Position numbers and translations under genes: made by a program. The notes under the pieces are model-generated. The model was not told the origin of the DNA, searched no databases, and was given only the letters and a program-made list of their open reading frames with translations. A DNA stretch of 64,000 nt, from assembly GCA_011525805.1 (NCBI GenBank), contig WYBR01000083.1:1-64000 (forward strand), read 5' to 3'. Below are positions 1 to 64,000 of this stretch, in pieces. Position 1 is the first letter of the stretch. Every line of letters starts with the position of its first letter. Source of the DNA: Vicinamibacteraceae bacterium (GTDB lineage: Bacteria; Planctomycetota; Phycisphaerae; Phycisphaerales; UBA5793).

Positions 1-20
1 ACGAGGAACATCTTCTTCAT
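1..20 (-). CDS. Start of a minus-strand gene cut by the left window edge
   Basis: On the minus strand an ATG at 20-18 opens a frame reading MKKMFLV before the window ends. A good Shine-Dalgarno (AAGGAG, plus-strand 29-34) lies 8 bases upstream. It sits downstream of pheT in the same direction, so it could be the next gene of that transcript. The Lys-Lys start followed by hydrophobic residues would fit an exported or membrane protein, but seven codons cannot identify it. Confidence 0.5.
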
Positions 21-43
21 TGGACAGACTCCTTCTGGGCAGG

Positions 44-66
44 CTGTCCGGCCCAAGGCCGGACAG
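44..66 (-). terminator. Perfect hairpin between pheT and the edge gene
   Basis: A perfect 10-bp stem (CTGTCCGGCC / GGCCGGACAG) with a 3-base loop lies 113 bases after the pheT stop. No T-run follows on either strand, so a classic factor-independent terminator is not supported. It could be an attenuator-like or processing hairpin just before the ribosome binding site of the next gene. Confidence 0.35.
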
Positions 67-178
67 GGTGTCTTACTCCCGGCCCCGCCGTCGCCCCAAG
101 CGACCGCAGGCCGGATCGAGCATTCACTGTTGCGGGAGTATACCGCCCCCGGGGCGTTCGGGTTCGCCGGAATCCGCC

Positions 179-2239
179 CTATTCGCGCAATGCCGCGCCG
201 AGGCGCTGCCCCGTGGCCGCCACCACCGCCGCCACCTGCGGGTCCACTTCCTCGTGGCGCAGCGTGCGGTCCGGGTTGCGGAAGGTCAGTCGCAGCGTGA
301 CGCTCTTGCGCCCCCTTTCGATCGGCTTGCCGCGGTAGGTTCCGATAAACCGGATCGATTCCAGATCGTCCAGGTCAAGGCCCGCGATCTCCGACTCAAT
401 CGCCCGCCACGAGACCGACTCATCCACGATGAGCGAGAGGTCGCGCTGGATGCATGGAAAGGTCGAGAGCGGGCTGAGTCCGCGCTCCTGCCGGTCGAGT
501 TCGAGGATGGACTCAAAGTTGATCTCAGCCGCCACGACGGGAGTTTCAAGGTCGAAACCAGCCTGGATCTTTCGATTCAGGACGCCGAGGACGCCCAGGC
601 GTTTGCCCTGAACGCTCAGGGAGGCAGCGGCGCCCGGCTCGAACCACGCCTGGTCGAGCGGGTTGATCTGCACGTCCGACGCCGAACCGAGGAGCGAAGT
701 GACCATCGCATCGATCGCCGTTCGCATGGCGCGGAGCCCCTGTTGCCGGTCGGGCGCATCGAGGCACAGGCCGAGCATGACGTGCTCGGCCTTGCGATCC
801 CCGATCATCGCGAAGCACGCCGCCTTCTCGAACAGTCGCATTTCCTTGTGGCCGACGTCCTGGTTGCGCTTGCGGCAGCGCAGCAGGCCGGGAAGGACGC
901 TGGGCTGAAGCGCGGGCTCCGCCTTGCGGCGGTCGTCCTGGAGAGTGAGCAACTCAAGCCCCTCATGCAGAAAGGTCCGCGCCTCCGCGCCCGGAAGGAA
1001 AGAATACGTGACGACTTCGTAGAAGCCGCACGCCGTCAACGCCTGCTCGACGGCCCGGCGGCGGAGCACGGCCTCCTGCGGCCCGACCACGTTGATCTCG
1101 ATGCGCTCGCGCGGCGCGATGCGGTCGAGGCCGTGGATGCGCACGACTTCCTCGATCAGGTCGATCTCGCGGGTGAGGTCGAGGCGGTGGGGCGCGATGG
1201 CGCACTCGATGAGCCGCTCCCCCTGCTTCTCCGTCGGTCGCAGGCCGAGTCGCGCGAGGATGCCGACCATTTCGTCGCCTGGAATGTCGATGCCCGCGAT
1301 GGCGCGGCATCGCTCGACGCGCATGGAAACGACGGGGTCGACGGGGATCGGCGCGCCCGCCACCACGGCGCGGCCGTCCCAGGCGCCTCCCGCGAGTTTG
1401 GCGATCATCGACGCCGCCCGGTCCGCCGCCGCGGCGACGGTCGCGGGGTGGACGCCGCGCTCGAAACGGTAACTTGAGGGCGACATGAGACGCAAGCGCC
1501 GGCTCGTGGCGCGGACATTGGCCGCATTGAACGCGGCGGCCTCGAGGACGACGTCGGTGGTTCGCCCGCTCACTTCCGTGTCCTGCCCGCCCATCACGCC
1601 GCCAAGCGCCACGGGGCGCTGCGCATCGGCGATCGCGAGCATCGCCTCGTCGAGCATCAGGCGCGAGCCGTCGATCGCGGTCATCGTCTCGCCCTTCCGC
1701 GCGCGGCGAACGACGATGCGGCCGCCCTTGAGCGTCGCCAAGTCAAACGCGTGCAGCGGCTGGCCGAGTTCGAAGAGGATGAAGTTGGTGACGTCGACGA
1801 CGTTGTTGACGCAGCGCTGGCCGATGCCCTCGAGGCGCTGGCGCAGCCACGCCGGGCTGGGACCGACGCGCACGCCGCGAATCACCCGCGCGCTGTAGTA
1901 AGGGCACAACTCGTGATCGAGGTTCTCCACGCCCACGAGGAGGCTCTGCGAATCGCGGGCTGCGTCCACGCCCACGATGAGGCTTTGCGAATGGTGGGAT
2001 GGCATTTCCGGCAGCAACAATCTTCGCCCCGTCACCGCCGCCGCCTCGCGCGCCAGGCCGACCACGCTCACGCAGTCGCCGCGGTTGGAGGTGATCTCGA
2101 TGTCGAGGCGCACGTCTCCGCCGGGCAGGTCCTCGCGCGATTCGCAGCCCAAGCCGGCATTCGCCAGGGCCGCGATGACCTCCTCGGCGCTGAGAGGGCG
2201 ATCGAGGTATTCGTTGATCCAGTTGACGGTGATGATCAT
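179..2239 (-). CDS. pheT: Phenylalanyl-tRNA synthetase beta subunit, short form
   Basis: Beta subunit of the cytoplasmic alpha2-beta2 enzyme that charges tRNA-Phe. The order of domains is clear: an N-terminal B1 part, then the stretch ending SNRGDCVSVVGLAREAAA, the B3/B4 editing region (about residues 105-280, with FELGQPLHAFDL and YRFERGV), B5 (DLIEEVVRIHGLDRI near residue 370) and a C-terminal ferredoxin-like anticodon-binding domain (LSTFPCIQRDLSLIV onwards, about 590-686). At 686 residues it is about 100 shorter than the common form because the EMAP/OB tRNA-binding domain that normally follows the first 40 residues is absent; the chain runs directly from GLGCESREDL into VRLDIEITSNRGDC. 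Two copies of a 28-base palindrome add about 23 residues at 81-103, in the linker just before the B3/B4 region. No pheS is seen upstream; the gene is divergent from the M28 peptidase. Confidence 0.96.
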   Translation of the reverse strand: MIITVNWINEYLDRPLSAEEVIAALANAGLGCESREDLPGGDVRLDIEITSNRGDCVSVVGLAREAAAVTGRRLLLPEMPSHHSQSLIVGVDAARDSQSLLVGVENLDHELCPYYSARVIRGVRVGPSPAWLRQRLEGIGQRCVNNVVDVTNFILFELGQPLHAFDLATLKGGRIVVRRARKGETMTAIDGSRLMLDEAMLAIADAQRPVALGGVMGGQDTEVSGRTTDVVLEAAAFNAANVRATSRRLRLMSPSSYRFERGVHPATVAAAADRAASMIAKLAGGAWDGRAVVAGAPIPVDPVVSMRVERCRAIAGIDIPGDEMVGILARLGLRPTEKQGERLIECAIAPHRLDLTREIDLIEEVVRIHGLDRIAPRERIEINVVGPQEAVLRRRAVEQALTACGFYEVVTYSFLPGAEARTFLHEGLELLTLQDDRRKAEPALQPSVLPGLLRCRKRNQDVGHKEMRLFEKAACFAMIGDRKAEHVMLGLCLDAPDRQQGLRAMRTAIDAMVTSLLGSASDVQINPLDQAWFEPGAAASLSVQGKRLGVLGVLNRKIQAGFDLETPVVAAEINFESILELDRQERGLSPLSTFPCIQRDLSLIVDESVSWRAIESEIAGLDLDDLESIRFIGTYRGKPIERGRKSVTLRLTFRNPDRTLRHEEVDPQVAAVVAATGQRLGAALRE
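1932..1998 (-). repeat. Two copies of the 28-bp palindromic element inside pheT
   Basis: Units at 1971-1998 and 1932-1959, 39 bases (13 codons) apart. On the coding strand each is an 8-base arm, the 12-base loop TCGCAAAGCCTC (one base varies), and the complementary arm; the consensus arms are CCCACGAT and ATCGTGGG. Translated, they give HHSQSLIVGV and RDSQSLLVGV. Further copies lie in cstA and nuoJ in the same orientation and codon phase. Confidence 0.85.
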
Positions 2240-2431
2240 GGAAGGTCAAGGGTAGGAGAACAGGGCGTAGACGGCGCGCGGTCCGGGCCGGTCTGTTTCG
2301 CCCCCGCAGCGGGCGGTCGGATTCAGGGCATCACCCGATGCCCACCGAGGGCGAACGGTGGAATAATAGGATATCTGTATCTGTTTTGTTCAGCGTTCTT
2401 CCATTCCTCCCTTCACTCTCCGGAGGTCACC
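2240..2431. promoter_or_regulatory. Divergent intergenic region, pheT / M28 peptidase
   Basis: This 192-base gap must hold the promoters of both divergent genes. The only AT-rich part is about 2352-2395, on the peptidase side. I cannot assign convincing -35/-10 boxes. The peptidase has a clear GGAGG at 2422-2426, 5 bases before its ATG. Confidence 0.4.
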
Positions 2432-3673
2432 ATGCCGACGCTGTCAAACGCTTCCCGCCGCTCGATTGACCTCTTCCCCGCCGCCGGGCGCCGGTCCGGT
2501 CTTGCGCTGCTCGCGGCGCTCGCCGCGGCTGCCGCGCAGCCGGCCCCGGCAGGGCCGATCGAGGATCTCACGGCGCAGGTGAGCGTCGCGAGTTACCGAC
2601 ACATCCTCGACGACCTGCTCTACACCCATCCGGGGCACAATCGCGGTTACGGCGCTGAGCACGACCTCGCCCGGCAGAACATCTTCGACCACTTCACTTC
2701 GCTCGGGTTCGAAACCTCGCTGTTCCCCTTCCAGTACGGCGGCAGCACCTACTACAACGTCGTCGCGGTTCATGAAGGCTTCGCACGGCCCGAGGAGATC
2801 TACATCGTCGGCGCGCACTACGACTCGGCGAACAACCCCGGGGCGGACGACAACGGCAGCGGCACGGCATGCGTGATGGAGATCGGCCGCGTCCTCGCCT
2901 CGCACCGCTTCGAGGCCACCATCATCCTCATCGCCTTCGACCGCGAGGAGCAGGGCCTCTACGGCAGCCGCGCCTACGCCGCCGCGAACCGCGACAAGGA
3001 CATCCGCGGCATGATCTCCACCGACATGGTCGCGTACAACCCCGGCGGCGCAAATCGCGCCGCGATCTACGGCTCCTCGAACTCCAGTCCCTGCAAGCAG
3101 GCCCTCGCCGATGCGATGACCCAGTGGGGAGGCATCCAGCCGACGCAGTACGGCTCGATGGACCGCAGCGACCACGCCCCCTTCGAGTGGGAAGGTTTCG
3201 AGGCGGCGCTTCTCATCGAGTACAGTTGGGGCTCAAACCCCCACTACCACCGCTCCACCGACCACGTTGAGACGCCCGACTACATCGACTACGACTTCGC
3301 TTCAAACATGACCCGCGGCACGCTTGGCTGGCTCGCTTCCTCGGCCGTCCTTGTGGACGCCGTCCTGGCCGGGCCCGTTCCCGGCAACGCGGGCGTGATG
3401 AACCAGTGGACGATCAGCGGCGCGGCGCCGAACACGCGGACGTTCTTCGTCTACGGCCTGAGCACCGGTTCCTACGAAGTGCCCGGATGCCCCGGCGTGT
3501 TCCTGAACATGGCCGGACCGGCGCTCGCCGGCAGCGCGATGACCGACGCGCTCGGCGAGGCGGTGTTCCAGCGGTTCGTTCCGTCGACGGCGCGCGGCCG
3601 CAACGTCGGCCTCCAGGCGGTGCAGCCGAGCGCCTGCTTCATCAGCAACGCGGTCTGGCACGAGTTTGACTAG
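2432..3673 (+). CDS. Secreted M28 family zinc aminopeptidase with C-terminal module
   Basis: A 413-residue exported metallopeptidase. The start at 2432 is set by GGAGG five bases upstream; a longer frame upstream runs antisense to pheT. The N-terminus has a basic stretch and an alanine/leucine-rich signal sequence ending near APAGP. The M28 zinc signature is present: HYDSANN (first His), GADDNGSG (bridging Asp), DREEQG (catalytic Glu pair), STDMVAYN (Asp) and SDHAPF (last His). From about residue 310 the catalytic domain gives way to a beta-rich module (SGAAPNTRTFFVYGL, VPGCPGVFL, VGLQAVQPSACFISNAVW) found again in six secreted proteins between 40 and 56 kb. It probably digests peptides outside the cell or in the periplasm; the module may be for surface attachment or sorting. 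A strong terminator follows. Confidence 0.9.
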   Translation: MPTLSNASRRSIDLFPAAGRRSGLALLAALAAAAAQPAPAGPIEDLTAQVSVASYRHILDDLLYTHPGHNRGYGAEHDLARQNIFDHFTSLGFETSLFPFQYGGSTYYNVVAVHEGFARPEEIYIVGAHYDSANNPGADDNGSGTACVMEIGRVLASHRFEATIILIAFDREEQGLYGSRAYAAANRDKDIRGMISTDMVAYNPGGANRAAIYGSSNSSPCKQALADAMTQWGGIQPTQYGSMDRSDHAPFEWEGFEAALLIEYSWGSNPHYHRSTDHVETPDYIDYDFASNMTRGTLGWLASSAVLVDAVLAGPVPGNAGVMNQWTISGAAPNTRTFFVYGLSTGSYEVPGCPGVFLNMAGPALAGSAMTDALGEAVFQRFVPSTARGRNVGLQAVQPSACFISNAVWHEFD

Positions 3674-3718
3674 GCCGATCAGCGGGCCGGGTCCGCCCGG
3701 CTCCGCTTCAATCTCCCG

Positions 3719-3760
3719 CGCCCGGAACGCCGCCACTCACGTTCCGGGCGTGCGGTTTTT
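3719..3760 (+). terminator. Factor-independent terminator of the M28 peptidase gene
   Basis: An 11-bp perfect stem (CGCCCGGAACG 3719-3729 with CGTTCCGGGCG 3740-3750) around a 10-base loop is followed shortly by TTTTT at 3756-3760. It lies 46 bases after the peptidase stop. Confidence 0.85.
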
Positions 3761-3810
3761 CTGGATCGCTGCAGCTCCGCGCGGAGTCTTCCTCCCTCAT
3801 CAGGGCGCTT

Positions 3811-6387
3811 ATGCTAATGGCGATGGAAGCGCTGCTCCTCGCTCTTGCCGCCGGTCTGGGCTTCATCGTCGCCTACCACACCTACGGGCGCTGGCTCGGG
3901 CAGCGGATCTTCGCCCTCAGCGCCAAGGCCGTCTGCCCCTCGCACCGCCTGTGCGACAACGCCGACTACGTGCCGACGAAGAAGGCGATCGTCTTCGGCC
4001 ACCATTTCACCTCGATCGCGGGTACGGGGCCGATTGTCGGGCCGGCCATCGCGGTCATGTGGGGCTGGCTGCCGGCGCTGCTGTGGGTCGTCTTCGGCTC
4101 GATCTTCATCGGCGCGGTGCATGACCTCGGCTCGCTCGTCGTCTCCATGCGCCACAACGGTCAGACGATCGGCGACGTCGCCGGCCGCGTGCTCAACAAG
4201 CGCGTGCGGATTCTCTTTCTGCTCATTCTCTTCATGGGCCTGACCATCGTGCTGGCGATCTTCGGCCTGGTCATTGCCACGGTCTTTCGCCAGTACCCGG
4301 CTTCGATCTTTCCGTGCATGGTTCAGATTCCCATCGCGGTGGCCATCGGTGTGTGGCTGCACCGCCGCGGCGCGAGCCTGCTCGCGCCCTCGCTCATCGC
4401 GCTGGCGGTGATGTATCTCACCGTCGTCATCGGCGATGAGAACTTCAAGACAGACTGGCCGGTGCTGACGCCGATCATGCACGGCCTGCACGGGGCCAAT
4501 GCGTGGATGGCGTCGTGGTCGAACATCACGTGGGTCATCGTGCTGCTGCTGTATTCGTACGCGGCATCGGTGCTGCCGGTGTGGCTGCTGCTCCAGCCGC
4601 GCGACTACATCAACAGCCTGCAACTGCTGTCGGCGATGGGATTGATCGTGGTCGGACTGGTGGTGGCTGCGGCGATCGGCGGGGCGCCGCCGGTCGAGGG
4701 GGCGGAGCGCCAGCCACTGGAGATCGTCGCGCCGATGTGGAACCCGCATCCGGCCGGGGCGCCGATGATCTTCCCGTTCCTCTTCATCACTATTGCCTGC
4801 GGGGCGGTGAGCGGCTTTCACTGCCTCGTCAGCAGCGGCACGAGCAGCAAGCAGATCGACACCGAGCCGGATGCGCGCTTCGTCGGTTACGGGTCGATGC
4901 TGACGGAGGGGTTTCTCGCGACGCTGGTGATCATCGCGTGCGTTGCGGGGTTGGGGTTGGGGGTGAGAGTCGCCAGCGCCTGGTTGCCGGCGCCTGGCCA
5001 ACCGGATGGGGCTCCGCAGGTTCACATGTCATACTCGGGCGGATTCTCCGCTGTGCTCGGTACTTCAATCCGCAACGAGCAGGTAAGAGTTGAAGAGGGA
5101 AGGAACTCGCTGACTGTGCTCGACATGTTCGAGATCCCGCTCCCTCCAGAGCTTCAGTCGAGCGATGATCCCCGCGCTCTGCTCACCGATGACGGAGTCT
5201 GGGTGGCGTTGCAGAGTGGCGATTTGGTCCTCCGCGCCGTTGGAACGTCCGCGTGGAACACCCGCTACGAGTCATGGACAAGCGCCGGTGGCCTCGCGCG
5301 GACTGTAGGGTCGTTCGTCGACGGCTCGGCGAATCTGCTGCGAGCGATCGGGGTGCCGTTAGGTGTGGCGCTGGCGCTGATGGGGGTGCTCGTCGCGTCC
5401 TTTGCCGGCACGACGCTCGACACCGCGTGCCGGCTGCAGCGCTATGTCATCCAGGAACTCGCCGCGACGTTTCTGCCGAAGAACGACTCGACGGGCTGCC
5501 CGAAGTGCGGGTACACGCTCTGGCAGCGCCGCGCTGGTTCCTTCGCCCCGGAGGGGCGCACGCGTGTAGCCACGGGTGGAGCGAGTCGCGAAGCGACGAG
5601 CGGAACCCGTGGAGACGAAGCGCAGAAACATTTCCGCCCCGGAGGGGCGGCGGAAGCGCACGACGACGCGGTTGCGCACGCCTCCGATGAAACTCGCGAA
5701 GCCGCGAGCGGCGATGTGCGCTGTCCTGAATGCGGTGAGATCATCACGCCCGAGCAGATCGAGCGCGCGGGCGAGTCGATGCTCCCCGCCGCGTTCAGCG
5801 CGGTCAACCCGATTCACTGGCTCACCAACAAGCACGGCGCGACGATCTTCGCCATCGTCATCGCCGCGGCACTGGCGGCCCTGCCGCCTGCGGATGTGGC
5901 GCCCGGCTTCTGGAGCACGCTCTTCACGAGCGGCGCAGCCGATGCGTGGACGTGGCTGACAACCAACGGCGGTCGCGGCGGCGTGATCCTCTGGCCGCTC
6001 TTCGGCGCGACGAATCAACTTCTCGCCGGTCTCGCGTTCATCGTCATCACGCTCTACCTGCGGCGGCGCGGGCGCAGGCTGTGGTTCCTCATCGCGCCGA
6101 TGGGCTTCATGCTCCTCATGCCGATGTGGGCGATGTCGTGGCAGGTCTTCGTCGGCAGCGCGGATCAGCCGCGCTGGCTGCTGCCCGCGGTCGGCGCGAC
6201 GAACTGGCCGCTGGCGCTCATCGGCATCGCGTCGATCGCGATTGAGATCTGGATGATGGTCGAGGCGCTGCTTGTATGGCCGCGCGTGCGCGGGGTGATT
6301 GAACGCGGCGCGACGGATGCGGCGCAGGAGCGGGAGCGTGCGGGGAATGCATCCCGCGATTCGCAGAGCCTCATCGTGGGCGTGTGA
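3811..6387 (+). CDS. cstA: CstA-family carbon starvation / peptide (pyruvate) transporter with zinc-ribbon insert
   Basis: An 858-residue polytopic inner-membrane protein of the CstA family, whose members take up peptides or pyruvate. Family hallmarks are the N-terminal LAAGLGFIVAYHTYGRWLG, GHHFTSIAGTGPIVGPAIAVMWGW, the VHDLGSL stretch and SGFHCLVSSGTSSKQI near residue 340. It is longer than E. coli CstA (about 700). Part of the excess is a hydrophilic loop (about 560-645) between membrane segments containing two CxxC knuckles, CPKC at 563-566 and CPEC at 638-641; about 70 residues encoded by palindromic repeats separate them. The last ten residues (RDSQSLIVGV) come from a 28-base palindrome that runs into the stop codon. 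The start may be 3811 or the ATG at 3823; neither has a strong ribosome binding site. No two-component regulator is adjacent. Confidence 0.9.
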   Translation: MLMAMEALLLALAAGLGFIVAYHTYGRWLGQRIFALSAKAVCPSHRLCDNADYVPTKKAIVFGHHFTSIAGTGPIVGPAIAVMWGWLPALLWVVFGSIFIGAVHDLGSLVVSMRHNGQTIGDVAGRVLNKRVRILFLLILFMGLTIVLAIFGLVIATVFRQYPASIFPCMVQIPIAVAIGVWLHRRGASLLAPSLIALAVMYLTVVIGDENFKTDWPVLTPIMHGLHGANAWMASWSNITWVIVLLLYSYAASVLPVWLLLQPRDYINSLQLLSAMGLIVVGLVVAAAIGGAPPVEGAERQPLEIVAPMWNPHPAGAPMIFPFLFITIACGAVSGFHCLVSSGTSSKQIDTEPDARFVGYGSMLTEGFLATLVIIACVAGLGLGVRVASAWLPAPGQPDGAPQVHMSYSGGFSAVLGTSIRNEQVRVEEGRNSLTVLDMFEIPLPPELQSSDDPRALLTDDGVWVALQSGDLVLRAVGTSAWNTRYESWTSAGGLARTVGSFVDGSANLLRAIGVPLGVALALMGVLVASFAGTTLDTACRLQRYVIQELAATFLPKNDSTGCPKCGYTLWQRRAGSFAPEGRTRVATGGASREATSGTRGDEAQKHFRPGGAAEAHDDAVAHASDETREAASGDVRCPECGEIITPEQIERAGESMLPAAFSAVNPIHWLTNKHGATIFAIVIAAALAALPPADVAPGFWSTLFTSGAADAWTWLTTNGGRGGVILWPLFGATNQLLAGLAFIVITLYLRRRGRRLWFLIAPMGFMLLMPMWAMSWQVFVGSADQPRWLLPAVGATNWPLALIGIASIAIEIWMMVEALLVWPRVRGVIERGATDAAQERERAGNASRDSQSLIVGV
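5544..5708. repeat. Mosaic of palindromic repeats inside cstA
   Basis: Within the zinc-ribbon loop of cstA lie, in order: CGCCCC-GGA-GGGGCG (5544-5558); a nested palindrome with outer arms CCACGGGT (5570-5577) and ACCCGTGG (5605-5612) around GTCGC-GAA-GCGAC (5585-5597); a second CCGCCCC-GGA-GGGGCGG (5634-5650); and CTCGCG/CGCGAG (5693-5708). The whole stretch stays open and encodes a polar, low-complexity peptide. Confidence 0.75.
6353..6380 (+). repeat. 28-bp palindromic element forming the CstA C-terminus
   Basis: CCCGCGAT, the loop TCGCAGAGCCTC, then ATCGTGGG; one arm base departs from the consensus. It is read as RDSQSLIVG and ends seven bases before the last base of the stop codon. Confidence 0.85.
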
Positions 6388-6413
6388 CGCGCGCGTAATC
6401 GCGCACGAAAAAA

Positions 6414-6446
6414 CCGCCGTGCGAAGCTCCGACACCCGCACGGCGG
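6414..6446. terminator. Hairpin downstream of cstA
   Basis: Perfect 10-bp stem CCGCCGTGCG / CGCACGGCGG with a 13-base loop, 26 bases after the cstA stop. A run of six A precedes it on the plus strand and no T-run follows, so the U-tract would only serve minus-strand transcripts, although no minus gene is present. Possibly a transcription end stabilised by the hairpin. Confidence 0.4.
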
Positions 6447-6633
6447 CAAGAAGACCGCGGCGACAAACCGCGATGTCCAAGGATAGACCGTCGCCCTGAC
6501 GTTAGCCGCCTTCGAGCGGGCAAGTCAATGAAGAAATCCGCAGTTCTGCAAAATCGTATAAGTCCAGTATTTGCAATGCGTTACGAGTGCCGCCTTTCGC
6601 GGCGGCCCTTCCGGCCTCCCAAACGCCGGTGCG

Positions 6634-6647
6634 GGTTGTTAACAACC
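6634..6647. promoter_or_regulatory. 14-bp perfect palindrome upstream of nuoJ
   Basis: GGTTGTTAACAACC is perfectly self-complementary and lies about 255 bases before nuoJ in the gap expected to carry the promoter of the complex I run. It has the look of a dimeric repressor site; no cognate regulator is visible in the window. Confidence 0.25.
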
Positions 6648-6900
6648 TGACATTTTGCGAACACAACGGCCCTTCCCCCGGCCGTTTCCCCTGACCCCCG
6701 GCTCACCGGCGGCTTGGGCCCGATCGGTCGGATGGGCGGGCATGCGTCAAGAAGCGACCGCGCGGGTTGGCGGCTCGGCCATGGAGTGTGGAGAACGCGG
6801 GTTGAGGGCGATTCCGGAGCCTCGGGACGGTTGACCCGGTGGTGCATCGCCCCTATCTTGCCCCCTTCATATTGTGGCCTTTTTCACAAGGGTGGTCCGG

Positions 6901-7524
6901 GTGCTCCTGGCACAGCAATCTCAGACGCTCGAACCGGTCGCACCGTGGCTGTTCTACCTCTTCGCCGGGGTGGCCGTCCTCGGAGCGCTGGGGGTGGTCC
7001 TCTCCCAGCAGATCGTCCGCATGGCGGTCTTCCTCCTCTTCACGCTCGGCAGCGTTGCCTTTCTGTACTTCTTCCTCGAGGCGGAATTCCTGGCGGCGAT
7101 TCAACTGATCGTCTACGTCGGCGGGACGCTGATTCTCATCATCTTCGGGGTGATGCTCACGAGCAAGAACCCCTTTGTCCGCCTGACGGTGCCGGTGCCG
7201 CAGCGCCTGCTGGGCTGGGGGATCGGGCTGGCGCTGGCGCTGATGACGGGGTTTCTGGGCGTGAAGTACGTGGCGTCGCAGGGCGCCGCCGCCCACGATT
7301 CGCCCAGCCTCATCGCCGACGCACCCCACGATTCGCAAAGCCTCATCGTGGGCGTACAGGGAGCGGAACACTATGGGGTGGCGGACCTCGGGCGCAACCT
7401 GCTGGGCAAGTACGCCCTGCCTCTGGAACTGGCCGGCGTGCTGCTGCTGGTCGTCATGATCGGCGCGGCGTACATCGCCAAGGGTCGGCACGCCGACTTC
7501 GAGGAAGGCGGGGCCCAGCCGTGA
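6901..7524 (+). CDS. nuoJ: NADH-quinone oxidoreductase subunit J
   Basis: Membrane-arm subunit of respiratory complex I, 207 residues from the GTG at 6901 (AAGGG eight bases upstream); another GTG at 6874 has no ribosome binding site. The N-terminal half has the family pattern of closely packed helices (YLFAGVAVLGALGVV, MAVFLLFTLGSVAFLYFFL, IQLIVYVGGTLILIIFGVML). The last helix (LELAGVLLLVVMIGAAYIA) is followed by a short basic tail. Between the fourth and fifth helices, residues about 131-151 come from two 28-base palindromic elements, which lengthens this loop compared with typical NuoJ. The stop overlaps the nuoK start (GTGA), implying coupled translation. Confidence 0.93.
   Translation: MLLAQQSQTLEPVAPWLFYLFAGVAVLGALGVVLSQQIVRMAVFLLFTLGSVAFLYFFLEAEFLAAIQLIVYVGGTLILIIFGVMLTSKNPFVRLTVPVPQRLLGWGIGLALALMTGFLGVKYVASQGAAAHDSPSLIADAPHDSQSLIVGVQGAEHYGVADLGRNLLGKYALPLELAGVLLLVVMIGAAYIAKGRHADFEEGGAQP
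7292..7352 (+). repeat. Two copies of the 28-bp palindromic element inside nuoJ
   Basis: A decayed copy (7292-7319; right arm ATCGCCGA) and a perfect copy (7325-7352; CCCACGAT, loop TCGCAAAGCCTC, ATCGTGGG), 33 bases (11 codons) apart. They encode HDSPSLIADA and HDSQSLIVGV in the same codon phase as the copies in pheT and cstA. Confidence 0.88.
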
Positions 7525-7856
7525 TCGGTCTCTCCCACTTCCTCGCCCTCTCGGCAATCCTCTTCGGCTGCGGGGCGGCGACGATCCTCACGAAGCGCAA
7601 CGCGATCGGCATCCTCATGGGGGTGGAACTGATCCTCAACGCCGCCAACGTCAATCTCGTGGCCTTCAACCTCTACAACTGGGCGGGCGAGGCGGTCGCG
7701 CAAGGCGCGGCCCCGGCGGTGGACGGGCTGATGTTCGCCATGTTCATCATCGTGCTCGCGGCGGCCGAGGCGGCCATCGCCCTGGCCATCTTCCTCAACT
7801 TCTACAACCACTTCTCCACCATCGACATCGAACGCGCGCGAATGTTGCGCGGCTGA
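7521..7856 (+). CDS. nuoK: NADH-quinone oxidoreductase subunit K
   Basis: A 111-residue, three-helix membrane subunit of complex I. It shows the NuoK pattern: ALSAILFGCGAATILTKRNAI, then ILMGVELILNAANVNLVAF, whose buried Glu is part of the proton path, and VIVLAAAEAAIALAI-type third helix. It starts with GTG overlapping the nuoJ stop. The C-terminal tail IDIERARMLRG is slightly longer than usual. It is followed by a repeat-filled gap before nuoL rather than by tight coupling. Confidence 0.94.
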   Translation: MIGLSHFLALSAILFGCGAATILTKRNAIGILMGVELILNAANVNLVAFNLYNWAGEAVAQGAAPAVDGLMFAMFIIVLAAAEAAIALAIFLNFYNHFSTIDIERARMLRG

Positions 7857-7880
7857 TCCATCTCAATCAAATCAAACCAG

Positions 7881-7981
7881 AGAGGCACAGAGGACACAGA
7901 GAGCGCACTGAGGTGAGAGGCGGATTGAAAAGTCATCGTGATCTTCTCTGTGTATCCTCCGTGCCCTCTGTGTCTCAGTGG
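7881..7981. repeat. Inverted pair of 'cacagagg' repeats between nuoK and nuoL
   Basis: AGGCACAGAGGACACAGAGAG (7883-7903) faces CTTCTCTGTGTATCCTCCGTG... (7943-7981), which is largely its reverse complement over about 25 bases, with a 40-base spacer. The gap otherwise has no gene. Confidence 0.65.
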
Positions 7982-8013
7982 CTGGCTTTCGACTTCGATC
8001 GGATTCGGACTGA

Positions 8014-10128
8014 ATGACCCCCGAGAATCTCCTGGTGCTGGCGACGGCTCTTCCGGCGATCGGCTTTGCGATCGTGATCCTGCTCGGCGCGCGCGTCGCG
8101 AACGAAAAGGTGTGGTCGTGGTTCACGGTCGGCATGGTGGGCGGCTCGCTCGTCTGCTCGGTGATCGCCTACGTGAACTTCATGGCCGGGAGCGGCGAGC
8201 CCGTCTCCATCGCGTGGAACTGGCTGCAGATCGGCGTGAACGCGGACGGCAGCGGCCGCTACCTCCAGATCGGCCCCTACGTCGACAAGATGACGGTGCT
8301 GCTGTTCGCGATGGTGACGATCATCTCGACGCTGGTGCACATCTACTCGATCGGGTACATGGAGGGCGACTCGCGCAAGACGCGCTTCATGGCCTACATG
8401 CAGTTGTTCACGTTCTCGATGCTCGGCATCGTGCTGGGAAACAGCCTGCTGCAGCTGTACATCTTCTGGGAACTGGTGGGCATCTCGAGTTACCTGCTCA
8501 TCGGGTTCTGGTACGAGAAGCGCGGGCCGCAACTGGCGTGCAAGAAGGCGTTCGTGATGAACCGCATCGGCGACATGGGCTTCGCCGTGGGCATGGGCAT
8601 CCTCTTCTTCAAGTGCGGGGGCGATCTGGTTCTGCGATCGGCAGAGTCCGGGCCGGGCATCTTCGGCACCATTATGGACCGCCTCGCCATCGATCCCCTC
8701 AACGCCGGAGCGGACAACTGGTGGCTCACCCTCGCGGGCATCGGCCTGTTCATGGGGGCGATGGGCAAGAGCGCCCAGTTCCCCCTTCAGACCTGGCTGC
8801 CCGACGCGATGGAGGGGCCGACGCCGGTCTCGTCGATCGTGCACAGCGCGACGATGGTCGCCGCCGGCGTCTATCTCACCGCCCGCATCTTCCCCCTGCT
8901 CACGCCCGCGGCCCATCTCTTCGTCGCCACGATCGGCCTGATCACGCTGATCATGGCCGCGCTGATCGCCTGCGTACAGACGGACATCAAGAAAGTGTTG
9001 GCCTATTCAACCCTTTCGCAACTGGGGTACATGGTCCTCGCGCTCGGGGCGGGCTCGTACACCTACGCGATGTTCCACCTCGTCACGCACGCGTTCTTCA
9101 AGTGCTGCCTCTTCCAGTGCGCCGGGTCGGTCATTCACGCGGCGCACCACGAGCAGGAGATGACGAAGTACGGCGGGCTTCTGCGAAAGATGCCCATCAC
9201 GGCGGCGTGCTTCGCTGTCTGCACGCTGGCGATCGCAGGGGCGTCGATTCCGTACACGGAGATGGCGCTGTCGGGCTACTACTCGAAGGACGGAATCATC
9301 GCCGCGACGGTGAACTACGGTGACGCCCTGGCCGCGCATGGGATGGACTGGGGCAAGGTCTTCTACTGGGGGCCGACGATCATCGCGTACGTGACGGCTT
9401 TCTACATGACGCGGGCGTTCGTGCTGACCTTCCTCGGCAAGCCGCGCGACCGGCATCTCCACGACCACGCGCACGAGGTCAACTGGACGATGTGGTTCCC
9501 GCAGGTGGTGCTCGCGTCCTTCGCCGTCTTCATCGGATGGAGTTTCTTCAAGGTTGGCGCCAACATCCACGAGACGGCTCCGGAGATGGCGCAGCCGTTT
9601 GACCCGGAGCACGACCTGGCGCACGGGTTCCACTTCGTCCACGCCGCGCTGCTGCACGGCTTCGGATGGATGATTTCGATCGGCCTCGGCTTCGCGCTGT
9701 ACGTCAACGGCCTGTCGATCGCGTCGAAGATCGCGGCAATTCCGGGCATCGCGCAGATCCATTGGTGGCTGTACAACAAGATGGGCTTCGACGGCCTGTA
9801 CGACATCATCGCCGTCAACCTCGGCAAGGCGCTCTCGTCGATCCTCGGCGCCTTCGACCGCTACGTCGTGGACGGCGCGGTGAACGGCGCCGCGTGGATC
9901 GGGCGCGAACTGGGCTTCCTCGTGGGCGGGTTTGACTACCAGTACGTGGATGGAACGGTGCGCGGCAGCGGACGCGCCGCGCTGCGCCTGGGCTCGATCC
10001 TGCATCGGACGCAGGCGGGCAACATTCGGATGTACGTGCTGATTCTTTTCGTGGCGGTCTTCACGGGGCTGGCGATCGCCACGCCCTTCGCGCTCGGATG
10101 GGTGTGGTTCGGCCTGCCGTCGCATTGA
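8014..10128 (+). CDS. nuoL: NADH-quinone oxidoreductase subunit L
   Basis: The 704-residue distal antiporter-like subunit of complex I's membrane arm. Recognisable blocks are the MEGDSRKTRFMAYMQLFTFSM segment, FWELVGISSYLLIGFWYEK (with the essential Glu), GPTPVSSIVHSATMVAAGVYL with the discontinuous helix, and LAYSTLSQLGYMVLALGAG. The long C-terminal part holds the last helices and the amphipathic arm that clamps NuoM and NuoN. Length and order are standard. The ribosome binding site is weak, so expression may rely on the upstream transcript. Confidence 0.96.
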   Translation: MTPENLLVLATALPAIGFAIVILLGARVANEKVWSWFTVGMVGGSLVCSVIAYVNFMAGSGEPVSIAWNWLQIGVNADGSGRYLQIGPYVDKMTVLLFAMVTIISTLVHIYSIGYMEGDSRKTRFMAYMQLFTFSMLGIVLGNSLLQLYIFWELVGISSYLLIGFWYEKRGPQLACKKAFVMNRIGDMGFAVGMGILFFKCGGDLVLRSAESGPGIFGTIMDRLAIDPLNAGADNWWLTLAGIGLFMGAMGKSAQFPLQTWLPDAMEGPTPVSSIVHSATMVAAGVYLTARIFPLLTPAAHLFVATIGLITLIMAALIACVQTDIKKVLAYSTLSQLGYMVLALGAGSYTYAMFHLVTHAFFKCCLFQCAGSVIHAAHHEQEMTKYGGLLRKMPITAACFAVCTLAIAGASIPYTEMALSGYYSKDGIIAATVNYGDALAAHGMDWGKVFYWGPTIIAYVTAFYMTRAFVLTFLGKPRDRHLHDHAHEVNWTMWFPQVVLASFAVFIGWSFFKVGANIHETAPEMAQPFDPEHDLAHGFHFVHAALLHGFGWMISIGLGFALYVNGLSIASKIAAIPGIAQIHWWLYNKMGFDGLYDIIAVNLGKALSSILGAFDRYVVDGAVNGAAWIGRELGFLVGGFDYQYVDGTVRGSGRAALRLGSILHRTQAGNIRMYVLILFVAVFTGLAIATPFALGWVWFGLPSH

Positions 10129-10176
10129 CGCGGCGGAGGCGTGTGATGAGGCGGCCCCTGGCGGCCGGCAACGCTC

Positions 10177-11823
10177 ATGAATGAACTCTTCGTCAATCTG
10201 ATCATCTTCCTGCCGCTCCTCGGCGCCGTCGGCTGCCTGCTGCCGCGCGACAACCCGGCCCTGAGCCGGATGATCGCCATGGTCACGGCCGTGGTCGTCC
10301 TGCTCATCAACGTGGCGCTGGCGTGGTCGTTCTACGGCGAGGCGGGCGGCACGTCCTACCTGCCCTCGGGCGGCGAGAGCGTCGTCCGCTACGTGACCGA
10401 CCTCGTGTGGATCGAGAGCGTCAACATCCACTACCTGGTCGGAGTGGACGGCCTGAGCATGCCGCTGCTGCTGCTCACGAGCATCCTCAACGTCCTCATC
10501 ATCGCCGCGGGGTGGAACGTCGAGAAGCACACCAAGGCCTTCATGTCGCTCTATCTGGTGCTCATGTTCGGGATGTACGGCGTATTCCTGGCGCTGGACT
10601 TCTTCCTCTTCTACGTCTTCTTCGAGGTGAGCCTGCTGCCGATGTATTTCCTCATCGGCATCTGGGGCGGGCCGCGCAAGGAATATGCGGCGATCAAGTT
10701 CTTCATCTACACGCTGGTGGGCTCGATCTGCCTACTCATGGTCATGCTCGGGTTCTACTTCCTCGTGCCCGATGTCGCGACCGGCGCGGCGGCCGCCGGC
10801 GGCAAGCCCTCGTTCAACATGATCGCCCTCGCGGCGGACGAGGGCGTACAACAGGCCTTCAACCACGGCGGGCAGTTCTGGACCTACGCCAAGTGGTTCT
10901 TCATCCTCCTGTTCATCAGTTTTGCGATCAAGGTGCCGGCGGTGCCCTTCCACACCTGGCTGCCCGATGCGCACGTCGAAGCCCCCACGCCGATCTCGAT
11001 GATCCTTGCCGGCGTGCTGCTCAAGATGGGCGGCTACGCATTGATGCGCATCAGTTACCCGATCTTCCCCGACGCGGCGAAGTGGGCGTGGTTCGGCGTG
11101 GCGATCGTCGGGGTCGTCTCGATCGTGTATGGCGCGTTCTGCGCCATGGCGCAGACGGACTGGAAGAAACTCGTCGCCTACTCCTCGGTGAGCCACATGG
11201 GCTACGTCATCCTCGGCCTGGCAGTCCTCACGGAGGCCGGCCGCAACGGGGCCTACTTCCAGATGATCGGCCACGGCATCTCTTCGGCGATGATGTTCTT
11301 TCTCGTCGGAGTGGTCTACGAGCGGGCGCATCACCGCGACCTCAACCGCTTCGGCGGATTGTGGAACACGATGCCGGCGTACACGGGCCTCGCGGCCGTA
11401 GGCTTCTTCGCGGGCCTCGGCCTGCCGCTGCTGTGCGGCTTTCCCGGCGAGGTGCTCAGCCTGATGGGGACGTTCGGGGCGATCGAGTGGATCGAGAACG
11501 CGCCCTCCTGGGTGCCCTTCTCCGGCGCCGGTTCATCGGCGACGGTGATCACGCTGGGCGTCTTCGCGGCCTCGGGCGTGATTCTCACCGCCGGCTACAT
11601 CCTGTGGATGTTCCAGCGCGTCTACATGGGGCCCGCCAGGCCGGAGTACACCTACTCGGGCCGCGACATGGTCAACGGCCGCGAGTACTTCGTCATGGCG
11701 GTGCTGGCGCTCTTCGCCATCATCCTCGGCGTGTGGCCCGCGGTCGTCCTCGACATGATCAGCAACACCTTCAACGCGATTTACGCGCCGTTTTCGAGTC
11801 TGGCGAGTGCGGCGGGGTTCTGA
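10177..11823 (+). CDS. nuoM: NADH-quinone oxidoreductase subunit M
   Basis: A 548-residue antiporter-like proton-pumping subunit of complex I. It has YLVGVDGLSMPLLLLTS near the start, FFEVSLLPMYFLIGIWGG with the conserved Glu, HTWLPDAHVEAPTPISMILAG (broken helix and Lys region) and LVAYSSVSHMGYVILGL. It begins 48 bases after nuoL. No fusion or truncation is seen. Confidence 0.96.
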   Translation: MNELFVNLIIFLPLLGAVGCLLPRDNPALSRMIAMVTAVVVLLINVALAWSFYGEAGGTSYLPSGGESVVRYVTDLVWIESVNIHYLVGVDGLSMPLLLLTSILNVLIIAAGWNVEKHTKAFMSLYLVLMFGMYGVFLALDFFLFYVFFEVSLLPMYFLIGIWGGPRKEYAAIKFFIYTLVGSICLLMVMLGFYFLVPDVATGAAAAGGKPSFNMIALAADEGVQQAFNHGGQFWTYAKWFFILLFISFAIKVPAVPFHTWLPDAHVEAPTPISMILAGVLLKMGGYALMRISYPIFPDAAKWAWFGVAIVGVVSIVYGAFCAMAQTDWKKLVAYSSVSHMGYVILGLAVLTEAGRNGAYFQMIGHGISSAMMFFLVGVVYERAHHRDLNRFGGLWNTMPAYTGLAAVGFFAGLGLPLLCGFPGEVLSLMGTFGAIEWIENAPSWVPFSGAGSSATVITLGVFAASGVILTAGYILWMFQRVYMGPARPEYTYSGRDMVNGREYFVMAVLALFAIILGVWPAVVLDMISNTFNAIYAPFSSLASAAGF

Positions 11824-11836
11824 AGAAAGTGGCACG

Positions 11837-11860
11837 AGGCATTAGGCACTAGGCATTAGG
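11837..11860 (+). repeat. 7-bp tandem repeat after nuoM
   Basis: AGGCATT AGGCACT AGGCATT AGG, about 3.4 copies of a 7-base unit just after the nuoM stop, in the 142-base gap before nuoN. Confidence 0.6.
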
Positions 11861-11965
11861 GAAGGCTTCGAGGGATCGAGACGACGAAGGATTGAGTGAA
11901 CGAATGGAATGCGCTGGTCGAGACCGCTTGCGTCTTCGCATCGCATTCTGGAGATCTGAAAGACA

Positions 11966-13591
11966 ATGACGATCGGTCTTCCGTGGTCTGAGGTTCTGAC
12001 GCTGCTGCCGGAGTTGTGCCTGCTGGCGGCGGTGTGCGTGGCGCTGGTGGCGCCGGTGCTGCCTCCGCTGCGGGCGACGTTGCGAGCGTCGCATGGTCCG
12101 CTCACGGCCCTGGCCGCCGCGGCACTCATCGCCGCGGTCCTTTCCGCGATCGCCATCCTCGCGGGCTGGGGCGGTCTGAGCGTGCCGGAGAGCACCGTCC
12201 TGCATGGCATGCTGGCCGTCGATCCCTTCGCGCTGAGCGTCAAGATCATCATCTGCCTCTTCACGCTTCTCGTGATCGTCCTGTGGTCGAACACGACGCG
12301 GGGCTCGGTGCGCCTCGCCGACGGGCCGGACTACGTGTCGCTCGTGCTCAGCGGCGCGCTGGGCATGTGCCTCATGGCGTCGGCGACGAACTTCCTCATG
12401 GTCTTCCTCGCCATCGAGGCGGCATCCTTCCCCAGTTACGCCCTCGCGGGCTTCAACAAGCAGACGCGCCGCAGCAGCGAAGCGAGCCTCAAGTATGTCC
12501 TCATCGGCGCCGCCGCGTCGGCCCTGATGCTCTACGGGCTGTCGATGCTCTACGGCTACTACGGCACGCTCGATCTCGTTCCCATTGCCGAGCGCCTCGC
12601 GGCCGAAGGGATGAGCGCGGGCCTGCTCATGGGCGTCTTCGGCCTGCTGATCGGCATCGGCTTCAAACTCTCCGCCGTGCCCATTCACTTCTGGTGCCCG
12701 GACGTCTTCGAGGGCGCTTCGATCGAGATCACCACGTTCCTGAGCGTGGCCTCCAAGGCGGGAGCGATCGCCCTGCTCGTGCGGATCATGATGACGTTGG
12801 GGCATTTCAGCGCCGGCGAGGAGGCGAGCCGGATCCTGGTGGGAATCGGTTCGTTCGTCGGCCTGGTCGGCGTCGTCACGGCCACGTGGGGCAACCTCGC
12901 CGCCTACTTTCAGACCAACGTCAAGCGCCTCCTGGCCTACTCCTCCATTGCGCACGCGGGGTACATGATCATGCTGGCCGGGCTGCTCACGGCGGCGATG
13001 GATCGCGCGCAGCCCACGGCCGTCGCCTACGCCCTGCTCTTCTACCTCATCGTCTACGCCTTCATGAACCTCGGCGCCTTCGCCGTGGCCGCGGTCGTGG
13101 CGAAGGAGACGGGCAGCGAGTCGCTCGACGAGTTCGCGGGCCTGGGTCAGCGCAACGCCTTTCTCGCCGTGGCAATGGGGTGCTTTCTGCTGAGCCTCTT
13201 CGGGATGCCGCTCACGGGCGGGTTCTGGGGCAAGGTGCGCTTCGGGTTTGAAATGTGGGACGAGGGGATGTGGTGGCTCGTCGTCGCCCTCATCGTCAAC
13301 ACCGTCTTCAGTCTCTACTTCTACCTCAAGCCGATCATCATCATGGTGTGGAAGCAGCCGGAGTCGTCCCGCGCCCTCACCATGGCGCCGGCGATGTACG
13401 CAGTGGTGCTCATCGCGCTCCTGGGCGTCTTCGCGACGGGGCTGGCCCCCGACCGCGCCACGGCGTGGGCGCAGCGGCACTCGACGATGGTGTTCACCAT
13501 GCCCGTCGTTGAGGCGGAGGCGCAAGCGGGCCTGGATGAGGTGCAGAGTTCGGCAGCGGCGACAGGCATCGTTTCGGAGGCGGGGCGATGA
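11966..13591 (+). CDS. nuoN: NADH-quinone oxidoreductase subunit N
   Basis: A 541-residue antiporter-like subunit of complex I, closing a J-K-L-M-N series. Family blocks are FLAIEAASFPSYALAGFNK, IGFKLSAVPIHFWCPDVFEGA, VASKAGAIALLVRI and LLAYSSIAHAGYMIMLAG. The soluble and connecting subunits A-I are not in the window. Its stop overlaps the next start (ATGA), so the following small protein is translationally coupled to it. Confidence 0.96.
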   Translation: MTIGLPWSEVLTLLPELCLLAAVCVALVAPVLPPLRATLRASHGPLTALAAAALIAAVLSAIAILAGWGGLSVPESTVLHGMLAVDPFALSVKIIICLFTLLVIVLWSNTTRGSVRLADGPDYVSLVLSGALGMCLMASATNFLMVFLAIEAASFPSYALAGFNKQTRRSSEASLKYVLIGAAASALMLYGLSMLYGYYGTLDLVPIAERLAAEGMSAGLLMGVFGLLIGIGFKLSAVPIHFWCPDVFEGASIEITTFLSVASKAGAIALLVRIMMTLGHFSAGEEASRILVGIGSFVGLVGVVTATWGNLAAYFQTNVKRLLAYSSIAHAGYMIMLAGLLTAAMDRAQPTAVAYALLFYLIVYAFMNLGAFAVAAVVAKETGSESLDEFAGLGQRNAFLAVAMGCFLLSLFGMPLTGGFWGKVRFGFEMWDEGMWWLVVALIVNTVFSLYFYLKPIIIMVWKQPESSRALTMAPAMYAVVLIALLGVFATGLAPDRATAWAQRHSTMVFTMPVVEAEAQAGLDEVQSSAAATGIVSEAGR

Positions 13592-14094
13592 CCTCAGCGA
13601 CGGACATCCAACTCGATGACGCCTTCATCGTCGTGCCCGATCCCGCAGCGCCGGATTACGCGCGCACGATCGAACTGCTCAACGAGCTCTACATCGCCGA
13701 GTCGCGGAGTTTCTTCCGCTACCTCGAATCCTGGGAGCCGTACACCGACGCCAAGACGATCCGCCTGCGCACGGCGTGCCGGCGGATGATGAAGACGAGT
13801 TTCGAGCACTCGGACCGCCTGGCGCACCTCATCGAGTCGCTCGGCGGCGTGACGATCGCGGGGGCGTACTCCAAGGACGCGAGCCACTCCAACTTCACGA
13901 GTTGGGCCAACCTCGTGCCGCGGCTGATCGACACGAAGCGCGACATGATCGCGCGCGGTGAGATCGTGCTCAACGCCGTCGCCCCGCTTCCCGGCGGCGA
14001 CAACGTCGCGCCTGCCCTGCGCGAGATCATCACGGAGGATCGGGCCGACCTCGCCGCCCTCCAGGAGTGGACGCGCCGCCTCAGCCACGGCTGA
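13588..14094 (+). CDS. Small helical protein coupled to nuoN, function unknown
   Basis: A 168-residue soluble protein whose start overlaps the nuoN stop by four bases. It is predicted mostly helical: a helix from YARTIELLNELYIAESRSFF, one through RRMMKTSFEHSDRLAHLIES, one through ALREIITEDRADLAALQEW. The arrangement resembles a ferritin-like four-helix bundle and has Glu and His at suggestive places (AESRS, FEHSD, TEDRAD), but the canonical ExxH pairs of bacterioferritin are not present. There is no signal peptide or membrane segment. The position could mean a role with complex I, such as assembly or metal handling, but this is inference. Confidence 0.8.
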   Translation: MTSATDIQLDDAFIVVPDPAAPDYARTIELLNELYIAESRSFFRYLESWEPYTDAKTIRLRTACRRMMKTSFEHSDRLAHLIESLGGVTIAGAYSKDASHSNFTSWANLVPRLIDTKRDMIARGEIVLNAVAPLPGGDNVAPALREIITEDRADLAALQEWTRRLSHG

Positions 14095-14120
14095 TCGCGC
14101 CCCGGCATACGATTGCCCGA

Positions 14121-15323
14121 ATGCTCGCGCCGATCCCCGAGATTCTCGAAGACCTCCGCCGTGGCCGCCTCGTCATCCTTGTCGATGATGAAGACCGCGA
14201 AAACGAGGGCGATCTCGTCGGCGCCGCCGAACTCGTCACGCCCGAAATCATTCACTTCATGACGCGGCACACGCCCGGCTACCTGTGCCTGGCGCTGGCC
14301 GGCGAAGAGTGCGACCGGCTCGAACTTCACCCCCAGACGCCCGTCAACACCTCGCTGCGCCACACCGCCATGACGGTTTCGATCGACGGTCATCCGCGCC
14401 ATGGCGTGGGCACCGGCATCTCCGCCTCCGACCGCGCCCGGACCGTCCGCATCGCCGTCGATCCCAACTCCGGCCCCGGCGATCTCGTCCGCCCCGGCCA
14501 CATGGTGCCGCTGCGCGCCCGCGACGGCGGGGTGCTGGTGCGCACGGGTCAGACGGAAGGGTCGGTTGATCTCATGCGTCTTGCCGGCCTGCGCCCCGCG
14601 GCGGTGATCAGCGAGATCAGCCGCGACGACGGCGAGATGGCGCGCCTGCCCGACCTCGAACGATTCGCGGCTGAACACCAACTCAAGATCTGCTCCGTCG
14701 AGCAGATCATTCACCACCGCCTCGAGCGCGAGCGGCTCATTCACCGTATCGAACCGGCGCAGGGCACGTTGATTGAGACGGACCACGGCCCCTTTACGCT
14801 CTACGCCTTTCAGAGCGTCGTCGATCCTCTGCCGCACATCGTGCTGGCGGCCGGCGGCGTCGGATCGCTTGATGCCTCGGGGCGCGTTGTCGAACATGCA
14901 GAGCCGATCCTCGTGCGCATGCACCGGCGCAACGTGCTCGGCGACATCTTCGGCGACCGCAGCCAGCCGACGAATCGGATCCTCGCGGCTTCGCTTCGAC
15001 TGATTCAGGAAGAAGGTCGCGGAGCGCTTGTCTACCTGCGACCCTCGGGCGTGGGTGAAGGACTGCTCGGGCGGCTCCAATCCCTCTCAACCGCCGCCGA
15101 TCGCGCTTCGGATTCACAGCCGAACCTGACGGACCCGCGCGGCGTGGGAGGCAAGGCGGTGCCGATGGATCGACGCGACTTTGGCGTCGGCGGACAGATC
15201 CTGCGCGACCTCGGCCTCACCCGCCTGCGCATCCTGAGCAATCATCCGATGAAACTCCACGGCCTGAGCGCGTTCGGGCTGGAGATCGCCGAGACGGTGT
15301 CGATCCCGGGCGTGGAGGTATGA
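14121..15323 (+). CDS. ribB: Dihydroxybutanone-phosphate synthase with degenerate GTP cyclohydrolase II domain
   Basis: A 400-residue RibBA-like protein of riboflavin synthesis. The N-terminal half is a good RibB domain: ILVDDEDRENEGDLVGAAELV with acidic metal ligands, FMTRHTPGYLCLAL, GTGISASDRARTV, PGHMVPLRA and GQTEGSVDLMRLAG. It should convert ribulose 5-phosphate to the 4-carbon lumazine precursor. The C-terminal half has the RibA fold outline (VRMHRRNVLGDIFGD, LRILSNHPMKLHGL) but lacks the zinc cysteines of the LRCDCG motif, so it is unlikely to open GTP. A start at 14067 would overlap the previous gene; 14121 matches the family N-terminus. The stop overlaps the next ATG (ATGA). A separate active RibA must exist elsewhere if the pathway is complete. 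Confidence 0.88.
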   Translation: MLAPIPEILEDLRRGRLVILVDDEDRENEGDLVGAAELVTPEIIHFMTRHTPGYLCLALAGEECDRLELHPQTPVNTSLRHTAMTVSIDGHPRHGVGTGISASDRARTVRIAVDPNSGPGDLVRPGHMVPLRARDGGVLVRTGQTEGSVDLMRLAGLRPAAVISEISRDDGEMARLPDLERFAAEHQLKICSVEQIIHHRLERERLIHRIEPAQGTLIETDHGPFTLYAFQSVVDPLPHIVLAAGGVGSLDASGRVVEHAEPILVRMHRRNVLGDIFGDRSQPTNRILAASLRLIQEEGRGALVYLRPSGVGEGLLGRLQSLSTAADRASDSQPNLTDPRGVGGKAVPMDRRDFGVGGQILRDLGLTRLRILSNHPMKLHGLSAFGLEIAETVSIPGVEV

Positions 15324-16123
15324 GCCTCTGGCCGGCCAAACCCCTCGCGGATCACCTTCCCTGCGCCTCATGCGCCTACGACCTGCACGGCCTCAAGCCG
15401 TGCGGCCTGTGCCCCGAGTGCGGCTGGCCGATTGAGAAGACGCTCGAAGCGGGCGGGCTGGACTACAAGTGGCTGGTCGCGATCCACTCCGGCGTGCAGG
15501 CGCTGCTCGTGGCGCACTACGTGCTGCTCGGCTCGGCGGTGATGTGCTTTCTGCTGCCCGTTGGGCTTTGCTTCTACGTCATCCTCATCCTCGGCGGCGC
15601 GGTGGAGCTCGGCACGCCGCATCCCGAGGCGCCGCCCTCCGACACGCGATCGAGGCGGCCGGCGCAGGTTCTGGGAGGCGGGATGATGGCGGGCATCCTC
15701 GGCGCGATTCTTCTCCTCGGCGCGCCGTTCCTCGGGGCGGCGATCATCGTGCTCGGCGTCGGCGCGATGGGGGTGGGAAACGCGATGCTCTGGCGGCACT
15801 TCGCGGCATTGATGCTCCAGCGCTTCAGCCCGGCCGCGGGGCACAGCGGACGCGCCGTGGCCTGGGCGCATGGGCTCATCGTCGCGACTCTGGCGCTCGC
15901 CGCCGGGCTGGCGCTCTGGCCCGACCCGAACTTCGGCGGCGCCCAGGTGGGGCCGGCGCTCGCGATGTTCGCGGTCCTCCTCTGGGGCATCTGCGCCATC
16001 GCCGCCCTGATCACGCTGCACACGGCCAGCAAAGCCCTGCGCCAGGCAATGGGCGACTCCCGTCCGCTTGAGCCGGCCGCCGAGCCGCGGGTGGTGGAGG
16101 AGAACGCGCGGCCGATCCGATAG
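15320..16123 (+). CDS. Zinc-ribbon membrane protein of unknown function
   Basis: A 267-residue protein starting inside the ribBA stop. The N-terminus carries two cysteine pairs, CASC and CPEC (about residues 14-39), forming a zinc ribbon with the YDL signature of this group. About five membrane helices follow (such as VMCFLLPVGLCFYVILILGG, MMAGILGAILLLGAPFLG, ALAMFAVLLWGICAIAALI). Three more genes of this type lie at 21-23 kb, with the ribbon at either end of the chain. The ribbon probably faces the cytoplasm. No function is known to me. Confidence 0.82.
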   Translation: MSLWPAKPLADHLPCASCAYDLHGLKPCGLCPECGWPIEKTLEAGGLDYKWLVAIHSGVQALLVAHYVLLGSAVMCFLLPVGLCFYVILILGGAVELGTPHPEAPPSDTRSRRPAQVLGGGMMAGILGAILLLGAPFLGAAIIVLGVGAMGVGNAMLWRHFAALMLQRFSPAAGHSGRAVAWAHGLIVATLALAAGLALWPDPNFGGAQVGPALAMFAVLLWGICAIAALITLHTASKALRQAMGDSRPLEPAAEPRVVEENARPIR

Positions 16124-16130
16124 TTTCACC

Positions 16131-17855
16131 ATGGCATCGCCGCCGCGCGTCTCCATCCTCATCCCCAACTTCAACAACGGCCGGGCGTCGTCGCGCTCCG
16201 GGCAGCGCGACTTCATCGCCGACCTGCTCAACTCACTCGACGAGACCCTGCGCGACGAGACGACGCCATTCGAGGTGCTCGCCTTCGACGACGGCTCGAC
16301 GGATGACAGCATCGACACGCTGCGCGAGTGGGCGGCGAACCGCACCTGGCCTGACGGCCGGCCGTTTCTCACGCTGACCGAAGCCCCGCACTGCGGCATC
16401 CTCGCCATCACCGCCAACAAACTGAGCGGCGCCGCGCGCGGAGAGTACCTCGCCCGCCTCGACGGCGACATCATCTGCCTCACTCCCAACTGGGTCAGCC
16501 GCCTCTGCGCGATCTTCGACCAAGGACCGCCGAACCTGGGCATCATCGGCCCCAAGCAACTCAACGTCCACGGCCTGATCCACGAGTTCGGCGACTGGCT
16601 GCTGCATCCCAACGGCTACCACCACAACGGCCACGGCCTGCCGCGGCAGGCCGCGACCTGCGCTCAGGAAGTCGATGACACGATGGGCTGCTTCTACTGC
16701 TGCCGCAAGCGCGTGTGGGAGGAGATCGGCGGCTACGACGAGACCTTCCTGCGCGGGCAGACGGTGGACTTCGGCCTGCGGGCGCGGCTGGCCGGCTGGC
16801 GCTGCTGGGCGGTGCCCGACATCGAGTACATCCACGCCCACTCCGAGCGCGGCGACCGGCAGACGACGGCCGACTCGAGCGCGGGGTTGCAGAAGTCCAT
16901 CGACCGCTTCGAGGAGAAGTGGGGTTTCAGCCGACTCGCGCCGGATCTTGACTATGTGCGCGACAAGTTCGCCGGAACGCCGCTGCTTTGGAATCCGAAG
17001 TGGTTCGGCACGGGGGTGAGCGAAAGCACGGCGAGCCGGTGGAAGGAAAGCGATACTCCAACCGCGGCGCCTCAAGCCTCAAGCCCGCCGCTATCGCGGC
17101 AACCTGCGGCTCCCGCCGCAGGCTACGGCCCCAAGCCCCAAGCCTCAAGCCCCAAGCCTCACATCTCAATGATTTCACCAGACCACACCGATTGGAAGCG
17201 TTACCGTTCCGATGCCGGCCTGCGCGCGGCGATCGAGTTTCGCGTCAAGGTGGCGCTGGACGTGGTCAGGCAGGTCGGGCCGCGCCGCCTCGCCGTCCAC
17301 GTCGGCAGCGACTGCGGCGTCTTCGGCCACCTCCTCGCGGCACAAGGCTTACCCTATCTCGGCCTCGATGAGCGCACGGAGATGGTCGCACTCGCCCGCG
17401 CCATGACGCAGCGCGAGAAGTACCCAAACGCGGCGCCGCGTTTCGAGCACCTCGCCGACCGCCGCCGCCTGCCCCTTGACGATGAAAGCGCCGATCTCGC
17501 TTTGCTCTTTGACGTCGTCGAGCGCCACCCCAACCCCGTCGGCCTGTTCCACGAGACGGCCCGCATCCTCGCGCCCGGCGGCATCGTCATCGTCGTCTCG
17601 AAGCGCGCTCAGCCCGCGCTCGAATGCATGACCGACCTCGAGCACCGCTACAACTTCCACCAACTCGCGACGCAGATGCTTCTGACCGGCGCGTTCAAGG
17701 CGATCATCGACGCGAAGCGCGATGACCCTTCGCGAGAGATTCTCATCGCCATGCAGCGCCTGCCGCGCGAGCAGTGGGCATGCCGGGTTGCGTCGCGCGA
17801 TGAGGCGGCGCCGGGGCGCGTGCCTCAGCGCGGCGGCGTTGCGGCGGCGGTGTAG
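16131..17855 (+). CDS. Family 2 glycosyltransferase fused to a SAM-dependent methyltransferase
   Basis: A 574-residue protein starting 7 bases after the previous stop. Residues 1-310 are a GT-A family 2 glycosyltransferase: VSILIPNFNNG, LAFDDGSTDDS (nucleotide binding), YLARLDGDIICLT (the DxD-type metal site) and GYDETFLRGQTVDFGLRARL. Residues 347-574 are a class I methyltransferase of the Methyltransf_11 type: LAVHVGSDCGVFGHLLA as the glycine motif and LPLDDESADLALLFDVVE, then ILAPGGIVIVVSK. They are joined by a Pro/Ser/Ala linker (314-346) encoded by a palindrome and 7-bp repeats. An ATG at 17169 at the linker end could start the methyltransferase alone, but has no ribosome binding site. 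It likely modifies a cell-surface glycan; the substrate is unknown. The 3' end overlaps the convergent gene by 31 bases. Confidence 0.85.
   Translation: MASPPRVSILIPNFNNGRASSRSGQRDFIADLLNSLDETLRDETTPFEVLAFDDGSTDDSIDTLREWAANRTWPDGRPFLTLTEAPHCGILAITANKLSGAARGEYLARLDGDIICLTPNWVSRLCAIFDQGPPNLGIIGPKQLNVHGLIHEFGDWLLHPNGYHHNGHGLPRQAATCAQEVDDTMGCFYCCRKRVWEEIGGYDETFLRGQTVDFGLRARLAGWRCWAVPDIEYIHAHSERGDRQTTADSSAGLQKSIDRFEEKWGFSRLAPDLDYVRDKFAGTPLLWNPKWFGTGVSESTASRWKESDTPTAAPQASSPPLSRQPAAPAAGYGPKPQASSPKPHISMISPDHTDWKRYRSDAGLRAAIEFRVKVALDVVRQVGPRRLAVHVGSDCGVFGHLLAAQGLPYLGLDERTEMVALARAMTQREKYPNAAPRFEHLADRRRLPLDDESADLALLFDVVERHPNPVGLFHETARILAPGGIVIVVSKRAQPALECMTDLEHRYNFHQLATQMLLTGAFKAIIDAKRDDPSREILIAMQRLPREQWACRVASRDEAAPGRVPQRGGVAAAV
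17070..17161 (+). repeat. Repeat-encoded linker in the glycosyltransferase-methyltransferase gene
   Basis: The linker DNA is a mosaic: CTCAAGCCTCAAGCC at the start, GCCGC-TAT-CGCGGC, the palindrome CCTGCGG-CTCCCG-CCGCAGG (17103-17122), then 7-base units CCAAGCC, CCAAGCC, TCAAGCC, CCAAGCC to about 17161. All of it stays in frame. Confidence 0.75.
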
Positions 17856-19429
17856 CGAAACGTGCGGCCGGAGGTATCAAAACTCTCCGCGCCGCCGCGC
17901 AGTGCCCACGCCGCGGCCATGATGTCGAATTGCAGCGCCGCGACTTCGTCGCTCCAGGGGCAGAGAGGCGCGACCACTGCGGCATACTCGGGCAGAAACC
18001 GCTCGATCAGCCAGGCGCGTTCGAGCATGGTGGCGCTCGGCGCGGCGGAGGGCGCGGTAAGAACCGCCTGAGCCGCTTGCGCGTCGCCGGCTGCGAGAAG
18101 CGCCGCCAGCGCCGCAAGGCGGTGGCGCGCTTCACCGGCTTCGAGCACACGCCACGCATACCCCGGCAGCGCGGTCTCCCGCTCACCCTCCATCAGCAGC
18201 GCCAGTCGCGCATGGACGCGGAATGACTCATCGTGACTGCCGGCGTAGGACTGCCGGATCGGCTCGATCGATTCGCCAATCAGCGCGAGAAGCATGGCTC
18301 CGGCGGACCGGACTTCATCTGAATCGCGTGCCATCCACTCCCGACCGCGGCGAGCCGCCGCTTCGCGCGTGAGCAACCGCTCCGCGAGCAGGACGGCGGC
18401 CCAGACGCTGCCGTCTTCCGCGACGGGATCTTCGAGCAGCCGGTCCGGATCTCCCTGACCGTGGCGCCACGCCGACCATCGGGCGAGGGCTGCGTCCTCG
18501 GTAAAGTCGATCGGACCTCCCAGCCAGGCCCGCTGCGGGGCGGGCAGTTGTTCAATGCCTACGCCCCACCGCTGAGCGAGGTGAAGGGCCGCGGCGCGGT
18601 GCCCGTCGATCGCGAGCGCTTCGAGTCTCTGCCGCGCCGCTTCGTCATCGCTGCGTGAGAGCAGCCACGGCAGTGCCGTGGTCGGCCAGGGCGACTGGTC
18701 GCAGGCCATAAGCAGCGCCGAGGCGTCGAGCGGATTCGTCGCCGTCGCCGCCCACAGCATTGCCTCGGCCACGCGCGGCTCCTCTCCCTGCCACACGGCG
18801 GCGTACCCCGACGCCGGACTCAAGTGTCCGAGCAGGAGCCAGGCCAGTCGGCGCACCCGCGGATCATCGTCATCGCGCGCCGCCGCTGCGAGCGCTTCGA
18901 TGGCGTCGGCGTCAAACCATCCCGCGGCCTGGCGCAGCGCGCCTAGCCGAATTGATGCATCATGCGGCCAAGCGAGAAGTCGCCCCCACAATTGGCCGGC
19001 GTTGGCGTCATCGCGCAAGACCTCGGCCGCCGCCAGTTCGTCGAGAACAGTTCGCGCCGCCTCGCCATCCTGGGAATCGAGGATGAGATCGAGCCGCCGC
19101 CGCCAGAGGTTCGTCGAAATCGTGGGCAACTGCCACAACCCCGCCTCCCGCAGCAGCGCAGCGACGTCGATGAACGTCGCCTGATCTTCGGTCGATTCGA
19201 GGCGGGCGAAGATGCGCGTCGAGCACGACGGCCATCGTCCGATGCGCGGCGGCGGGGCGCCGGCCGGTTGCTCGCTCCACCAGAAGACGGCGCGGCTCCG
19301 CTGCTCTGCCACATCGCTGAACAGCCGCCGCAGCATCCACTCGCGTTCGACGGTCGGCCAGAGGAGGGCGCCGATCGCCGCGCCCAGCAGCAGCGCTGCA
19401 CCGAAACCGAGAAGCCGTCGGCGCCTCAT
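17825..19429 (-). CDS. Membrane-anchored HEAT-like helical repeat protein, unknown function
   Basis: A 534-residue protein. The N-terminus is basic then hydrophobic (MRRRRLLGFGAALLLGAAIGALLW), a signal anchor or signal peptide; the rest is rich in Ala, Leu and Glu with repeated paired-helix patterns (such as DDDDPRVRRLAWLLLGHL and SDEVRSAGAMLLALIGES) like HEAT/armadillo repeats. No catalytic motif is visible. The start ATG overlaps the stop of the upstream amidotransferase-like gene (ATGA), so the two are coupled. The 3' end overlaps the convergent glycosyltransferase fusion by 31 bases. A longer upstream reading of this frame is antisense-like and antedates the signal sequence, so 19429 is preferred. 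Confidence 0.8.
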   Translation of the reverse strand: MRRRRLLGFGAALLLGAAIGALLWPTVEREWMLRRLFSDVAEQRSRAVFWWSEQPAGAPPPRIGRWPSCSTRIFARLESTEDQATFIDVAALLREAGLWQLPTISTNLWRRRLDLILDSQDGEAARTVLDELAAAEVLRDDANAGQLWGRLLAWPHDASIRLGALRQAAGWFDADAIEALAAAARDDDDPRVRRLAWLLLGHLSPASGYAAVWQGEEPRVAEAMLWAATATNPLDASALLMACDQSPWPTTALPWLLSRSDDEAARQRLEALAIDGHRAAALHLAQRWGVGIEQLPAPQRAWLGGPIDFTEDAALARWSAWRHGQGDPDRLLEDPVAEDGSVWAAVLLAERLLTREAAARRGREWMARDSDEVRSAGAMLLALIGESIEPIRQSYAGSHDESFRVHARLALLMEGERETALPGYAWRVLEAGEARHRLAALAALLAAGDAQAAQAVLTAPSAAPSATMLERAWLIERFLPEYAAVVAPLCPWSDEVAALQFDIMAAAWALRGGAESFDTSGRTFRYTAAATPPR

Positions 19430-20157
19430 GAGCAGCGCCGCAGCACGGCAGGCAACAGGTAGTCGGCGATGCACCGGCACAGGCGCTCGCTGAGGCGCTC
19501 GAAGTCGGGCATCCACCGGCGGGTCGCGGCCAGGAGTTCCTCGTCGGACAGGCCGGCGGCGCGTCGCTGCGCGGATCGGGCCTGCGACCAGCGCTCGACC
19601 GCGGCGGCGTCGGCTTCGACGTGCGCCTGGAAGCCGTAGGTCCGGATCCCCGCTCGCCACGCGAGGGAGCGGCACGCCGCCGATCCCGCCAGCGGCGCGG
19701 CGCCCGCCGGCAACTTGGTCACCTGCTCGCTCTGCCAGACCAGCATCATTGAGCGCCACGGCTGGCCGGTCAGGACGGGATCGATCGTGCCGGGGAACGT
19801 CAGTCGGCCCTCGCGCCAGCCGACCTCGACCTTTCCCCCTTCCAGAGGCGCGATCAAGCCGCCAAGCGCCGCGGCGAGGATCAGGCTGCCCGTCCCGAGA
19901 CCGACGACCGGCAGTTCGCGCTCGTGCGCCGCCTTGAGCAGCGCGGCCTCCGACCCGCGCCACGCCTGCCGGGTAAGGTCGGCGAGCGCGACCGGCGCGT
20001 CGAGACACACCACCGCTTCGACGTCGTCGAGGTCGGGCGGAAGCGCTTCGCCGGCCCAGAGGCGCCGCACGTTGAGACGGTGGCCGTACTGGACGAGCAC
20101 ACGGCCGAGCCGGCCTGGCCCGCACTGCTCATCATGTTCAAAAACGAGGATGCTCAT
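19426..20157 (-). CDS. Class I glutamine-amidotransferase-like protein lacking the catalytic cysteine
   Basis: A 243-residue protein with the fold outline of GMP-synthase-type amidotransferases: ILVFEHDEQCGPGRLGRVL at the start, a VVCLDAP stretch in the place of the usual glycine-rich GGP motif, and YGFQAHVEAD matching the His-x-Glu of the triad. Where the nucleophile elbow should read G-x-C-x-G, it has GLGTGSLILA, so the cysteine is replaced by glycine. It is therefore probably not a glutaminase; it may bind a metabolite or regulate its partner. It is translationally coupled to the following helical-repeat membrane protein. A different Cys (EQCGPG) is present but is in the wrong place. Confidence 0.82.
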   Translation of the reverse strand: MSILVFEHDEQCGPGRLGRVLVQYGHRLNVRRLWAGEALPPDLDDVEAVVCLDAPVALADLTRQAWRGSEAALLKAAHERELPVVGLGTGSLILAAALGGLIAPLEGGKVEVGWREGRLTFPGTIDPVLTGQPWRSMMLVWQSEQVTKLPAGAAPLAGSAACRSLAWRAGIRTYGFQAHVEADAAAVERWSQARSAQRRAAGLSDEELLAATRRWMPDFERLSERLCRCIADYLLPAVLRRCS

Positions 20158-20325
20158 GGCGCCCCTTCCGCATAAGTGCCGCGGCGCAGCGTACCGCCCT
20201 CACCCCCCGCCGGCAAGCGCCGCGGCGGCGCCGGGCTGAACCGCCGCCGCAGCCCTCCTATCGTTGAGACCCACGGATCGACCCGTTCATCACGGTTCAA
20301 CACGAGGACAGAAAGGATCACCCCA

Positions 20326-21021
20326 ATGAAGACTCGCAACTGGCTGATTTCGGCGGCCGCCGGCGCTCTCTGCACGGGCGCCATGGCCGGAGTCGCGCTT
20401 CTCGACGCTGTCGACTATTCCGTCATCCCCGTTCCCTTCTCGCGCATCCACAACACGCTGACGAGCAGCGGCGCCAGCCTCGCCCGCGCGATCGAAGTCG
20501 CCCAGGAAGCGACGGGCGGCGTCGCCACCAGCGCCAGCGTCGACCTGCTCGGCAAGGAGACGCTCTTTCAGGTGAACACCTACACCGCCGAAAGCGGCTG
20601 GACCGTCATCATCAATGCCGACGGTTCCATCAAGGAGAAGAAGGAACTCGCCGACGTCCCGGGTGAGAAGGTGACCGGCGACTGGGTCGTGCTCGACTCG
20701 GGCCTGCGCTACTTTGAACTCAAGGAAGGCGAAGGTCCGCAACCGCCGAGCAACACCGCCATGGTCAAGGTCCACTACACCGGTTGGACGGTGGACGGCA
20801 AGAAGTTCGACAGCAGCGTCGATCGCGGCGAGCCGGCCGTCTTCCCCCTCAACGGCGTCATCGCCGGCTGGACCGAGGGCGTCGGCTCCATGAAGGTGGG
20901 CGGCAAGCGCAAACTCATCATCCCCTACAAACTCGCCTACGGCGAATACGGCCGCCCCGGCGCCATCCCCCAGCGCGCCACGCTCATCTTCGACGTCGAA
21001 CTGATCGAAATCGTCGAGTGA
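20326..21021 (+). CDS. Exported FKBP-type peptidyl-prolyl isomerase
   Basis: A 231-residue protein with a signal sequence (ISAAAGALCTGAMAG) and a C-terminal FKBP domain of about 100 residues: AMVKVHYTGWTVDGKKFDSS, GEPAVFPLNGVIAGWTEGV, MKVGGKRKLIIPYKLAYGE and TLIFDVELIEI, all core FKBP motifs with the active-site Tyr, Phe, Ile and Trp. The region between (about 25-110) is not the usual dimerisation domain of FkpA and looks like a small domain with repeated VNTYTAESGWTVIINADG character. It should catalyse proline isomerisation in the periplasm. AAAGGA lies before the ATG. A long hairpin follows. Confidence 0.92.
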   Translation: MKTRNWLISAAAGALCTGAMAGVALLDAVDYSVIPVPFSRIHNTLTSSGASLARAIEVAQEATGGVATSASVDLLGKETLFQVNTYTAESGWTVIINADGSIKEKKELADVPGEKVTGDWVVLDSGLRYFELKEGEGPQPPSNTAMVKVHYTGWTVDGKKFDSSVDRGEPAVFPLNGVIAGWTEGVGSMKVGGKRKLIIPYKLAYGEYGRPGAIPQRATLIFDVELIEIVE

Positions 21022-21076
21022 CCCGGTCGTACGGGCGTCCCGGTGGCACGGCCCTCCGCCTGTACAAGTCAACCAT

Positions 21077-21116
21077 AACGCAACGCCGCGAGCCGCGCCT
21101 CGCGGCGTTGTGCGTT
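21077..21116 (+). terminator. Long hairpin downstream of the FKBP gene
   Basis: AACGCAACGCCGCGAG (21077-21092) pairs with CTCGCGGCGTTGTGCGTT (21099-21116) with one 2-base bulge and a 6-base loop. No T-run follows, so termination is inferred from position and stem strength alone. Confidence 0.5.
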
Positions 21117-21200
21117 ACCGCCATCGCGCCCTGCGGGATCCTGACGCGCCTGCGGCGCCGACAACGGATTCTCGCCCGCGCGGCGGCAGAGCGCGCAAAG

Positions 21201-21222
21201 CCCCGGCACTCCTGTGCCGGGG
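21201..21222. repeat. Short perfect palindrome
   Basis: CCCCGGCAC-TCCT-GTGCCGGGG, a 9-bp stem and 4-base loop, isolated in the intergenic region. It resembles a REP-type unit. Confidence 0.55.
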
Positions 21223-21334
21223 ATGATCGACCGCCTCATGAAGTGCGTCGCGGTCCCATGGTACAATCCCGCGCGGCGCCCTTCGCAATGTGCTACGGTG
21301 TTGGCTAAGTCGCAGCCGTAGGAGAAGCACGCGC

Positions 21335-21817
21335 ATGCCCAGGCTGCAGCAGGATCAGCAAGTGACGACGAGCCGCGCGCAGGAACTCCTGCTCGAGTTT
21401 CTGCGCGAGCACGACGCCGCCTGCCCCGTCTGCGGCTACAACGTGCGGGCGCTCACAAGGCCGATCTGTCCCGAGTGCCGGCACGATCTGGTGCTCACCG
21501 TCGGCGCGGCGCAGCCGCCCATCGGGTGGCTGCTCGCCGCCGTCGCGCCGGGTTTCTTCTCCGGCATCGCGGCACTCTTCATGCTCGTGCCGATCATCGG
21601 GCGGGCCATCTTCGGCGACGGCGTGTGGATGCCGCTGGCGATCATCGTCGATCTCTTCGGCTGGTGCAGCGGACTTTTCGCAATTCTCCTCGCAACGAAG
21701 CGCCGCCGCTTTCTCGCCCAGCGGCGAGCGCGGCAGCGATGGCTCGCGTTGACGATCTGGCTCATCCACGTCGCAGCGCTGGGCGTGTTCATCCTCATGG
21801 CGGTGTTGTTCTTCTGA
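21335..21817 (+). CDS. Zinc-ribbon membrane protein, unknown function
   Basis: A 160-residue protein. An N-terminal zinc ribbon (CPVCGYNVRAL then CPECRHDL, about residues 32-55) precedes about four membrane helices, including LLAAVAPGFFSGIAALFMLV and LALTIWLIHVAALGVFILMA, with a very basic cytoplasmic loop (KRRRFLAQRRARQR). The start at 21335 has AGGAGA about 9 bases upstream. It belongs to the same group as the genes at 15320, 21918 and 22401. Function unknown. Confidence 0.82.
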   Translation: MPRLQQDQQVTTSRAQELLLEFLREHDAACPVCGYNVRALTRPICPECRHDLVLTVGAAQPPIGWLLAAVAPGFFSGIAALFMLVPIIGRAIFGDGVWMPLAIIVDLFGWCSGLFAILLATKRRRFLAQRRARQRWLALTIWLIHVAALGVFILMAVLFF

Positions 21818-21917
21818 AGTTCGCGACGGGTGTTCCGGTCAGCGCGTAGCCCAACTGCCGGGCCTGCGCCGAGCCTTGTCCCGACCTACCACTCGCGCGG
21901 CGTGATATGATCGCTTG

Positions 21918-22391
21918 ATGCGACGCAGACTGCGAAGCACGTGCAAGTGGGGCGGGACGGTGCTGACCGTGCTGCTGTTTGTGGTGTGGGTGGGGAGCGC
22001 GTGGTGGTGGTACAATTTCATTCCCAGAAGCGCCTCTTATGCGATGGCGATCGAACGCGGTACACTCGCAGTCGAATGGGTGACGCCCGCTCCAACATTG
22101 CCTGACAGATACCTCGGCTGGCATACGGGCTGGAGTAGGCCGTTTCGATTGATGTGGTGGTTTCGCGGTGAGAGCGGAACGGTCGTTCGCGGGGGTACCG
22201 CTACTGAGGTAGTAGTGCCGCTGTGGTTTGGAGCGATGATCTTCGGCCTCCCGACGATCATCCTCTGGTACCGCGACCGTCGCCGCGCGCCGGGCCTGTG
22301 CATCAAGTGCGGCTACGACCTGCGCGGGGCGGATCACAAGGTGTGCCCGGAGTGCGGGGCGACGCCGCTGCCGAGTCGAACGACGTCATAG
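21918..22391 (+). CDS. Membrane protein with C-terminal zinc ribbon, unknown function
   Basis: A 157-residue protein with one N-terminal membrane helix (VLTVLLFVVWVGSAWWWY), a soluble middle of about 70 residues, a second helix (PLWFGAMIFGLPTIILWY) and a basic link to a C-terminal zinc ribbon CIKCGYDLRGADHKVCPECG. The middle part would be outside the membrane and the ribbon in the cytoplasm. It lies 9 bases before a longer relative with the same architecture, suggesting a tandem pair. No function recognised. Confidence 0.8.
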   Translation: MRRRLRSTCKWGGTVLTVLLFVVWVGSAWWWYNFIPRSASYAMAIERGTLAVEWVTPAPTLPDRYLGWHTGWSRPFRLMWWFRGESGTVVRGGTATEVVVPLWFGAMIFGLPTIILWYRDRRRAPGLCIKCGYDLRGADHKVCPECGATPLPSRTTS

Positions 22392-22400
22392 GATCACCCG

Positions 22401-23177
22401 ATGCGACGAGCAGAATCATCCGGCGCGCTCGGCAGGTTCGGCGGGCGGATCATCATCTGCCTCATCCTCGGGGCGGTGCTGCAGTATCTCGTGGCCGCGG
22501 GATTCGGGTTAGGCAATTCGTACGGTGAGCCCGATCGAGAATGGATCCTTGGAATCTCAGATCATGGCCAAACCACGAGGCTCTTGCTGAGCCGACATCG
22601 TGCGATCGGCAGAGAAGTTCTCGTGGGCGAAGGCTGGGCCACGCACCGCGGTTACGGTGCCACATGGGTCTCCGATGGGGAGCCGGACTGGAGACGGGGC
22701 GAGTGGCTTGAGTCTCAATTGGCGGGCGAACTGTTGAAACCTCCCAGGAACGACCTACCGCGCACTCCTCCCTCGTGGTCGCGATTCGCAAGGATCACGA
22801 GAGATCCGACCTTTGACGAATACGCCCCACCACGTTTTGGGATTTGCATCGAAGTCGGATGTGGCTGGCCCATCCGCAGTGCTTCATACTTTGCAGGAGA
22901 GCCGATCGGGGGCGGTTCACTTGTAGTGCGTGAAGGCATTGTGGTCTCAAAGGCCGCGCCTGCACCAGGGCTCTTGCCGCGCGTCATTCCGCTCACCGTG
23001 CATTGGCCCGGAGCGATTATGAACACTCTTGTGTACGCTGCTGTGCTGTTTGTGCCATTCAACCTCGGGCAGCTGATGCGCGCTCGACTGCGCCGACGCG
23101 CGGGGCGATGCGTGGTGTGCGGCTACGACCTTCGCAGCAACGTGAGTGGGGTGTGCCCCGAATGTGGGAACGGTTGA
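22401..23177 (+). CDS. Membrane protein with C-terminal zinc ribbon, unknown function (paralogue)
   Basis: A 258-residue protein: N-terminal membrane helix (IIICLILGAVLQYLVAAGFG), about 160 residues of soluble, Trp- and Arg-rich domain, a second helix (IMNTLVYAAVLFVPFNLGQL), a basic stretch and a C-terminal zinc ribbon CVVCGYDLRSNVSGVCPECG. It shares this layout with the preceding gene. It is last in the plus-strand pair, followed by an 8-bp tandem repeat. Confidence 0.8.
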   Translation: MRRAESSGALGRFGGRIIICLILGAVLQYLVAAGFGLGNSYGEPDREWILGISDHGQTTRLLLSRHRAIGREVLVGEGWATHRGYGATWVSDGEPDWRRGEWLESQLAGELLKPPRNDLPRTPPSWSRFARITRDPTFDEYAPPRFGICIEVGCGWPIRSASYFAGEPIGGGSLVVREGIVVSKAAPAPGLLPRVIPLTVHWPGAIMNTLVYAAVLFVPFNLGQLMRARLRRRAGRCVVCGYDLRSNVSGVCPECGNG

Positions 23178-23283
23178 ACGCCTTGCTTGCGCGTCGGGCT
23201 CGCTTCGGGCTCGCCTGCACGTTCGCCGCGCTCCGCTCCGAGGCCATCGCGTCGCGGCTAACCGCGGCCCCGCGATGCGTCAA

Positions 23284-23348
23284 TCCCTCGATCCCTCGAT
23301 GCCCCGATGCCCCGATGCCTTGATGCCTCGGTGCCTTACTGCCTCTCC
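23284..23348 (+). repeat. Degenerate 8-bp tandem repeat
   Basis: About eight units of the form CCCTCGAT / GCCCCGAT / GCCTTGAT / GCCTCGGT, ending at the last bases before the convergent ATPase gene. It decays towards the 3' end. Confidence 0.65.
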
Positions 23349-23350
23349 AC

Positions 23351-25036
23351 TCACGTCGCGGCGGCGTGCATCACTTCGCGCACCGTCGTGATGCCCGCGC
23401 GGGCCTTGGCGAGGCCGTCTTCGATGAGGCGGATGAGAAGGTTGTCCTTCTTCGCCCGCTCGGTGATGCGGGCGGCGTTTTCGTGAGCCATGATCATCTC
23501 GCGGATGTCGTTGCTCACGGTGAAGAGCTCGAAGATGCCCACGCGGCCGCGGAATCCTGTGCCCCGGCACTCGCGGCAGCCCGCGGTCTCATGCCATGTC
23601 GCGGGCAGATCGGGCGCCCCCTTGGGAAGCGGGGCCTCCGGCGTCTCGACGGGGCGCTTGCAATGGCTGCACAAGCGGCGCACGAGGCGCTGGGCGAGCA
23701 CACCTTCGAGCGAACTGGCGACGAGATAAGGCTCGACGCCCATGTCGAGCAGGCGAGTCGTCGCGCTCGGAGCGTCGTTGGTGTGCAGCGTGGAAAAGAC
23801 GAGGTGGCCGGTGAGGGATGCCTGGATCGCGGCATCGGCCGTTTCCTTGTCGCGAATCTCGCCGACCATGATCACATCGGGGTCGTGTCGGAGAATGGCG
23901 CGCAGGCCAGCGGCGAAGGTCAGGCCGATCTTGTGGTTCACCGGAATCTGATTCACGCCCGACAGGTTGTACTCGACGGGGTCTTCGACGGTGACGGCCT
24001 TGATCTCCTCCGAAACGATGCGGTTGAGCGAGGCGTAGAGCGTCGTCGACTTGCCCGATCCGGTCGGCCCGGTGACGAGGAGGATGCCGTGCGGCCGGGC
24101 GATCAACTGGTCCCAGGCGGTGAGAATCTGCTCCGTCATGCCCAGCGAATCGAGGCCGAAGCGCACCGACGTCTTGTCGAGAATGCGCAGCACGACGCCT
24201 TCGCCGAAGATCATGGGGATGATCGAAACGCGCAGGTCATACTCGTTGCCCTTGTGCCGCAGGTTGATGCGGCCGTCCTGCGGCTTGCGTTTCTCGGCGA
24301 TGTTGAGGTTCGCCATGATCTTGACGCGGCTGATGATGGCGTTGCGGAAGCGCCGGATCGACGCCGACATGGAGGGCTTGTAGAGCACGCCGTCCACGCG
24401 GTAGCGGATGTCGAGACTGCCTTCGTAAGGCTCGATGTGAATGTCGGTGGCGCGCTCGGAGATCGCCTCGATGAGCAGGTCGTTGACGAGTTTGATGACC
24501 GAGGCCTGCTGGGCCTGCTCGAGTTCGTTCTTGGTCTCGTCGTCGGCGGCCGCGAGTCGGGCCTGCTCGTCGAGGTTGAACTCGGCCGACGAGGCGAGTG
24601 CATCAAGCGTGTCGCCGGCCACGCCGTAGTGCTCGCGGATGAAACTGTGCAGATCATCCTCGTCGGCGAGGACGAGTTCGATGGAGGTGCCCGTGAGGAG
24701 TCGAAGTTCGTCGAAGGCGGAGAGTTCGAATGGGTCGGATGTAGCGACGCGCAGCGTGCCGTTGGAGCGGCTGATGGGAACGCAGTTCTGCTTGTAGACG
24801 AGTTTGGCGGGGAGGGTGCCGAGGACGTCGGCGTCGGGCTCGATCTCGGAGAGATCGACGATGGGCATGTCAAACTGGTCGCCAATCGCCTTGAGCACGT
24901 CGCCCTGGCCGCAATAGCCCAGGCGCACGAGGGTGCGGTCGAGCCGCTCGCCCGTCTCCTTCTGAAGCGCGAGGGCATCCTCGAGTTGCTCGCGGGTGAT
25001 GACGCCCCGCTCGACGAGTATGCTGCCGATTCCCAC
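23351..25036 (-). CDS. GspE/PilB-type secretion or pilus assembly ATPase
   Basis: A 561-residue hexameric ATPase for type IV pilus extension or type II secretion. Residues 1-130 form a GspE/MshE-type N-terminal domain (ILVERGVITREQLEDALALQ, FDMPIVDL). The motor has an Asp box (DIHIEPYEGSLDIRYRVDG), Walker A (GPTGSGKSTTLYASL), Walker B (DPDVIMVGEIRDKETAD) and the His box (GHLVFSTLHTNDA). Near the C-terminus two cysteine pairs (CSHC and CREC) give the zinc site of this family. The start is a GTG without an obvious ribosome binding site. No pilin, inner-membrane platform or prepilin peptidase gene is adjacent; the only secretin in the window is 8-12 kb away and fused to an ABC exporter, so a link is speculative. 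Confidence 0.92.
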   Translation of the reverse strand: MGIGSILVERGVITREQLEDALALQKETGERLDRTLVRLGYCGQGDVLKAIGDQFDMPIVDLSEIEPDADVLGTLPAKLVYKQNCVPISRSNGTLRVATSDPFELSAFDELRLLTGTSIELVLADEDDLHSFIREHYGVAGDTLDALASSAEFNLDEQARLAAADDETKNELEQAQQASVIKLVNDLLIEAISERATDIHIEPYEGSLDIRYRVDGVLYKPSMSASIRRFRNAIISRVKIMANLNIAEKRKPQDGRINLRHKGNEYDLRVSIIPMIFGEGVVLRILDKTSVRFGLDSLGMTEQILTAWDQLIARPHGILLVTGPTGSGKSTTLYASLNRIVSEEIKAVTVEDPVEYNLSGVNQIPVNHKIGLTFAAGLRAILRHDPDVIMVGEIRDKETADAAIQASLTGHLVFSTLHTNDAPSATTRLLDMGVEPYLVASSLEGVLAQRLVRRLCSHCKRPVETPEAPLPKGAPDLPATWHETAGCRECRGTGFRGRVGIFELFTVSNDIREMIMAHENAARITERAKKDNLLIRLIEDGLAKARAGITTVREVMHAAAT

Positions 25037-25179
25037 GAACGATTGTACCGCCCAGGAGCGGCGGAGGATTCACCTCAAAACGCCCCGATTCGCGCCGGAC
25101 GCCGGGGCGGAGACTCTGCACCGCCCCGGACTCGGCGCGGCAATCGCCCGCAAACGTGATCGCCTCGTCCGATCGCCCC

Positions 25180-25938
25180 CTACCGCCGCAGTTTGGCGAG
25201 CAGGCGGAGCATCTCGATGTAGAGCCAGACGAGGGTGACGAGCAGGCCGAAGGCGCCGTACCACTCCATGTACTTGGGCGCGCCGTTGGCGATGCCCGCC
25301 TCGATGAACTGGAAGTCGGCGACGAGGAAGAACGCCGCGAGTCCGATGCACAGAATGGTGAACCCGATGCCCAGCGGCGAGGCGTCCGCGAAGAGGTTGG
25401 GGAGATTGAGGCCGATCAGCCCGTTGCCGATGAGGATGGCGAGGGCGTAGAGGCACAGACCGCCCAGCGCCACCGACATGATCTTCATCGCCATCGAGTT
25501 GATGCGCACAATCCCGGCGAGGTAGAGAATGAGCATCGCGGCCGTCACGGCGAAGGTGGCGCCGATGGCCTGGAAGATAATGCCCGTGTCCGCGCCGCCG
25601 AGCCAGCGCTGTGTGACGAAGAGGGAGAAGCAGGCGAGGAACGCTCCTTCACAGACGGCGTAGGGCACGCCGAGGAATGGCGCGGCCTTAGGCGAGAAGG
25701 AGATGATCAGGCCGAGGATCAGCCCTCCGAGCAGGCCGCCGAGCGTGAACGGCATGAAAAGGTGCTGGTACCCTGGATCCGTAATCAGGTTCCAGACGAG
25801 GATCGCCGCCGACGAGCACGCGGCCAGCATGAAGCCCAGTGCGATCGCCGTGCCGTTGAGCGTCATCGTCCGGGACGACTCCATCCGGTAGGTGTCAGCC
25901 TGGGTGAAGTGCGAGAGGGCGGGGTTGGCGGTGCGCAT
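25180..25938 (-). CDS. Bax inhibitor-1 / YccA family membrane protein
   Basis: A 252-residue protein with seven membrane helices of the BI-1/YccA family, which conduct or modulate ion leak in membranes or restrain FtsH-like proteases. The N-terminus MRTANPALSHFTQADTY is typical of the planctomycete and actinobacterial branch. The last helices (FTILCIGLAAFFLVADFQFIEAGI) contain the conserved acidic residues of the pore, and the chain ends GLLVTLVWLYIEMLRLLAKL as in relatives. AGGAG seven bases before the ATG at 25938 rules out the longer upstream reading. Confidence 0.92.
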   Translation of the reverse strand: MRTANPALSHFTQADTYRMESSRTMTLNGTAIALGFMLAACSSAAILVWNLITDPGYQHLFMPFTLGGLLGGLILGLIISFSPKAAPFLGVPYAVCEGAFLACFSLFVTQRWLGGADTGIIFQAIGATFAVTAAMLILYLAGIVRINSMAMKIMSVALGGLCLYALAILIGNGLIGLNLPNLFADASPLGIGFTILCIGLAAFFLVADFQFIEAGIANGAPKYMEWYGAFGLLVTLVWLYIEMLRLLAKLRR

Positions 25939-26081
25939 CAGTGTGCTCCTCACAGGGGGGTCGCTGGACCGGACCGCCGCCCCACAGGCCGGCGGAGAAT
26001 GGTCCATTTTACCTATCGGCGAGCGCCTTGCCAAAACATGACCAGGCGGAGTTGCAGGCGGTCCCGGTCGTCCGGAACGGC

Positions 26082-29000
26082 TCAGTCGCCTTCATCGTAC
26101 CACCCCTCGGCCTGCGACCGCACGGCCGCCCGGGCGGGCTCGGCTTCGCGCTGCGATGGCTGGCTCACCCCGAGGCTCTCAAGGATGAACTCGCGTGTGC
26201 TGCGCGAGTAGTGGCGGTTGAAGATCCCGTGGCGGAAGCCGGGGTAAATCATCAACTCGAAGTCCTTGTCTGCGTCCTGCAAAGCCTTGACAAGGCGGAT
26301 GGTGTTCTGCATGTGGACATTGTCGTCCATCGAGCCGTGAACGAGGCGCAGCCGGCCGTGCAGGTTGCCGGCGGCCTCGATGACGGAAGTCGCGCTGTAG
26401 CCCTCGGGGTTGTCCTGCGGCGTGCTCATGTAGCGCTCGGTGTAGATGGTGTCGTACTCGCGCCAGTCGGTCGGCGGCGCGCCGGCGATTCCGCAGCAGA
26501 AGAGTTTGCTGTGGGTCATGGCGAAGGCGGTCATGAAGCCGCCGTAACTGTGCCCCGTCATACCCACGCGCGACCCGTCGACATACGGCTTGTCGGCGAG
26601 CCAGCTGATGACGTCTTCAATGTCGCGGAGTTCGGGCACGCCGAGTTGGCGATACGCCGTCCACGCCGAGACGGCGCCGCGCCCGCTCGCTGAGCGCGGG
26701 TCGCTCTTGGCGATGATGATGCCCTCGTTCGCCAGGGCCTGGTCGCGCGTGCGCCCGCCCCCCCACCGATCGGAGATCGTCGGCGCGTGCGGCCCCGCGT
26801 AGGTCGTGAACCAGACGGGATACCGGCGACTCGGATCGAAGTCGGACGGGTAGAGAATGAGCGCATCGAGCGGATAGCCGTCTCGCGCCGAGATGACGAC
26901 GCGCTCCTCGCGACCGAGTTTCCATTCCTCGAGCACGTAGACGGGGTTGGAGTCGATGACGCGCAGCAAGCGGCCGTCAGTCGCGTCGCGCAACTCGACG
27001 CGCGGCGTCTGTGTGAGGCTCGACCACGAGTCGATGAAGTATCGGCCGTCCGGGCTGATGGAGACGCTGTGGGACCCTTGCCCATTGGTGAGGCGCGTGA
27101 CACCGCCGTCAGTCATGCTGATGCGGTAGAGGTCGGAGCCGAGGTGGTTGTCGCGCGTGCCGGAGATGAAGATGAGGTTGTTCTTCTCATCGAGGCGCTC
27201 GATGCGCCTCGCCTCCCACTCGCCGGAAGTGACCGGGCCGATCTCCGCGGCGTCCTTGTCGTAGCGGTACCAGTGCTCCCAGCCGGTTCGTTCGCTGGTG
27301 AGCAGGAAACCGCCGTCGTCGAGGAATCGCGGCGAGCCGGGCGAGGTGATCCACGCCTGCGTCTGGTCGCGCCACAGCCTCGTCAGGGTTCCGCCGCCGG
27401 CCGGCGCCCGGCAGGCATCCAGCCACGTCTGGATGCGGTTCTGCACGTAAAAGTAGATCGTCTCGCTGTCGGGCCACCAGCCGACGTGCGAGATGAGGCG
27501 GTCGTGCTCGTCGTAGCCTGAGAGATCGACCCACTGCACGTCGCCGCCCGCGGCCGTCACAGTGCCGAGGCGAACGACGGGATTGGGTTGGCCCGGCTTG
27601 GGATAGCGAGCCACTTCCACGATCTGGTCGTAGACGTGATCGCCGACGATGGTGAACTCGGGGACCGTGGAGGAGTCGGTCTCGAGGAAGGCGATGCGCG
27701 AGGAATCGGGGCTCCACCAGTAGGCGTTCCACCGCCGCCCGAAGAGTTCCTCGAAGTAGACCCAGTCGGCCTTGCCGCGGCGCAAGGTGTCGCTGCCGCC
27801 GGTGGTCAGCGCCCGCTCGGTCGCCGTCTGCACGTCAACGACGAAGAGATCGTTGTCGCGGACGAAGGAGACGAAGCGCCCGTCGGGGCTGAACTGCGCG
27901 AGTTCCTCCGGCTGAGGCGTGCTCGTCAGGCGCCGAGCCGCGGACCCGTCCGCCGCGACGTAGTAGAGATCGTTTTCATGGTTGAAGAACGCGCCGGTGC
28001 GGCCGGAGTCCATGCTCGATCCCGCGCGATTGGCCAGGCTGCGCGCCGTGCGCCGATCGATGGGGGCGAGCGTCTCAAGCGCGGCCGCGAGGGGACCGGT
28101 ATCGAGTTCCGGCGGCGCCTCGTAGGGCTCCGAGCGGCCGCTGAGGGCGTGAACCTTGCGCAGCTGCCCGCCCTTGTTCACGAGGTAGTGCTCCTCATCG
28201 AGCCAGCGCGAGACGTTGACGGCGCTGCCGCTGAAGTTCGGCAGTCCGCGGCGCGACTCGAGGCGATCTTCCGTGATGACCTGCCCGAACGTGCGATCGT
28301 CGTCGAGGGGCCGGTGCGGGACGGTGAGCAGAGGCTCATCGTCGCCGGGGAGCCGCACGATCGGATAGTCCTCCCCCTCGCTCAGCCCGGTTACCAGACC
28401 CCAGAGCGCCAGCCCGTCCTCGCCCTGCGATTCGAGCAGGTAGGCCGCAAGGCGGCCGAGCGGCTGATCGGTGCGGACGACGAGCGTGCCGGCGGGAACA
28501 CCCATCATCCCCGATCGCCGTTCGATCTCCAGCATCGACGCGCTGCGGTTCTGGAATGGGCGCGCTGATTGGCGCAGCGAAACGACGCGATCGACTTCGA
28601 CGTTCAATTCGATGTCCTCGCGCAGTTCGAGGACCGCGACGCCGTGCCACTGAAGATTGTGAACGACGTCGCGCTGCGAGGCGGGGATGAGGTACGCGGC
28701 GGGCAAGGGGACTTCGAGCGCCGCTTCGAACCGATCGACGAGGTCGACTTCATACTCGCGAGGCTGGTCGGTGGGGCGCCGGCGGTCGCCATCCTGCTCC
28801 TCGACGAAGCCGAGAATCTTCACTTTGTCCGGCCGGGCCGCGGCCCGGCTGCGCAGCGCGATGGTCTCGCCCGGCCTTCGGCGCGAGGCGGCCTCGTCCG
28901 CCCGCTTGAGCAGCGCCTGCACCTCTTCGCGATGGTCGCGCAGGTCGCGCAGGCACTGCCGCACAAACTCGAGCGTGCCCAGCACGCGGTCCTTGTAGGG

Positions 29001-29909
29001 CGCGTAGGAGTACGCCTCGGAGAGGATGCTCAATCGATGCCGCAGGCCGAAGTAGGTCGTGCCGTAGCGCGCCTCGGCCGGGAACGTCTCCCACCTCGTC
29101 TTCTCGCGATCGAAGTTGCCGTAGAAGAAGGACTCGTACCCGGTCCGCTCGCGCAGCGCGGCGGAAATGCGCGGCATCATCGCGTCGTGCGCGTAGTCGA
29201 GGATCGAGGAATCGCCCGCGGGCGACTTCGGGCCGGCGTAGGTGATCAGGTAGCGGTGATACGAGCCGTTGGTGGTGTGCGTGTCGATGAAGACGTGCGG
29301 ATCCCACTGCCGCATGAAGCGGACCAGCGCGCGCGTCTCCGGGGCGTCCAATTTGACGAAATCGCGGTTGAGATCGAGCCCTTGCGCGTTGGGTCGCTCG
29401 CCCATGCCTTGCTCAGGTCCAACCTGTCCCGGGCGATTGTCCGGGCTCATCTTCTCGTTGCCGTCCGCGTTGTAGATCGGCACGAAGCAAAGGACGAGGT
29501 GCTCGAGCAGACTGCGATCTTCGCCCGCGAGAATGTCGCGCGCCAGCATGAGCAGCGCCTCCTTGCCGGCCACCTCTCCAGCGTGAATGTTGCCGAGGAG
29601 AAGAACGACGAGTTTGCCCGATTCCTTTGCCTCATCCGCCGAGCGCACCGCCGGTTCGGCCAGGACGAGCACCGGGATGGACCGGCCTTCGACCGTCGCC
29701 CCGAGTTCCACGCGGTACGCCAGCGGCGACGCCTCGGCCAGGGCGTTCATCATCGATACCACGTCGTCGTACTTCGACGTGGCCTTCCATTCGCTCGCCT
29801 CCGCGACGGTCCGGAGGTGGTGGACGCCATCATCCTGCCGGCCGGCGGCGGCGGGGCAGAGCGCGAGCAAGGCGGTCAGAACGGCTGATACGAGACAGCG
29901 ACGAAGCAT
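26082..29909 (-). CDS. Secreted bifunctional protease: M14 carboxypeptidase fused to S9 dipeptidyl/prolyl peptidase
   Basis: A 1275-residue exported protein; GGAGG precedes the ATG and a signal peptide (LVSAVLTALLALCPAAAG) follows. Residues about 30-330 are an M14 zinc carboxypeptidase: NIHAGEVAGKEA (His and Glu ligands), GLDLNRDFVKLDAPETRA, DTHTTNGS (His ligand) and LSEAYSYA with the catalytic Glu. A linker domain (about 330-590) follows. Residues about 620-1000 are a DPP IV-type beta-propeller (FSPDGRFVSFVRDNDLFVVD, WNAYWWSPDSSRIAFLETD). The end is an alpha/beta hydrolase of family S9: GMTGHSYGGF (Ser), MDDNVHM (Asp) and YPGFRHGIF (His). Both active sites look complete. It probably degrades peptides from both ends outside the cytoplasm. 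No operon partner is evident. Confidence 0.9.
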   Translation of the reverse strand: MLRRCLVSAVLTALLALCPAAAGRQDDGVHHLRTVAEASEWKATSKYDDVVSMMNALAEASPLAYRVELGATVEGRSIPVLVLAEPAVRSADEAKESGKLVVLLLGNIHAGEVAGKEALLMLARDILAGEDRSLLEHLVLCFVPIYNADGNEKMSPDNRPGQVGPEQGMGERPNAQGLDLNRDFVKLDAPETRALVRFMRQWDPHVFIDTHTTNGSYHRYLITYAGPKSPAGDSSILDYAHDAMMPRISAALRERTGYESFFYGNFDREKTRWETFPAEARYGTTYFGLRHRLSILSEAYSYAPYKDRVLGTLEFVRQCLRDLRDHREEVQALLKRADEAASRRRPGETIALRSRAAARPDKVKILGFVEEQDGDRRRPTDQPREYEVDLVDRFEAALEVPLPAAYLIPASQRDVVHNLQWHGVAVLELREDIELNVEVDRVVSLRQSARPFQNRSASMLEIERRSGMMGVPAGTLVVRTDQPLGRLAAYLLESQGEDGLALWGLVTGLSEGEDYPIVRLPGDDEPLLTVPHRPLDDDRTFGQVITEDRLESRRGLPNFSGSAVNVSRWLDEEHYLVNKGGQLRKVHALSGRSEPYEAPPELDTGPLAAALETLAPIDRRTARSLANRAGSSMDSGRTGAFFNHENDLYYVAADGSAARRLTSTPQPEELAQFSPDGRFVSFVRDNDLFVVDVQTATERALTTGGSDTLRRGKADWVYFEELFGRRWNAYWWSPDSSRIAFLETDSSTVPEFTIVGDHVYDQIVEVARYPKPGQPNPVVRLGTVTAAGGDVQWVDLSGYDEHDRLISHVGWWPDSETIYFYVQNRIQTWLDACRAPAGGGTLTRLWRDQTQAWITSPGSPRFLDDGGFLLTSERTGWEHWYRYDKDAAEIGPVTSGEWEARRIERLDEKNNLIFISGTRDNHLGSDLYRISMTDGGVTRLTNGQGSHSVSISPDGRYFIDSWSSLTQTPRVELRDATDGRLLRVIDSNPVYVLEEWKLGREERVVISARDGYPLDALILYPSDFDPSRRYPVWFTTYAGPHAPTISDRWGGGRTRDQALANEGIIIAKSDPRSASGRGAVSAWTAYRQLGVPELRDIEDVISWLADKPYVDGSRVGMTGHSYGGFMTAFAMTHSKLFCCGIAGAPPTDWREYDTIYTERYMSTPQDNPEGYSATSVIEAAGNLHGRLRLVHGSMDDNVHMQNTIRLVKALQDADKDFELMIYPGFRHGIFNRHYSRSTREFILESLGVSQPSQREAEPARAAVRSQAEGWYDEGD

Positions 29910-30006
29910 GGCGACCCTCCGAAACAGGGCGAAACTCAACGCCGGACCCAACGATCATCGCCTTCGCTCCCACTCGGTCAACGCCGGGCTGCGGGCGAAG
30001 GCCGCC

Positions 30007-30804
30007 TTAGCCGCTCGAAGCACCGCCCGCCGCCTCCTCCACCTTCGCGACCGTCTCGATGATCCGCTCGGCCTCGCGCCCGAGGTAGCGGTCGATGATG
30101 GCGTGGAGGATGTAGAGCAGGGGCGTAACGGCGAGGGCGACGGCGAACTTGAAGATGTAGCCGCTCGTCGAAGTGTTCAGGAAATTGGCGAAGGTGAACG
30201 GCTCGTCCGACTTCGAAAAGCCCAGACGCCAGGGCAGATAGAGGCCGATGAACCCGACGACGAAGGTGTCGATCGACTGGCTCACGAGCGTGGAGCCCGT
30301 CGCGCGGAGCCACAGGAGCCGGTGTCCCGTCCGCCGGCGCACGAGCCAGAAGACCGTTACGTCGATCAACTGCGCGAGCAGAAAGGCGGTGATCGACCCG
30401 ACGATGATCCACTGGCTCTGGAGGAAGACGCGGTTGAAGGAATTGTCGTCGATGGGCGAGAAGCCTGGGGCTTTGACGAACTGACAGATCCATACGGCGA
30501 AGAAGGCATAGGCGATGACGGCCGCGGCCAGCAGGCTCAGCCGCTTGACGCCGGAGCGGCCGAAATACTCGTTGATGATGTCGGAGGTGACGAAGACGAC
30601 GGGCCAGATGATCACGCCGCAACTGAGCGTAAAGGTGTGCCACGGGGTGTCCACCTGAAAGAGTTTGCCGCCGACCATCTCCGCGATCAGGGCGTTGCCG
30701 AGAAAGACGCCCCCGAGCACCATGAAGAGCGTCTGGCGGCGCTGCTCGAGGCTGTGGAGCGGCGCGAGCGTCGCTTCATCTATTGACTCGCGGTTGATCG
30801 TCAT
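30007..30804 (-). CDS. yhhQ: Queuosine precursor transporter, YhhQ/VUT family
   Basis: A 265-residue integral membrane protein of the VUT_1 family that imports queuine precursors such as preQ0/preQ1. Motifs include GNALIAEMVGGKLFQ, WPVVFVTSDIINEYFGR (the family signature), GSITAFLLAQLIDVTVFWLV and SQSIDTFVVGFIGLYLP. It has about six to seven helices and a GGAGAGA ribosome binding site. It is longer than E. coli YhhQ (221), with an extended N-terminus and a helical Ala/Gly-rich tail. No preQ1 riboswitch is evident in the upstream 330 bases, though I could not fold the RNA. Confidence 0.92.
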   Translation of the reverse strand: MTINRESIDEATLAPLHSLEQRRQTLFMVLGGVFLGNALIAEMVGGKLFQVDTPWHTFTLSCGVIIWPVVFVTSDIINEYFGRSGVKRLSLLAAAVIAYAFFAVWICQFVKAPGFSPIDDNSFNRVFLQSQWIIVGSITAFLLAQLIDVTVFWLVRRRTGHRLLWLRATGSTLVSQSIDTFVVGFIGLYLPWRLGFSKSDEPFTFANFLNTSTSGYIFKFAVALAVTPLLYILHAIIDRYLGREAERIIETVAKVEEAAGGASSG

Positions 30805-31135
30805 CCCCGTTCTCTCCTTCGTGGCCCAGCAGTGTATCTGAGCCGCGGGCGGCGGGTCCGGATACTCCGCGGCGTCGGGTACTCGGACCTTCCCGATTTT
30901 CGGAGTTTGGCTGCTGGGCGGCCGGGACGGCTCTACTATGGAACATGCTGTCCCGAGGCCGATAGACAGCGGGATTCCCCGCGTTTCTTGAGCGGCCGGC
31001 CGCGCGACACGTTGGTTGGGCGAATCCAGGCAGGCGGTCGTTCATTCAGACCTCCCGCCCGTGGTCCATCATTCTTCGGCCGCGTTTCTCGCGGCCGCTG
31101 CGCCGGAGTCTTCTTTCGAGGATCAGAAGCGATCA
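30805..31135. other. Divergent intergenic region, yhhQ / ABC-secretin gene
   Basis: 331 bases without a supported gene. It is GC-rich and contains short inverted repeats (for example GCCGCG-TTTCT-CGCGGC at about 31079-31095). An open extension of the ABC exporter frame reaches back to 31016, but the residues are not family-like. Promoters for both directions are expected here. Confidence 0.45.
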
Positions 31136-34100
31136 ATGGCGAGCGAGGAGACGAAACCGGTTGACGCGAGTGGCGGCCGCCTCGCCGATGTGCTTCGTCC
31201 GCACTCGCGGCGCCTCGGACTGGTCGTCGGGCTGCTGGCGATGCTCGTCGCGACCAACCTCGTGCTGCCCTACTCCGTCAAACTCCTCATCGACGACGTC
31301 TTCCCCCACGACGACGGATCGGGCGGCAACTGGGGGCTCCTCTGGCTCATCCTCCCTCTCCTCGGGATGATCTTCGTCATCCGCAACGCCCTCTTCTACC
31401 CCAGCCGCATGCTCGCGGTGCGCGTCAGCGAGGACGTGTGCTTCTCGATGCGCCAGCGGCTGTTCGAGTATCTCCAGCAGTTGAATCTCCGCTTCTACAA
31501 GGCGCAGCAGCCGGGCAAAGTCGGCTCGCGCCTCCTCGACGACACCTTCAAGATCCAGTTCTTCATCCAGGACAAACTCCCCACGCTGCTGCTCAACCTC
31601 CTGCTGGCGCAGGTGCTGCTGATCATCCTCTACGCGGTGAACTGGCGATTGGCGCTGGCGAGTTCGCTCGTCCTGCCGCTGCACTTCGGAACCTACTGGT
31701 TCTTCAGGCGGCCGATCAAGCGTCGGCACTCGGAGGCGCAGGAGAACGTGGCGGCCGCGTACGGGAACGTGGTCGAGAAGTTCCTCGGCATGGAGGTGGT
31801 CAAGGGCTTCACCGGCGAGGCGCGGGAGAAGGCCCGCTTCCACAGCGCCATCGACGCCAGCCGCCACAGCCAGATCGGCACGCAGCGCTACGAGTTCATG
31901 CAGAAGGTCGTCGCCGACCTCTTCGTTGGCGCGGGGACCGTCTTTCTCTTCGGCTTCGGCGCCTGGCAGGTCATGCAGGGGCACATGAGCGGCGGGACCT
32001 TCATCATGTTCTTCGGGTACGTCGGAATGCTCTACCCCGCCATGCAGGAAGTCATCAGCGGCACCAGCCACCTCTCCAAAACCACCGCCTGCGTGGACCG
32101 AGTCTTCGAGATGCTCCAGCAGCCCGGCGCCGAGTCCGACCCCGCGCCGCCCGCCGGGGGTGCGGCGGACGTGCCCATCCTCGGCGCCGTCGAGTTTCGC
32201 AACGTCTCCTTCGCCTATGGCCACGGGCGGACGATCCTCAAGAACGTCGGCCTCTCGATCCGTGCGGGCGAGCGCGTCGCGATCACCGGCCCGAGCGGCT
32301 CGGGCAAGAGCACGCTGCTCAACCTCCTTCCGCGGTTCATCGATCCCACGGCGGGAGAGGTGCTCATTGACGGCCACGACGTGCGCTCGATTCCGATCAG
32401 CCGCCTTCGCAGCGCCATCGGCATCGCGTTCCAGGAGGTCTTCCTCTTTGACGCCTCGATCTCGGAGAACCTGCGGTACGCCCGGCCGGACGCGACGCTC
32501 GAGGAACTTGCCGACGTGTGCCGCCTCACCGGCGCCGACCGGTTCATCGAGAAGCGCGCCGACGGGTACGACTCGCGCATTGGCCCGTACGGCAGCGACC
32601 TGTCGCGCGGCGAGCGGCAGCGCATCAACATCGCCCGCGCCCTGCTCAAGAGCCCGCTCGTGCTGGTGCTGGACGAGGCCGCCGCGTCGATCGACAACAA
32701 GTCCTCCGTCGCCGTCATGCGAGCCATCTTCAAACGCTTGCGAAATCGGACGATCATCATGATCACCCACAAGCCGGAACTGCTTCAACTTGCCGATCGG
32801 GTGGTGGTGATCCGCGAGGGGCGCGTGGAGTTCGACGGCCCGCCGACCGAGTACACCCTGCTCGACCTCAAGGAAACGCCGCTTGCCGGATTCCGGCCTC
32901 CCGAGACCGCGGGCAAGGCGCCGCTTCGACTGGTCAATCCCGTGCGCGAGGCCGAGCCGCCGGCGACCACGATCCCGCAGCCGGCGGCGGCCGCCACGAC
33001 CGAGACGCCCCCTTCCGCGCCTGAGCCGACCCCGGAGGAAGTCGTGGCGAATCGAGGCCGCACGCGGACAATCGCCACGGCGCTGCTGGTGCTCGCGGGC
33101 GCGTCGCTGCTCGGGCCGCCCGCGTGCGTCTCCGAGAGCCGATCGACTCGCTCCTACGGCGTCGAGTCGGCGCGCGCCAGCGGAGGCCTGCTGATTGCCG
33201 ACGCGGGCGATGACCAGGCTGGACAACTCCGAGCCGCCATCGAAGCAAGTGAACTTCGCAGCGCCGCACTCGCTCCGCATCTGCGGTCCGCGGGCGGAGG
33301 GTTCGCTCCCGATCGCGAACAGATCGAGTTCGCCGGGGAGGTGCTCGGCGGCGCTGTGCGCGGGGAGGGCGGCCGAGCCGCACCGGTGGAGCGAAGCGAA
33401 CCCGCCGCGCAGGAGCCCGTCCCCGTCGGGTCGCCGCTCCCGCCGGATTCCGGACGGCTGATCGCCCTGCCGAAACTCGGCGCAACGGAACTCCGCGAGG
33501 CGATCCACAGCCTTGCCCTCAGCGCTGCGACGGAGCAAGGCTACCAGCGGGTCGAACCGGAAGCGGTCGTGGGGCTTCCGACCTTTCCCGAGGAGATCAA
33601 CGAACTTGCCGTCCTTCGCCGCCGCGACGACTCCGGCGCGGAGGCGGTGCTGTGCCTGGGCTATCGCACGTTCCTGTCCCAGCCACCGCAGGTGTGGGTG
33701 GTGAGCCTTCAGCGCACCGGCCTCAACGCGCCCTGGGTCGCCGGAGGTGATCTACCCCTCGTGCAATCGCGCGTCGAGGCGCTGGTCGCGGGTCTCACGG
33801 CGATGCGATCGAACCTCACCCATGAAGACCTCTCTCGCTCCGTCGTGCAACTCAGTTACATCGACGGCCCCGGTGCGATCGGCGCCCTTCAGGGACTGGG
33901 CGTGAGCGTCATCGCCGACGCGGCGCAGGTTCCGCAGTCGATCGAGTACGCCCGGCTCCCCCTCGTGATCCTCATGCCGACGCCGACGGCGGAGCAGACG
34001 GGTCTGGTGGGAGATGCGGGGCCGGCGGTGCGCGGCAACTTCGGCAACACGATGCTCCCCAACACCGCCACGCCGCTGGCGCCCAACCCCGTCACCTCTC

Positions 34101-35860
34101 CGTCCTCGCGCCTCCTGGTGCTCTATCACCCCGCCAACCCGGGCCAACTCGCCCGCGTGCGCAATCTTCTGAGCGACTACATCGATCGACCCGCCCGGCA
34201 GATCTTCGTCGAGGGCATGGTGCTGGAGATCAGCGAAGACGGGCTCAAGGATCTGGGCATCGAGTGGCAGTTCCGCGAGGGACCGATCGACCTGATTCTC
34301 GGCAAACTCACCGCGGGCGGCGCCATCGATTCGCTCACGTTCTCCAACGTCGATTCGCGCGATGTGCCGCTGGACTGGTCGGTGCGCATTCGCGCCCTGG
34401 TGCGCGAGGGCAAGGCGGAGATCCTCTCGCGCCCCGGCGTGCTCACCATTGACAACCGACAGGCGACCATCCGCGTCGGCGAGGACATCCCCATCGCCAC
34501 CAGCCAGGAGGGAACCTCGGTCGGCTCGAACAAACTCTCCTTCAACTTCCAGTACATCCCGACGGGCATCCTCCTCAACGTCCGGCCGCGAATCACCGAG
34601 CAGGCCGACGAGATCAGCATGCTCATCGACACGATCGTCTCGGCGGTGGTGCCGGGGCGCGACCTGGAGATCCGGTCCAGCGACGGCGAACTGCTCGCCA
34701 CCGCCCCCACGATCTCGACCCGACGCGTGCAGACCTACGCCCGCATCGACAACAACACGCCCTTCATCATCGGCGGCCTGGTGAGCCGCGACCTCACGGT
34801 CACGCGCGACAAGATTCCCCTGCTTGGCGACCTGCCCTTCGTGGGCATCTTCTTCCGCGCCGAGCGGACGGAGCGCACCAAGCGCGAGGTGATCATCGTC
34901 CTCACTCCCTATGTCCTGCCCGAGGAGTCTTATACGGCCGGCGTGATTCCCAGGGACGACGACCTGTTCGACTCCTTCGGCAATCAACTCTTCCGCGAGT
35001 CGTACCGGATTCGCGCGGAAGACGTTTTCGACCTGCGGTTCCTTCCCGAGAACCGCCGCATCGTGGCCTACAGCGACCTGGCGTCGAAGGTCGTGCGGCG
35101 CGACGCCCGCCTCGCCGAGGCCCTCCCCTTCCGCGACTTCGTTCGCGGCCGCATTCCCGGCGAGGACATCCTGGTCCACCGGATGATCTACGAAGTGATC
35201 AAGCGCCTCGACGTGAAAGGCCAGCAATACGACCTGCCCAAACTCATCGCCGCTGACCGCATCATCTTCCTCGAGTCCGAGCAGTTCGGCGGCTACAGCG
35301 TTCAGTTCATGGAGCGCGTCATGTCGCGCTTCGGCGGCGGCGCTGATTACGCCTCCTTCTTCAAGAACAAGCGCGACAAGGCCCTCGCGTTCACGTTTCA
35401 CTACGATCGCGAGTCGGACGATCCGCTTCACCTCGCCACCGAGCCCATTCCCGAGGTCGCCATCTACGACTGTCCCGATCGCAAGGCGTGGGGCCGGCTC
35501 CTGTGGGAACTGAACCAGCCCGGCCCGGACGGGCGCAAGCGCTTCAGCATCGTGCTCAACGACGAATCCGACCTGACTCGCCTGCGCCGGGCGATCATGC
35601 TCAAGAAGGTCATTGCCGCCAATGGTGGCGCAGAACAGGTTTCGCTGGCGAACTTCAGCGTCGGCAAGGTGCTGATGATGCCCGAGACGAAGGAAGGGCA
35701 GACGCACATCCTCGACGCCGACGTCGCCCGCCTCTTCTTCCACACCGAGCACTACTACTCGGCGGCGATCCAGGTGATCGAGCAGCGCCTTGCTGAACTC
35801 GACGCCGCGCTGCGCACGCCGGAGATCGGGCCCCTGCTCGACGGGGCCGAACTGCCGTGA
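31136..35860 (+). CDS. ABC exporter and secretin in one continuous frame
   Basis: A single open frame of 1574 codons. Residues about 20-310 are a type-1 ABC exporter membrane domain (LGLVVGLLAMLVATNLVLP, FYKAQQPGKVGSRLLDD, FLGMEVVKGFTGEAREK). Residues about 345-580 are its nucleotide-binding domain: Walker A GPSGSGKST, signature DLSRGERQR (Arg in place of the usual second Gly), Walker B LVLVLDEAAASID and H-loop ITHK. A Pro/Ala/Thr-rich linker leads to an internal GTG (codon 637), a hydrophobic stretch, about 350 residues of periplasmic type, then a secretin core (about 1020-1265: QIFVEGMVLEIS, RPGVLTIDNRQATIRVGEDI, IPLLGDLPFVGIFFRAERTE, REVIIVLTPYVL) and a 310-residue unknown tail. ABC exporters and secretins are normally separate proteins in different membranes. 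Either a true fusion joined by a transmembrane segment exists, or the secretin is made separately from the internal start. Upstream start codons exist; 31136 best fits the exporter family. Confidence 0.85.
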   Translation: MASEETKPVDASGGRLADVLRPHSRRLGLVVGLLAMLVATNLVLPYSVKLLIDDVFPHDDGSGGNWGLLWLILPLLGMIFVIRNALFYPSRMLAVRVSEDVCFSMRQRLFEYLQQLNLRFYKAQQPGKVGSRLLDDTFKIQFFIQDKLPTLLLNLLLAQVLLIILYAVNWRLALASSLVLPLHFGTYWFFRRPIKRRHSEAQENVAAAYGNVVEKFLGMEVVKGFTGEAREKARFHSAIDASRHSQIGTQRYEFMQKVVADLFVGAGTVFLFGFGAWQVMQGHMSGGTFIMFFGYVGMLYPAMQEVISGTSHLSKTTACVDRVFEMLQQPGAESDPAPPAGGAADVPILGAVEFRNVSFAYGHGRTILKNVGLSIRAGERVAITGPSGSGKSTLLNLLPRFIDPTAGEVLIDGHDVRSIPISRLRSAIGIAFQEVFLFDASISENLRYARPDATLEELADVCRLTGADRFIEKRADGYDSRIGPYGSDLSRGERQRINIARALLKSPLVLVLDEAAASIDNKSSVAVMRAIFKRLRNRTIIMITHKPELLQLADRVVVIREGRVEFDGPPTEYTLLDLKETPLAGFRPPETAGKAPLRLVNPVREAEPPATTIPQPAAAATTETPPSAPEPTPEEVVANRGRTRTIATALLVLAGASLLGPPACVSESRSTRSYGVESARASGGLLIADAGDDQAGQLRAAIEASELRSAALAPHLRSAGGGFAPDREQIEFAGEVLGGAVRGEGGRAAPVERSEPAAQEPVPVGSPLPPDSGRLIALPKLGATELREAIHSLALSAATEQGYQRVEPEAVVGLPTFPEEINELAVLRRRDDSGAEAVLCLGYRTFLSQPPQVWVVSLQRTGLNAPWVAGGDLPLVQSRVEALVAGLTAMRSNLTHEDLSRSVVQLSYIDGPGAIGALQGLGVSVIADAAQVPQSIEYARLPLVILMPTPTAEQTGLVGDAGPAVRGNFGNTMLPNTATPLAPNPVTSPSSRLLVLYHPANPGQLARVRNLLSDYIDRPARQIFVEGMVLEISEDGLKDLGIEWQFREGPIDLILGKLTAGGAIDSLTFSNVDSRDVPLDWSVRIRALVREGKAEILSRPGVLTIDNRQATIRVGEDIPIATSQEGTSVGSNKLSFNFQYIPTGILLNVRPRITEQADEISMLIDTIVSAVVPGRDLEIRSSDGELLATAPTISTRRVQTYARIDNNTPFIIGGLVSRDLTVTRDKIPLLGDLPFVGIFFRAERTERTKREVIIVLTPYVLPEESYTAGVIPRDDDLFDSFGNQLFRESYRIRAEDVFDLRFLPENRRIVAYSDLASKVVRRDARLAEALPFRDFVRGRIPGEDILVHRMIYEVIKRLDVKGQQYDLPKLIAADRIIFLESEQFGGYSVQFMERVMSRFGGGADYASFFKNKRDKALAFTFHYDRESDDPLHLATEPIPEVAIYDCPDRKAWGRLLWELNQPGPDGRKRFSIVLNDESDLTRLRRAIMLKKVIAANGGAEQVSLANFSVGKVLMMPETKEGQTHILDADVARLFFHTEHYYSAAIQVIEQRLAELDAALRTPEIGPLLDGAELP
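33034..33046 (+). promoter_or_regulatory. Internal Shine-Dalgarno and GTG start within the ABC-secretin frame
   Basis: GGAGGA (33034-33039) is followed after four bases by GTG (33044-33046) in the reading frame. The next codons give ANRGRTR, then a hydrophobic run and a Cys at position 28, the layout of an export signal. This supports separate initiation of the secretin half. Confidence 0.65.
33044..35860 (+). CDS. Secretin (outer-membrane channel) as a possible separate product
   Basis: Reading from the internal GTG gives a 938-residue protein. Residues 2-8 are basic (ANRGRTR), 9-24 hydrophobic, with PPAC at 25-28: a signal peptide, possibly a lipoprotein one although the -3 residue is Pro rather than the usual Leu. 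Residues about 30-385 include two N-domain-like segments (LLVLYHPANPGQLARVRNLL). The secretin core lies at about 385-630 with the GspD/PilQ signatures noted for the fused frame. Residues 630-938 (GQQYDLPKLIAADRIIFLE, FHYDRESDDPLHLATEPIPE, KKVIAANGGAEQVSLANF) match nothing I recognise. Secretins form gated rings through which pili, phage or type II substrates pass. No pilotin is seen. Confidence 0.6.
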   Translation: MANRGRTRTIATALLVLAGASLLGPPACVSESRSTRSYGVESARASGGLLIADAGDDQAGQLRAAIEASELRSAALAPHLRSAGGGFAPDREQIEFAGEVLGGAVRGEGGRAAPVERSEPAAQEPVPVGSPLPPDSGRLIALPKLGATELREAIHSLALSAATEQGYQRVEPEAVVGLPTFPEEINELAVLRRRDDSGAEAVLCLGYRTFLSQPPQVWVVSLQRTGLNAPWVAGGDLPLVQSRVEALVAGLTAMRSNLTHEDLSRSVVQLSYIDGPGAIGALQGLGVSVIADAAQVPQSIEYARLPLVILMPTPTAEQTGLVGDAGPAVRGNFGNTMLPNTATPLAPNPVTSPSSRLLVLYHPANPGQLARVRNLLSDYIDRPARQIFVEGMVLEISEDGLKDLGIEWQFREGPIDLILGKLTAGGAIDSLTFSNVDSRDVPLDWSVRIRALVREGKAEILSRPGVLTIDNRQATIRVGEDIPIATSQEGTSVGSNKLSFNFQYIPTGILLNVRPRITEQADEISMLIDTIVSAVVPGRDLEIRSSDGELLATAPTISTRRVQTYARIDNNTPFIIGGLVSRDLTVTRDKIPLLGDLPFVGIFFRAERTERTKREVIIVLTPYVLPEESYTAGVIPRDDDLFDSFGNQLFRESYRIRAEDVFDLRFLPENRRIVAYSDLASKVVRRDARLAEALPFRDFVRGRIPGEDILVHRMIYEVIKRLDVKGQQYDLPKLIAADRIIFLESEQFGGYSVQFMERVMSRFGGGADYASFFKNKRDKALAFTFHYDRESDDPLHLATEPIPEVAIYDCPDRKAWGRLLWELNQPGPDGRKRFSIVLNDESDLTRLRRAIMLKKVIAANGGAEQVSLANFSVGKVLMMPETKEGQTHILDADVARLFFHTEHYYSAAIQVIEQRLAELDAALRTPEIGPLLDGAELP

Positions 35861-35885
35861 GCCGGCCGAACGTGCGAGTGTCACT

Positions 35886-35992
35886 GCGTGGCATGGCGTC
35901 GCGCCTCGCGTCGCTATGCCGTGGCGCCTGACGCTTTCGAACGTCGTTGCTCGTTCGGGCCCAGCCGGGCGAAGCGCCAGGCGATGCCACGC
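35886..35992. repeat. Spaced inverted repeat between convergent genes
   Basis: GCGTGGCAT (35886-35894) and ATGCCACGC (35984-35992) flank about 90 bases in the gap between the secretin and the epimerase. Smaller matches (TGGCGCCTG / AGCGCCAGG) lie inside. It may act as a bidirectional transcription barrier or be a REP-type relic. Confidence 0.35.
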
Positions 35993-36029
35993 GATGGCGC
36001 GGAGCGCTTGCCCCGGTCTCGCCTGCGGC

Positions 36030-36911
36030 TCACACGCGGCGGATCAACTCGGCGAGGTGCGCGCGGATTCCCGCGTGGCCGCGATCGAGGCGGATTCCCA
36101 GCGAGCACGCGGCGTCCTTCGTGAACCTGTTCCGGGGCTCCGCGGGACTTGAAGTGTCGATCTTCACCTGGATGCCGAGCAATTCGGCGGCGATGAGCGC
36201 CCAGTCCGCCCACCGGGCATAGCAGTCCACGAGGTTGTACGCGCGTCCGGCTGTTTCGGGATTGCCGACGCAGGAAACCGTCGCAGCCGCGACGTCATCG
36301 ACGTGGACGAACTTGCCGCCGCCGGGCTTGTCCACCGACTCGCCGCGACGCAGTTGCTGCACGAGGCCAAAGCCATAGGATCGTTCGAGACTGGGGTCGA
36401 GGCCGTAGACGCCGCAGGGCCGAATGGCGCAGGTCGGTTGTCCGTGTCCGAAGTGCGCCGCCCAGCAGTGCGCTTCAACGGCCGCCTTGTACGCGCCGTA
36501 CCACGACGCCGGCCGCAGCGGATGATCCTCATCGATTGCACCGCCCCAACGCGGCCGCATGTCGTGATGCACGGCGATCGTGCTGATGAAGATGAACTGC
36601 CGCGGCGCGGAGACCTGCAGCAGTCGGATCGACCCGAGCAGGTTTCGCCGCAGATGCGCTTCGAGGTCGTTGCCTTTGAGACTCTCCCAATCGACGCCGC
36701 AGTGAATTACGCACTCAGCCCCGTCGAGCAGATCGGGCCAAGCCGTTTCGTCAGCCAGGTCGCCCTCGACAACGCGAGCGATGTACGGCTCGACGTGTTT
36801 GCGCCGGCTCGTCGGGCGCATGAGGGCCGTCGTCTCATGCCCGGCGAGCGCGAGGTCGCGCGCGATCGCCGAGCCGATGAACCCCGATGCCCCGGTGAGT
36901 GCCGCCCGCAT
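36030..36911 (-). CDS. NAD(P)-dependent epimerase/dehydratase (extended SDR)
   Basis: A 293-residue extended short-chain dehydrogenase. Rossmann start with TGASGFIGSAIA, VVEGDLADETAW for the second conserved block, FIFISTIAVH (catalytic Ser/Thr region), YGAYKAAVE (Tyr-xxx-Lys) and RPCGVYGLDP. The substrate is unclear; nucleotide sugars are usual for this family, and the C-terminal substrate domain does not resemble GalE or RmlB closely. It lies 36 bases downstream of the AI-2E family gene on the same strand. Confidence 0.9.
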   Translation of the reverse strand: MRAALTGASGFIGSAIARDLALAGHETTALMRPTSRRKHVEPYIARVVEGDLADETAWPDLLDGAECVIHCGVDWESLKGNDLEAHLRRNLLGSIRLLQVSAPRQFIFISTIAVHHDMRPRWGGAIDEDHPLRPASWYGAYKAAVEAHCWAAHFGHGQPTCAIRPCGVYGLDPSLERSYGFGLVQQLRRGESVDKPGGGKFVHVDDVAAATVSCVGNPETAGRAYNLVDCYARWADWALIAAELLGIQVKIDTSSPAEPRNRFTKDAACSLGIRLDRGHAGIRAHLAELIRRV

Positions 36912-36947
36912 GATCGTTGTGGTCTCCGCCGCCGGCGGTGCGCCGGC

Positions 36948-38282
36948 TCAGTCGCCGCCGATGGGCAGCATGTCCTTCGCCTCGCCGCGGCCGTACTGCT
37001 TGACTCGAGGCAGGACGAGGTCGGTGATGACGATCTTGATGCACGCGGCGGCGGGAATGGCGAGGAGCATGCCGTAGACCCCGCCCACCGCCCCGCCGGC
37101 GAGTACTGCCACGAGGATCGACACCGGTCCGAGATTCGTCGCCTTGCCGGCAATCAGCGGCGTCAGGCCGTAGCCTTCGATCACCTGCACGAGGGCGAAG
37201 ACGACACTGGGCCAGAGGAGGATCCCCCACCACGCCATGCGCGCTTCGGCAGGCAGTTCAGCCTGGCCGATCCACAGCAGGCCGATCGCCAGCGGCAACC
37301 CGACCCCGCCGAGGTACGGCACGATACTGAACAGGCCCGTGAGCAGGCCGAGCAGCAGCCAGTACGGCACGCCGCACATCCACCACCCCAGGGCGAAGAG
37401 CACTCCCATGATGGCGCAGATGACGATCCGCCCGCGCACGAACCCGCTCACCGCCGCATCCATCTTCCGCAGCATCGCATAGGCGCCGGGCGAGTGCTTC
37501 GTCGGGAACGCCTCGACGACGGCGTCGCGCAGCACCGGCCAGCCCGTCGAGAACGCGAAGAAATAGAACGGGATCAGGAAAAGCGTGAACGCGATGTACA
37601 CCGTCGATCCGACGATGGAGAGGATCATCCCCAGCGCATCACCCGTCGTGCGGACCGTCGCCTGGAAGATCGTGCCGAGATTGGCCCGCAGCCAGGCCTT
37701 GATCTGCTCCGCCAGCGCCTCGGCGTCGACGCTCCGTCGGAGAGGAGTTTCGGCGCCGGGTTCGAGGTCTGCCGGCGGAGCGTCCTCGGCGACCGGGGGC
37801 GTCGGCTCCTGTCCGGCTTGCTCAGGAGGCGACTCCGGCCCAACGAGGCCTTCAAGTCCGTGAAGGACCGACTCGCCCAGCGCTTCGGGGAGGTGTTCAT
37901 CGACAAGGCGGATCAATCCCTCCGCACGCTCCGGCAGCGTGCGCAGCAGATCGACGGTCTGGACGACCGAGAGCGCCACGCCCAGGAGGACGACCGCGAA
38001 CAGAACCGCCACGGCCCCGACGAGGCTGCCCGCGACCATCGGCCGGGTGATGCGCGGATTCCGCGTCAGGCGCAGGACGATCGGTTCAAAGAGGTAGGCG
38101 AGCGCGAGAGCGATGAGCAGCGGCACCGTGACCGCCCGCAGCCAGTAGCCGCAGAGCACCAGCAGCACCACAGCCGCGATCACCGCGACGTCGCGCACCG
38201 CCTGGATCTGCCAGAGGTGCAGGCGCTCGATTCGTGGTTCGGGTTGATCCGGGAGGCCGCGGCCCGCTTCGCGCTCGCTCAT
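36948..38282 (-). CDS. AI-2E family (PerM/UPF0118) membrane transporter
   Basis: A 444-residue polytopic protein of the AI-2E exporter superfamily, members of which act as autoinducer exporters or Na+/H+ antiporters. Typical features: VPLLIALALAYLFEPIVLRL near the N-terminus, a long soluble loop (about 115-205), IAFTLFLIPFYFFAF, GLLTGLFSIVPYLGGVGLP and the C-terminal GPVSILVAVLAGGAVGGVYG. The soluble loop contains an unusually Pro/Glu/Ala-rich insertion (about 150-185), probably disordered. It may be cotranscribed with the downstream epimerase. Confidence 0.9.
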   Translation of the reverse strand: MSEREAGRGLPDQPEPRIERLHLWQIQAVRDVAVIAAVVLLVLCGYWLRAVTVPLLIALALAYLFEPIVLRLTRNPRITRPMVAGSLVGAVAVLFAVVLLGVALSVVQTVDLLRTLPERAEGLIRLVDEHLPEALGESVLHGLEGLVGPESPPEQAGQEPTPPVAEDAPPADLEPGAETPLRRSVDAEALAEQIKAWLRANLGTIFQATVRTTGDALGMILSIVGSTVYIAFTLFLIPFYFFAFSTGWPVLRDAVVEAFPTKHSPGAYAMLRKMDAAVSGFVRGRIVICAIMGVLFALGWWMCGVPYWLLLGLLTGLFSIVPYLGGVGLPLAIGLLWIGQAELPAEARMAWWGILLWPSVVFALVQVIEGYGLTPLIAGKATNLGPVSILVAVLAGGAVGGVYGMLLAIPAAACIKIVITDLVLPRVKQYGRGEAKDMLPIGGD

Positions 38283-38373
38283 GGCGAATGCAGGATACCG
38301 AGCGGGGCGGCGGCGACAAGTCCACGGACGGCTGATTCAGGACACCTCGGTCCGCCCCGAGGGTCGCCGCCGC

Positions 38374-38796
38374 TCAGTTGCGCATGATGGAGTTGAGAAT
38401 CCGCTGCTCGTCGAAGGCCTCGTCGAAGGAGTAGACGGCGGTGAAGTCCTCAATCCGATCCTCGTCGCTGCAGGTCAGTTGCCCGGTCTCGATGAGGGCG
38501 TAGACGATGCGGCCGAAGTCGTCAGTGCGATGAATGTTCCAGTGTTGCAGAACGCTGCGGGCGAGCAGACCGTACTTGCTGATCGCGTAGTCGCGCAGGC
38601 CGTGGCAGAGTTGCCGGCCGCTGATGTGGCGCTTGGCGGGATCGACTTTCCGAGGATCGCCGTGCAACTGGCTCACGGTGTACCCCAGCGCTTCCTGCAC
38701 GAAGACGTAGGCGCTGCGCGGATAGGGATGTCCGGCGGGCGGAATGAGCGCCTCGCGGCTCACGGACTTCACCTGCTGTTTCTGCTGCTGCGTCAC
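38374..38796 (-). CDS. Minf_1886-type protein restricted to Planctomycetes/Verrucomicrobia
   Basis: A 140-residue soluble protein of the Minf_1886 family (Verruco/Plancto-restricted), function unknown. Hallmarks are YPRSAYVFVQEALGYTV, HISGRQLCHGLRDYAISKYG and VLQHWNIHRTDDFGRIVYAL. GGAGGA six bases upstream fixes the GTG start at 38796; the frame stays open far upstream but only as antisense to chrA. The C-terminal DFTAVYSFDEAFDE is also characteristic. It is one of the better phylum markers in the window. Confidence 0.88.
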   Translation of the reverse strand: MTQQQKQQVKSVSREALIPPAGHPYPRSAYVFVQEALGYTVSQLHGDPRKVDPAKRHISGRQLCHGLRDYAISKYGLLARSVLQHWNIHRTDDFGRIVYALIETGQLTCSDEDRIEDFTAVYSFDEAFDEQRILNSIMRN

Positions 38797-38973
38797 TCGA
38801 ATCCTCCGGAAACACGGCGGCCGCCCGCGGTCGGGCCGGACGAGGTGATTATAGTCGGGGGCCGAAGGAGCGTGCCGGCGGGAACGGCGTTCGTTTCGAG
38901 GGGGTAGAATCGGCCCGCCTTCCCGAGCCCCACCCCTTTCTTCGCCGCGCCGCCCCGCCAGGCCAGTCCGCCG

Positions 38974-40368
38974 ATGCCGAACCCCACCGCTGACCAAGCG
39001 TCCTCGGCCGAACACGATGCTCGACAGATTCCGTTCGGCGAGGCGCTGCGGGTCTGGACCTATATCGGACTGAACAGTTTCGGCGGTCCGGCCGGCCAGA
39101 TCGCCGTCATGCATCGCGTCCTGGTCGAGCAGCGGAGATGGGTCAGCGAAGCGCGCTTCCTCCACGCGCTGAACTACTGCATGCTCCTTCCCGGCCCGGA
39201 AGCGACCCAACTGGCGACGTACATCGGCTGGCTGATGCATCGCACGCCGGGAGGGATCGCCGCCGGCGTGCTCTTCGTCCTGCCGGGCTTTGTCACCATC
39301 CTGCTGCTGAGTTACGTCTACGCTGCATGGCACGACGTGCCGGCGGTGGACGCGACGTTCGGCGGGCTCGGAGCGGCGGTGCTGGCCGTGGTCGTCGAGG
39401 CGGTGCTGCGGATCGGCCGTCGGGCCCTGGCCAATCGGTGGATGGTGATGATTGCGATTCTGGCGTTTGTCGCCATTCACTTCCTCGAGACGCCCTTTCC
39501 CGCCATCATCGCGGCCGCCGCGCTGGTCGGCTTCATCGGAGGGCGGCTGGCCCCAAGCGTCTTCCTGCCCGCCGGGAACGGGCGGCGCGGGACTCAGGTT
39601 GATGAAGGCACGGCGCTGGACCGGCACGACTCCGCTCACACCAGGCCTTCGGCTGCGCGGGCGATGCGGACGCTGGCGGTCTGCCTGACGCTGTGGCTCG
39701 GCCCGCAGATCGCGCTCGCCGCGCTGCTCGGGCCGGACGATCTCTTCGTGCAGGTCGGCCTCTTCTTCAGCAAGGCGGCCGTCGTGACCTTTGGCGGCGC
39801 TTACGCGGTGCTCCCCTACGTGGCGCAGCGGGCGGTTGAGACGCACGGCTGGCTCACCGCCACCGAGATGCTTCGCGGCCTGGGTCTGGCAGAGACCACG
39901 CCGGGGCCGCTGATTCAGGTCGTGCAGTTCGTCGGCTTCATGGCCGCGTTTAACCACCCCGGCCACTTGCCGCCGATGCTTGCCGCTACGCTCGCGGCCG
40001 TGTTGACCACCTGGGTCACTTTCGTTCCGTGCTTTCTGTGGATCTTCCTCGGCGCCCCCTATGTTGAGGCGGCTCGCGCCAGCAGGCGACTGGCCGCGGC
40101 GCTGGCGGGCGTGACCGCCGCGGTCGTCGGCGTCGTTCTCAACCTCGCGGTCTGGTTCGCGCTGCACACGCTCTTCGGCCAGGTGCAGGAGTTCCGGGGG
40201 ATGGGCGTTCGCGTCCTGGTTCCGCAGTGGGCCACCATCGATCCTGCGGCGCTGCTCATTTCAGGCGTCGCATTCGCGGCCCTCTTCTGGTGGCGTCTGG
40301 GAATGATGCGCACGCTCGGGCTGTGCGCGGCCCTCGCGCTGGCGCATTACATTGTGTTTGAGGCCTGA
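38974..40368 (+). CDS. chrA: Chromate efflux transporter, ChrA family
   Basis: A 464-residue long-chain (two-domain) CHR family protein. Each half has the repeat signature: in the first [12 protein letters not shown] and [19 protein letters not shown], in the second [20 protein letters not shown] and [20 protein letters not shown]. Members expel chromate with protons in the periplasm-bound direction; some have other anion roles. There is a hydrophilic joint of about 35 residues between halves. It is divergent from the Minf_1886 gene; no ChrB-like regulator is seen. Confidence 0.92.
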
Positions 40369-40552
40369 GGTTTGGGGCCAGACAACCTGTATGCACACCG
40401 GGGCGCCGTGGTCTGAGCGACGCACTGAGAGCGCGGGCCACGCCGGCGCGCGAGGGATGAGCGGAACTGTCCAATCGCCCGTTTGCGCGATGGCGTGGCT
40501 CTCCGGTCGCAGAGCCTCCCTCCAGACCAGGGCACCGGGCCCCTTCTCCCCA

Positions 40553-42187
40553 CTACTCGAACACGGTCTTGACGACGTTGCTCGGCGTGCAGGAAGACTG
40601 CTCAACCGCCTGGATGAAGATCGTCCGCCCTCGGGCGGCGCTTCCGACCTGCCGGCTCAGCGTCGCCACTCCGCTCCCGTCCGCCACGGCGCTTCCGGCG
40701 ATGGCGGGCGCGCCGAGGAAAACCGCCAGGCCCGAGCATCCCGGCACGTTCGTCACGCCGCTGGAGAGGCCGTAGGCGAAGTACACCGTCGCTCCGGGCG
40801 CCGCGTTCGAGGCGACGAGGCTGTTGACCTCGTTGACGCGGCCGGGCGAAGGCGGCTCCAGCGCAAGGCTTCGATTCCGGATGGTGTGGACGAACATGTC
40901 GGTGTCGCCGTTCTGGGAGGAGACGTAGTTCGGGTAGGCGAAGTCGCCGCCGAGGCCGAGCCCGTTGTAGTCGCCGAAGAACTGCTGGCCGCGATTCAGC
41001 CCGTCGTTGTCGCTGTTGAAGGACTGCGGCGTGAGGCGGTGTTCGCTCCACGTCGCGCCTCCGTCGGCGCTCATCGTGTAGTAGGCGTCGAACATGCCGT
41101 TGACGACGCCGTCGTTCTGCACCGTGTGGCGCGAGTCGTAGAAGAGCATGTGGATGCGCCCGGCGCGATCGACCTCCAGCCAGGGGAAGAACTGGTCGCC
41201 CGGCGGGCTGTTGTCGCCGTTGATGACGCGCGGCGCGGACCACGTCGAACCCTTGTCCGTCGACTTGCTGAAGTAGAGATCGACGTTGCGCTGCCCGTTG
41301 ACGATGTTCGTCGTGTCGAAGTAAACGCAGTAGAGCACGCCCGAGACGGGATCGACGGCGAGGGAGTTCAGCGGCGGAACGCGGAAGGTCCCGGGGAAGC
41401 GCGAGCCGTCCTGCGTGCTCCACGTGTCCAGTCGAGTGGCGATGCGGATGGCGGGGTCGAAGGTGTTGCCGCCGTCGAAACTGCGGCGGAGCATCACGCC
41501 AGTGCCGAAGTCCCAGTAGGCGACGTACAACTCGCCCTCGGGACCGACGCGCGGCAGAAAGCCGATGCCAGTGCCGACGCTGCGGGGCGTGTTCCACGTC
41601 AAGCCCATGTCATCGGACCAGATTACCCCCTGGTTGTAGGCAATGTAGACGCGAGTGCTGTTCGGGTTGCCCGGGATGATGCCCGCCGCCATCCAGCCCT
41701 TGTCGGCGCCGCTGGTCGCACGGGCCATGACGGAAGGCTGAAAAGTATTCAGCCCCGGGTCTTTCCGCGCCACGTACAGCCCGCCGTTGCCCGCGAAGGA
41801 GATCGCGCCGACCCAGAGCGTTCCCGTGCGCTGATCGTAGCACGACATCGGGTCGCCCTCGACGCTCGACTGATTCGGCCCTGGCGGGCGAACGAGAAAG
41901 TCGGTCCACGTCGCGCCGAAGTCGTTGGAAACGGCCACGGACATGCGGATGATCTCGTTGCCCGTGCTTTCGCGCCAGTCGTTGGCGGTGGCGACGATCT
42001 CGTTGGGCGCGCCGTCCACCGAGGCCGCGGACGTTTCATTTGCCGCCTGCCGCCCTCCGCCCACGTCGACGCGCACCTGCGGGCCGATGACCGGCGGGTC
42101 GGCAAGGGCGGAGCGCGGGGCGATGAGCGCCGCCGCGAGGCCGAGGGATGTCTTCAGGATCGATGCGGGGCGAACGAAAGCGGGCAT
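40553..42187 (-). CDS. Secreted sialidase-like (BNR) beta-propeller protein with C-terminal module
   Basis: A 544-residue exported protein (signal ILKTSLGLAAALIAPRSALA; GAGGAG before the ATG). The body is a propeller with BNR/Asp-box-like turns: SNDFGATWTD, SDDMGLTWN, SFDGGNTFD, STDKGSTWS and SADGGATWS. These are typical of sialidase-fold proteins; the arginine triad of true sialidases is not obvious, so enzymatic activity is uncertain. The last 100 residues are the shared module (NAAPGATVYFAYGLSSG, VPGCSGLAVFL, IFIQAVEQSSCTPSNVVK). Probably surface-exposed, binding or processing polysaccharide. Confidence 0.82.
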   Translation of the reverse strand: MPAFVRPASILKTSLGLAAALIAPRSALADPPVIGPQVRVDVGGGRQAANETSAASVDGAPNEIVATANDWRESTGNEIIRMSVAVSNDFGATWTDFLVRPPGPNQSSVEGDPMSCYDQRTGTLWVGAISFAGNGGLYVARKDPGLNTFQPSVMARATSGADKGWMAAGIIPGNPNSTRVYIAYNQGVIWSDDMGLTWNTPRSVGTGIGFLPRVGPEGELYVAYWDFGTGVMLRRSFDGGNTFDPAIRIATRLDTWSTQDGSRFPGTFRVPPLNSLAVDPVSGVLYCVYFDTTNIVNGQRNVDLYFSKSTDKGSTWSAPRVINGDNSPPGDQFFPWLEVDRAGRIHMLFYDSRHTVQNDGVVNGMFDAYYTMSADGGATWSEHRLTPQSFNSDNDGLNRGQQFFGDYNGLGLGGDFAYPNYVSSQNGDTDMFVHTIRNRSLALEPPSPGRVNEVNSLVASNAAPGATVYFAYGLSSGVTNVPGCSGLAVFLGAPAIAGSAVADGSGVATLSRQVGSAARGRTIFIQAVEQSSCTPSNVVKTVFE

Positions 42188-42238
42188 GTTACGTCTCCTC
42201 GGCCGCGAGCCGGGCATGTGTGGACTGAAGCACAACGA

Positions 42239-42967
42239 CTACTGGCGGGCCGGCTCGCTCAACTGCGCCGCGAGCAGCGGGCGGAACTGCGCCGGAAGGC
42301 CCTGACCCAGTCGCTCCGCCGCATGAACGTGCCGCCACGACTCTTCGTAGCGGCCGGCGAAGTACAACTCGATCGCCAGGCGCTCGTGGGCCTTGGCGTG
42401 CTGCGGATCGCCCGCGACGACGGCGAGCCACTGCTCGACGGCTTCGGCGCTGCGACCGCTCATCTGCAGCATCTGCCCCAACTGGAAGCGCGCTTCGTGA
42501 AACTTCGGATCGAGGTCCAGCGCCGTGCGGAACGCCGATTCTGACTCGGCGATCTTGCCTTTGTAGAGCAGCGCGCGACCCAGCGCCTCATAGGAATTCG
42601 GGTCTCCGGGGTTGTGGATCACCGCTCGAGTCAAGGCGGCGATCGCAGCGTGCCGGTCGTTGAGTTCCATCAATTGCCGCAGACCCTCGCTCCGCTCGAC
42701 GACTGCCAGCGAGGGATCGGGCCGGGGGACGAGTTCCCGCGCGACCGATTCATCGAGGTGGACGCGCCCCGAGTCGTAGTGCAAGCCCCGCATCGCGATG
42801 CGGTCGCGCTCCCGGCGGTAGTCGCTTCCGGGATCGACGGCGGCGCCCCGATCGCCCGCCACGCCGGCGCTTGTGCCGGCCTGAGGGGACGACTCCAAGG
42901 TCGTCTGGCACCCGCCGGCGGCGAGCGCGGCGGCGAGGAGCATGACCGACCAGTTCCTTGCATTCAT
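42239..42967 (-). CDS. TPR-repeat lipoprotein
   Basis: A 242-residue protein. Lipoprotein signal MLLAAALAAGGC with the lipidated Cys at about residue 20; GGAGGT before the ATG. Residues about 105-225 hold three to four tetratricopeptide repeats (NDRHAAIAALTRAVIHNPGD, AESESAFRTALDLDPKFHEA, RSAEAVEQWLAVVAGDPQHA). TPR lipoproteins usually serve as scaffolds in the cell envelope. It lies 51 bases upstream of the sialidase-like gene and may be cotranscribed with it. Confidence 0.85.
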   Translation of the reverse strand: MNARNWSVMLLAAALAAGGCQTTLESSPQAGTSAGVAGDRGAAVDPGSDYRRERDRIAMRGLHYDSGRVHLDESVARELVPRPDPSLAVVERSEGLRQLMELNDRHAAIAALTRAVIHNPGDPNSYEALGRALLYKGKIAESESAFRTALDLDPKFHEARFQLGQMLQMSGRSAEAVEQWLAVVAGDPQHAKAHERLAIELYFAGRYEESWRHVHAAERLGQGLPAQFRPLLAAQLSEPARQ

Positions 42968-43057
42968 GACACACCTCCAGCCCGACAGCGGGCGCTCAAC
43001 GATGTCCGGCCGCACAGTCAAACCTTGCGGCGTTCCACTTTATTCTCGATCCAGGCG

Positions 43058-44137
43058 TCAAACGGCGGCCAGGTAGGCCGCGAGCAGGTTTCGCGCAGCC
43101 TCCAGGTCGGTCCGGTGGACCATCTCGGTCACGGTGTGAATGTAGCGAGTCCCGACGGAGATGGTAATCGCCTTGGCCCCGGAACCCGCCTTCTGGAGCG
43201 CGGCGGTGTCGGTCCCGCCCCGGCCGAGAATCGACCGCTGATGGGGAATGCGGTTCTTCTTCGCGATCGCCTCGAACTGCTGAACGAGGTCGTAGGAGGC
43301 GATGACGGAACTGTCCATGACGGTGATCGCCACGCCGTCGCCCTGCCTGGTGACGCGCTCGGTCTCGGGGACGCCGGGCGTGTCGCAGCAGAGGGTGGTG
43401 TCGATGCCGACGCCGATGTCGGGCTTGACGGTATAGGCGCTGGTCATCGCGCCGCGCAGGCCGACCTCCTCCTGGACCGTGAAGACGCAGTGAATCTCGC
43501 AGGCGTGGCCGCCGCCGGCGCCCTTGCCGCGGGCCTTCTTCGCCCCGGCCACCTGGCGCACCGCCTCGATCCCGAGCCAGCACGCGACGCGGTTGTCCAT
43601 CGCCTTGCTGACGAAGGCGTCCCCCACTTCGATGAAGGGTTCGTGGAGCACCACCATGTCGCCGATGCGGACGGTCTTTCTGACCTGATCGGCGGGCAGG
43701 CCGAGATCGACGTAGAACTCGGACACCTCCGGGATCTTCTTGCGGTCCTCGGGCGAGGAGATGTGGATCGGCTTGCCGCCGGGGTTCATGACTCCGAGCA
43801 GGTCGCCCTTCTCGGCGCAAACCAGCACGCGGCGGGCGAAGAGGTTGCGGGTGTCGAAGCCTCCGGCCGCATTGAGCCACACGAAGCCCTTCTCGTCAAC
43901 GTGCCGGACGTAAAAGCCGATCTCGTCCATGTGGCAGGCGAGCATGACGCGCAGCGGCTTGCTTCCCCGGCCCGGCTGGCGCGTCGGGCGGCGCACGCAG
44001 ATGAGCGAACCCATCGGGTCGGTCCGGACTTCGTCGAACAGCCCCTTGACCTCCGCTTCGATGAGGGCGCGCACGCGCTCCTCGCGTCCGGGAACACCGG
44101 GAGTTTCGCACAGCCGCCGCAGCAGATCGACATTCAT
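43058..44137 (-). CDS. M42 family aminopeptidase
   Basis: A 359-residue cytoplasmic metallopeptidase forming tetrahedral dodecamers in the family. Ligands and catalysts are visible: LACHMDEIGF (His and Asp), KAMDNRVACW (bridging Asp), TVQEEVGLRGA (catalytic Glu plus ligand Glu), VGIDTT (Asp) and RYIHTVTEMVHRTDLEA (last His). A start at 44137 (MNVDLLRRLCETPGV) matches the family; readings further upstream overlap the divergent YgfZ gene. A loop of about ten residues rich in Lys and Gly (KKARGKGAGGG) is an oddity. Role: peptide turnover. Confidence 0.92.
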   Translation of the reverse strand: MNVDLLRRLCETPGVPGREERVRALIEAEVKGLFDEVRTDPMGSLICVRRPTRQPGRGSKPLRVMLACHMDEIGFYVRHVDEKGFVWLNAAGGFDTRNLFARRVLVCAEKGDLLGVMNPGGKPIHISSPEDRKKIPEVSEFYVDLGLPADQVRKTVRIGDMVVLHEPFIEVGDAFVSKAMDNRVACWLGIEAVRQVAGAKKARGKGAGGGHACEIHCVFTVQEEVGLRGAMTSAYTVKPDIGVGIDTTLCCDTPGVPETERVTRQGDGVAITVMDSSVIASYDLVQQFEAIAKKNRIPHQRSILGRGGTDTAALQKAGSGAKAITISVGTRYIHTVTEMVHRTDLEAARNLLAAYLAAV

Positions 44138-44300
44138 GGAGTCTCTCGCCCTTCTCTGACTTATGATTGATCGTGCGAGCGATCGATTCGCCCGCCCGGA
44201 AACGTGGAGGCAGATGGTATCTTCGTCCCTCGCGCCGGACCCTTCGCCCCGGCTTCGGGCCGGGCGGCCGGCGGGACGTGAAACGGAATTCCACAGCGAC

Positions 44301-45470
44301 ATGGCACTCAAGAGCCCATTGCGGCAACTTCAGGAACAGGCCGAGGCCGAGTTCATTCCCTATGGCCGGCGCGAGGGCGGTCCGCCACCGGGCGCCGCGG
44401 TCGCGGAGATCGAAATCGTCTCGACGTTCGGCGAGATCGAGGCCGAGTACGCCTCGCTGCGCCGCTCCGCCGGTCTGATGGACTGCCCGCAGCGCGGCAC
44501 GCTGCGGCTTACCGGCGCCGACCGCGCCGACTTCCTCAACCGCATGCTGACCAACGAGTTCAAGGGGATCTCATCCGGCCAGGTCGTGCACGCCTTCTGG
44601 CTCAATCGCAAGGGGCGCATCGAGGCGGACGTCGCCGCGATCGAACTCGGCGACGAGATGCTCCTCGCCGTCGACGCCACGCTGGCGCAACCGACGGTGG
44701 AGTCGCTGGGCCACTTCATCTTCAGCGAAGACGTCTCGATCGAGAACGCGACGGATCGCTTTCACGGCCTCTCGCTGCACGGCCCGCGCGCCGTCGAGTT
44801 TCTGCGCTCCGTGCTCGACGACGACGCCGGCGCCGCCCTCGCCGACCTCACTCCCGGCCGCGCCATGCGCTGCGCCGCGCACGGGCACGCGCTGATGGTT
44901 CATCGCGACGACCAGATCGGCGAAGTCGGGCTGCACCTGCTCTGCCGCGCCGACGAGGCCCTGGCCGTTCACGAGCAACTGCTCGAAGTCGGCCTCGGCC
45001 GCGGACTGCGCTCCGTCGGCTGGCACGCCTTCAACATCGCCCGCATCGAAGGCGGCACGCCGATGCACCTCGTCGATTTCGGCCTCGACTCGCTCCCGCA
45101 CGACACGGGCATTCTCAACCGCCGCGTTTCCTTCACCAAGGGCTGCTACCTCGGCCAGGAAGTCGTCGCGCGCATGCAGAGCCTCGGCCATCCCGCCAAG
45201 GTGCTCGTTGGCCTGAAGATCGACGGCGAGCAGATGCCCGTTACCGGATCGGCGATTCTCGATTCGCCTCGGCCCGACGGCGAGATCATCGGCGCCGTCA
45301 CCAGCGCCACGCCCAGCCCCATGCTCGGACGGACCATCATCGCGTTCGGAATGGTCAAGTACGCCCTCGCCCGGGTCGGCTCAGAGGTCGCGGTCGTCGC
45401 GGAGGGCCGGCGCGCCCGGGCCGTCATCCACGACCTCACCTTCTGGCCGCGCGAGTCGCCGGCAACTTGA
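44301..45470 (+). CDS. ygfZ: YgfZ/GcvT folate-binding protein (iron-sulfur cluster repair)
   Basis: A 389-residue protein of the COG0354 family. It has the GcvT-like fold (DCPQRGTLRLTGADRADFLN, FWLNRKGRIEADV) and the diagnostic KGCYLGQE of YgfZ (Cys228 in E. coli), near residue 285. YgfZ proteins use tetrahydrofolate to help build or repair certain Fe-S enzymes. The start at 44301 is preferred over 44163 because the earlier part is antisense to the M42 gene and not family-like. The end is convergent with msrBA. Confidence 0.92.
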   Translation: MALKSPLRQLQEQAEAEFIPYGRREGGPPPGAAVAEIEIVSTFGEIEAEYASLRRSAGLMDCPQRGTLRLTGADRADFLNRMLTNEFKGISSGQVVHAFWLNRKGRIEADVAAIELGDEMLLAVDATLAQPTVESLGHFIFSEDVSIENATDRFHGLSLHGPRAVEFLRSVLDDDAGAALADLTPGRAMRCAAHGHALMVHRDDQIGEVGLHLLCRADEALAVHEQLLEVGLGRGLRSVGWHAFNIARIEGGTPMHLVDFGLDSLPHDTGILNRRVSFTKGCYLGQEVVARMQSLGHPAKVLVGLKIDGEQMPVTGSAILDSPRPDGEIIGAVTSATPSPMLGRTIIAFGMVKYALARVGSEVAVVAEGRRARAVIHDLTFWPRESPAT

Positions 45471-45641
45471 GACTCCCTGGCATCATGCCTTTCGCCGCAT
45501 CGCAGCCGCATCGTGATTCCAGACTGACGCGCCAGGGAGGATGAACAGCATTGCCGCAATACAAGGCATAGAAGCGCAAAGGGCGAGTCAAGAAGTCTTG
45601 GCGACGTTGAAGTGGCGCCGCCAGTCGGAAGTCCGGCCGCG

Positions 45642-46739
45642 CTACTTCTTCCACGGATCGGCGATGTGGCAGGGGCGGCCCGACTTTGAGACGTAGTCCT
45701 GGTGATACTCCTCAGCCGGCCAGAAGGTCTCGGCCCGCTCCACTTCCGTGACGATCTTCCGACCGCGAAACCGGCTCGTTTCCTGCTGCTGGCGGATGAA
45801 CGCCCGCGCCTCCTCAGCCTGCTTGTCGCTCGTGAAGTAAATGCCCGAGCGATACTGATCACCCACGTCCGGCCCCTGGCGATTGAGTTGGGTCGGGTCG
45901 TGCATGACGAAGAACGCCTCGAGCAGGCGGCGATAGGAGATGCGCTTCGGGTCGAAGACGACCTTGACGGTCTCGGCGTGGCCCGTCTCGTCGCCGCAGA
46001 CGTCCTTGTAGGTCGGATGCTCGACGTGCCCCTGCATGTAGCCGCTCACCGCGTCGATCACGCCCGGCCCCTGCTGAAAGTAGTGCTCGATGCCCCAGAA
46101 GCACCCGCCCGCGAAATACGCGGTCTCCGTCTCGACGGGACGGCTCTCGGGCGGAAGAGTCTCGCCCTTCTCGAAGAACTTCAATGACGCGGAGTTGAGG
46201 CAGTGGCGCCGGCCCGTGGGCCTGGGCCCGTCATCAAAGACGTGGCCGAGGTGGGCCGTGCACCGCGCGCATTCGATTTCCGTGCGGACCATTCCGTAAC
46301 TGCGGTCTTCGACTTCGGCGACGTGGTCGGGATCGAACGGACTGTGAAAACTCGGCCAGCCCGTGCCCGAGTCGAACTTGTGCTCGCTGGAAAACAGCGG
46401 CAGGCCGCACACGACGCAGACGTACATCCCCTCCTTCTTGTTGTCGAGGAGCGTGCCGCAGCCGGGCGGTTCCGTCCCCGCCTTCTGCGTGATGCGGTAC
46501 GTTTCCGGATCGAGCGCTGCGGCGAGTTGCGCGATGCGCTCCTTCGACAGCGGCGTGATGTCGTAGGCGGACTTGGAGTAACGCGGCTGAATCTGGCCGC
46601 TCGATGTCTGCGTGGGCACTTCACCGGCCTCCTGTCCGGGAATCGGATTCTGATGGAGCGCGATGCGCGTCGCGGCGGCCAGAGCCATTGCGGCCAGCGC
46701 TCCGCCCGCGGTGAGCACGAGAGCGGCGGGTCGAATCAC
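45642..46739 (-). CDS. msrBA: Exported methionine sulfoxide reductase, MsrB-MsrA fusion
   Basis: A 365-residue protein. AGGAGGA six bases upstream fixes the GTG start at 46739; the N-terminus ([20 protein letters not shown]) is a signal peptide or anchor. The MsrB domain is first (about 40-170): CVVC and CARC zinc pairs, [21 protein letters not shown] and the catalytic RHCLNSASL. The MsrA domain follows (about 190-350): [14 protein letters not shown] with the nucleophile, [15 protein letters not shown] and [13 protein letters not shown]. It should reduce both R and S methionine sulfoxides in envelope proteins. The B-A order is the less common one. The source of reducing power in the periplasm is not in the window. 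Confidence 0.93.
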
Positions 46740-47007
46740 GGTCGTTCCTCCTGAGGCGAGCGCGGGGCAGGCCCCCCGTCGCGGCCCTTCACGGATCTGC
46801 ACGAGTGTACGCCCCGCTTCGATGCCCGGTCCGCCCGCGGGGATACGGGCAGGCGATCGTCGGCTTCCTGACGGCCGCGCGGAGGATCGCAGCCTCGGGG
46901 CCGATCGAGTGGTTTCGAATCCGATCTGATACGATCTCTCCTCGCACTCGTGCGGAAGGATCGCCTTTGGGGGCAAGGCGAAGAAATCGGGATCCCCTTC
47001 GGTGTGT

Positions 47008-48726
47008 TTACTCGATTCTCACCACATTGCTCGTTGTACAGGTGGCCACATCAAGGACGACGAGGCGGCCGCCGCAGGCGGATGGAGGCACGGTTCCGGC
47101 GATGGCGGCGTTGCCGTGGCCATCGGCACGCGTCGTTGAAACCAGTTGCACGCCGCCGCTGATCGGCAGGAGCGTACCCGCGCACGGGCCGGAGGGGATG
47201 GTCGTCTGACCGGCGCGCTGACCGAAGATCAGCGCCACCGTGCCGCGCGGCGTCGCGCCGCTGATGCTGGCAGCCATCTCGCCGGGGCACCTACCCGAAA
47301 GCATCAGGCTCGGCCAGGCGTGAATCGAGCCCACGCGCACGTTGTCGATCATGAGCGTCTGGATTGCCCGCTCGTTTCCATCCCGCGCCACGTTGTCGCG
47401 CCCACCCGGCGTGCTGTACGACCCGACTCGAATCTCGTCGAACTCTCCTCCCACGAGGCCGACGGTCTCCCAGCGCGGCATGTCCACCAGGTAGTCCGCG
47501 ATGGGAACACCGTCAAGATAGGCTCGAATCCAAAGGTAGTTGTAGCACTGGTCCACAATCCCATTGCCCGCATTGAATTCGATCGCGTCGAACGCCTCGC
47601 GATCCAGCCGCGTTACGCTCAGCATGTCCTCGGCCCCGCCCACATACAGCGCCTTTGTGCCGTTGCCGCCGCAATACTCCCGACCCGAGAAGTACTCCGT
47701 GCAGCCGTCGTGGGCTCGCGTGAAGAACATGCCGCCTTCCTCAAGACAGGAGGGAACGACGCCGCAGCACAGGCTCTGGTTGAAATCCGCGAGTCCTTCG
47801 GTCAGCCCAATGCGCGCGCCGAAGTACAGTTCCGGCACGGCGTAGGTCCGCGCCGCCTCCGTCACGGCGCAGGTGGTGAGGTCGAGGGCGGCGAAGGCGA
47901 CCTGGCCGCAGCCGCCGGGGAGGTCGAAGTTGAACTCGACATTGCCCTCGGTGTCGGCGGTGAGCGTCTCGACGAGCGCGGCATTGCCCAGCGGGACGAC
48001 GGCGCCGGCGCACGGGCCGTTGGGAATGGTCGTCTCCCCGCCGCGCTGGCCGCGCAGCAGCGCGACGCGTCCGCCGGGGGTGGCACCGATGATCGAAGCC
48101 GTCATCGGACCGGGGCAGTTGCCCTCCAGCGCGAGTTCGAAAGGCGGAAAGACAACGCGACCGCGCAGGCGGAACATCAGGTCGCCTCCAGGGTAGGTGC
48201 GGTCGAATTGAGAACCGTGGAAAAGGGCGTACCGACCATCGCCCGGTGCGTTGATGAACGCCTGCCCCAGTTCCCATCCGCTCCCCGAGACTCCGATCCA
48301 ATAGCGAGTGTTCGGACGCAGCAGGACCGGATCAAAGTCGAGACTTACTTTGTAGAGATCCGTTCCATTGTAACTGCCGTCAAGCTCGTATCTCGTGTGC
48401 GGCATGTCCCAATTCAAGTGATCGTTGCCCGGCTCGCCGTAACCATCGTCAAAGAGGATTCTTACGTGAAGTTCTCCACTGGCGGCAGGAACGCAAGTCC
48501 ACACATCAATTCCAACGAGTTCCGTGAAGTCCTCGAACTCCACATCCTCGGCGCGATTCTTATCAAGAATGTTGCTTTCAGGATGACAACGGTCGTACTC
48601 ACCGGTGCCGGGTCCGAAGTCCCAAATAATGTCGCCGGTGAGCGCTGTATCCGCGCTCACCGGCGAAACGACGAATGCCGCCAGCCAGAGTGCCACAACC
48701 GAAGTAGCTCGGCTCGCCTCAATCAA
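47008..48726 (-). CDS. Secreted protein with two copies of the shared module
   Basis: About 572 residues from a TTG at 48726 ([11 protein letters not shown]... then a hydrophobic signal ending VSADTA); a TTG at 48768 would add 14 basic residues. No strong ribosome binding site exists for either. A first jelly-roll-like region (about 35-200: [35 protein letters not shown]) precedes a module copy ([20 protein letters not shown] ... LTTCAVTEA, about 200-300). Next comes a Cys-rich region resembling a laminin-G/concanavalin fold ([35 protein letters not shown]). The second module copy closes the chain ([20 protein letters not shown] ... [11 protein letters not shown]). It probably sits outside the cell; function unknown. 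Its start overlaps the end of the broken oxidase gene upstream. Confidence 0.75.
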
Positions 48727-49499
48727 GATAGGCCGCCTTCGCGATCGACGGAATCCCCGTATCGTCAATCAAAACAAGCATGTACGGACCGGGAGGTGCG
48801 TACTCGGCCGGGGGCGCAGTCACGTTGATCACTTCCTCCGGATCAACGTCGTCCAAGACATGCGGAACAATCAAGTACCGCTGCGTCATGTTTACGGAGT
48901 GCGTGACGGCGGAGAGGCTGAATTAAGGCGACTCTGGCTCCATCTTCGTTGTCCATTGATCGCCCATTGCCGACCGTATACGCCACGTCGAACACCTCCT
49001 CCGGCTCGACCGACGCCTGCACATCGGTGATCGTCGGCCGCGAGGCGTCGAAGAAGTACGGCGGGCGGTAAATCTCGACACGGTCTCCCCCGTGAGGCCA
49101 CGTCTCCGTCTCCGGAGCGCAAGTCGGGCACGGCCCGGGAACTTGACAGGACGAATCGACGTTCTGCCCTGCCGTCCACACGCTCCCGTCCATCAGCAGG
49201 AGCGCCACACTGTGGTACATTCGCGGGTGCGTGTGCATCGCACTCGTGAGCGCCGTCCAGTTCTCGGTCGCGGGATCGAACACCTCCGGCACGAAAATCG
49301 GGCACTCTTGTTCACTGATACTCCCGCCGCCGACAAGGAACACCTCCCCATTGGCGAGCAGCACGGCGTTGGCGTGTCCGCGGCCGCAGGTCAGGTTGTC
49401 GGCAGAGCCATCCCACTGCCACTGCGGCTGGTTCAGCCCACTAGCAGAAGCCGAAGTCGCGCCGATCGCCACCACCGCAGCGATGAACAGTCGTCGCAT
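48719..49499 (-). pseudogene. Galactose-oxidase/glyoxal-oxidase-like protein, frameshifted and shortened
   Basis: The ATG at 49499 has GGAGGA and a signal peptide (LFIAAVVAIGATSASA). The frame has CGRGHANAVLLANGEVFLVGG (kelch, with the Cys that often cross-links in this family), PRMYHSVALLLMDGSVW (Tyr-His copper ligands) and VEIYRPPYFFDASRPTITD. At VALIQP (about 48912-48917) it leaves the family sequence. One base to the side, the next frame continues perfectly as SAVTHSVNMTQRYL (copper His) and on to KAAYLD and a TGA at 48719-48721. One extra base thus breaks the gene, or is an assembly error. Restored length is only about 260 codons, half the usual size, so propeller blades with the radical Tyr are also missing. 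Confidence 0.8.
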
Positions 49500-49547
49500 G
49501 ACCTTCCTCCCGTGCGGTTGATCCGCCTGCCAACCCACTCCAGCCAC

Positions 49548-49563
49548 CTCCAGTATACTGGAG
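49548..49563. promoter_or_regulatory. 16-bp perfect palindrome upstream of the oxidase-like gene
   Basis: CTCCAGTATACTGGAG, perfectly self-complementary, 49 bases before the start of the galactose-oxidase-like gene. The position suits an operator overlapping a promoter; no regulator is adjacent. Confidence 0.3.
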
Positions 49564-49904
49564 AACCGATCAATCCGGTGCATGATTGCCGGCAATCCTG
49601 CATTTGTTGACAAGCGCTGTGTCTGCAAGGGCTTGCGAATACCGGTCCAGAGACCCGATTCCGAATTCAAGCAAGACCAGAGAGTCAGAATGCACGGCGC
49701 CAGCCGTCGGGTTTTGCCCGTCGAATGATCTGAAGACCGCCCCTGCCCGACCACCATCTCTGAGCGTTTCACCCGTCGGTATCTGACGGATGAACCATGT
49801 GCTTCCACCTCCCCTCGGCCGCTGCTCGGCCGTGAGATGCCCGGGGTCGAACGGCTGGACGACCCCTTGGCAGATCGGCATTGAGTTCGCCGGCCGCAAC
49901 GAAA

Positions 49905-49936
49905 GCGACCGCGCCGGGGTGTTCCGGCGCGGTCGC
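49905..49936 (-). terminator. Strong hairpin terminator after the 999-residue secreted protein gene
   Basis: A 13-bp perfect stem (GCGACCGCGCCGG / CCGGCGCGGTCGC) with a 6-base loop, 22 bases beyond the stop. On the minus strand it is followed by TTTCGTTG, a short U-rich tract. Confidence 0.75.
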
Positions 49937-49958
49937 GGAAGCGGTCGGGGGAGGGTCG

Positions 49959-52958
49959 CTACTGGATGACGGCCTCGACGATGTTCGAGGCTCGCTGATA
50001 CTCGGCCGCCTGGAGCCAGACGCGCCGGCCGCTCGTGCCGCCGGGCACCTGCTTGCTCAGGCTGGCCGCGCCGTTCGCGTCGGCGGTGCGCACGCCGGCG
50101 AGGACGGGACTGGCGATGCCGACCGTCACGTCCAGCTGCGGAATGTAGGTGTTGCCCAGGCCGACGATCGAGTAAAGGAACGCGACCGTCTGGTCGGGCG
50201 TGGCGCCGGTCACATCAAGCGTGGCGCGGACGCCGGCGAAGAGCGGAGAGGCGACGAGAGTCATCGGCGGCGCGCCGATGTCGTAGCGCGCGATCCAGGT
50301 GCGCCACTGCCCGTTGAGGGTGTACTCGTGATGCCCCCAGAGCGAGCCGACCGACACCGGGTCTTCCTCGGTGGCGCTGTAGTCCCCCCAGCGGCCGCTC
50401 GTGTGCGGCGCGGTGCTCTCCTTGACGAACTCGGGAGGCTGGAAGGTGTTGGGCGGATCGCTGAAGCGGCGCACCGCCCGGCTCATCGAGATGTACTCGT
50501 CGGGCGAGGAGCGGGCGAAGGTGATCGCGGCATTGCCCTCTTCATCCACGCCGATGCTGGGGAAGAAGGTGTGGATCGTTCCGCCGTAGTCCAACTCGCC
50601 CCACTGCGCGATCACCGGCGTGTTGCCGCTCTCCGGCCAGCCGCGCATGTCGAACTCGTACCACCGGGCCCGCGCCCGCTGGTTGTTGACGTGGTGCACC
50701 GCCCAGAGCGAGCCGTTGCGCTGCATGCAACTCCAGAAGCGCGGCTCGAAGAGGAACGGCCGCGACGAAGAGCCCCGCTGCGGCGGCTGGTTCGGATAGG
50801 TGTACGTCGGAACCGTCAGGGTGTACGTCGTGCGGCTGTAGGTCCCGAAGGGATCGCGCACGGCGTGGAAGATCACCGTCGTGTTCGTCGTCAACTCGGT
50901 GGACTGGAGGATGTACTGCCCCGGCGCGCTGGCGTCGTACATCACCGGGATGCCCATCGACTGCTGTCCCGCGCCGGTGATGAGTTCGTGCCGCGTCACC
51001 GGCGTGCCGCCGTTGAGGATCGACGCCTTGGTGATGAAGTACAGGAGGTACTTGTCGGGGCCGAAGAAGTCCGCCGAGAGGAGCACGTTCTCATCGTCCA
51101 CCGCCATGTTCGGCGAATCGATGTCGTTGTCGGAGATGCTCGTCACGTCCAGGCGATACTTCCACCAGTCATCGCGCGTGTTCGGGCTGCCCGTCTTGGA
51201 GACGGCGAGGAGGAACATCGAGCGGCCGTTGTCGCTGCGCTCGCACGCCATGGCGAAGAACCGCTGGTGGTGCGGATCCCAGAGAGCCTCGGGATCGAAG
51301 ACGAAGTTGTTCGCCCCGAGTTCGCCCCAGAAGCCGAAACTGTTCTCGATCTCGTCGCGGAAGAGGTTGTTGCCCGTCTTGTCGAAGCAGGCGATCTGCC
51401 CGTTGACGATCGCGATGATGCGATCGGGTCCGACCGCGAGTTCCGGATCGGGAGGCGTCCAGCCAGTGCTCGTCACGCCCTCGAAGCCGAAGTCCGGTCC
51501 GTCGCCGCCCGGCCCGTCGAAGGGTTCGAGCGCGACGTGGTTCGGATCCCAGATCGGCGGGATCGGAGTCTCGAGGTCCATCGGCCCGGGCTGGTACGCC
51601 AGCCGCTCGCCCTCCCAGGTGGTCGGCGCGACATCCAGCCCCGCCGGCACGCGCACCGTCAGGTTGACCGACGTCTCATCGCCTTCGCGGGAGGCGCCGT
51701 TCCAGCAGACGGCCAGTCGCCCCGCGTCGTCAACGAGAAGGCGCGCCGCGCCCGTGGACGCCGTCATCGACTGGGCGCCATCGACGTGGGTGTTGACCAC
51801 CGCCGCGTCGCCGAGGGCCTGGCCGTCGCCGTCAAGGAACCGGACCATCACACCCGCCCCGTGCCCGTCTCCTCCCGCCCCGTCGCTGTTGTAGACCACG
51901 GCATACTGATCGTCGCGCACGCGGACGATCCCCGCGCCGCTCTTCCAGCCGTTCGCGGCGGCAGCGGCCGTTACCGCTTCACCGGCCGGCTTGCCCTCGC
52001 GGTCGAATCTCTGCACGAGAATGTCGAAGCCGAGATCGGCCGACGCGTGCCACGCCGCCATGAATCCGCCGTCCGCCGTCGCGGCGAGTGAAGGCTCGAT
52101 GTGATCCCGTCCATCCATCTCGTTGAGGACCATCTCGTCGCCGACGAGCGAGCCGTCGGCCGCCACCCGGCGCGCGATCACCGTGTTCGGGTTGTGCTGT
52201 GCGTCCGTGCGGCCCCAGGCAACGAGGAACTCTTCGCCCTGCCGGATGACCGTGGCGCAGGCATCCCTCCCGCTCTGGTCTTCGCTGAGCAGGAGTTCGC
52301 CGCTCGTCGGCGCGCCGTCCGCGCCGATGAGGCGCAGCATGACGCGGCCCCGACCCGCCGAATCATCGATCCAGACGATCGCCGCGCCGCCGCGGCCGTC
52401 ATCGACGATCGCCGGCGCCATCTGGTGGCCCGCCTGCGTCTCGTTGACCGCGATCTCGGGGGAGGCATCCGCCAGGTCGCGGCTGAATCGGCGGGCGACG
52501 ATGCCCGAGCCGCTCCCGTCCTGCCCGTGCGACTGCCAGACGAACCAGACGTTCTCACCGCTTGAGGCGACGGCGGCGCACTCCTGCATGCTGCGCATGA
52601 ACGCGTTGACAGGCGTCTCGCCGCCGACCGGACGGCCGAAGGCGTCAAAGCGCTGGGCGACAACGGCGTAACTGCCGTGCTCCTGGCGCCGGCTGTCCCA
52701 CACGGCGACGAACCCGCCGCCCGGAAGGGCGGCCAGCGCGCCGCGATCCTGCGTGCTGCCCGTGAAGACGTTGGCCTGGGTTTCCAGGATCGGCCCGCTC
52801 AGAAGCGAATCGATCACCGACGGCGCTGCCGACCCGACCCGATCATCGACGAGGTTCGCGCCGGCCGCGACCGCCCCCCCGACGAAGCCGAAGCCCACCA
52901 GCAGGGCCATGCACCCGCACGAACGCGCGATCCGCTCCAACCGATTCCTCCGCTGCAT
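49959..52958 (-). CDS. Large secreted beta-propeller protein with C-terminal module
   Basis: A 999-residue exported protein (GGAGGA before the ATG; signal MALLVGFGFVGGAVAAGA). Residues about 60-440 are repeats of the type FVAVWDSRRQEHGSYAVVAQ...FDAFGRPVGGE, a seven-bladed-propeller-like series with Trp and Gln at regular places. Residues about 470-890 form a second region (WTPPDPELAVGPDRIIAIVN, WDPHHQRFFAMACE, GRWGDYSATEEDP) that resembles the neighbouring 495-residue protein at 53754 in layout: DWWKYRLDV, SPNMAVDDENVLLSADFF, FPSIGVDEEGNAAI. The end is the shared module (VTGATPDQTVAFLYSIVGLG, TYIPQLDVTVG, VWLQAAEYQRASNIV). Function unknown, likely surface or extracellular binding. Confidence 0.85.
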   Translation of the reverse strand: MQRRNRLERIARSCGCMALLVGFGFVGGAVAAGANLVDDRVGSAAPSVIDSLLSGPILETQANVFTGSTQDRGALAALPGGGFVAVWDSRRQEHGSYAVVAQRFDAFGRPVGGETPVNAFMRSMQECAAVASSGENVWFVWQSHGQDGSGSGIVARRFSRDLADASPEIAVNETQAGHQMAPAIVDDGRGGAAIVWIDDSAGRGRVMLRLIGADGAPTSGELLLSEDQSGRDACATVIRQGEEFLVAWGRTDAQHNPNTVIARRVAADGSLVGDEMVLNEMDGRDHIEPSLAATADGGFMAAWHASADLGFDILVQRFDREGKPAGEAVTAAAAANGWKSGAGIVRVRDDQYAVVYNSDGAGGDGHGAGVMVRFLDGDGQALGDAAVVNTHVDGAQSMTASTGAARLLVDDAGRLAVCWNGASREGDETSVNLTVRVPAGLDVAPTTWEGERLAYQPGPMDLETPIPPIWDPNHVALEPFDGPGGDGPDFGFEGVTSTGWTPPDPELAVGPDRIIAIVNGQIACFDKTGNNLFRDEIENSFGFWGELGANNFVFDPEALWDPHHQRFFAMACERSDNGRSMFLLAVSKTGSPNTRDDWWKYRLDVTSISDNDIDSPNMAVDDENVLLSADFFGPDKYLLYFITKASILNGGTPVTRHELITGAGQQSMGIPVMYDASAPGQYILQSTELTTNTTVIFHAVRDPFGTYSRTTYTLTVPTYTYPNQPPQRGSSSRPFLFEPRFWSCMQRNGSLWAVHHVNNQRARARWYEFDMRGWPESGNTPVIAQWGELDYGGTIHTFFPSIGVDEEGNAAITFARSSPDEYISMSRAVRRFSDPPNTFQPPEFVKESTAPHTSGRWGDYSATEEDPVSVGSLWGHHEYTLNGQWRTWIARYDIGAPPMTLVASPLFAGVRATLDVTGATPDQTVAFLYSIVGLGNTYIPQLDVTVGIASPVLAGVRTADANGAASLSKQVPGGTSGRRVWLQAAEYQRASNIVEAVIQ

Positions 52959-53218
52959 CTGGCTGTCCTCCGTGTGTGGATGAGGTGGCTGTGGCCGGCG
53001 ACCCGTTCACACGAGGCGCGGCTCCTATCTAACCGTCGACCCCCCTCCCCGTTATGCACGAAAACGGGAAAAACCCGCCGATTCGCACCACTGGGGGGGC
53101 GGGCGACGCCGGGGAGAGGGCCCAAAGTGGAGGTCGATAAGTCGCGTTCAGGCGAATGCCTCCGCCGGGGCGGGTGCCTTGGCGAGTCGCCGCAGTCCGA
53201 ACCGGGCGGAGGCAAAAA

Positions 53219-53291
53219 TGGCCAGAGCCGGACTTGAACCGGCGACCCCAGCATTTTCAGTGCTGTGCTCTACCAACTGAGCTATCTGGCC
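53219..53291 (-). tRNA. tRNA-Phe (GAA)
   Basis: The minus strand folds as a standard cloverleaf: acceptor GGCCAGA with TCTGGCC and discriminator A, D arm GCTC/GAGC, anticodon stem CAGCA/TGCTG with loop CTGAAAA (anticodon GAA), and T arm GCCGG-TTCAAGT-CCGGC. CCA is not encoded. TTTTT directly after the 3' end suits termination. Confidence 0.96.
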
Positions 53292-53534
53292 GCAATGCAA
53301 AGAGAATACGCCCGGCCCCGGCACGGTCAAGTCGCACCACCAATCGAGCGTGCTTCGCTTGCCCCGGGCCGCAGCACGGCGCGCCGGCGCAGTGAAGTGA
53401 AAGTCGTCCCTTCTCCGGGTGTTTCCTGCCGCTCGGCCACGCCGAGCACATCGCGGGCCCCTGTTGCCCCTGCCGGTCTGGACCACGCTCCCGCCCTGCG
53501 GGCACAGACATCGGCGCCCGCCAGCCTCGGGCTA

Positions 53535-53753
53535 CTACTCGATCACAACGCGACGGAAGTTCCCGGAGATGTTCTCCAACTCCGCCGCCTGGACCCAGAC
53601 TTCGCCGAGCGGGACGGTGGCGGGCACGGTGAAGTACTTCACCGCCGTTCCCGCTTCGTCGGCGGTGTTGCTGCCGAGGAAGTAAACGGTTTCCGCAATT
53701 TCAAGTGTGACGCCGAGAGCCGGGATGTAGGTTGAGCCGCAGCCGGCGTGCGA
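53535..53753 (-). pseudogene. In-frame remainder of the shared module behind an amber codon
   Basis: Directly after the TAG that ends the preceding gene, the same frame continues for 72 codons to a TAG at 53535-53537. It reads SHAGCGSTYIPALGVTLEI, then TADEAGTAVKYFTVP, VWVQAAELENISGNF and RRVVIE, which matches the second half of the shared C-terminal module. Without the amber codon the protein would be 568 residues and end like its relatives. Confidence 0.8.
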
Positions 53754-55241
53754 CTAGTACCAGCGCACCAGGTTGCCCGGCGCCGCGCCTTGAACGGTCA
53801 GCGTCACCTCGTTGCCGCGCGCAATCTCATCCGGCTCACACGTTTCGCACTCGTATTCGATATCAAGAGTGAGTGACTTGTTGAGGTCGGTGCGCGTCAG
53901 CCAGGTCTTGCGCGTCTCCGTCGGCTCAAACCATTCGAGATGGCTCCACATCACGCCGGGGTAGTCGGGGTCTTCCTCCATGCAACTGAAGTCCGCCCAG
54001 CGCTCGTTCTGGCCCGAGGGCGAACCCGCGCTCTGCTTGAGGAGGAGGGGCGCGCGCAAGTCTCCGTCGTCATCGTACCACTTGCGGATGCGGCGGTAGA
54101 TCGCGGGATGCTGTGAGGACGAAGACTGGTTGTAGGCGATCGCCATGTTGCCTTCGTCATCGGCGCGGATCGCCGGATGGAACACACTCGTCGCCGAATC
54201 GGGAGGCTCGATGAGCCCGCTGTGCTCCAGAGTCGGATCAAAGTCCGTCACAGGCCAGCCGTTGAGTTTGATTTCGTACCACTGGACCTGGCACTGGTCG
54301 GTGCCCGTCACCCCGATGTCATGTGCGGTCCACAGGGAGCCGTTGCGGTAGATGGGCCACTTGAAGTCGTGGCCGGACGTGTGATTGAGGGTCGCGTTGC
54401 CCGGGATGGGGATCGAGCGAGGACAACTGCGGTAATCCGGCACCGTCAGGTCGAAGTGGTCGAGCGTGTCCTCCGCCGTATTAAGGGCGTAGAGCCGGAC
54501 CATGTTGTTCATTGTCTGGCCCTCCCGGCTCTTGTGCGAATCCGTGATGAAGGAGCCATAGCCGGAGTTGATCTGCTCATACTCGCGAACACAGCCAATC
54601 ATGCGAAGGTACGAATCGTCTTGTCCGGAGATAGGACTGATGGAAAACGAGTTCAAATCAGGAGGCGGCCCACCGTCGAGCAGCTCAGCCTTGTCGATAT
54701 GGAGGATCTCAGCCTTTCCGGCACCACCGCCCACCCGGACGTAGGTGACAAAGACAGCGTCTTCGCTCACACTCATGCTCGGATAATCGCAGTTGTTCGG
54801 CGGATCCCACTCAAAAGCATGCCACCTTTCGGCGGTATGCAAATCGAATACCTCCGTCGTAGACACTGTCATTCCAAGATTGCCAGTTCCCGTCAGGGCA
54901 GCCATGAACCAGCGCTCTGAAATCGAATCAAAAACGCAAAACACATCCGCAATAAACTCAAGGTCAAACTCGGCAAAGAAGAGAAGGGGAACCCTTGAAC
55001 GCTCAAGATTCACGTTTCCGTCGCGATCAAAGACGAGAATGTTGAAGTTCGTAATTGCGAGGACGTCCGCGCCTTGAATGACAATCCCGCAATCGGCTCC
55101 TCGGCTATCGTTGACGAATGAATCCGCCGCAACTGCAAAGTCGACCGGCCGACCGCACTCTTGCGCCTGGGCAACCATGACGACGAATGTGCAGGCCGTG
55201 AACGTCGCAATGGGGAGAACCGACGGGAGGATGGATCGCAT
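53754..55241 (-). CDS. Secreted protein, C-terminal module truncated by an amber codon
   Basis: A 495-residue exported protein (signal VLPIATFTACTFVVMVAQAQ). It resembles the second region of the 999-residue protein upstream: FNILVFDRDGNVNLERSRVP, FVCVFDSISERWFMAALTG-like, YPSMSVSEDAVFVTYVRVG, GNGSLWTAHDIG-like and FHPAIRADDEGNMAIAYNQSSSS. This is probably a propeller-type extracellular protein. It ends VQGAAPGNLVRWY at a TAG in the first third of the shared module; the rest of the module follows in frame. By comparison the TAG stands where relatives have Tyr or Ser. The shortened protein may still be made, but without its module. Confidence 0.82.
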   Translation of the reverse strand: MRSILPSVLPIATFTACTFVVMVAQAQECGRPVDFAVAADSFVNDSRGADCGIVIQGADVLAITNFNILVFDRDGNVNLERSRVPLLFFAEFDLEFIADVFCVFDSISERWFMAALTGTGNLGMTVSTTEVFDLHTAERWHAFEWDPPNNCDYPSMSVSEDAVFVTYVRVGGGAGKAEILHIDKAELLDGGPPPDLNSFSISPISGQDDSYLRMIGCVREYEQINSGYGSFITDSHKSREGQTMNNMVRLYALNTAEDTLDHFDLTVPDYRSCPRSIPIPGNATLNHTSGHDFKWPIYRNGSLWTAHDIGVTGTDQCQVQWYEIKLNGWPVTDFDPTLEHSGLIEPPDSATSVFHPAIRADDEGNMAIAYNQSSSSQHPAIYRRIRKWYDDDGDLRAPLLLKQSAGSPSGQNERWADFSCMEEDPDYPGVMWSHLEWFEPTETRKTWLTRTDLNKSLTLDIEYECETCEPDEIARGNEVTLTVQGAAPGNLVRWY

Positions 55242-55310
55242 GGAGCACTCTCTCTATGGCAGCCGAATCTGAAGTGATAATTGGGCCGGTGAAGCGCTTG
55301 CGCTCGACGA

Positions 55311-55712
55311 TTAATCTATTTCAACGACGTTGCTCGTGAGGCACCCAGCTCCCGGAAACGTCAACGCCTGAAGGAACCCTCCACAGGCTCGCTGACTCGC
55401 GATTCCTTCGAAGACAGCGAAACCGAACTCGTCCGCATTGCGGGCGTCGACGGCGCGAATGTTTCGCCGGCCCAAGCCAAGCTCAACTCCTTCGCAGTAC
55501 TGCCAAAACGGAATGCGGAAGGAGCCCGTCTCAGAGGCGAAGAGAAGCCAAACTCCATCGCGGGGAGGCGCGCCGCTCACCTCCGCCCTCAACATTCCGG
55601 GACAACTGCCCTCCAGCGTCAGGACGGGTTCGTATTGAGCCATCGCCGGCGCGGCCCATAGCGCCGCGCCCAAGCCCCACAGGGCCACCCTGAATGAGCC
55701 TCTCGGTTTCAT
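55311..55712 (-). CDS. Small exported protein consisting of the shared module (copy 1)
   Basis: A 133-residue protein: signal peptide (MKPRGSFRVALWGLGAALWAAPAMA) then one module of about 105 residues (VLTLEGSCPGMLRAEVSGAP, VWLLFASETGSFRIP, RACGGFLQALTFPGAGCLTSNVV). GGAG seven bases before the ATG. It contains four cysteines at module positions, which may pair. It is a tandem duplicate of the next gene, and the duplication includes the upstream sequence. As a free-standing module it may be the best probe for what the module does. Confidence 0.82.
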   Translation of the reverse strand: MKPRGSFRVALWGLGAALWAAPAMAQYEPVLTLEGSCPGMLRAEVSGAPPRDGVWLLFASETGSFRIPFWQYCEGVELGLGRRNIRAVDARNADEFGFAVFEGIASQRACGGFLQALTFPGAGCLTSNVVEID

Positions 55713-55827
55713 GACCATCTCCTTTCCGCCCGCGTCACTGAGATTGCACACGCTCGCCCCTGCTTCACCACGGCCAGTCATCAGGGATTTGACCCTGTTT
55801 TCGCCGCCCGCTTTCCGGCCCGACCTC

Positions 55828-56235
55828 TCATTCAATCCGGACAACATTAGTCGTGTCGCATCCAGCAATTGGCGAGGTCAGCGCTTGAAGGTAGCCACCA
55901 CACGCGAACGGGCCTGCCATTCCCTCGAAGACAACCATACCGAATTCGTCGGTATTCTGGGCGTCAACTTGCTGCAGATTTCGCCGCCCGAGGCCGAGGA
56001 TAACACCTCCGCAATGCTGCGAGTACGGCGGAATTCGGAATGCGCCCGTCTCCGAGGCAAAGAGCAGCAGAACCGTGCGACGTGGTGGAGCTCCGGTGAC
56101 CTCCGCTCTCAATTTTCCCGGACAACTACCCTCCACCATCAGCACGGGTTCGTACTGCGCCATCGCCGGCGCAGCGCAGAGCGCCGCCGCGACAAAGCCC
56201 CACAGGGCCAGCCTGAATGAGCCTCTCGGTTTCAT
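55828..56235 (-). CDS. Small exported protein consisting of the shared module (copy 2)
   Basis: A 135-residue protein nearly identical in plan to its downstream neighbour: the same MKPRGSF start and signal, YEPVLMVEGSCPGKLRAEVT, LLLFASETGAFRIPPYSQ, LGLGRRNLQQVDAQNTDEFG, ACGGYLQALTSPIAGCDTTNVVRIE. GGAG precedes the ATG. Since the sequences before both ATGs also match for about 50 bases, each copy likely has its own promoter. Confidence 0.82.
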   Translation of the reverse strand: MKPRGSFRLALWGFVAAALCAAPAMAQYEPVLMVEGSCPGKLRAEVTGAPPRRTVLLLFASETGAFRIPPYSQHCGGVILGLGRRNLQQVDAQNTDEFGMVVFEGMAGPFACGGYLQALTSPIAGCDTTNVVRIE

Positions 56236-56662
56236 GACCGTCTCCTTTCCGCCCCCGTCATTGAGATTGTACACTCTCGCCCCAGCCGTCCTTAAGAACG
56301 CCTCACAGAATGAGCCGTCCGGGTCGGTGGCACAGGCTTTCGAGCCTGTACGATCGTGCAGGCTGGAAAGCCTGCACCACCATTCTGTGAGCCGCCCTTG
56401 CGGATGCAGCAGGCGACCTCGGCAGCGGGCTCGCCGGCGAAGTCACTCCCCGTGAACAGTCTGTCCGATCCAGCGGCCGCTGCAAAGTGGAAATCAGCGC
56501 AAAACGTTCAGATATCCCAGGGACGCTCTCTCCCAGCCGGATTCCATCGCATCGGAGCGTCGCGCCGGCGCCCCGCGGTGATTTATCTACTCCGCCTCCA
56601 TCTGCGCGCTGGGCTTGCGCACATCACATGGCCCCGGCGTCCCAGCCCTATCATCCCCGCCC
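56236..56662. other. Divergent intergenic region with a nested palindrome, no gene seen
   Basis: 427 bases between the small exported protein and the ketosynthase. A 90-base nested inverted repeat occupies 56302-56391. Short open frames exist on both strands but none has a ribosome binding site with a recognisable product. Confidence 0.5.
56302..56391. repeat. 90-bp nested inverted repeat
   Basis: Outer arms CTCACAGAAT (56302-56311) and ATTCTGTGAG (56382-56391) enclose an imperfect palindrome of about 54 bases starting GTGGCACAGGCTTTCGAGCC and ending GGAAAGCCTGCACCAC. It is a composite REP/MITE-like unit without coding content. Confidence 0.7.
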
Positions 56663-57838
56663 ATGTCCTTGCCGACCGTCTGGATCACGGGTGTCGGCCT
56701 GCTCACGCCTCTGGGCAACTCAGCGTGGGAGACGCTGCGCGCGCTTTTCGCTGGGCGAACCATCACCGATCGACTTGACCGCCTCACCGAGCCGATCAGC
56801 GCCGAGCAGATCATCCGGGGGACCGGCGCCATCGCGGATGCCCGCCACGGCAGCGGCGATCCGGCGGCGGGCCTCGCCCTCCGCGCCCTTCATGAAGCGA
56901 TCACCAGCGCCGGCCTCGCCGCCGCCGATCTGGCGACGACGCCGATCATCCTCGCCTCGAGCAAGGGGGCGATCTCAGCCCTGCTCGATTCGATGCGATC
57001 GCGCGATGCGGCGACGCTCGGGCCGCACGGCCTGCTCAGTTCGCTCATCCGGTCGCGGACGGGCGCGCCCTGCTGCCGCGCCGTGGTTGCGGCGTGCGCC
57101 TCGGGGTTGGTGGCGCTTGATCACGCCCTGCGGATGCTTCGTCGCGGCGAATGTGATCGTGCGGCGGTGGTGGCCGTCGAGGCGTCGCTCATCCCCCTCC
57201 TGATGCACAGTTACCGGCGGCTGGGCGTGCTGGCGCCGCTCACGCCGCGCGGCTACCGCGCGCGGCCGCTGGATCGGCGTCGCTGCGGCTTCACGCTCAC
57301 CGACCTGGCCGCGGCCGTGATTCTCGAGTCGCGCCCGCCGGCCCGACGACGCCCCTCAGCCGCCACGCTCGCGCCGACGAGGTTGCTCGGCGTGCGCACG
57401 GCGGCCGAGGCGCACCACGTCATCAAGTCGCCGGCCGATTCCGAGGCGCTGGGGCGCCTCTCGAACTGGGCGCTGCGCGACTGCGGCCCGATCGACCTGC
57501 TCCACCCGCACGCGACGGGGACGGTGGAGAACGACGAAGCGGAACTGCGCCTTCACGCCCAGGCCCTCGGCCCGCGAGCCGAGGAGACGCCGGCGTACGC
57601 GGTGAAGGGCGCGCTCGGCCACGGCCTGGGCGCGGCGGGTTTGGCGAGCGTCGTGGTGGCGGCGCTGATTGGCCGGTGCGGCCGCGTGCCGCCCATGCCC
57701 TGGCTCGACGATCCGATCACCACGCCGCTGCGCCTCTTCCGCGAAGGGATGAAGGGCGAGTTTCGCCGGCACGCGGTCTTCGCGAGCGGGTTTGGAGGTC
57801 ACTGCGCTGCGGCCGTCATTGAGACGCTGACCGACTGA
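56663..57838 (+). CDS. Beta-ketoacyl-ACP synthase-like enzyme (thiolase fold)
   Basis: A 391-residue condensing enzyme of the FabF/KAS II type. It opens VWITGVGLLTPLGNSAWETL as FabF does; the nucleophile is in VAACASGLVALDHAL, the first His in LHPHATGTVENDEAE and the second in AVKGALGHGLGAAG, so the Cys-His-His triad and the supporting Lys are complete. It is divergent and isolated: no acyl carrier protein, ketoreductase or malonyltransferase gene lies nearby. It could be a spare housekeeping enzyme or part of a dispersed pathway for an unusual lipid. The start at 56663 fits the family. Confidence 0.88.
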   Translation: MSLPTVWITGVGLLTPLGNSAWETLRALFAGRTITDRLDRLTEPISAEQIIRGTGAIADARHGSGDPAAGLALRALHEAITSAGLAAADLATTPIILASSKGAISALLDSMRSRDAATLGPHGLLSSLIRSRTGAPCCRAVVAACASGLVALDHALRMLRRGECDRAAVVAVEASLIPLLMHSYRRLGVLAPLTPRGYRARPLDRRRCGFTLTDLAAAVILESRPPARRRPSAATLAPTRLLGVRTAAEAHHVIKSPADSEALGRLSNWALRDCGPIDLLHPHATGTVENDEAELRLHAQALGPRAEETPAYAVKGALGHGLGAAGLASVVVAALIGRCGRVPPMPWLDDPITTPLRLFREGMKGEFRRHAVFASGFGGHCAAAVIETLTD

Positions 57839-57856
57839 CGCCGGACGCGGGCGGGG

Positions 57857-59053
57857 CTACCACTTGAGCGCCTTAAGCCGCCGGATCACCTCCGCGATGC
57901 GATCAACCTCAACGGTGAGGGCGGCGCGGAAGTAGTGGTTGGCGCTGGGCGCAAAGCCCCCGCCGGGCACGAAGACGACGTTCGCCTCCTCGAGGCATCG
58001 GGTGCAGAACGCGAAGGAGTCATACCCCTTCGGGCACGGCGCCCAGACGAAGAACGAAGCGCTGGGAGGCCGGACGTTGACGCCGATGGAGCGCAGCCCC
58101 TCGCACAGGACATCGCGCCGCTGCCGATAGGTCTCCCGCATCGCCGCCACTTCGGGATGCTCACTGTGATCGAGCGCGACGGCCCCGGCCTGCTGGATGG
58201 CGTTGAACTGGCCCGAGTCGCAGTTGCCCTTTACGGCGCCGAGAGCCGCGACAACCTCAGGATGCCCGACTGCGAAGGCGATGCGCCAGCCCGTCATGTT
58301 GAAGGTCTTGCTGAGCGAGTGGAACTCGATGCCGTGGAACTCGTCGAGGCTCAGTCCCGGAACCTGCCACATCGAGGGGGGCTTCACTTCGAAGAAGACC
58401 TCGCTGTAAGCGTTGTCGGAAGCGAGGATGATGTCGTGCTCGGCGCAGAGGCGGGCCGCTTTCGCGTAGAAGTCGAGGTCAGCGACGGCGGCGGTCGGGT
58501 TGCCGGGATGATTCACCCACATGAGCCGGGCGCGCTCCAGCGCGGCGGGCTCGATGGCGTCGAGGTCGGGCAGCCAGCGGCGCTGCTCTGTGAGGGGCAT
58601 CTCGATGTACTCGGCCCCGGCGAAAATGGCGCCGCTGCGGTACACGGGATAGCCGATGTCCGCCCCGAGCACCGCGTCGCCCGGATTGACCACCGCCAGC
58701 GGCAGGTGCGCGATCCCGTCCTTCGAGCCGATGCACGTGAGCAGGTGCCGATTGGGATCGACTGTCAGGCCGAAGCGCCGCTTGAGGAAGCGAGACGCGG
58801 CCTGGCGAAAGTCGGGATGCCCCGCGTCGAAGGGATAAGGATGGTTGCGCGGATCGCGGATCGCCTCGGCCATGGCGTCGATGATGAATGGCGGCGTGGG
58901 GCGATCGGGATCGCCCACGCCGAGATTGATCACGTCCGCGCCGGCCGCGATCTTCGCGCGGCGCTTGCGGTCGATCTCGATGAAGAGATAGGGCGGCAGG
59001 TCGAGGAGGCGCTGCGAGCGGATAGGGCGCTTGTGCGTCGCGGTGAGGGACAT
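57857..59053 (-). CDS. dapL: LL-diaminopimelate aminotransferase
   Basis: A 398-residue PLP enzyme, fold type I. The beginning LLDLPPYLFIEIDRKR and NLGVGDPDRPTPP, IGSKDGIAHLPLAVVNPGD and DIGYPVYRSG are characteristic of DapL; the PLP lysine is in FHSLSKTFNMTGWRIAF and the substrate Arg near the C-terminus in NHYFRAALT. DapL makes LL-diaminopimelate directly from tetrahydrodipicolinate in lysine and peptidoglycan synthesis. Other subgroup I aminotransferases are the main alternative. Its 3' end faces the ketosynthase with an 18-base gap. Confidence 0.9.
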   Translation of the reverse strand: MSLTATHKRPIRSQRLLDLPPYLFIEIDRKRRAKIAAGADVINLGVGDPDRPTPPFIIDAMAEAIRDPRNHPYPFDAGHPDFRQAASRFLKRRFGLTVDPNRHLLTCIGSKDGIAHLPLAVVNPGDAVLGADIGYPVYRSGAIFAGAEYIEMPLTEQRRWLPDLDAIEPAALERARLMWVNHPGNPTAAVADLDFYAKAARLCAEHDIILASDNAYSEVFFEVKPPSMWQVPGLSLDEFHGIEFHSLSKTFNMTGWRIAFAVGHPEVVAALGAVKGNCDSGQFNAIQQAGAVALDHSEHPEVAAMRETYRQRRDVLCEGLRSIGVNVRPPSASFFVWAPCPKGYDSFAFCTRCLEEANVVFVPGGGFAPSANHYFRAALTVEVDRIAEVIRRLKALKW

Positions 59054-59146
59054 GCGTGCCGGGCTCCGAAAATTCCGATGGTTGGGACGGCGGCGGCGAT
59101 CTTCGGGGCCGAGACCCCGCGGTGCTCGCCCGCCGACGGGATCGGC

Positions 59147-59437
59147 TCAATGCGATGACGTCGGCTCTTGGCGCCGCGGCGACCCCGATGACTGCGACAG
59201 GCGCTGCTGGTTGCGGTAGAGCGCGTAGCCCAGCGAGCCGACGACGGACGCGGGCACCGCGAGCATGACGATGACGGAGAGGGAGAAGCCGAGCGCGACG
59301 TTCACGCCCGTCTCCTCCTGTTTGACTTCGTTCTCCTCGCTGCACAGCGGGCAGGCGGTCGCCGTCCGCGCCGGCAGCGCGCTGAGCAGGATCGCCGCCA
59401 GGCAGAGTTTCACGGCATGTCGAGTGCGGATCATCAT
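59147..59437 (-). CDS. Small membrane protein with CPLC motif, end of the cta operon
   Basis: A 96-residue protein with a signal peptide (LCLAAILLSALPARTATA), then CPLCSEENEVKQEE and one membrane helix (LGFSLSVIVMLAVPASVVGSLGYALY). The Cys-x-x-Cys just after the signal peptide would face the periplasm, where it might bind copper or exchange disulfides during oxidase assembly. It starts 9 bases after the SCO1/DUF420 gene. No established function known to me. Confidence 0.78.
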   Translation of the reverse strand: MMIRTRHAVKLCLAAILLSALPARTATACPLCSEENEVKQEETGVNVALGFSLSVIVMLAVPASVVGSLGYALYRNQQRLSQSSGSPRRQEPTSSH

Positions 59438-59446
59438 CGGGCAATC

Positions 59447-60694
59447 CTATGCGCCGCGCCGCGGCGCGGCCTCGACCAGCGCCTGCGGCGCCGCCTCGCC
59501 TGCCTGCCGGTACTTGAGCAGAGCCGGATGAAGTTGGTAGAGCATCAGGTAGACGATCACGCCCGTGACGGCGACGTACATCCAGATCGGCCAGGTGACG
59601 CGCGCCAGGCGGCGATGGGCGTCGAAGCGCCCCTTAGAGGCGAGCCAGAGCGTCCGGATCGCCAGCGGCGGCACCGTCGCCGCGAGAACGACGTGCGAGA
59701 TCAGAATCGTGTAGTAGATTCCCCGCCACGCCCCGGCGACCCGCCAAGGCGTATGGCCGACGCCTTCGGCCATCTGCCGCAGCGTGTGGTAGGTGATGTA
59801 GGAAGCGAGAAAGGCGACGGAAACAAGTAGTGCCGCGATCATCGTCCGGCGGTGCGCGGCGCGCTTCCCCCGCCGAATGAGCCGCAACCCGACCACCAGA
59901 AGCGTCGCAGACACGGCGTTGAGCGTCGCGTTGAGAGCGGGCAGATACGAAACCAGCCCCATGCTCTGCGGGTGGGCCGCTGCGGTCGGGGTCTCGCCTG
60001 ACTCCATCGCCAGGCGCGCGTCGGCCAGGAGGCGATCCATCTCGGCCGCGTCGGTGCCGCTGTACCATCCGCGCACGAAGCCGTCGGGCCCGACGAGAAC
60101 GAAGCGGCTGCTGTGAACGATCGGTCCGCCGTGGTCGCCGGGGTCGTCGGCCGGCGCGGCGCCTTCGCGCGTCAGGCGCTCGGCCTCCTGCTGGGGATTC
60201 TCGACGCTCAGGAGCAGCGCCCGCGCGTAGCGTTGAATCTCGCCGTACTCGCCGGTGAGGAAACTCCACTGCCGCTCATCCGCGCCGTAGGCCTGCGCAT
60301 AAGCGGCGAGCGCCTGCGGCGTGTCCCGCCACGGATCGCAGGTGATCGAGACGAGGCGGAGACGATCCGTCGGGCCGATCGATTCCTGCAGCGTGCGCAT
60401 GTTGCCGGTCATGATGGGGCACGGGCCGGGACAGTTCGTGAAAATGAAGTCCACGATCCACGCCCGCCCGAGCAGATCGTGCGAGTCGAACGCCTCTTCG
60501 CGCTGGTCCGTGAGGGTGATGCGCGGGGCCTTGATGAGCGGTGGCGGCGCCGCGCTCTCCGAACCCGCCGACGCGCGAGGCCCGGGCGCGAAGCGGAACC
60601 ACGACCAGACGATGAGCGCGGCGCACAGCGCGACCATGATCGTCCAGACCGTGAGGTCCACTCTTGTCATGCCGGAGCGGGCAATGGGGCGCAT
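59447..60694 (-). CDS. SCO1/SenC copper chaperone fused to a DUF420 membrane domain
   Basis: A 415-residue membrane protein. After one N-terminal helix, residues about 50-225 are a SCO1 domain: VDFIFTNCPGPCPIMTGNM with the CxxxC copper pair, DPWRDTPQALAAYA and the His ligand in GGPIVHSSRFVLVGP. Residues about 245-400 carry four to five helices of the DUF420 type (ALNATLNAVSATLLVVGLRL, SYITYHTLRQM, GIYYTILISHVVLAATVPPL). SCO1 delivers copper to the CuA site of cytochrome oxidase; DUF420 proteins such as CtaM act in oxidase maturation. The start may be 60694 or 60670. It is the fifth gene of the assembly operon. Confidence 0.9.
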   Translation of the reverse strand: MRPIARSGMTRVDLTVWTIMVALCAALIVWSWFRFAPGPRASAGSESAAPPPLIKAPRITLTDQREEAFDSHDLLGRAWIVDFIFTNCPGPCPIMTGNMRTLQESIGPTDRLRLVSITCDPWRDTPQALAAYAQAYGADERQWSFLTGEYGEIQRYARALLLSVENPQQEAERLTREGAAPADDPGDHGGPIVHSSRFVLVGPDGFVRGWYSGTDAAEMDRLLADARLAMESGETPTAAAHPQSMGLVSYLPALNATLNAVSATLLVVGLRLIRRGKRAAHRRTMIAALLVSVAFLASYITYHTLRQMAEGVGHTPWRVAGAWRGIYYTILISHVVLAATVPPLAIRTLWLASKGRFDAHRRLARVTWPIWMYVAVTGVIVYLMLYQLHPALLKYRQAGEAAPQALVEAAPRRGA

Positions 60695-60697
60695 GCG

Positions 60698-61531
60698 TCA
60701 GTGCCCCCCGGAATCAGGCGCGGCGACCACGACAACCGCCGCGCCGATCGCGGCCGCAGCGCACGCGCCCGCGATCGCGAGCGGGAGGATCGCCGCCTCG
60801 CCGTGCAGCGGCGCCGCGATCGCCTGCGAGCACCACGTCAGCGGGTTGGCGAGCATGAGCAGCCGCAGCGCCTCGTGCTGCTCATGCACGGGGAAGATCG
60901 CGCCCGAGAGCGCCCACATGGGCATGAGCACGAGGTTCATGACGGCGTGAAAGCCCTGCGTCGTCTCGCTCTTCCAGGCGAACGCCACGCCGATGCCCGT
61001 CATCATCAGCGTCGTCAGCGCCAGCGCAAGGAGGATCGCAGCGAGGTTCACCGGGGCCGGCCAGTGCGACCAGACCGGCGGCGCCAGCAGGAGCGCGGCC
61101 GCCTGCACGAAGGCGAGGATCGCCCCGCCGACCACCTTGCCCAGCGCGACCGACCAGCGCGACGCCGGCGAAACGAGCACCGACTGAAGCCAGCCCTCGT
61201 TGCGATCGTCAATGACGGAGATGCTCGAGAAGATGGCCGTGAAGAGCGCCACCATCGTCATCATGCCCGGCAGGAGGAACAGGCCGTACCCGCCGCGACT
61301 GCCGCCAGAGGAGGGTGCGACGATGTTCGAGAACCCGGCGCCGAGGAACGCCCAGAGCATCAGCGGTGTGCCGATCGCGGCGGCGATACGCGTCGGCTGG
61401 CGGCGGAAGCGCACCACCTCCCGCCAGACGAATATCCCCAGGACGCGCAGACCCGACGTCCGGGCCACAACCCGATGCGCACTGGCGGCAGCGCTGAGCG
61501 TCATGTCAGGATGCGCCGCTGGGTCAACCAT
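60698..61531 (-). CDS. ABC-2 type transporter permease in the cta operon
   Basis: A 277-residue permease with six membrane helices of the ABC-2 family (LGIFVWREVVRFRRQPTRI, FSSISVIDDRNEGWLQSVLV with the conserved signature, MSPMWALSGAIFPV-like LVLMPMWALSGAIFPV). It overlaps the ATPase gene by 8 bases and starts at ATG 61531; ATG 61504 is an alternative. It pairs with the upstream ATPase. ABC-2 permeases resemble DrrB/NodJ; the substrate is unknown, but the setting points to haem or copper supply for the oxidase. Confidence 0.88.
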   Translation of the reverse strand: MVDPAAHPDMTLSAAASAHRVVARTSGLRVLGIFVWREVVRFRRQPTRIAAAIGTPLMLWAFLGAGFSNIVAPSSGGSRGGYGLFLLPGMMTMVALFTAIFSSISVIDDRNEGWLQSVLVSPASRWSVALGKVVGGAILAFVQAAALLLAPPVWSHWPAPVNLAAILLALALTTLMMTGIGVAFAWKSETTQGFHAVMNLVLMPMWALSGAIFPVHEQHEALRLLMLANPLTWCSQAIAAPLHGEAAILPLAIAGACAAAAIGAAVVVVAAPDSGGH

Positions 61532-62522
61532 GGCCGCCCGCGCCTTCCGGGCCTGACGCCGCCTCCGGCTGATCGTTGAGCGCTTCGCCGGTGAGTTCCA
61601 CGAAGACGTCCGCGAGCGTCGGCGGGGCGATCGTGAAGGCGATGCCGCGCCGCGCCAGTTCCAGCGCCGCCTGCTCGCGCTGCGACTGCCCGATCGGTGC
61701 GACCCACTGGCTGCCCACCGCCTTCCACGGCACATCAAGATTCAACGTCGGGCGGCCGGGCGAGTGCACCGTCACGAAGGCGCCGCCAAGGCCATGGCGG
61801 AGGTCCGCCGGCGCCCCGTCGGCGACGATCCGCCCCCCGTGCACGAAGACGGCGCGATCGCAGCGATCCGCCTCGTCGATCAGGTGCGTGCTCATGACGA
61901 CGGTCATGCCCGCTTCGCGCTGGCGCCTGTCGATCGAGTCGAGGAACATCTGCCGCGCCGCCGGGTCGAGTCCGACCGTCGGTTCATCGAGGAGGAGGAT
62001 GCGCGGGTGGTGAAGCATGGCGCGGGCGAGATCGACGCGGCGCTTCAAGCCGCCCGACAGCGTCTTGACGAGCGAGGCGCGCCGGTCGCCGAGATCGCCG
62101 CGTTCGAGTTCCTCGTCGATGCGCCGTCGGGCGTCGCGGCCGCGAAGCCCGTACAGGCCGGCCTGGCAGAGCAGATTCTCCTCGACCGTGAGGTGGGGAT
62201 CGAGGCCGTTGGACTGAAAGACGACGCTGAGCAGCGGTCGAAAGGCCGCCGGATCGCTCTCACCGCCGACGATCAGGCGGCCGGAAGTCGGGCGCATCAT
62301 GCCGCAGATGATCCGCATGAGTGTGGATTTGCCGCTGCCGTTGGGGCCGAGCAGCGCTGCCGATCCACCCGCGGCGAGGCGCAGCGAGATTCCCTTGATC
62401 GCCTCGCAGGCCGCCTGGCCGCGGCGCGCAGGATAGACGAACCGCAGGTCGGCGATCTCGATCGCCGGCGCTGCGGCCGCGGCCGGGGCGCCGGTTGCGG
62501 CGGTGATCAGTTCGAGAGCCAT
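61524..62522 (-). CDS. ABC transporter ATP-binding protein in the cta operon
   Basis: A 332-residue ATPase of the DrrA/CcmA type. Walker A LLGPNGSGKSTLMRIICG, Q-loop VVFQSNGLDPHLTVEENL, signature TLSGGLKRRVDLARAML, Walker B ILLLDEPTVGLDP and H-loop VVMSTHLIDEADRCD are all intact. The last 90 residues form the usual small C-terminal domain. It overlaps ctaB by 16 bases and the permease by 8, so the operon is tightly coupled. It drives the adjoining permease. Confidence 0.92.
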   Translation of the reverse strand: MALELITAATGAPAAAAAPAIEIADLRFVYPARRGQAACEAIKGISLRLAAGGSAALLGPNGSGKSTLMRIICGMMRPTSGRLIVGGESDPAAFRPLLSVVFQSNGLDPHLTVEENLLCQAGLYGLRGRDARRRIDEELERGDLGDRRASLVKTLSGGLKRRVDLARAMLHHPRILLLDEPTVGLDPAARQMFLDSIDRRQREAGMTVVMSTHLIDEADRCDRAVFVHGGRIVADGAPADLRHGLGGAFVTVHSPGRPTLNLDVPWKAVGSQWVAPIGQSQREQAALELARRGIAFTIAPPTLADVFVELTGEALNDQPEAASGPEGAGGHG

Positions 62523-63472
62523 CGCGGCAGCACCACGGCGTCAACGACCATGACGCCGAGCAGAACGGGCAGGTAGGTGATCGTGAAGAAGAATAGCCGC
62601 CGCGCCGCCTGCTGGGTTCTCTCGATGGCGACGCGCGCGGCAACGTACAACTGCGCCAGCCCCAGCAGCAGCGCCACGAGCCAGTAGACCGGTCCGACCA
62701 TGCCCAGCACGCCGGGCAGGAGCGTCGCGGGCAGCAGGACGGCGCTCCAACTGAGCACGCTCGCGGAGGTCTTCGCCCCCGTCGGGTCGGTGACGGGCAT
62801 GACGGGAATGCCCGCCAGCGCGTATTCATCGCGGTAGAACCACGCGATGGCCAGAAAGTGCGGCATCTGCCAGATGAACATGATGAGAAAGAGCGTCAGG
62901 CCGCGGGCATCGACGCTCCCCGTGGCCGCGGCGAAGCCGATGAGCGGCGGCAGCGCGCCGGGCACGGCCCCGATGAGCGTGGCCGTCGAACTCACTCGCT
63001 TCATCGGCGTGTAGATGAGCGCGTAAGTGATGAGCGTCGCGAAGGCGATGAGCGCCGCGAGGGGCCGCTGCGCGAGCCAGGCCAGTTGCGCCACCCCCGC
63101 CACCGCGAGCAAGGCGCCGAAACGCAGCGCGGCCGAGGGGGCCATCCGCCGGTCGGGCAGCGGCCGCTTCGCCGTGCGCGCCATCAGGCGATCCGTGTCG
63201 CGCTCGAACCACTGATTGAGCACGGAGCCGGCGCCGGCGCACAGCGCCGTGCCCATCAGCGAGTGGCCCAGCACGGCGACCGACTCGAGCGGCCGCGATC
63301 CAACGCCCATTGCAAAGCCGACTGCCGTCGTGATGAGCACGAGGGTGTTGAGGCGAGGCTTGGTGAGTTCGACGTGGTCCCGCCAGGCGGTGGAGAGCGG
63401 CCGACGCCCGACTTGCGGCGGCAACGCGGCCGCGGACTCAACCCCGACGCGTTCGATTCTCACGCTGCTCAT
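62507..63472 (-). CDS. ctaB: Protohaem IX farnesyltransferase (haem O synthase)
   Basis: A 321-residue UbiA-superfamily prenyltransferase with about nine helices. The first Asp-rich motif lies in NQWFERDTDRLMARTAKRPLP and the second region in YTPMKRVSSTATLIGAVPGALPP; IWQMPHFLAIAWFYRDEYALAG is diagnostic of CyoE/CtaB. It attaches farnesyl to haem B to make haem O. The start ATG overlaps the stop of ctaA (ATGA). An N-terminal extension of about 25 residues precedes the first helix. Confidence 0.94.
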   Translation of the reverse strand: MSSVRIERVGVESAAALPPQVGRRPLSTAWRDHVELTKPRLNTLVLITTAVGFAMGVGSRPLESVAVLGHSLMGTALCAGAGSVLNQWFERDTDRLMARTAKRPLPDRRMAPSAALRFGALLAVAGVAQLAWLAQRPLAALIAFATLITYALIYTPMKRVSSTATLIGAVPGALPPLIGFAAATGSVDARGLTLFLIMFIWQMPHFLAIAWFYRDEYALAGIPVMPVTDPTGAKTSASVLSWSAVLLPATLLPGVLGMVGPVYWLVALLLGLAQLYVAARVAIERTQQAARRLFFFTITYLPVLLGVMVVDAVVLPRWLSN

Positions 63473-64000
63473 GAGGCGCCTCCCGGCACCGCGCGCGGGG
63501 AGGTGCGATCGGGCGTCTCGGCGGCGGCCTTCGACCCGGCCCGCATCGCCGAGGGGGCGGCGCCGATCATCAGCGTCATCAGCCAGGCGAGAAGCACGAT
63601 CATCGCGCCGAGCACTACATGCGAGGAGACGATCGCGGCGACGCGCAGGTCGAGCACCTGGTCGAGGCGGTCAAGCCGCGTCGTCATCCACCACGTGACG
63701 GCGCCGAGCAGCACTTGCGCCGCGACCGACGCGATCAGCGCCCCGGCGCCGAGCCGCGCGCGGCGCGAATCCGAGTGCATCATGACGACCGACGCGAGCA
63801 CGAGCGCGGCCGCCACCACGGCCAGCGCGCCGAAGACGTGGACGAGCAGCGCCCAGTCGAACCCGAAGTGCCGCGTGATCGCGCCGAAGACCGTCTGACA
63901 GAACGAAAGCGCGACCAGCGCAAGCCCGATGCGCACCGCGGCCAGGCGAATCGCCGGCGAGGGAAGCACGGCGCCCGCGCCCCGAGCCGCGGCGCCTTCA
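63469..64000 (-). CDS. ctaA: Haem A synthase, C-terminal part (cut by the window edge)
   Basis: The last 176 residues of a COX15/CtaA-like protein; the frame stays open to the edge. Four membrane helices are visible with the two conserved haem-binding His of the second half: in WALLVHVFGALAVV and in AIVSSHVVLGAMIVLLAWL. LGAGALIASVAAQVLLGAVTWW matches the LGxxTV helix of the family. It oxidises haem O to haem A, directly upstream of ctaB. A GTG at 63969 would give a protein too short for the family, so the gene is partial rather than starting there. Confidence 0.82.
   Translation of the reverse strand, partial: EGAAARGAGAVLPSPAIRLAAVRIGLALVALSFCQTVFGAITRHFGFDWALLVHVFGALAVVAAALVLASVVMMHSDSRRARLGAGALIASVAAQVLLGAVTWWMTTRLDRLDQVLDLRVAAIVSSHVVLGAMIVLLAWLMTLMIGAAPSAMRAGSKAAAETPDRTSPRAVPGGAS

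Follow-up and report, generated by a model that had tools for sequence, protein, structure and literature searches.

A conserved ABC exporter-secretin polyprotein with a signal-peptide-like joint in Phycisphaerales-like bacteria

An ABC exporter and a secretin in one frame

The window, the 64,000-nucleotide stretch of DNA that we analyzed, carries on its forward (+) strand a single frame of 1574 codons closed by a TGA stop (31136 to 35860); all coordinates of its parts given below are on the same strand. Profile searches placed three Pfam domains in this frame, each with a score far above its curated cutoff. The first half holds an ABC_membrane transmembrane domain (PF00664, E value of 1e-34, 121 bits; residues 29 to 299, 31220 to 32032) and an ABC_tran nucleotide-binding domain (PF00005, 2.4e-30, 106 bits; residues 368 to 516, 32237 to 32683). 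The ATPase motifs GPSGSGKST, LSRGE, and LVLDEA and the downstream THK are intact in the translation. Having both domains in one chain with intact motifs, this half is a type-1 (ABCB-like) ABC exporter. The second half holds a GspD-like secretin barrel domain (PF00263, 3.9e-40; residues 1087 to 1261, 34394 to 34918), and its 137.7 bits against a cutoff of 27.5 place it in the secretin superfamily.

Between the two halves lies a stop-free linker rich in Pro, Ala, and Thr (32885 to 33079) that is weakly constrained but coding, as judged from dN/dS and stop counts. It runs into a segment resembling an internal signal peptide (33050 to 33127), which consists of a basic n-region, NRGRTRT, a hydrophobic core, and the residues PPA-Cys, with the Cys codon at 33125 to 33127. 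Shortly before this segment is a possible internal start (33034 to 33046), made up of GGAGGA (33034 to 33039), the four bases AGTC, and a GTG at 33044 to 33046 (codon 637). A sequence-only reading of this DNA had described a complete type-1 ABC exporter running into a secretin in one stop-free frame of 1574 residues, with GGAGGA, four bases, GTG, and a basic and hydrophobic segment ending in PPAC at the joint. We confirmed the coordinates, length, and TGA stop of the frame and both kinds of domain, and we located every element of the joint between 33034 and 33127.

The secretin half is 926 amino acids long, and its AlphaFold model (pLDDT of 70) begins with about 115 low-confidence residues. 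These are followed in the model by a helix-grip-like domain that is predicted to be periplasmic (33431 to 33814; VIA-align Z score of about 7). It may have an arrangement like that of the BamC N domain, or the likeness may reflect only a common arrangement. Next is a predicted ring-building, N3-like domain (33827 to 34195) that resembles the XcpQ/GspD N domain (4ec5; VIA-align Z score of 6.8, 2.0 Å over 61 residues). We found no Pfam match to Secretin_N or N0 in the window protein, and the model contains one N3-like domain. In sequence, the secretin is closest to GspD (PDB GspD 6hcg, 3.7e-24), and a Foldseek search with the secretin half also returned GspD (E value of 1.3e-13).

The frame ends in a C-terminal domain (35003 to 35857) that the alignment shows to be common to all members of the family, with 18 invariant columns. 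Folded alone, it was modeled by AF2 with a pLDDT of 91.6. Against the PDB, it gave no Foldseek match under an E value of 0.001 and a best VIA-align Z score of 3.1. We did not retain the idea of a new fold, for which a missing PDB match and a best Z score of 3.1 are no evidence. A search of PHROGs returned no match for the two nonbarrel parts of the secretin half.

Distribution, origin, and neighborhood of the fusion

We searched 121 genomes of the same order (Phycisphaerales-like), 199 genomes drawn from the phylum, and 198 drawn from the class. The secretin half was found in 33 of the 121 genomes of the order, in 14/198 of the class sample, and in 4/199 of the phylum sample, where three of the four belong to the window's order. 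Both halves lie in one stop-free frame in 25 of the 33 secretin-bearing genomes (the window's genome and 24 others), which represent six families and 16 genera and include the one-contig genomes G030, G048, and G054. In four others, the two are separate adjacent genes in the same order, either overlapping by 1 to 4 bases (G112 and G091) or in tandem (G072 and G108). The order is reversed in one genome (G023), the secretin stands alone in two (G018 and G038), and in one (G041) the locus is cut by contig ends. That this is a real fusion, as the sequence-only reading had proposed, is thus borne out by its relatives, in which the two are by no means always separate genes.

One of the 25, the two-contig assembly G005, is frameshifted within the ABC half, at residue 321/322 (L060:8761-8763), possibly through a sequencing indel. 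This genome, and the 138 contigs of the assembly from which the window comes, might raise the suspicion that the frame is an assembly or sequencing artifact created by a lost stop or a frameshift. Its recurrence in independent assemblies, the one-contig genomes among them, refutes that explanation, to which we assign practically no weight. The polyprotein is real, conserved, and unusual.

Orthologues of the ABC half were present in 28/101 genomes, and all 28 have the secretin. The secretin occurs without a nearby ABC gene in G018, G038, and G462. Because the ABC orthologues are found only with the secretin and the secretin is sometimes found without them, the ABC exporter appears to depend on the secretin and not the reverse. 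The secretin may therefore have a role of its own.

In a tree of the secretin part, the two main clades each contain fused rows, and separate genes nest within them. When outgroups of the same class were included, another family of the class (f87) branched first, and there the ABC and secretin are separate neighboring genes, in tandem and in that order. The adjacency is therefore older than the fusion. The simplest account is that the genes were first in tandem, underwent a single fusion in the main family's ancestor, and later split several times; the fusion is conserved, and in the order it is probably the ancestral state. Repeated fusion may have taken place instead, given a long outgroup branch (2.39) and a second tree that came from a quick search. 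The outgroup f87 also has a DUF1571 (LolA-like) gene directly upstream of its separate ABC and secretin genes (L123:12547-13563, -; L124:135-1148, +). As a clue to a lipid carrier, we set this gene aside; none of the 43 genomes searched in the window's order yielded a member of its family.

An all-against-all comparison of the open reading frames around 32 loci revealed no conserved neighbor beyond the ABC exporter and the secretin; the other neighbors have turned over while this pair stayed together. Among the loci compared, no cargo gene, adaptor, or pilotin was linked to the fusion.

The joint and the making of two proteins

We found that the joint is most likely translated. Over 1513 codons of linker and signal, the reading frame contains no stop, while the +1 and +2 frames contain 41 and 38, respectively. 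In close pairs where it could be computed, linker dN/dS was 0.26 to 0.59, compared with 0.02 to 0.16 for the ABC half and the secretin body. The linker thus changes fast between close relatives yet is constrained. Its length, signal included, varies from about 15 to 88 codons, and it is in frame in all 25 genomes.

A hydrophobic core follows the linker in 25/25 fusions and is mostly preceded by a basic stretch. The core terminates in Gly/Ala/Ser-Cys in the 12 rows of the window's clade and in an Ala-x-Ala-type site, often with Gln-Asp after it, in the 13 rows of the sister clade. The N-terminal signal peptides of the unfused homologues align with this segment and are of the same two types, namely, Cys-type signals (LSAC, AVGC, and VAGC in G023, G091, and G112, respectively) and Ala-x-Ala-type signals (VWA-D, VMA-D, and AIA-Q in G072, G108, and G018). 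By a simple motif rule, all 25 joints have a lipobox-like or signal peptidase I-like site, compared with 36 of 110 transmembrane controls from the ABC half (Fisher P value of 8e-11, which overstates the case because related genomes were counted as independent). A third of the controls match the loose signal peptidase I motif by chance; the Cys rule is sharper (12/25 joints versus 1/110 controls). Positions -3 and -2 of the window's lipobox, P-P-A-C, are atypical. These patterns suggest candidate cleavage sites at the joint.

Since no stop follows the ABC half, each ABC chain is synthesized fused to the secretin, and an ABC product free of secretin needs cutting. The sequence-only reading had offered two possibilities, a tethered fusion and a second product from an internal start; the fusion itself stands, and the signal-like joint favors a third reading, a cleaved polyprotein, over both. 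Initiation at GTG 33044 would yield a free secretin lipoprotein alongside the fused chain. In the window, the Shine-Dalgarno (SD) duplex of this start is strong (-9.5, a value reached by 0.7% of 1533 internal in-frame ATG/GTG codons), and it lies just before the basic and hydrophobic segment; G021 has an ATG with a duplex of -7.7, and G001 has a GTG with one of -6.3. The arrangement is strong in the window genome only. The nearest GTG in the congeners G002 to G004 has a weak duplex (-2.9 to -3.5), most other relatives are weaker, and in the fused G009, G027, and G057 the 32 codons leading up to the hydrophobic core contain no ATG, GTG, or TTG. Because the start is not conserved among fused relatives and three of them lack a start codon, internal initiation cannot be the shared mechanism, and we rejected it as a general device. 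Even if it is used, the ABC half is still made only as a fusion. We consider it highly improbable as the explanation of the frame, though it may add some free secretin in the window species. A permanent tether, in which the hydrophobic segment stays uncleaved as a seventh transmembrane helix, each secretin subunit remains joined to an ABC subunit, and the secretin ring is itself ringed by ABC dimers, fits the long linkers kept in frame in 25 genomes and the atypical PPAC of the window. Against it are the signal peptidase-like sites at every joint and the alignment of the segment with true N-terminal signals. A site also persisted when the class of signal changed between the clades, something a simple membrane anchor would not need, and several fissions into separate genes indicate that a tether is not required. 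We therefore think a tether quite unlikely. Given that N-terminal signals of unfused secretins are homologous to this segment, and that sites are present in 25/25 fusions, the cleaved polyprotein is a better reading than either a permanent tether or a second start.

A further alternative concerns function. One transcript could simply coexpress an ABC exporter with an orphan secretin, each with a function unrelated to the other's. The genomes with a secretin alone (G018, G038, and G462) are consistent with this, as is the lack of cargo or partner genes at the loci compared. The exclusive association of the ABC orthologues with the secretin (28/28) argues against it, as do an adjacency that predates the fusion and the retention of the pair while all other neighbors turned over. 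We regard two unrelated functions as unlikely.

Our preferred reading is a polyprotein with an internal signal peptide that is cleaved into a 1:1 pair of ABC exporter and secretin serving one export route, to which we assign a probability of roughly two in three. According to this model, one precursor would comprise the ABC exporter half (six membrane helices and a cytoplasmic ATPase), the flexible linker, and the internal signal peptide, which would send the downstream secretin through the Sec pathway. The signal would end in Cys like a lipoprotein signal (signal peptidase II type) in the window's clade and in an Ala-x-Ala site (signal peptidase I type) in the sister clade. Cleavage at the signal, the most likely course, would free the 1:1 pair. 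The ABC exporter would then remain in the inner membrane with the linker and signal helix still attached, and the secretin, a predicted ring former, would be periplasmic or assemble in the outer membrane. We infer that both halves would serve one route across both membranes, the ABC exporter bringing a cargo, from the cytoplasm or the inner membrane, to a space in the periplasm that the secretin gates and so to the outside. Joint export is plausible, and a continuous ABC-secretin protein suggests that the two are produced jointly in order to carry something through both membranes.

Relation to known systems

Secretins are known from type II and type III secretion, type IV pili, and filamentous phages, and ABC exporters work with TolC-type channels through adaptors. 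In Bradyrhizobium, the cytochrome b/c1 precursor FbcH is an example of a membrane protein and an exported protein that are synthesized as a single chain, with an internal signal peptide, and then cleaved apart. The fusion follows the same one-chain logic, with one frame, a membrane half, a signal-like joint, and an exported half; its cleavage is predicted. Unlike the fusion, FbcH gives rise to a respiratory complex and not to a transporter-channel pair.

A type I secretion system consists of an ABC exporter, a membrane fusion protein (MFP) beside it, and a TolC-type channel (PMC4793230). The fusion resembles such a system in pairing a type-1 ABC exporter with a predicted outer-membrane channel. 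It differs in that the linked channel is a secretin, both parts are in one polypeptide, and no MFP gene is conserved beside the ABC part. The secretin half is most like GspD of type II secretion, but we found no conserved GspC/E/F/G partners or pseudopilins at the locus. It also differs from GspD in the absence of N0 and Secretin_N Pfam matches, in its extra C-terminal domain, and in its production together with an ABC exporter. MsbA/TIGR02204-like exporters were among the ABC families that scored best against the first half; to these the fusion adds a C-terminal linker, signal, and secretin. Because all the family scores were under their curated cutoffs, no substrate can be read from them.

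A review of tripartite efflux and type I systems describes no ABC-secretin fusion in the text searched (PMC8277102), and a limited literature search, which covered planctomycete secretins as well, found no description of a conserved, ancestral, covalent pairing of the two. Judged by its locus, the architecture fits neither type I nor type II systems, and its function is put forward as an inference. Tentatively, and with somewhat less confidence than an even bet would imply, we propose a trans-envelope exporter with two components, an ABC ATPase and a dedicated secretin that it feeds, and with no MFP adaptor, TolC, or pseudopilus; both components would come from a single polyprotein cut by signal peptidase. 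If both halves work together, this would be a new coupling of ATP-driven export to an outer-membrane pore. Should they not cooperate, the gene is still a clear, testable case of a bacterial membrane polyprotein with an internal signal peptide, the type of which (lipoprotein or signal peptidase I) changed during evolution.

The window genome holds further secretins, one of which adjoins a T2SSK gene, and the fusion secretin is therefore unlikely to be the general type II channel. An MshEN/T2SSE ATPase gene lies about 6 kb from the fusion on the opposite strand (window 23354 to 25069, -), and smaller T2SSE or T2SSE-like genes near the fusion recur only in G030 and G042. Elsewhere, at about 15000 to 22700 of G000:C121 (L071:2-7624:+), we noted a secretin frame of 3765 amino acids with 24 Secretin_N stretches before the Secretin domain, far more than usual. 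Another long frame in the window (26085 to 29951, -; 1289 amino acids) combines an M14 zinc carboxypeptidase with a DPP IV propeller and an S9 peptidase, and the same long frame is present in G001 and G002.
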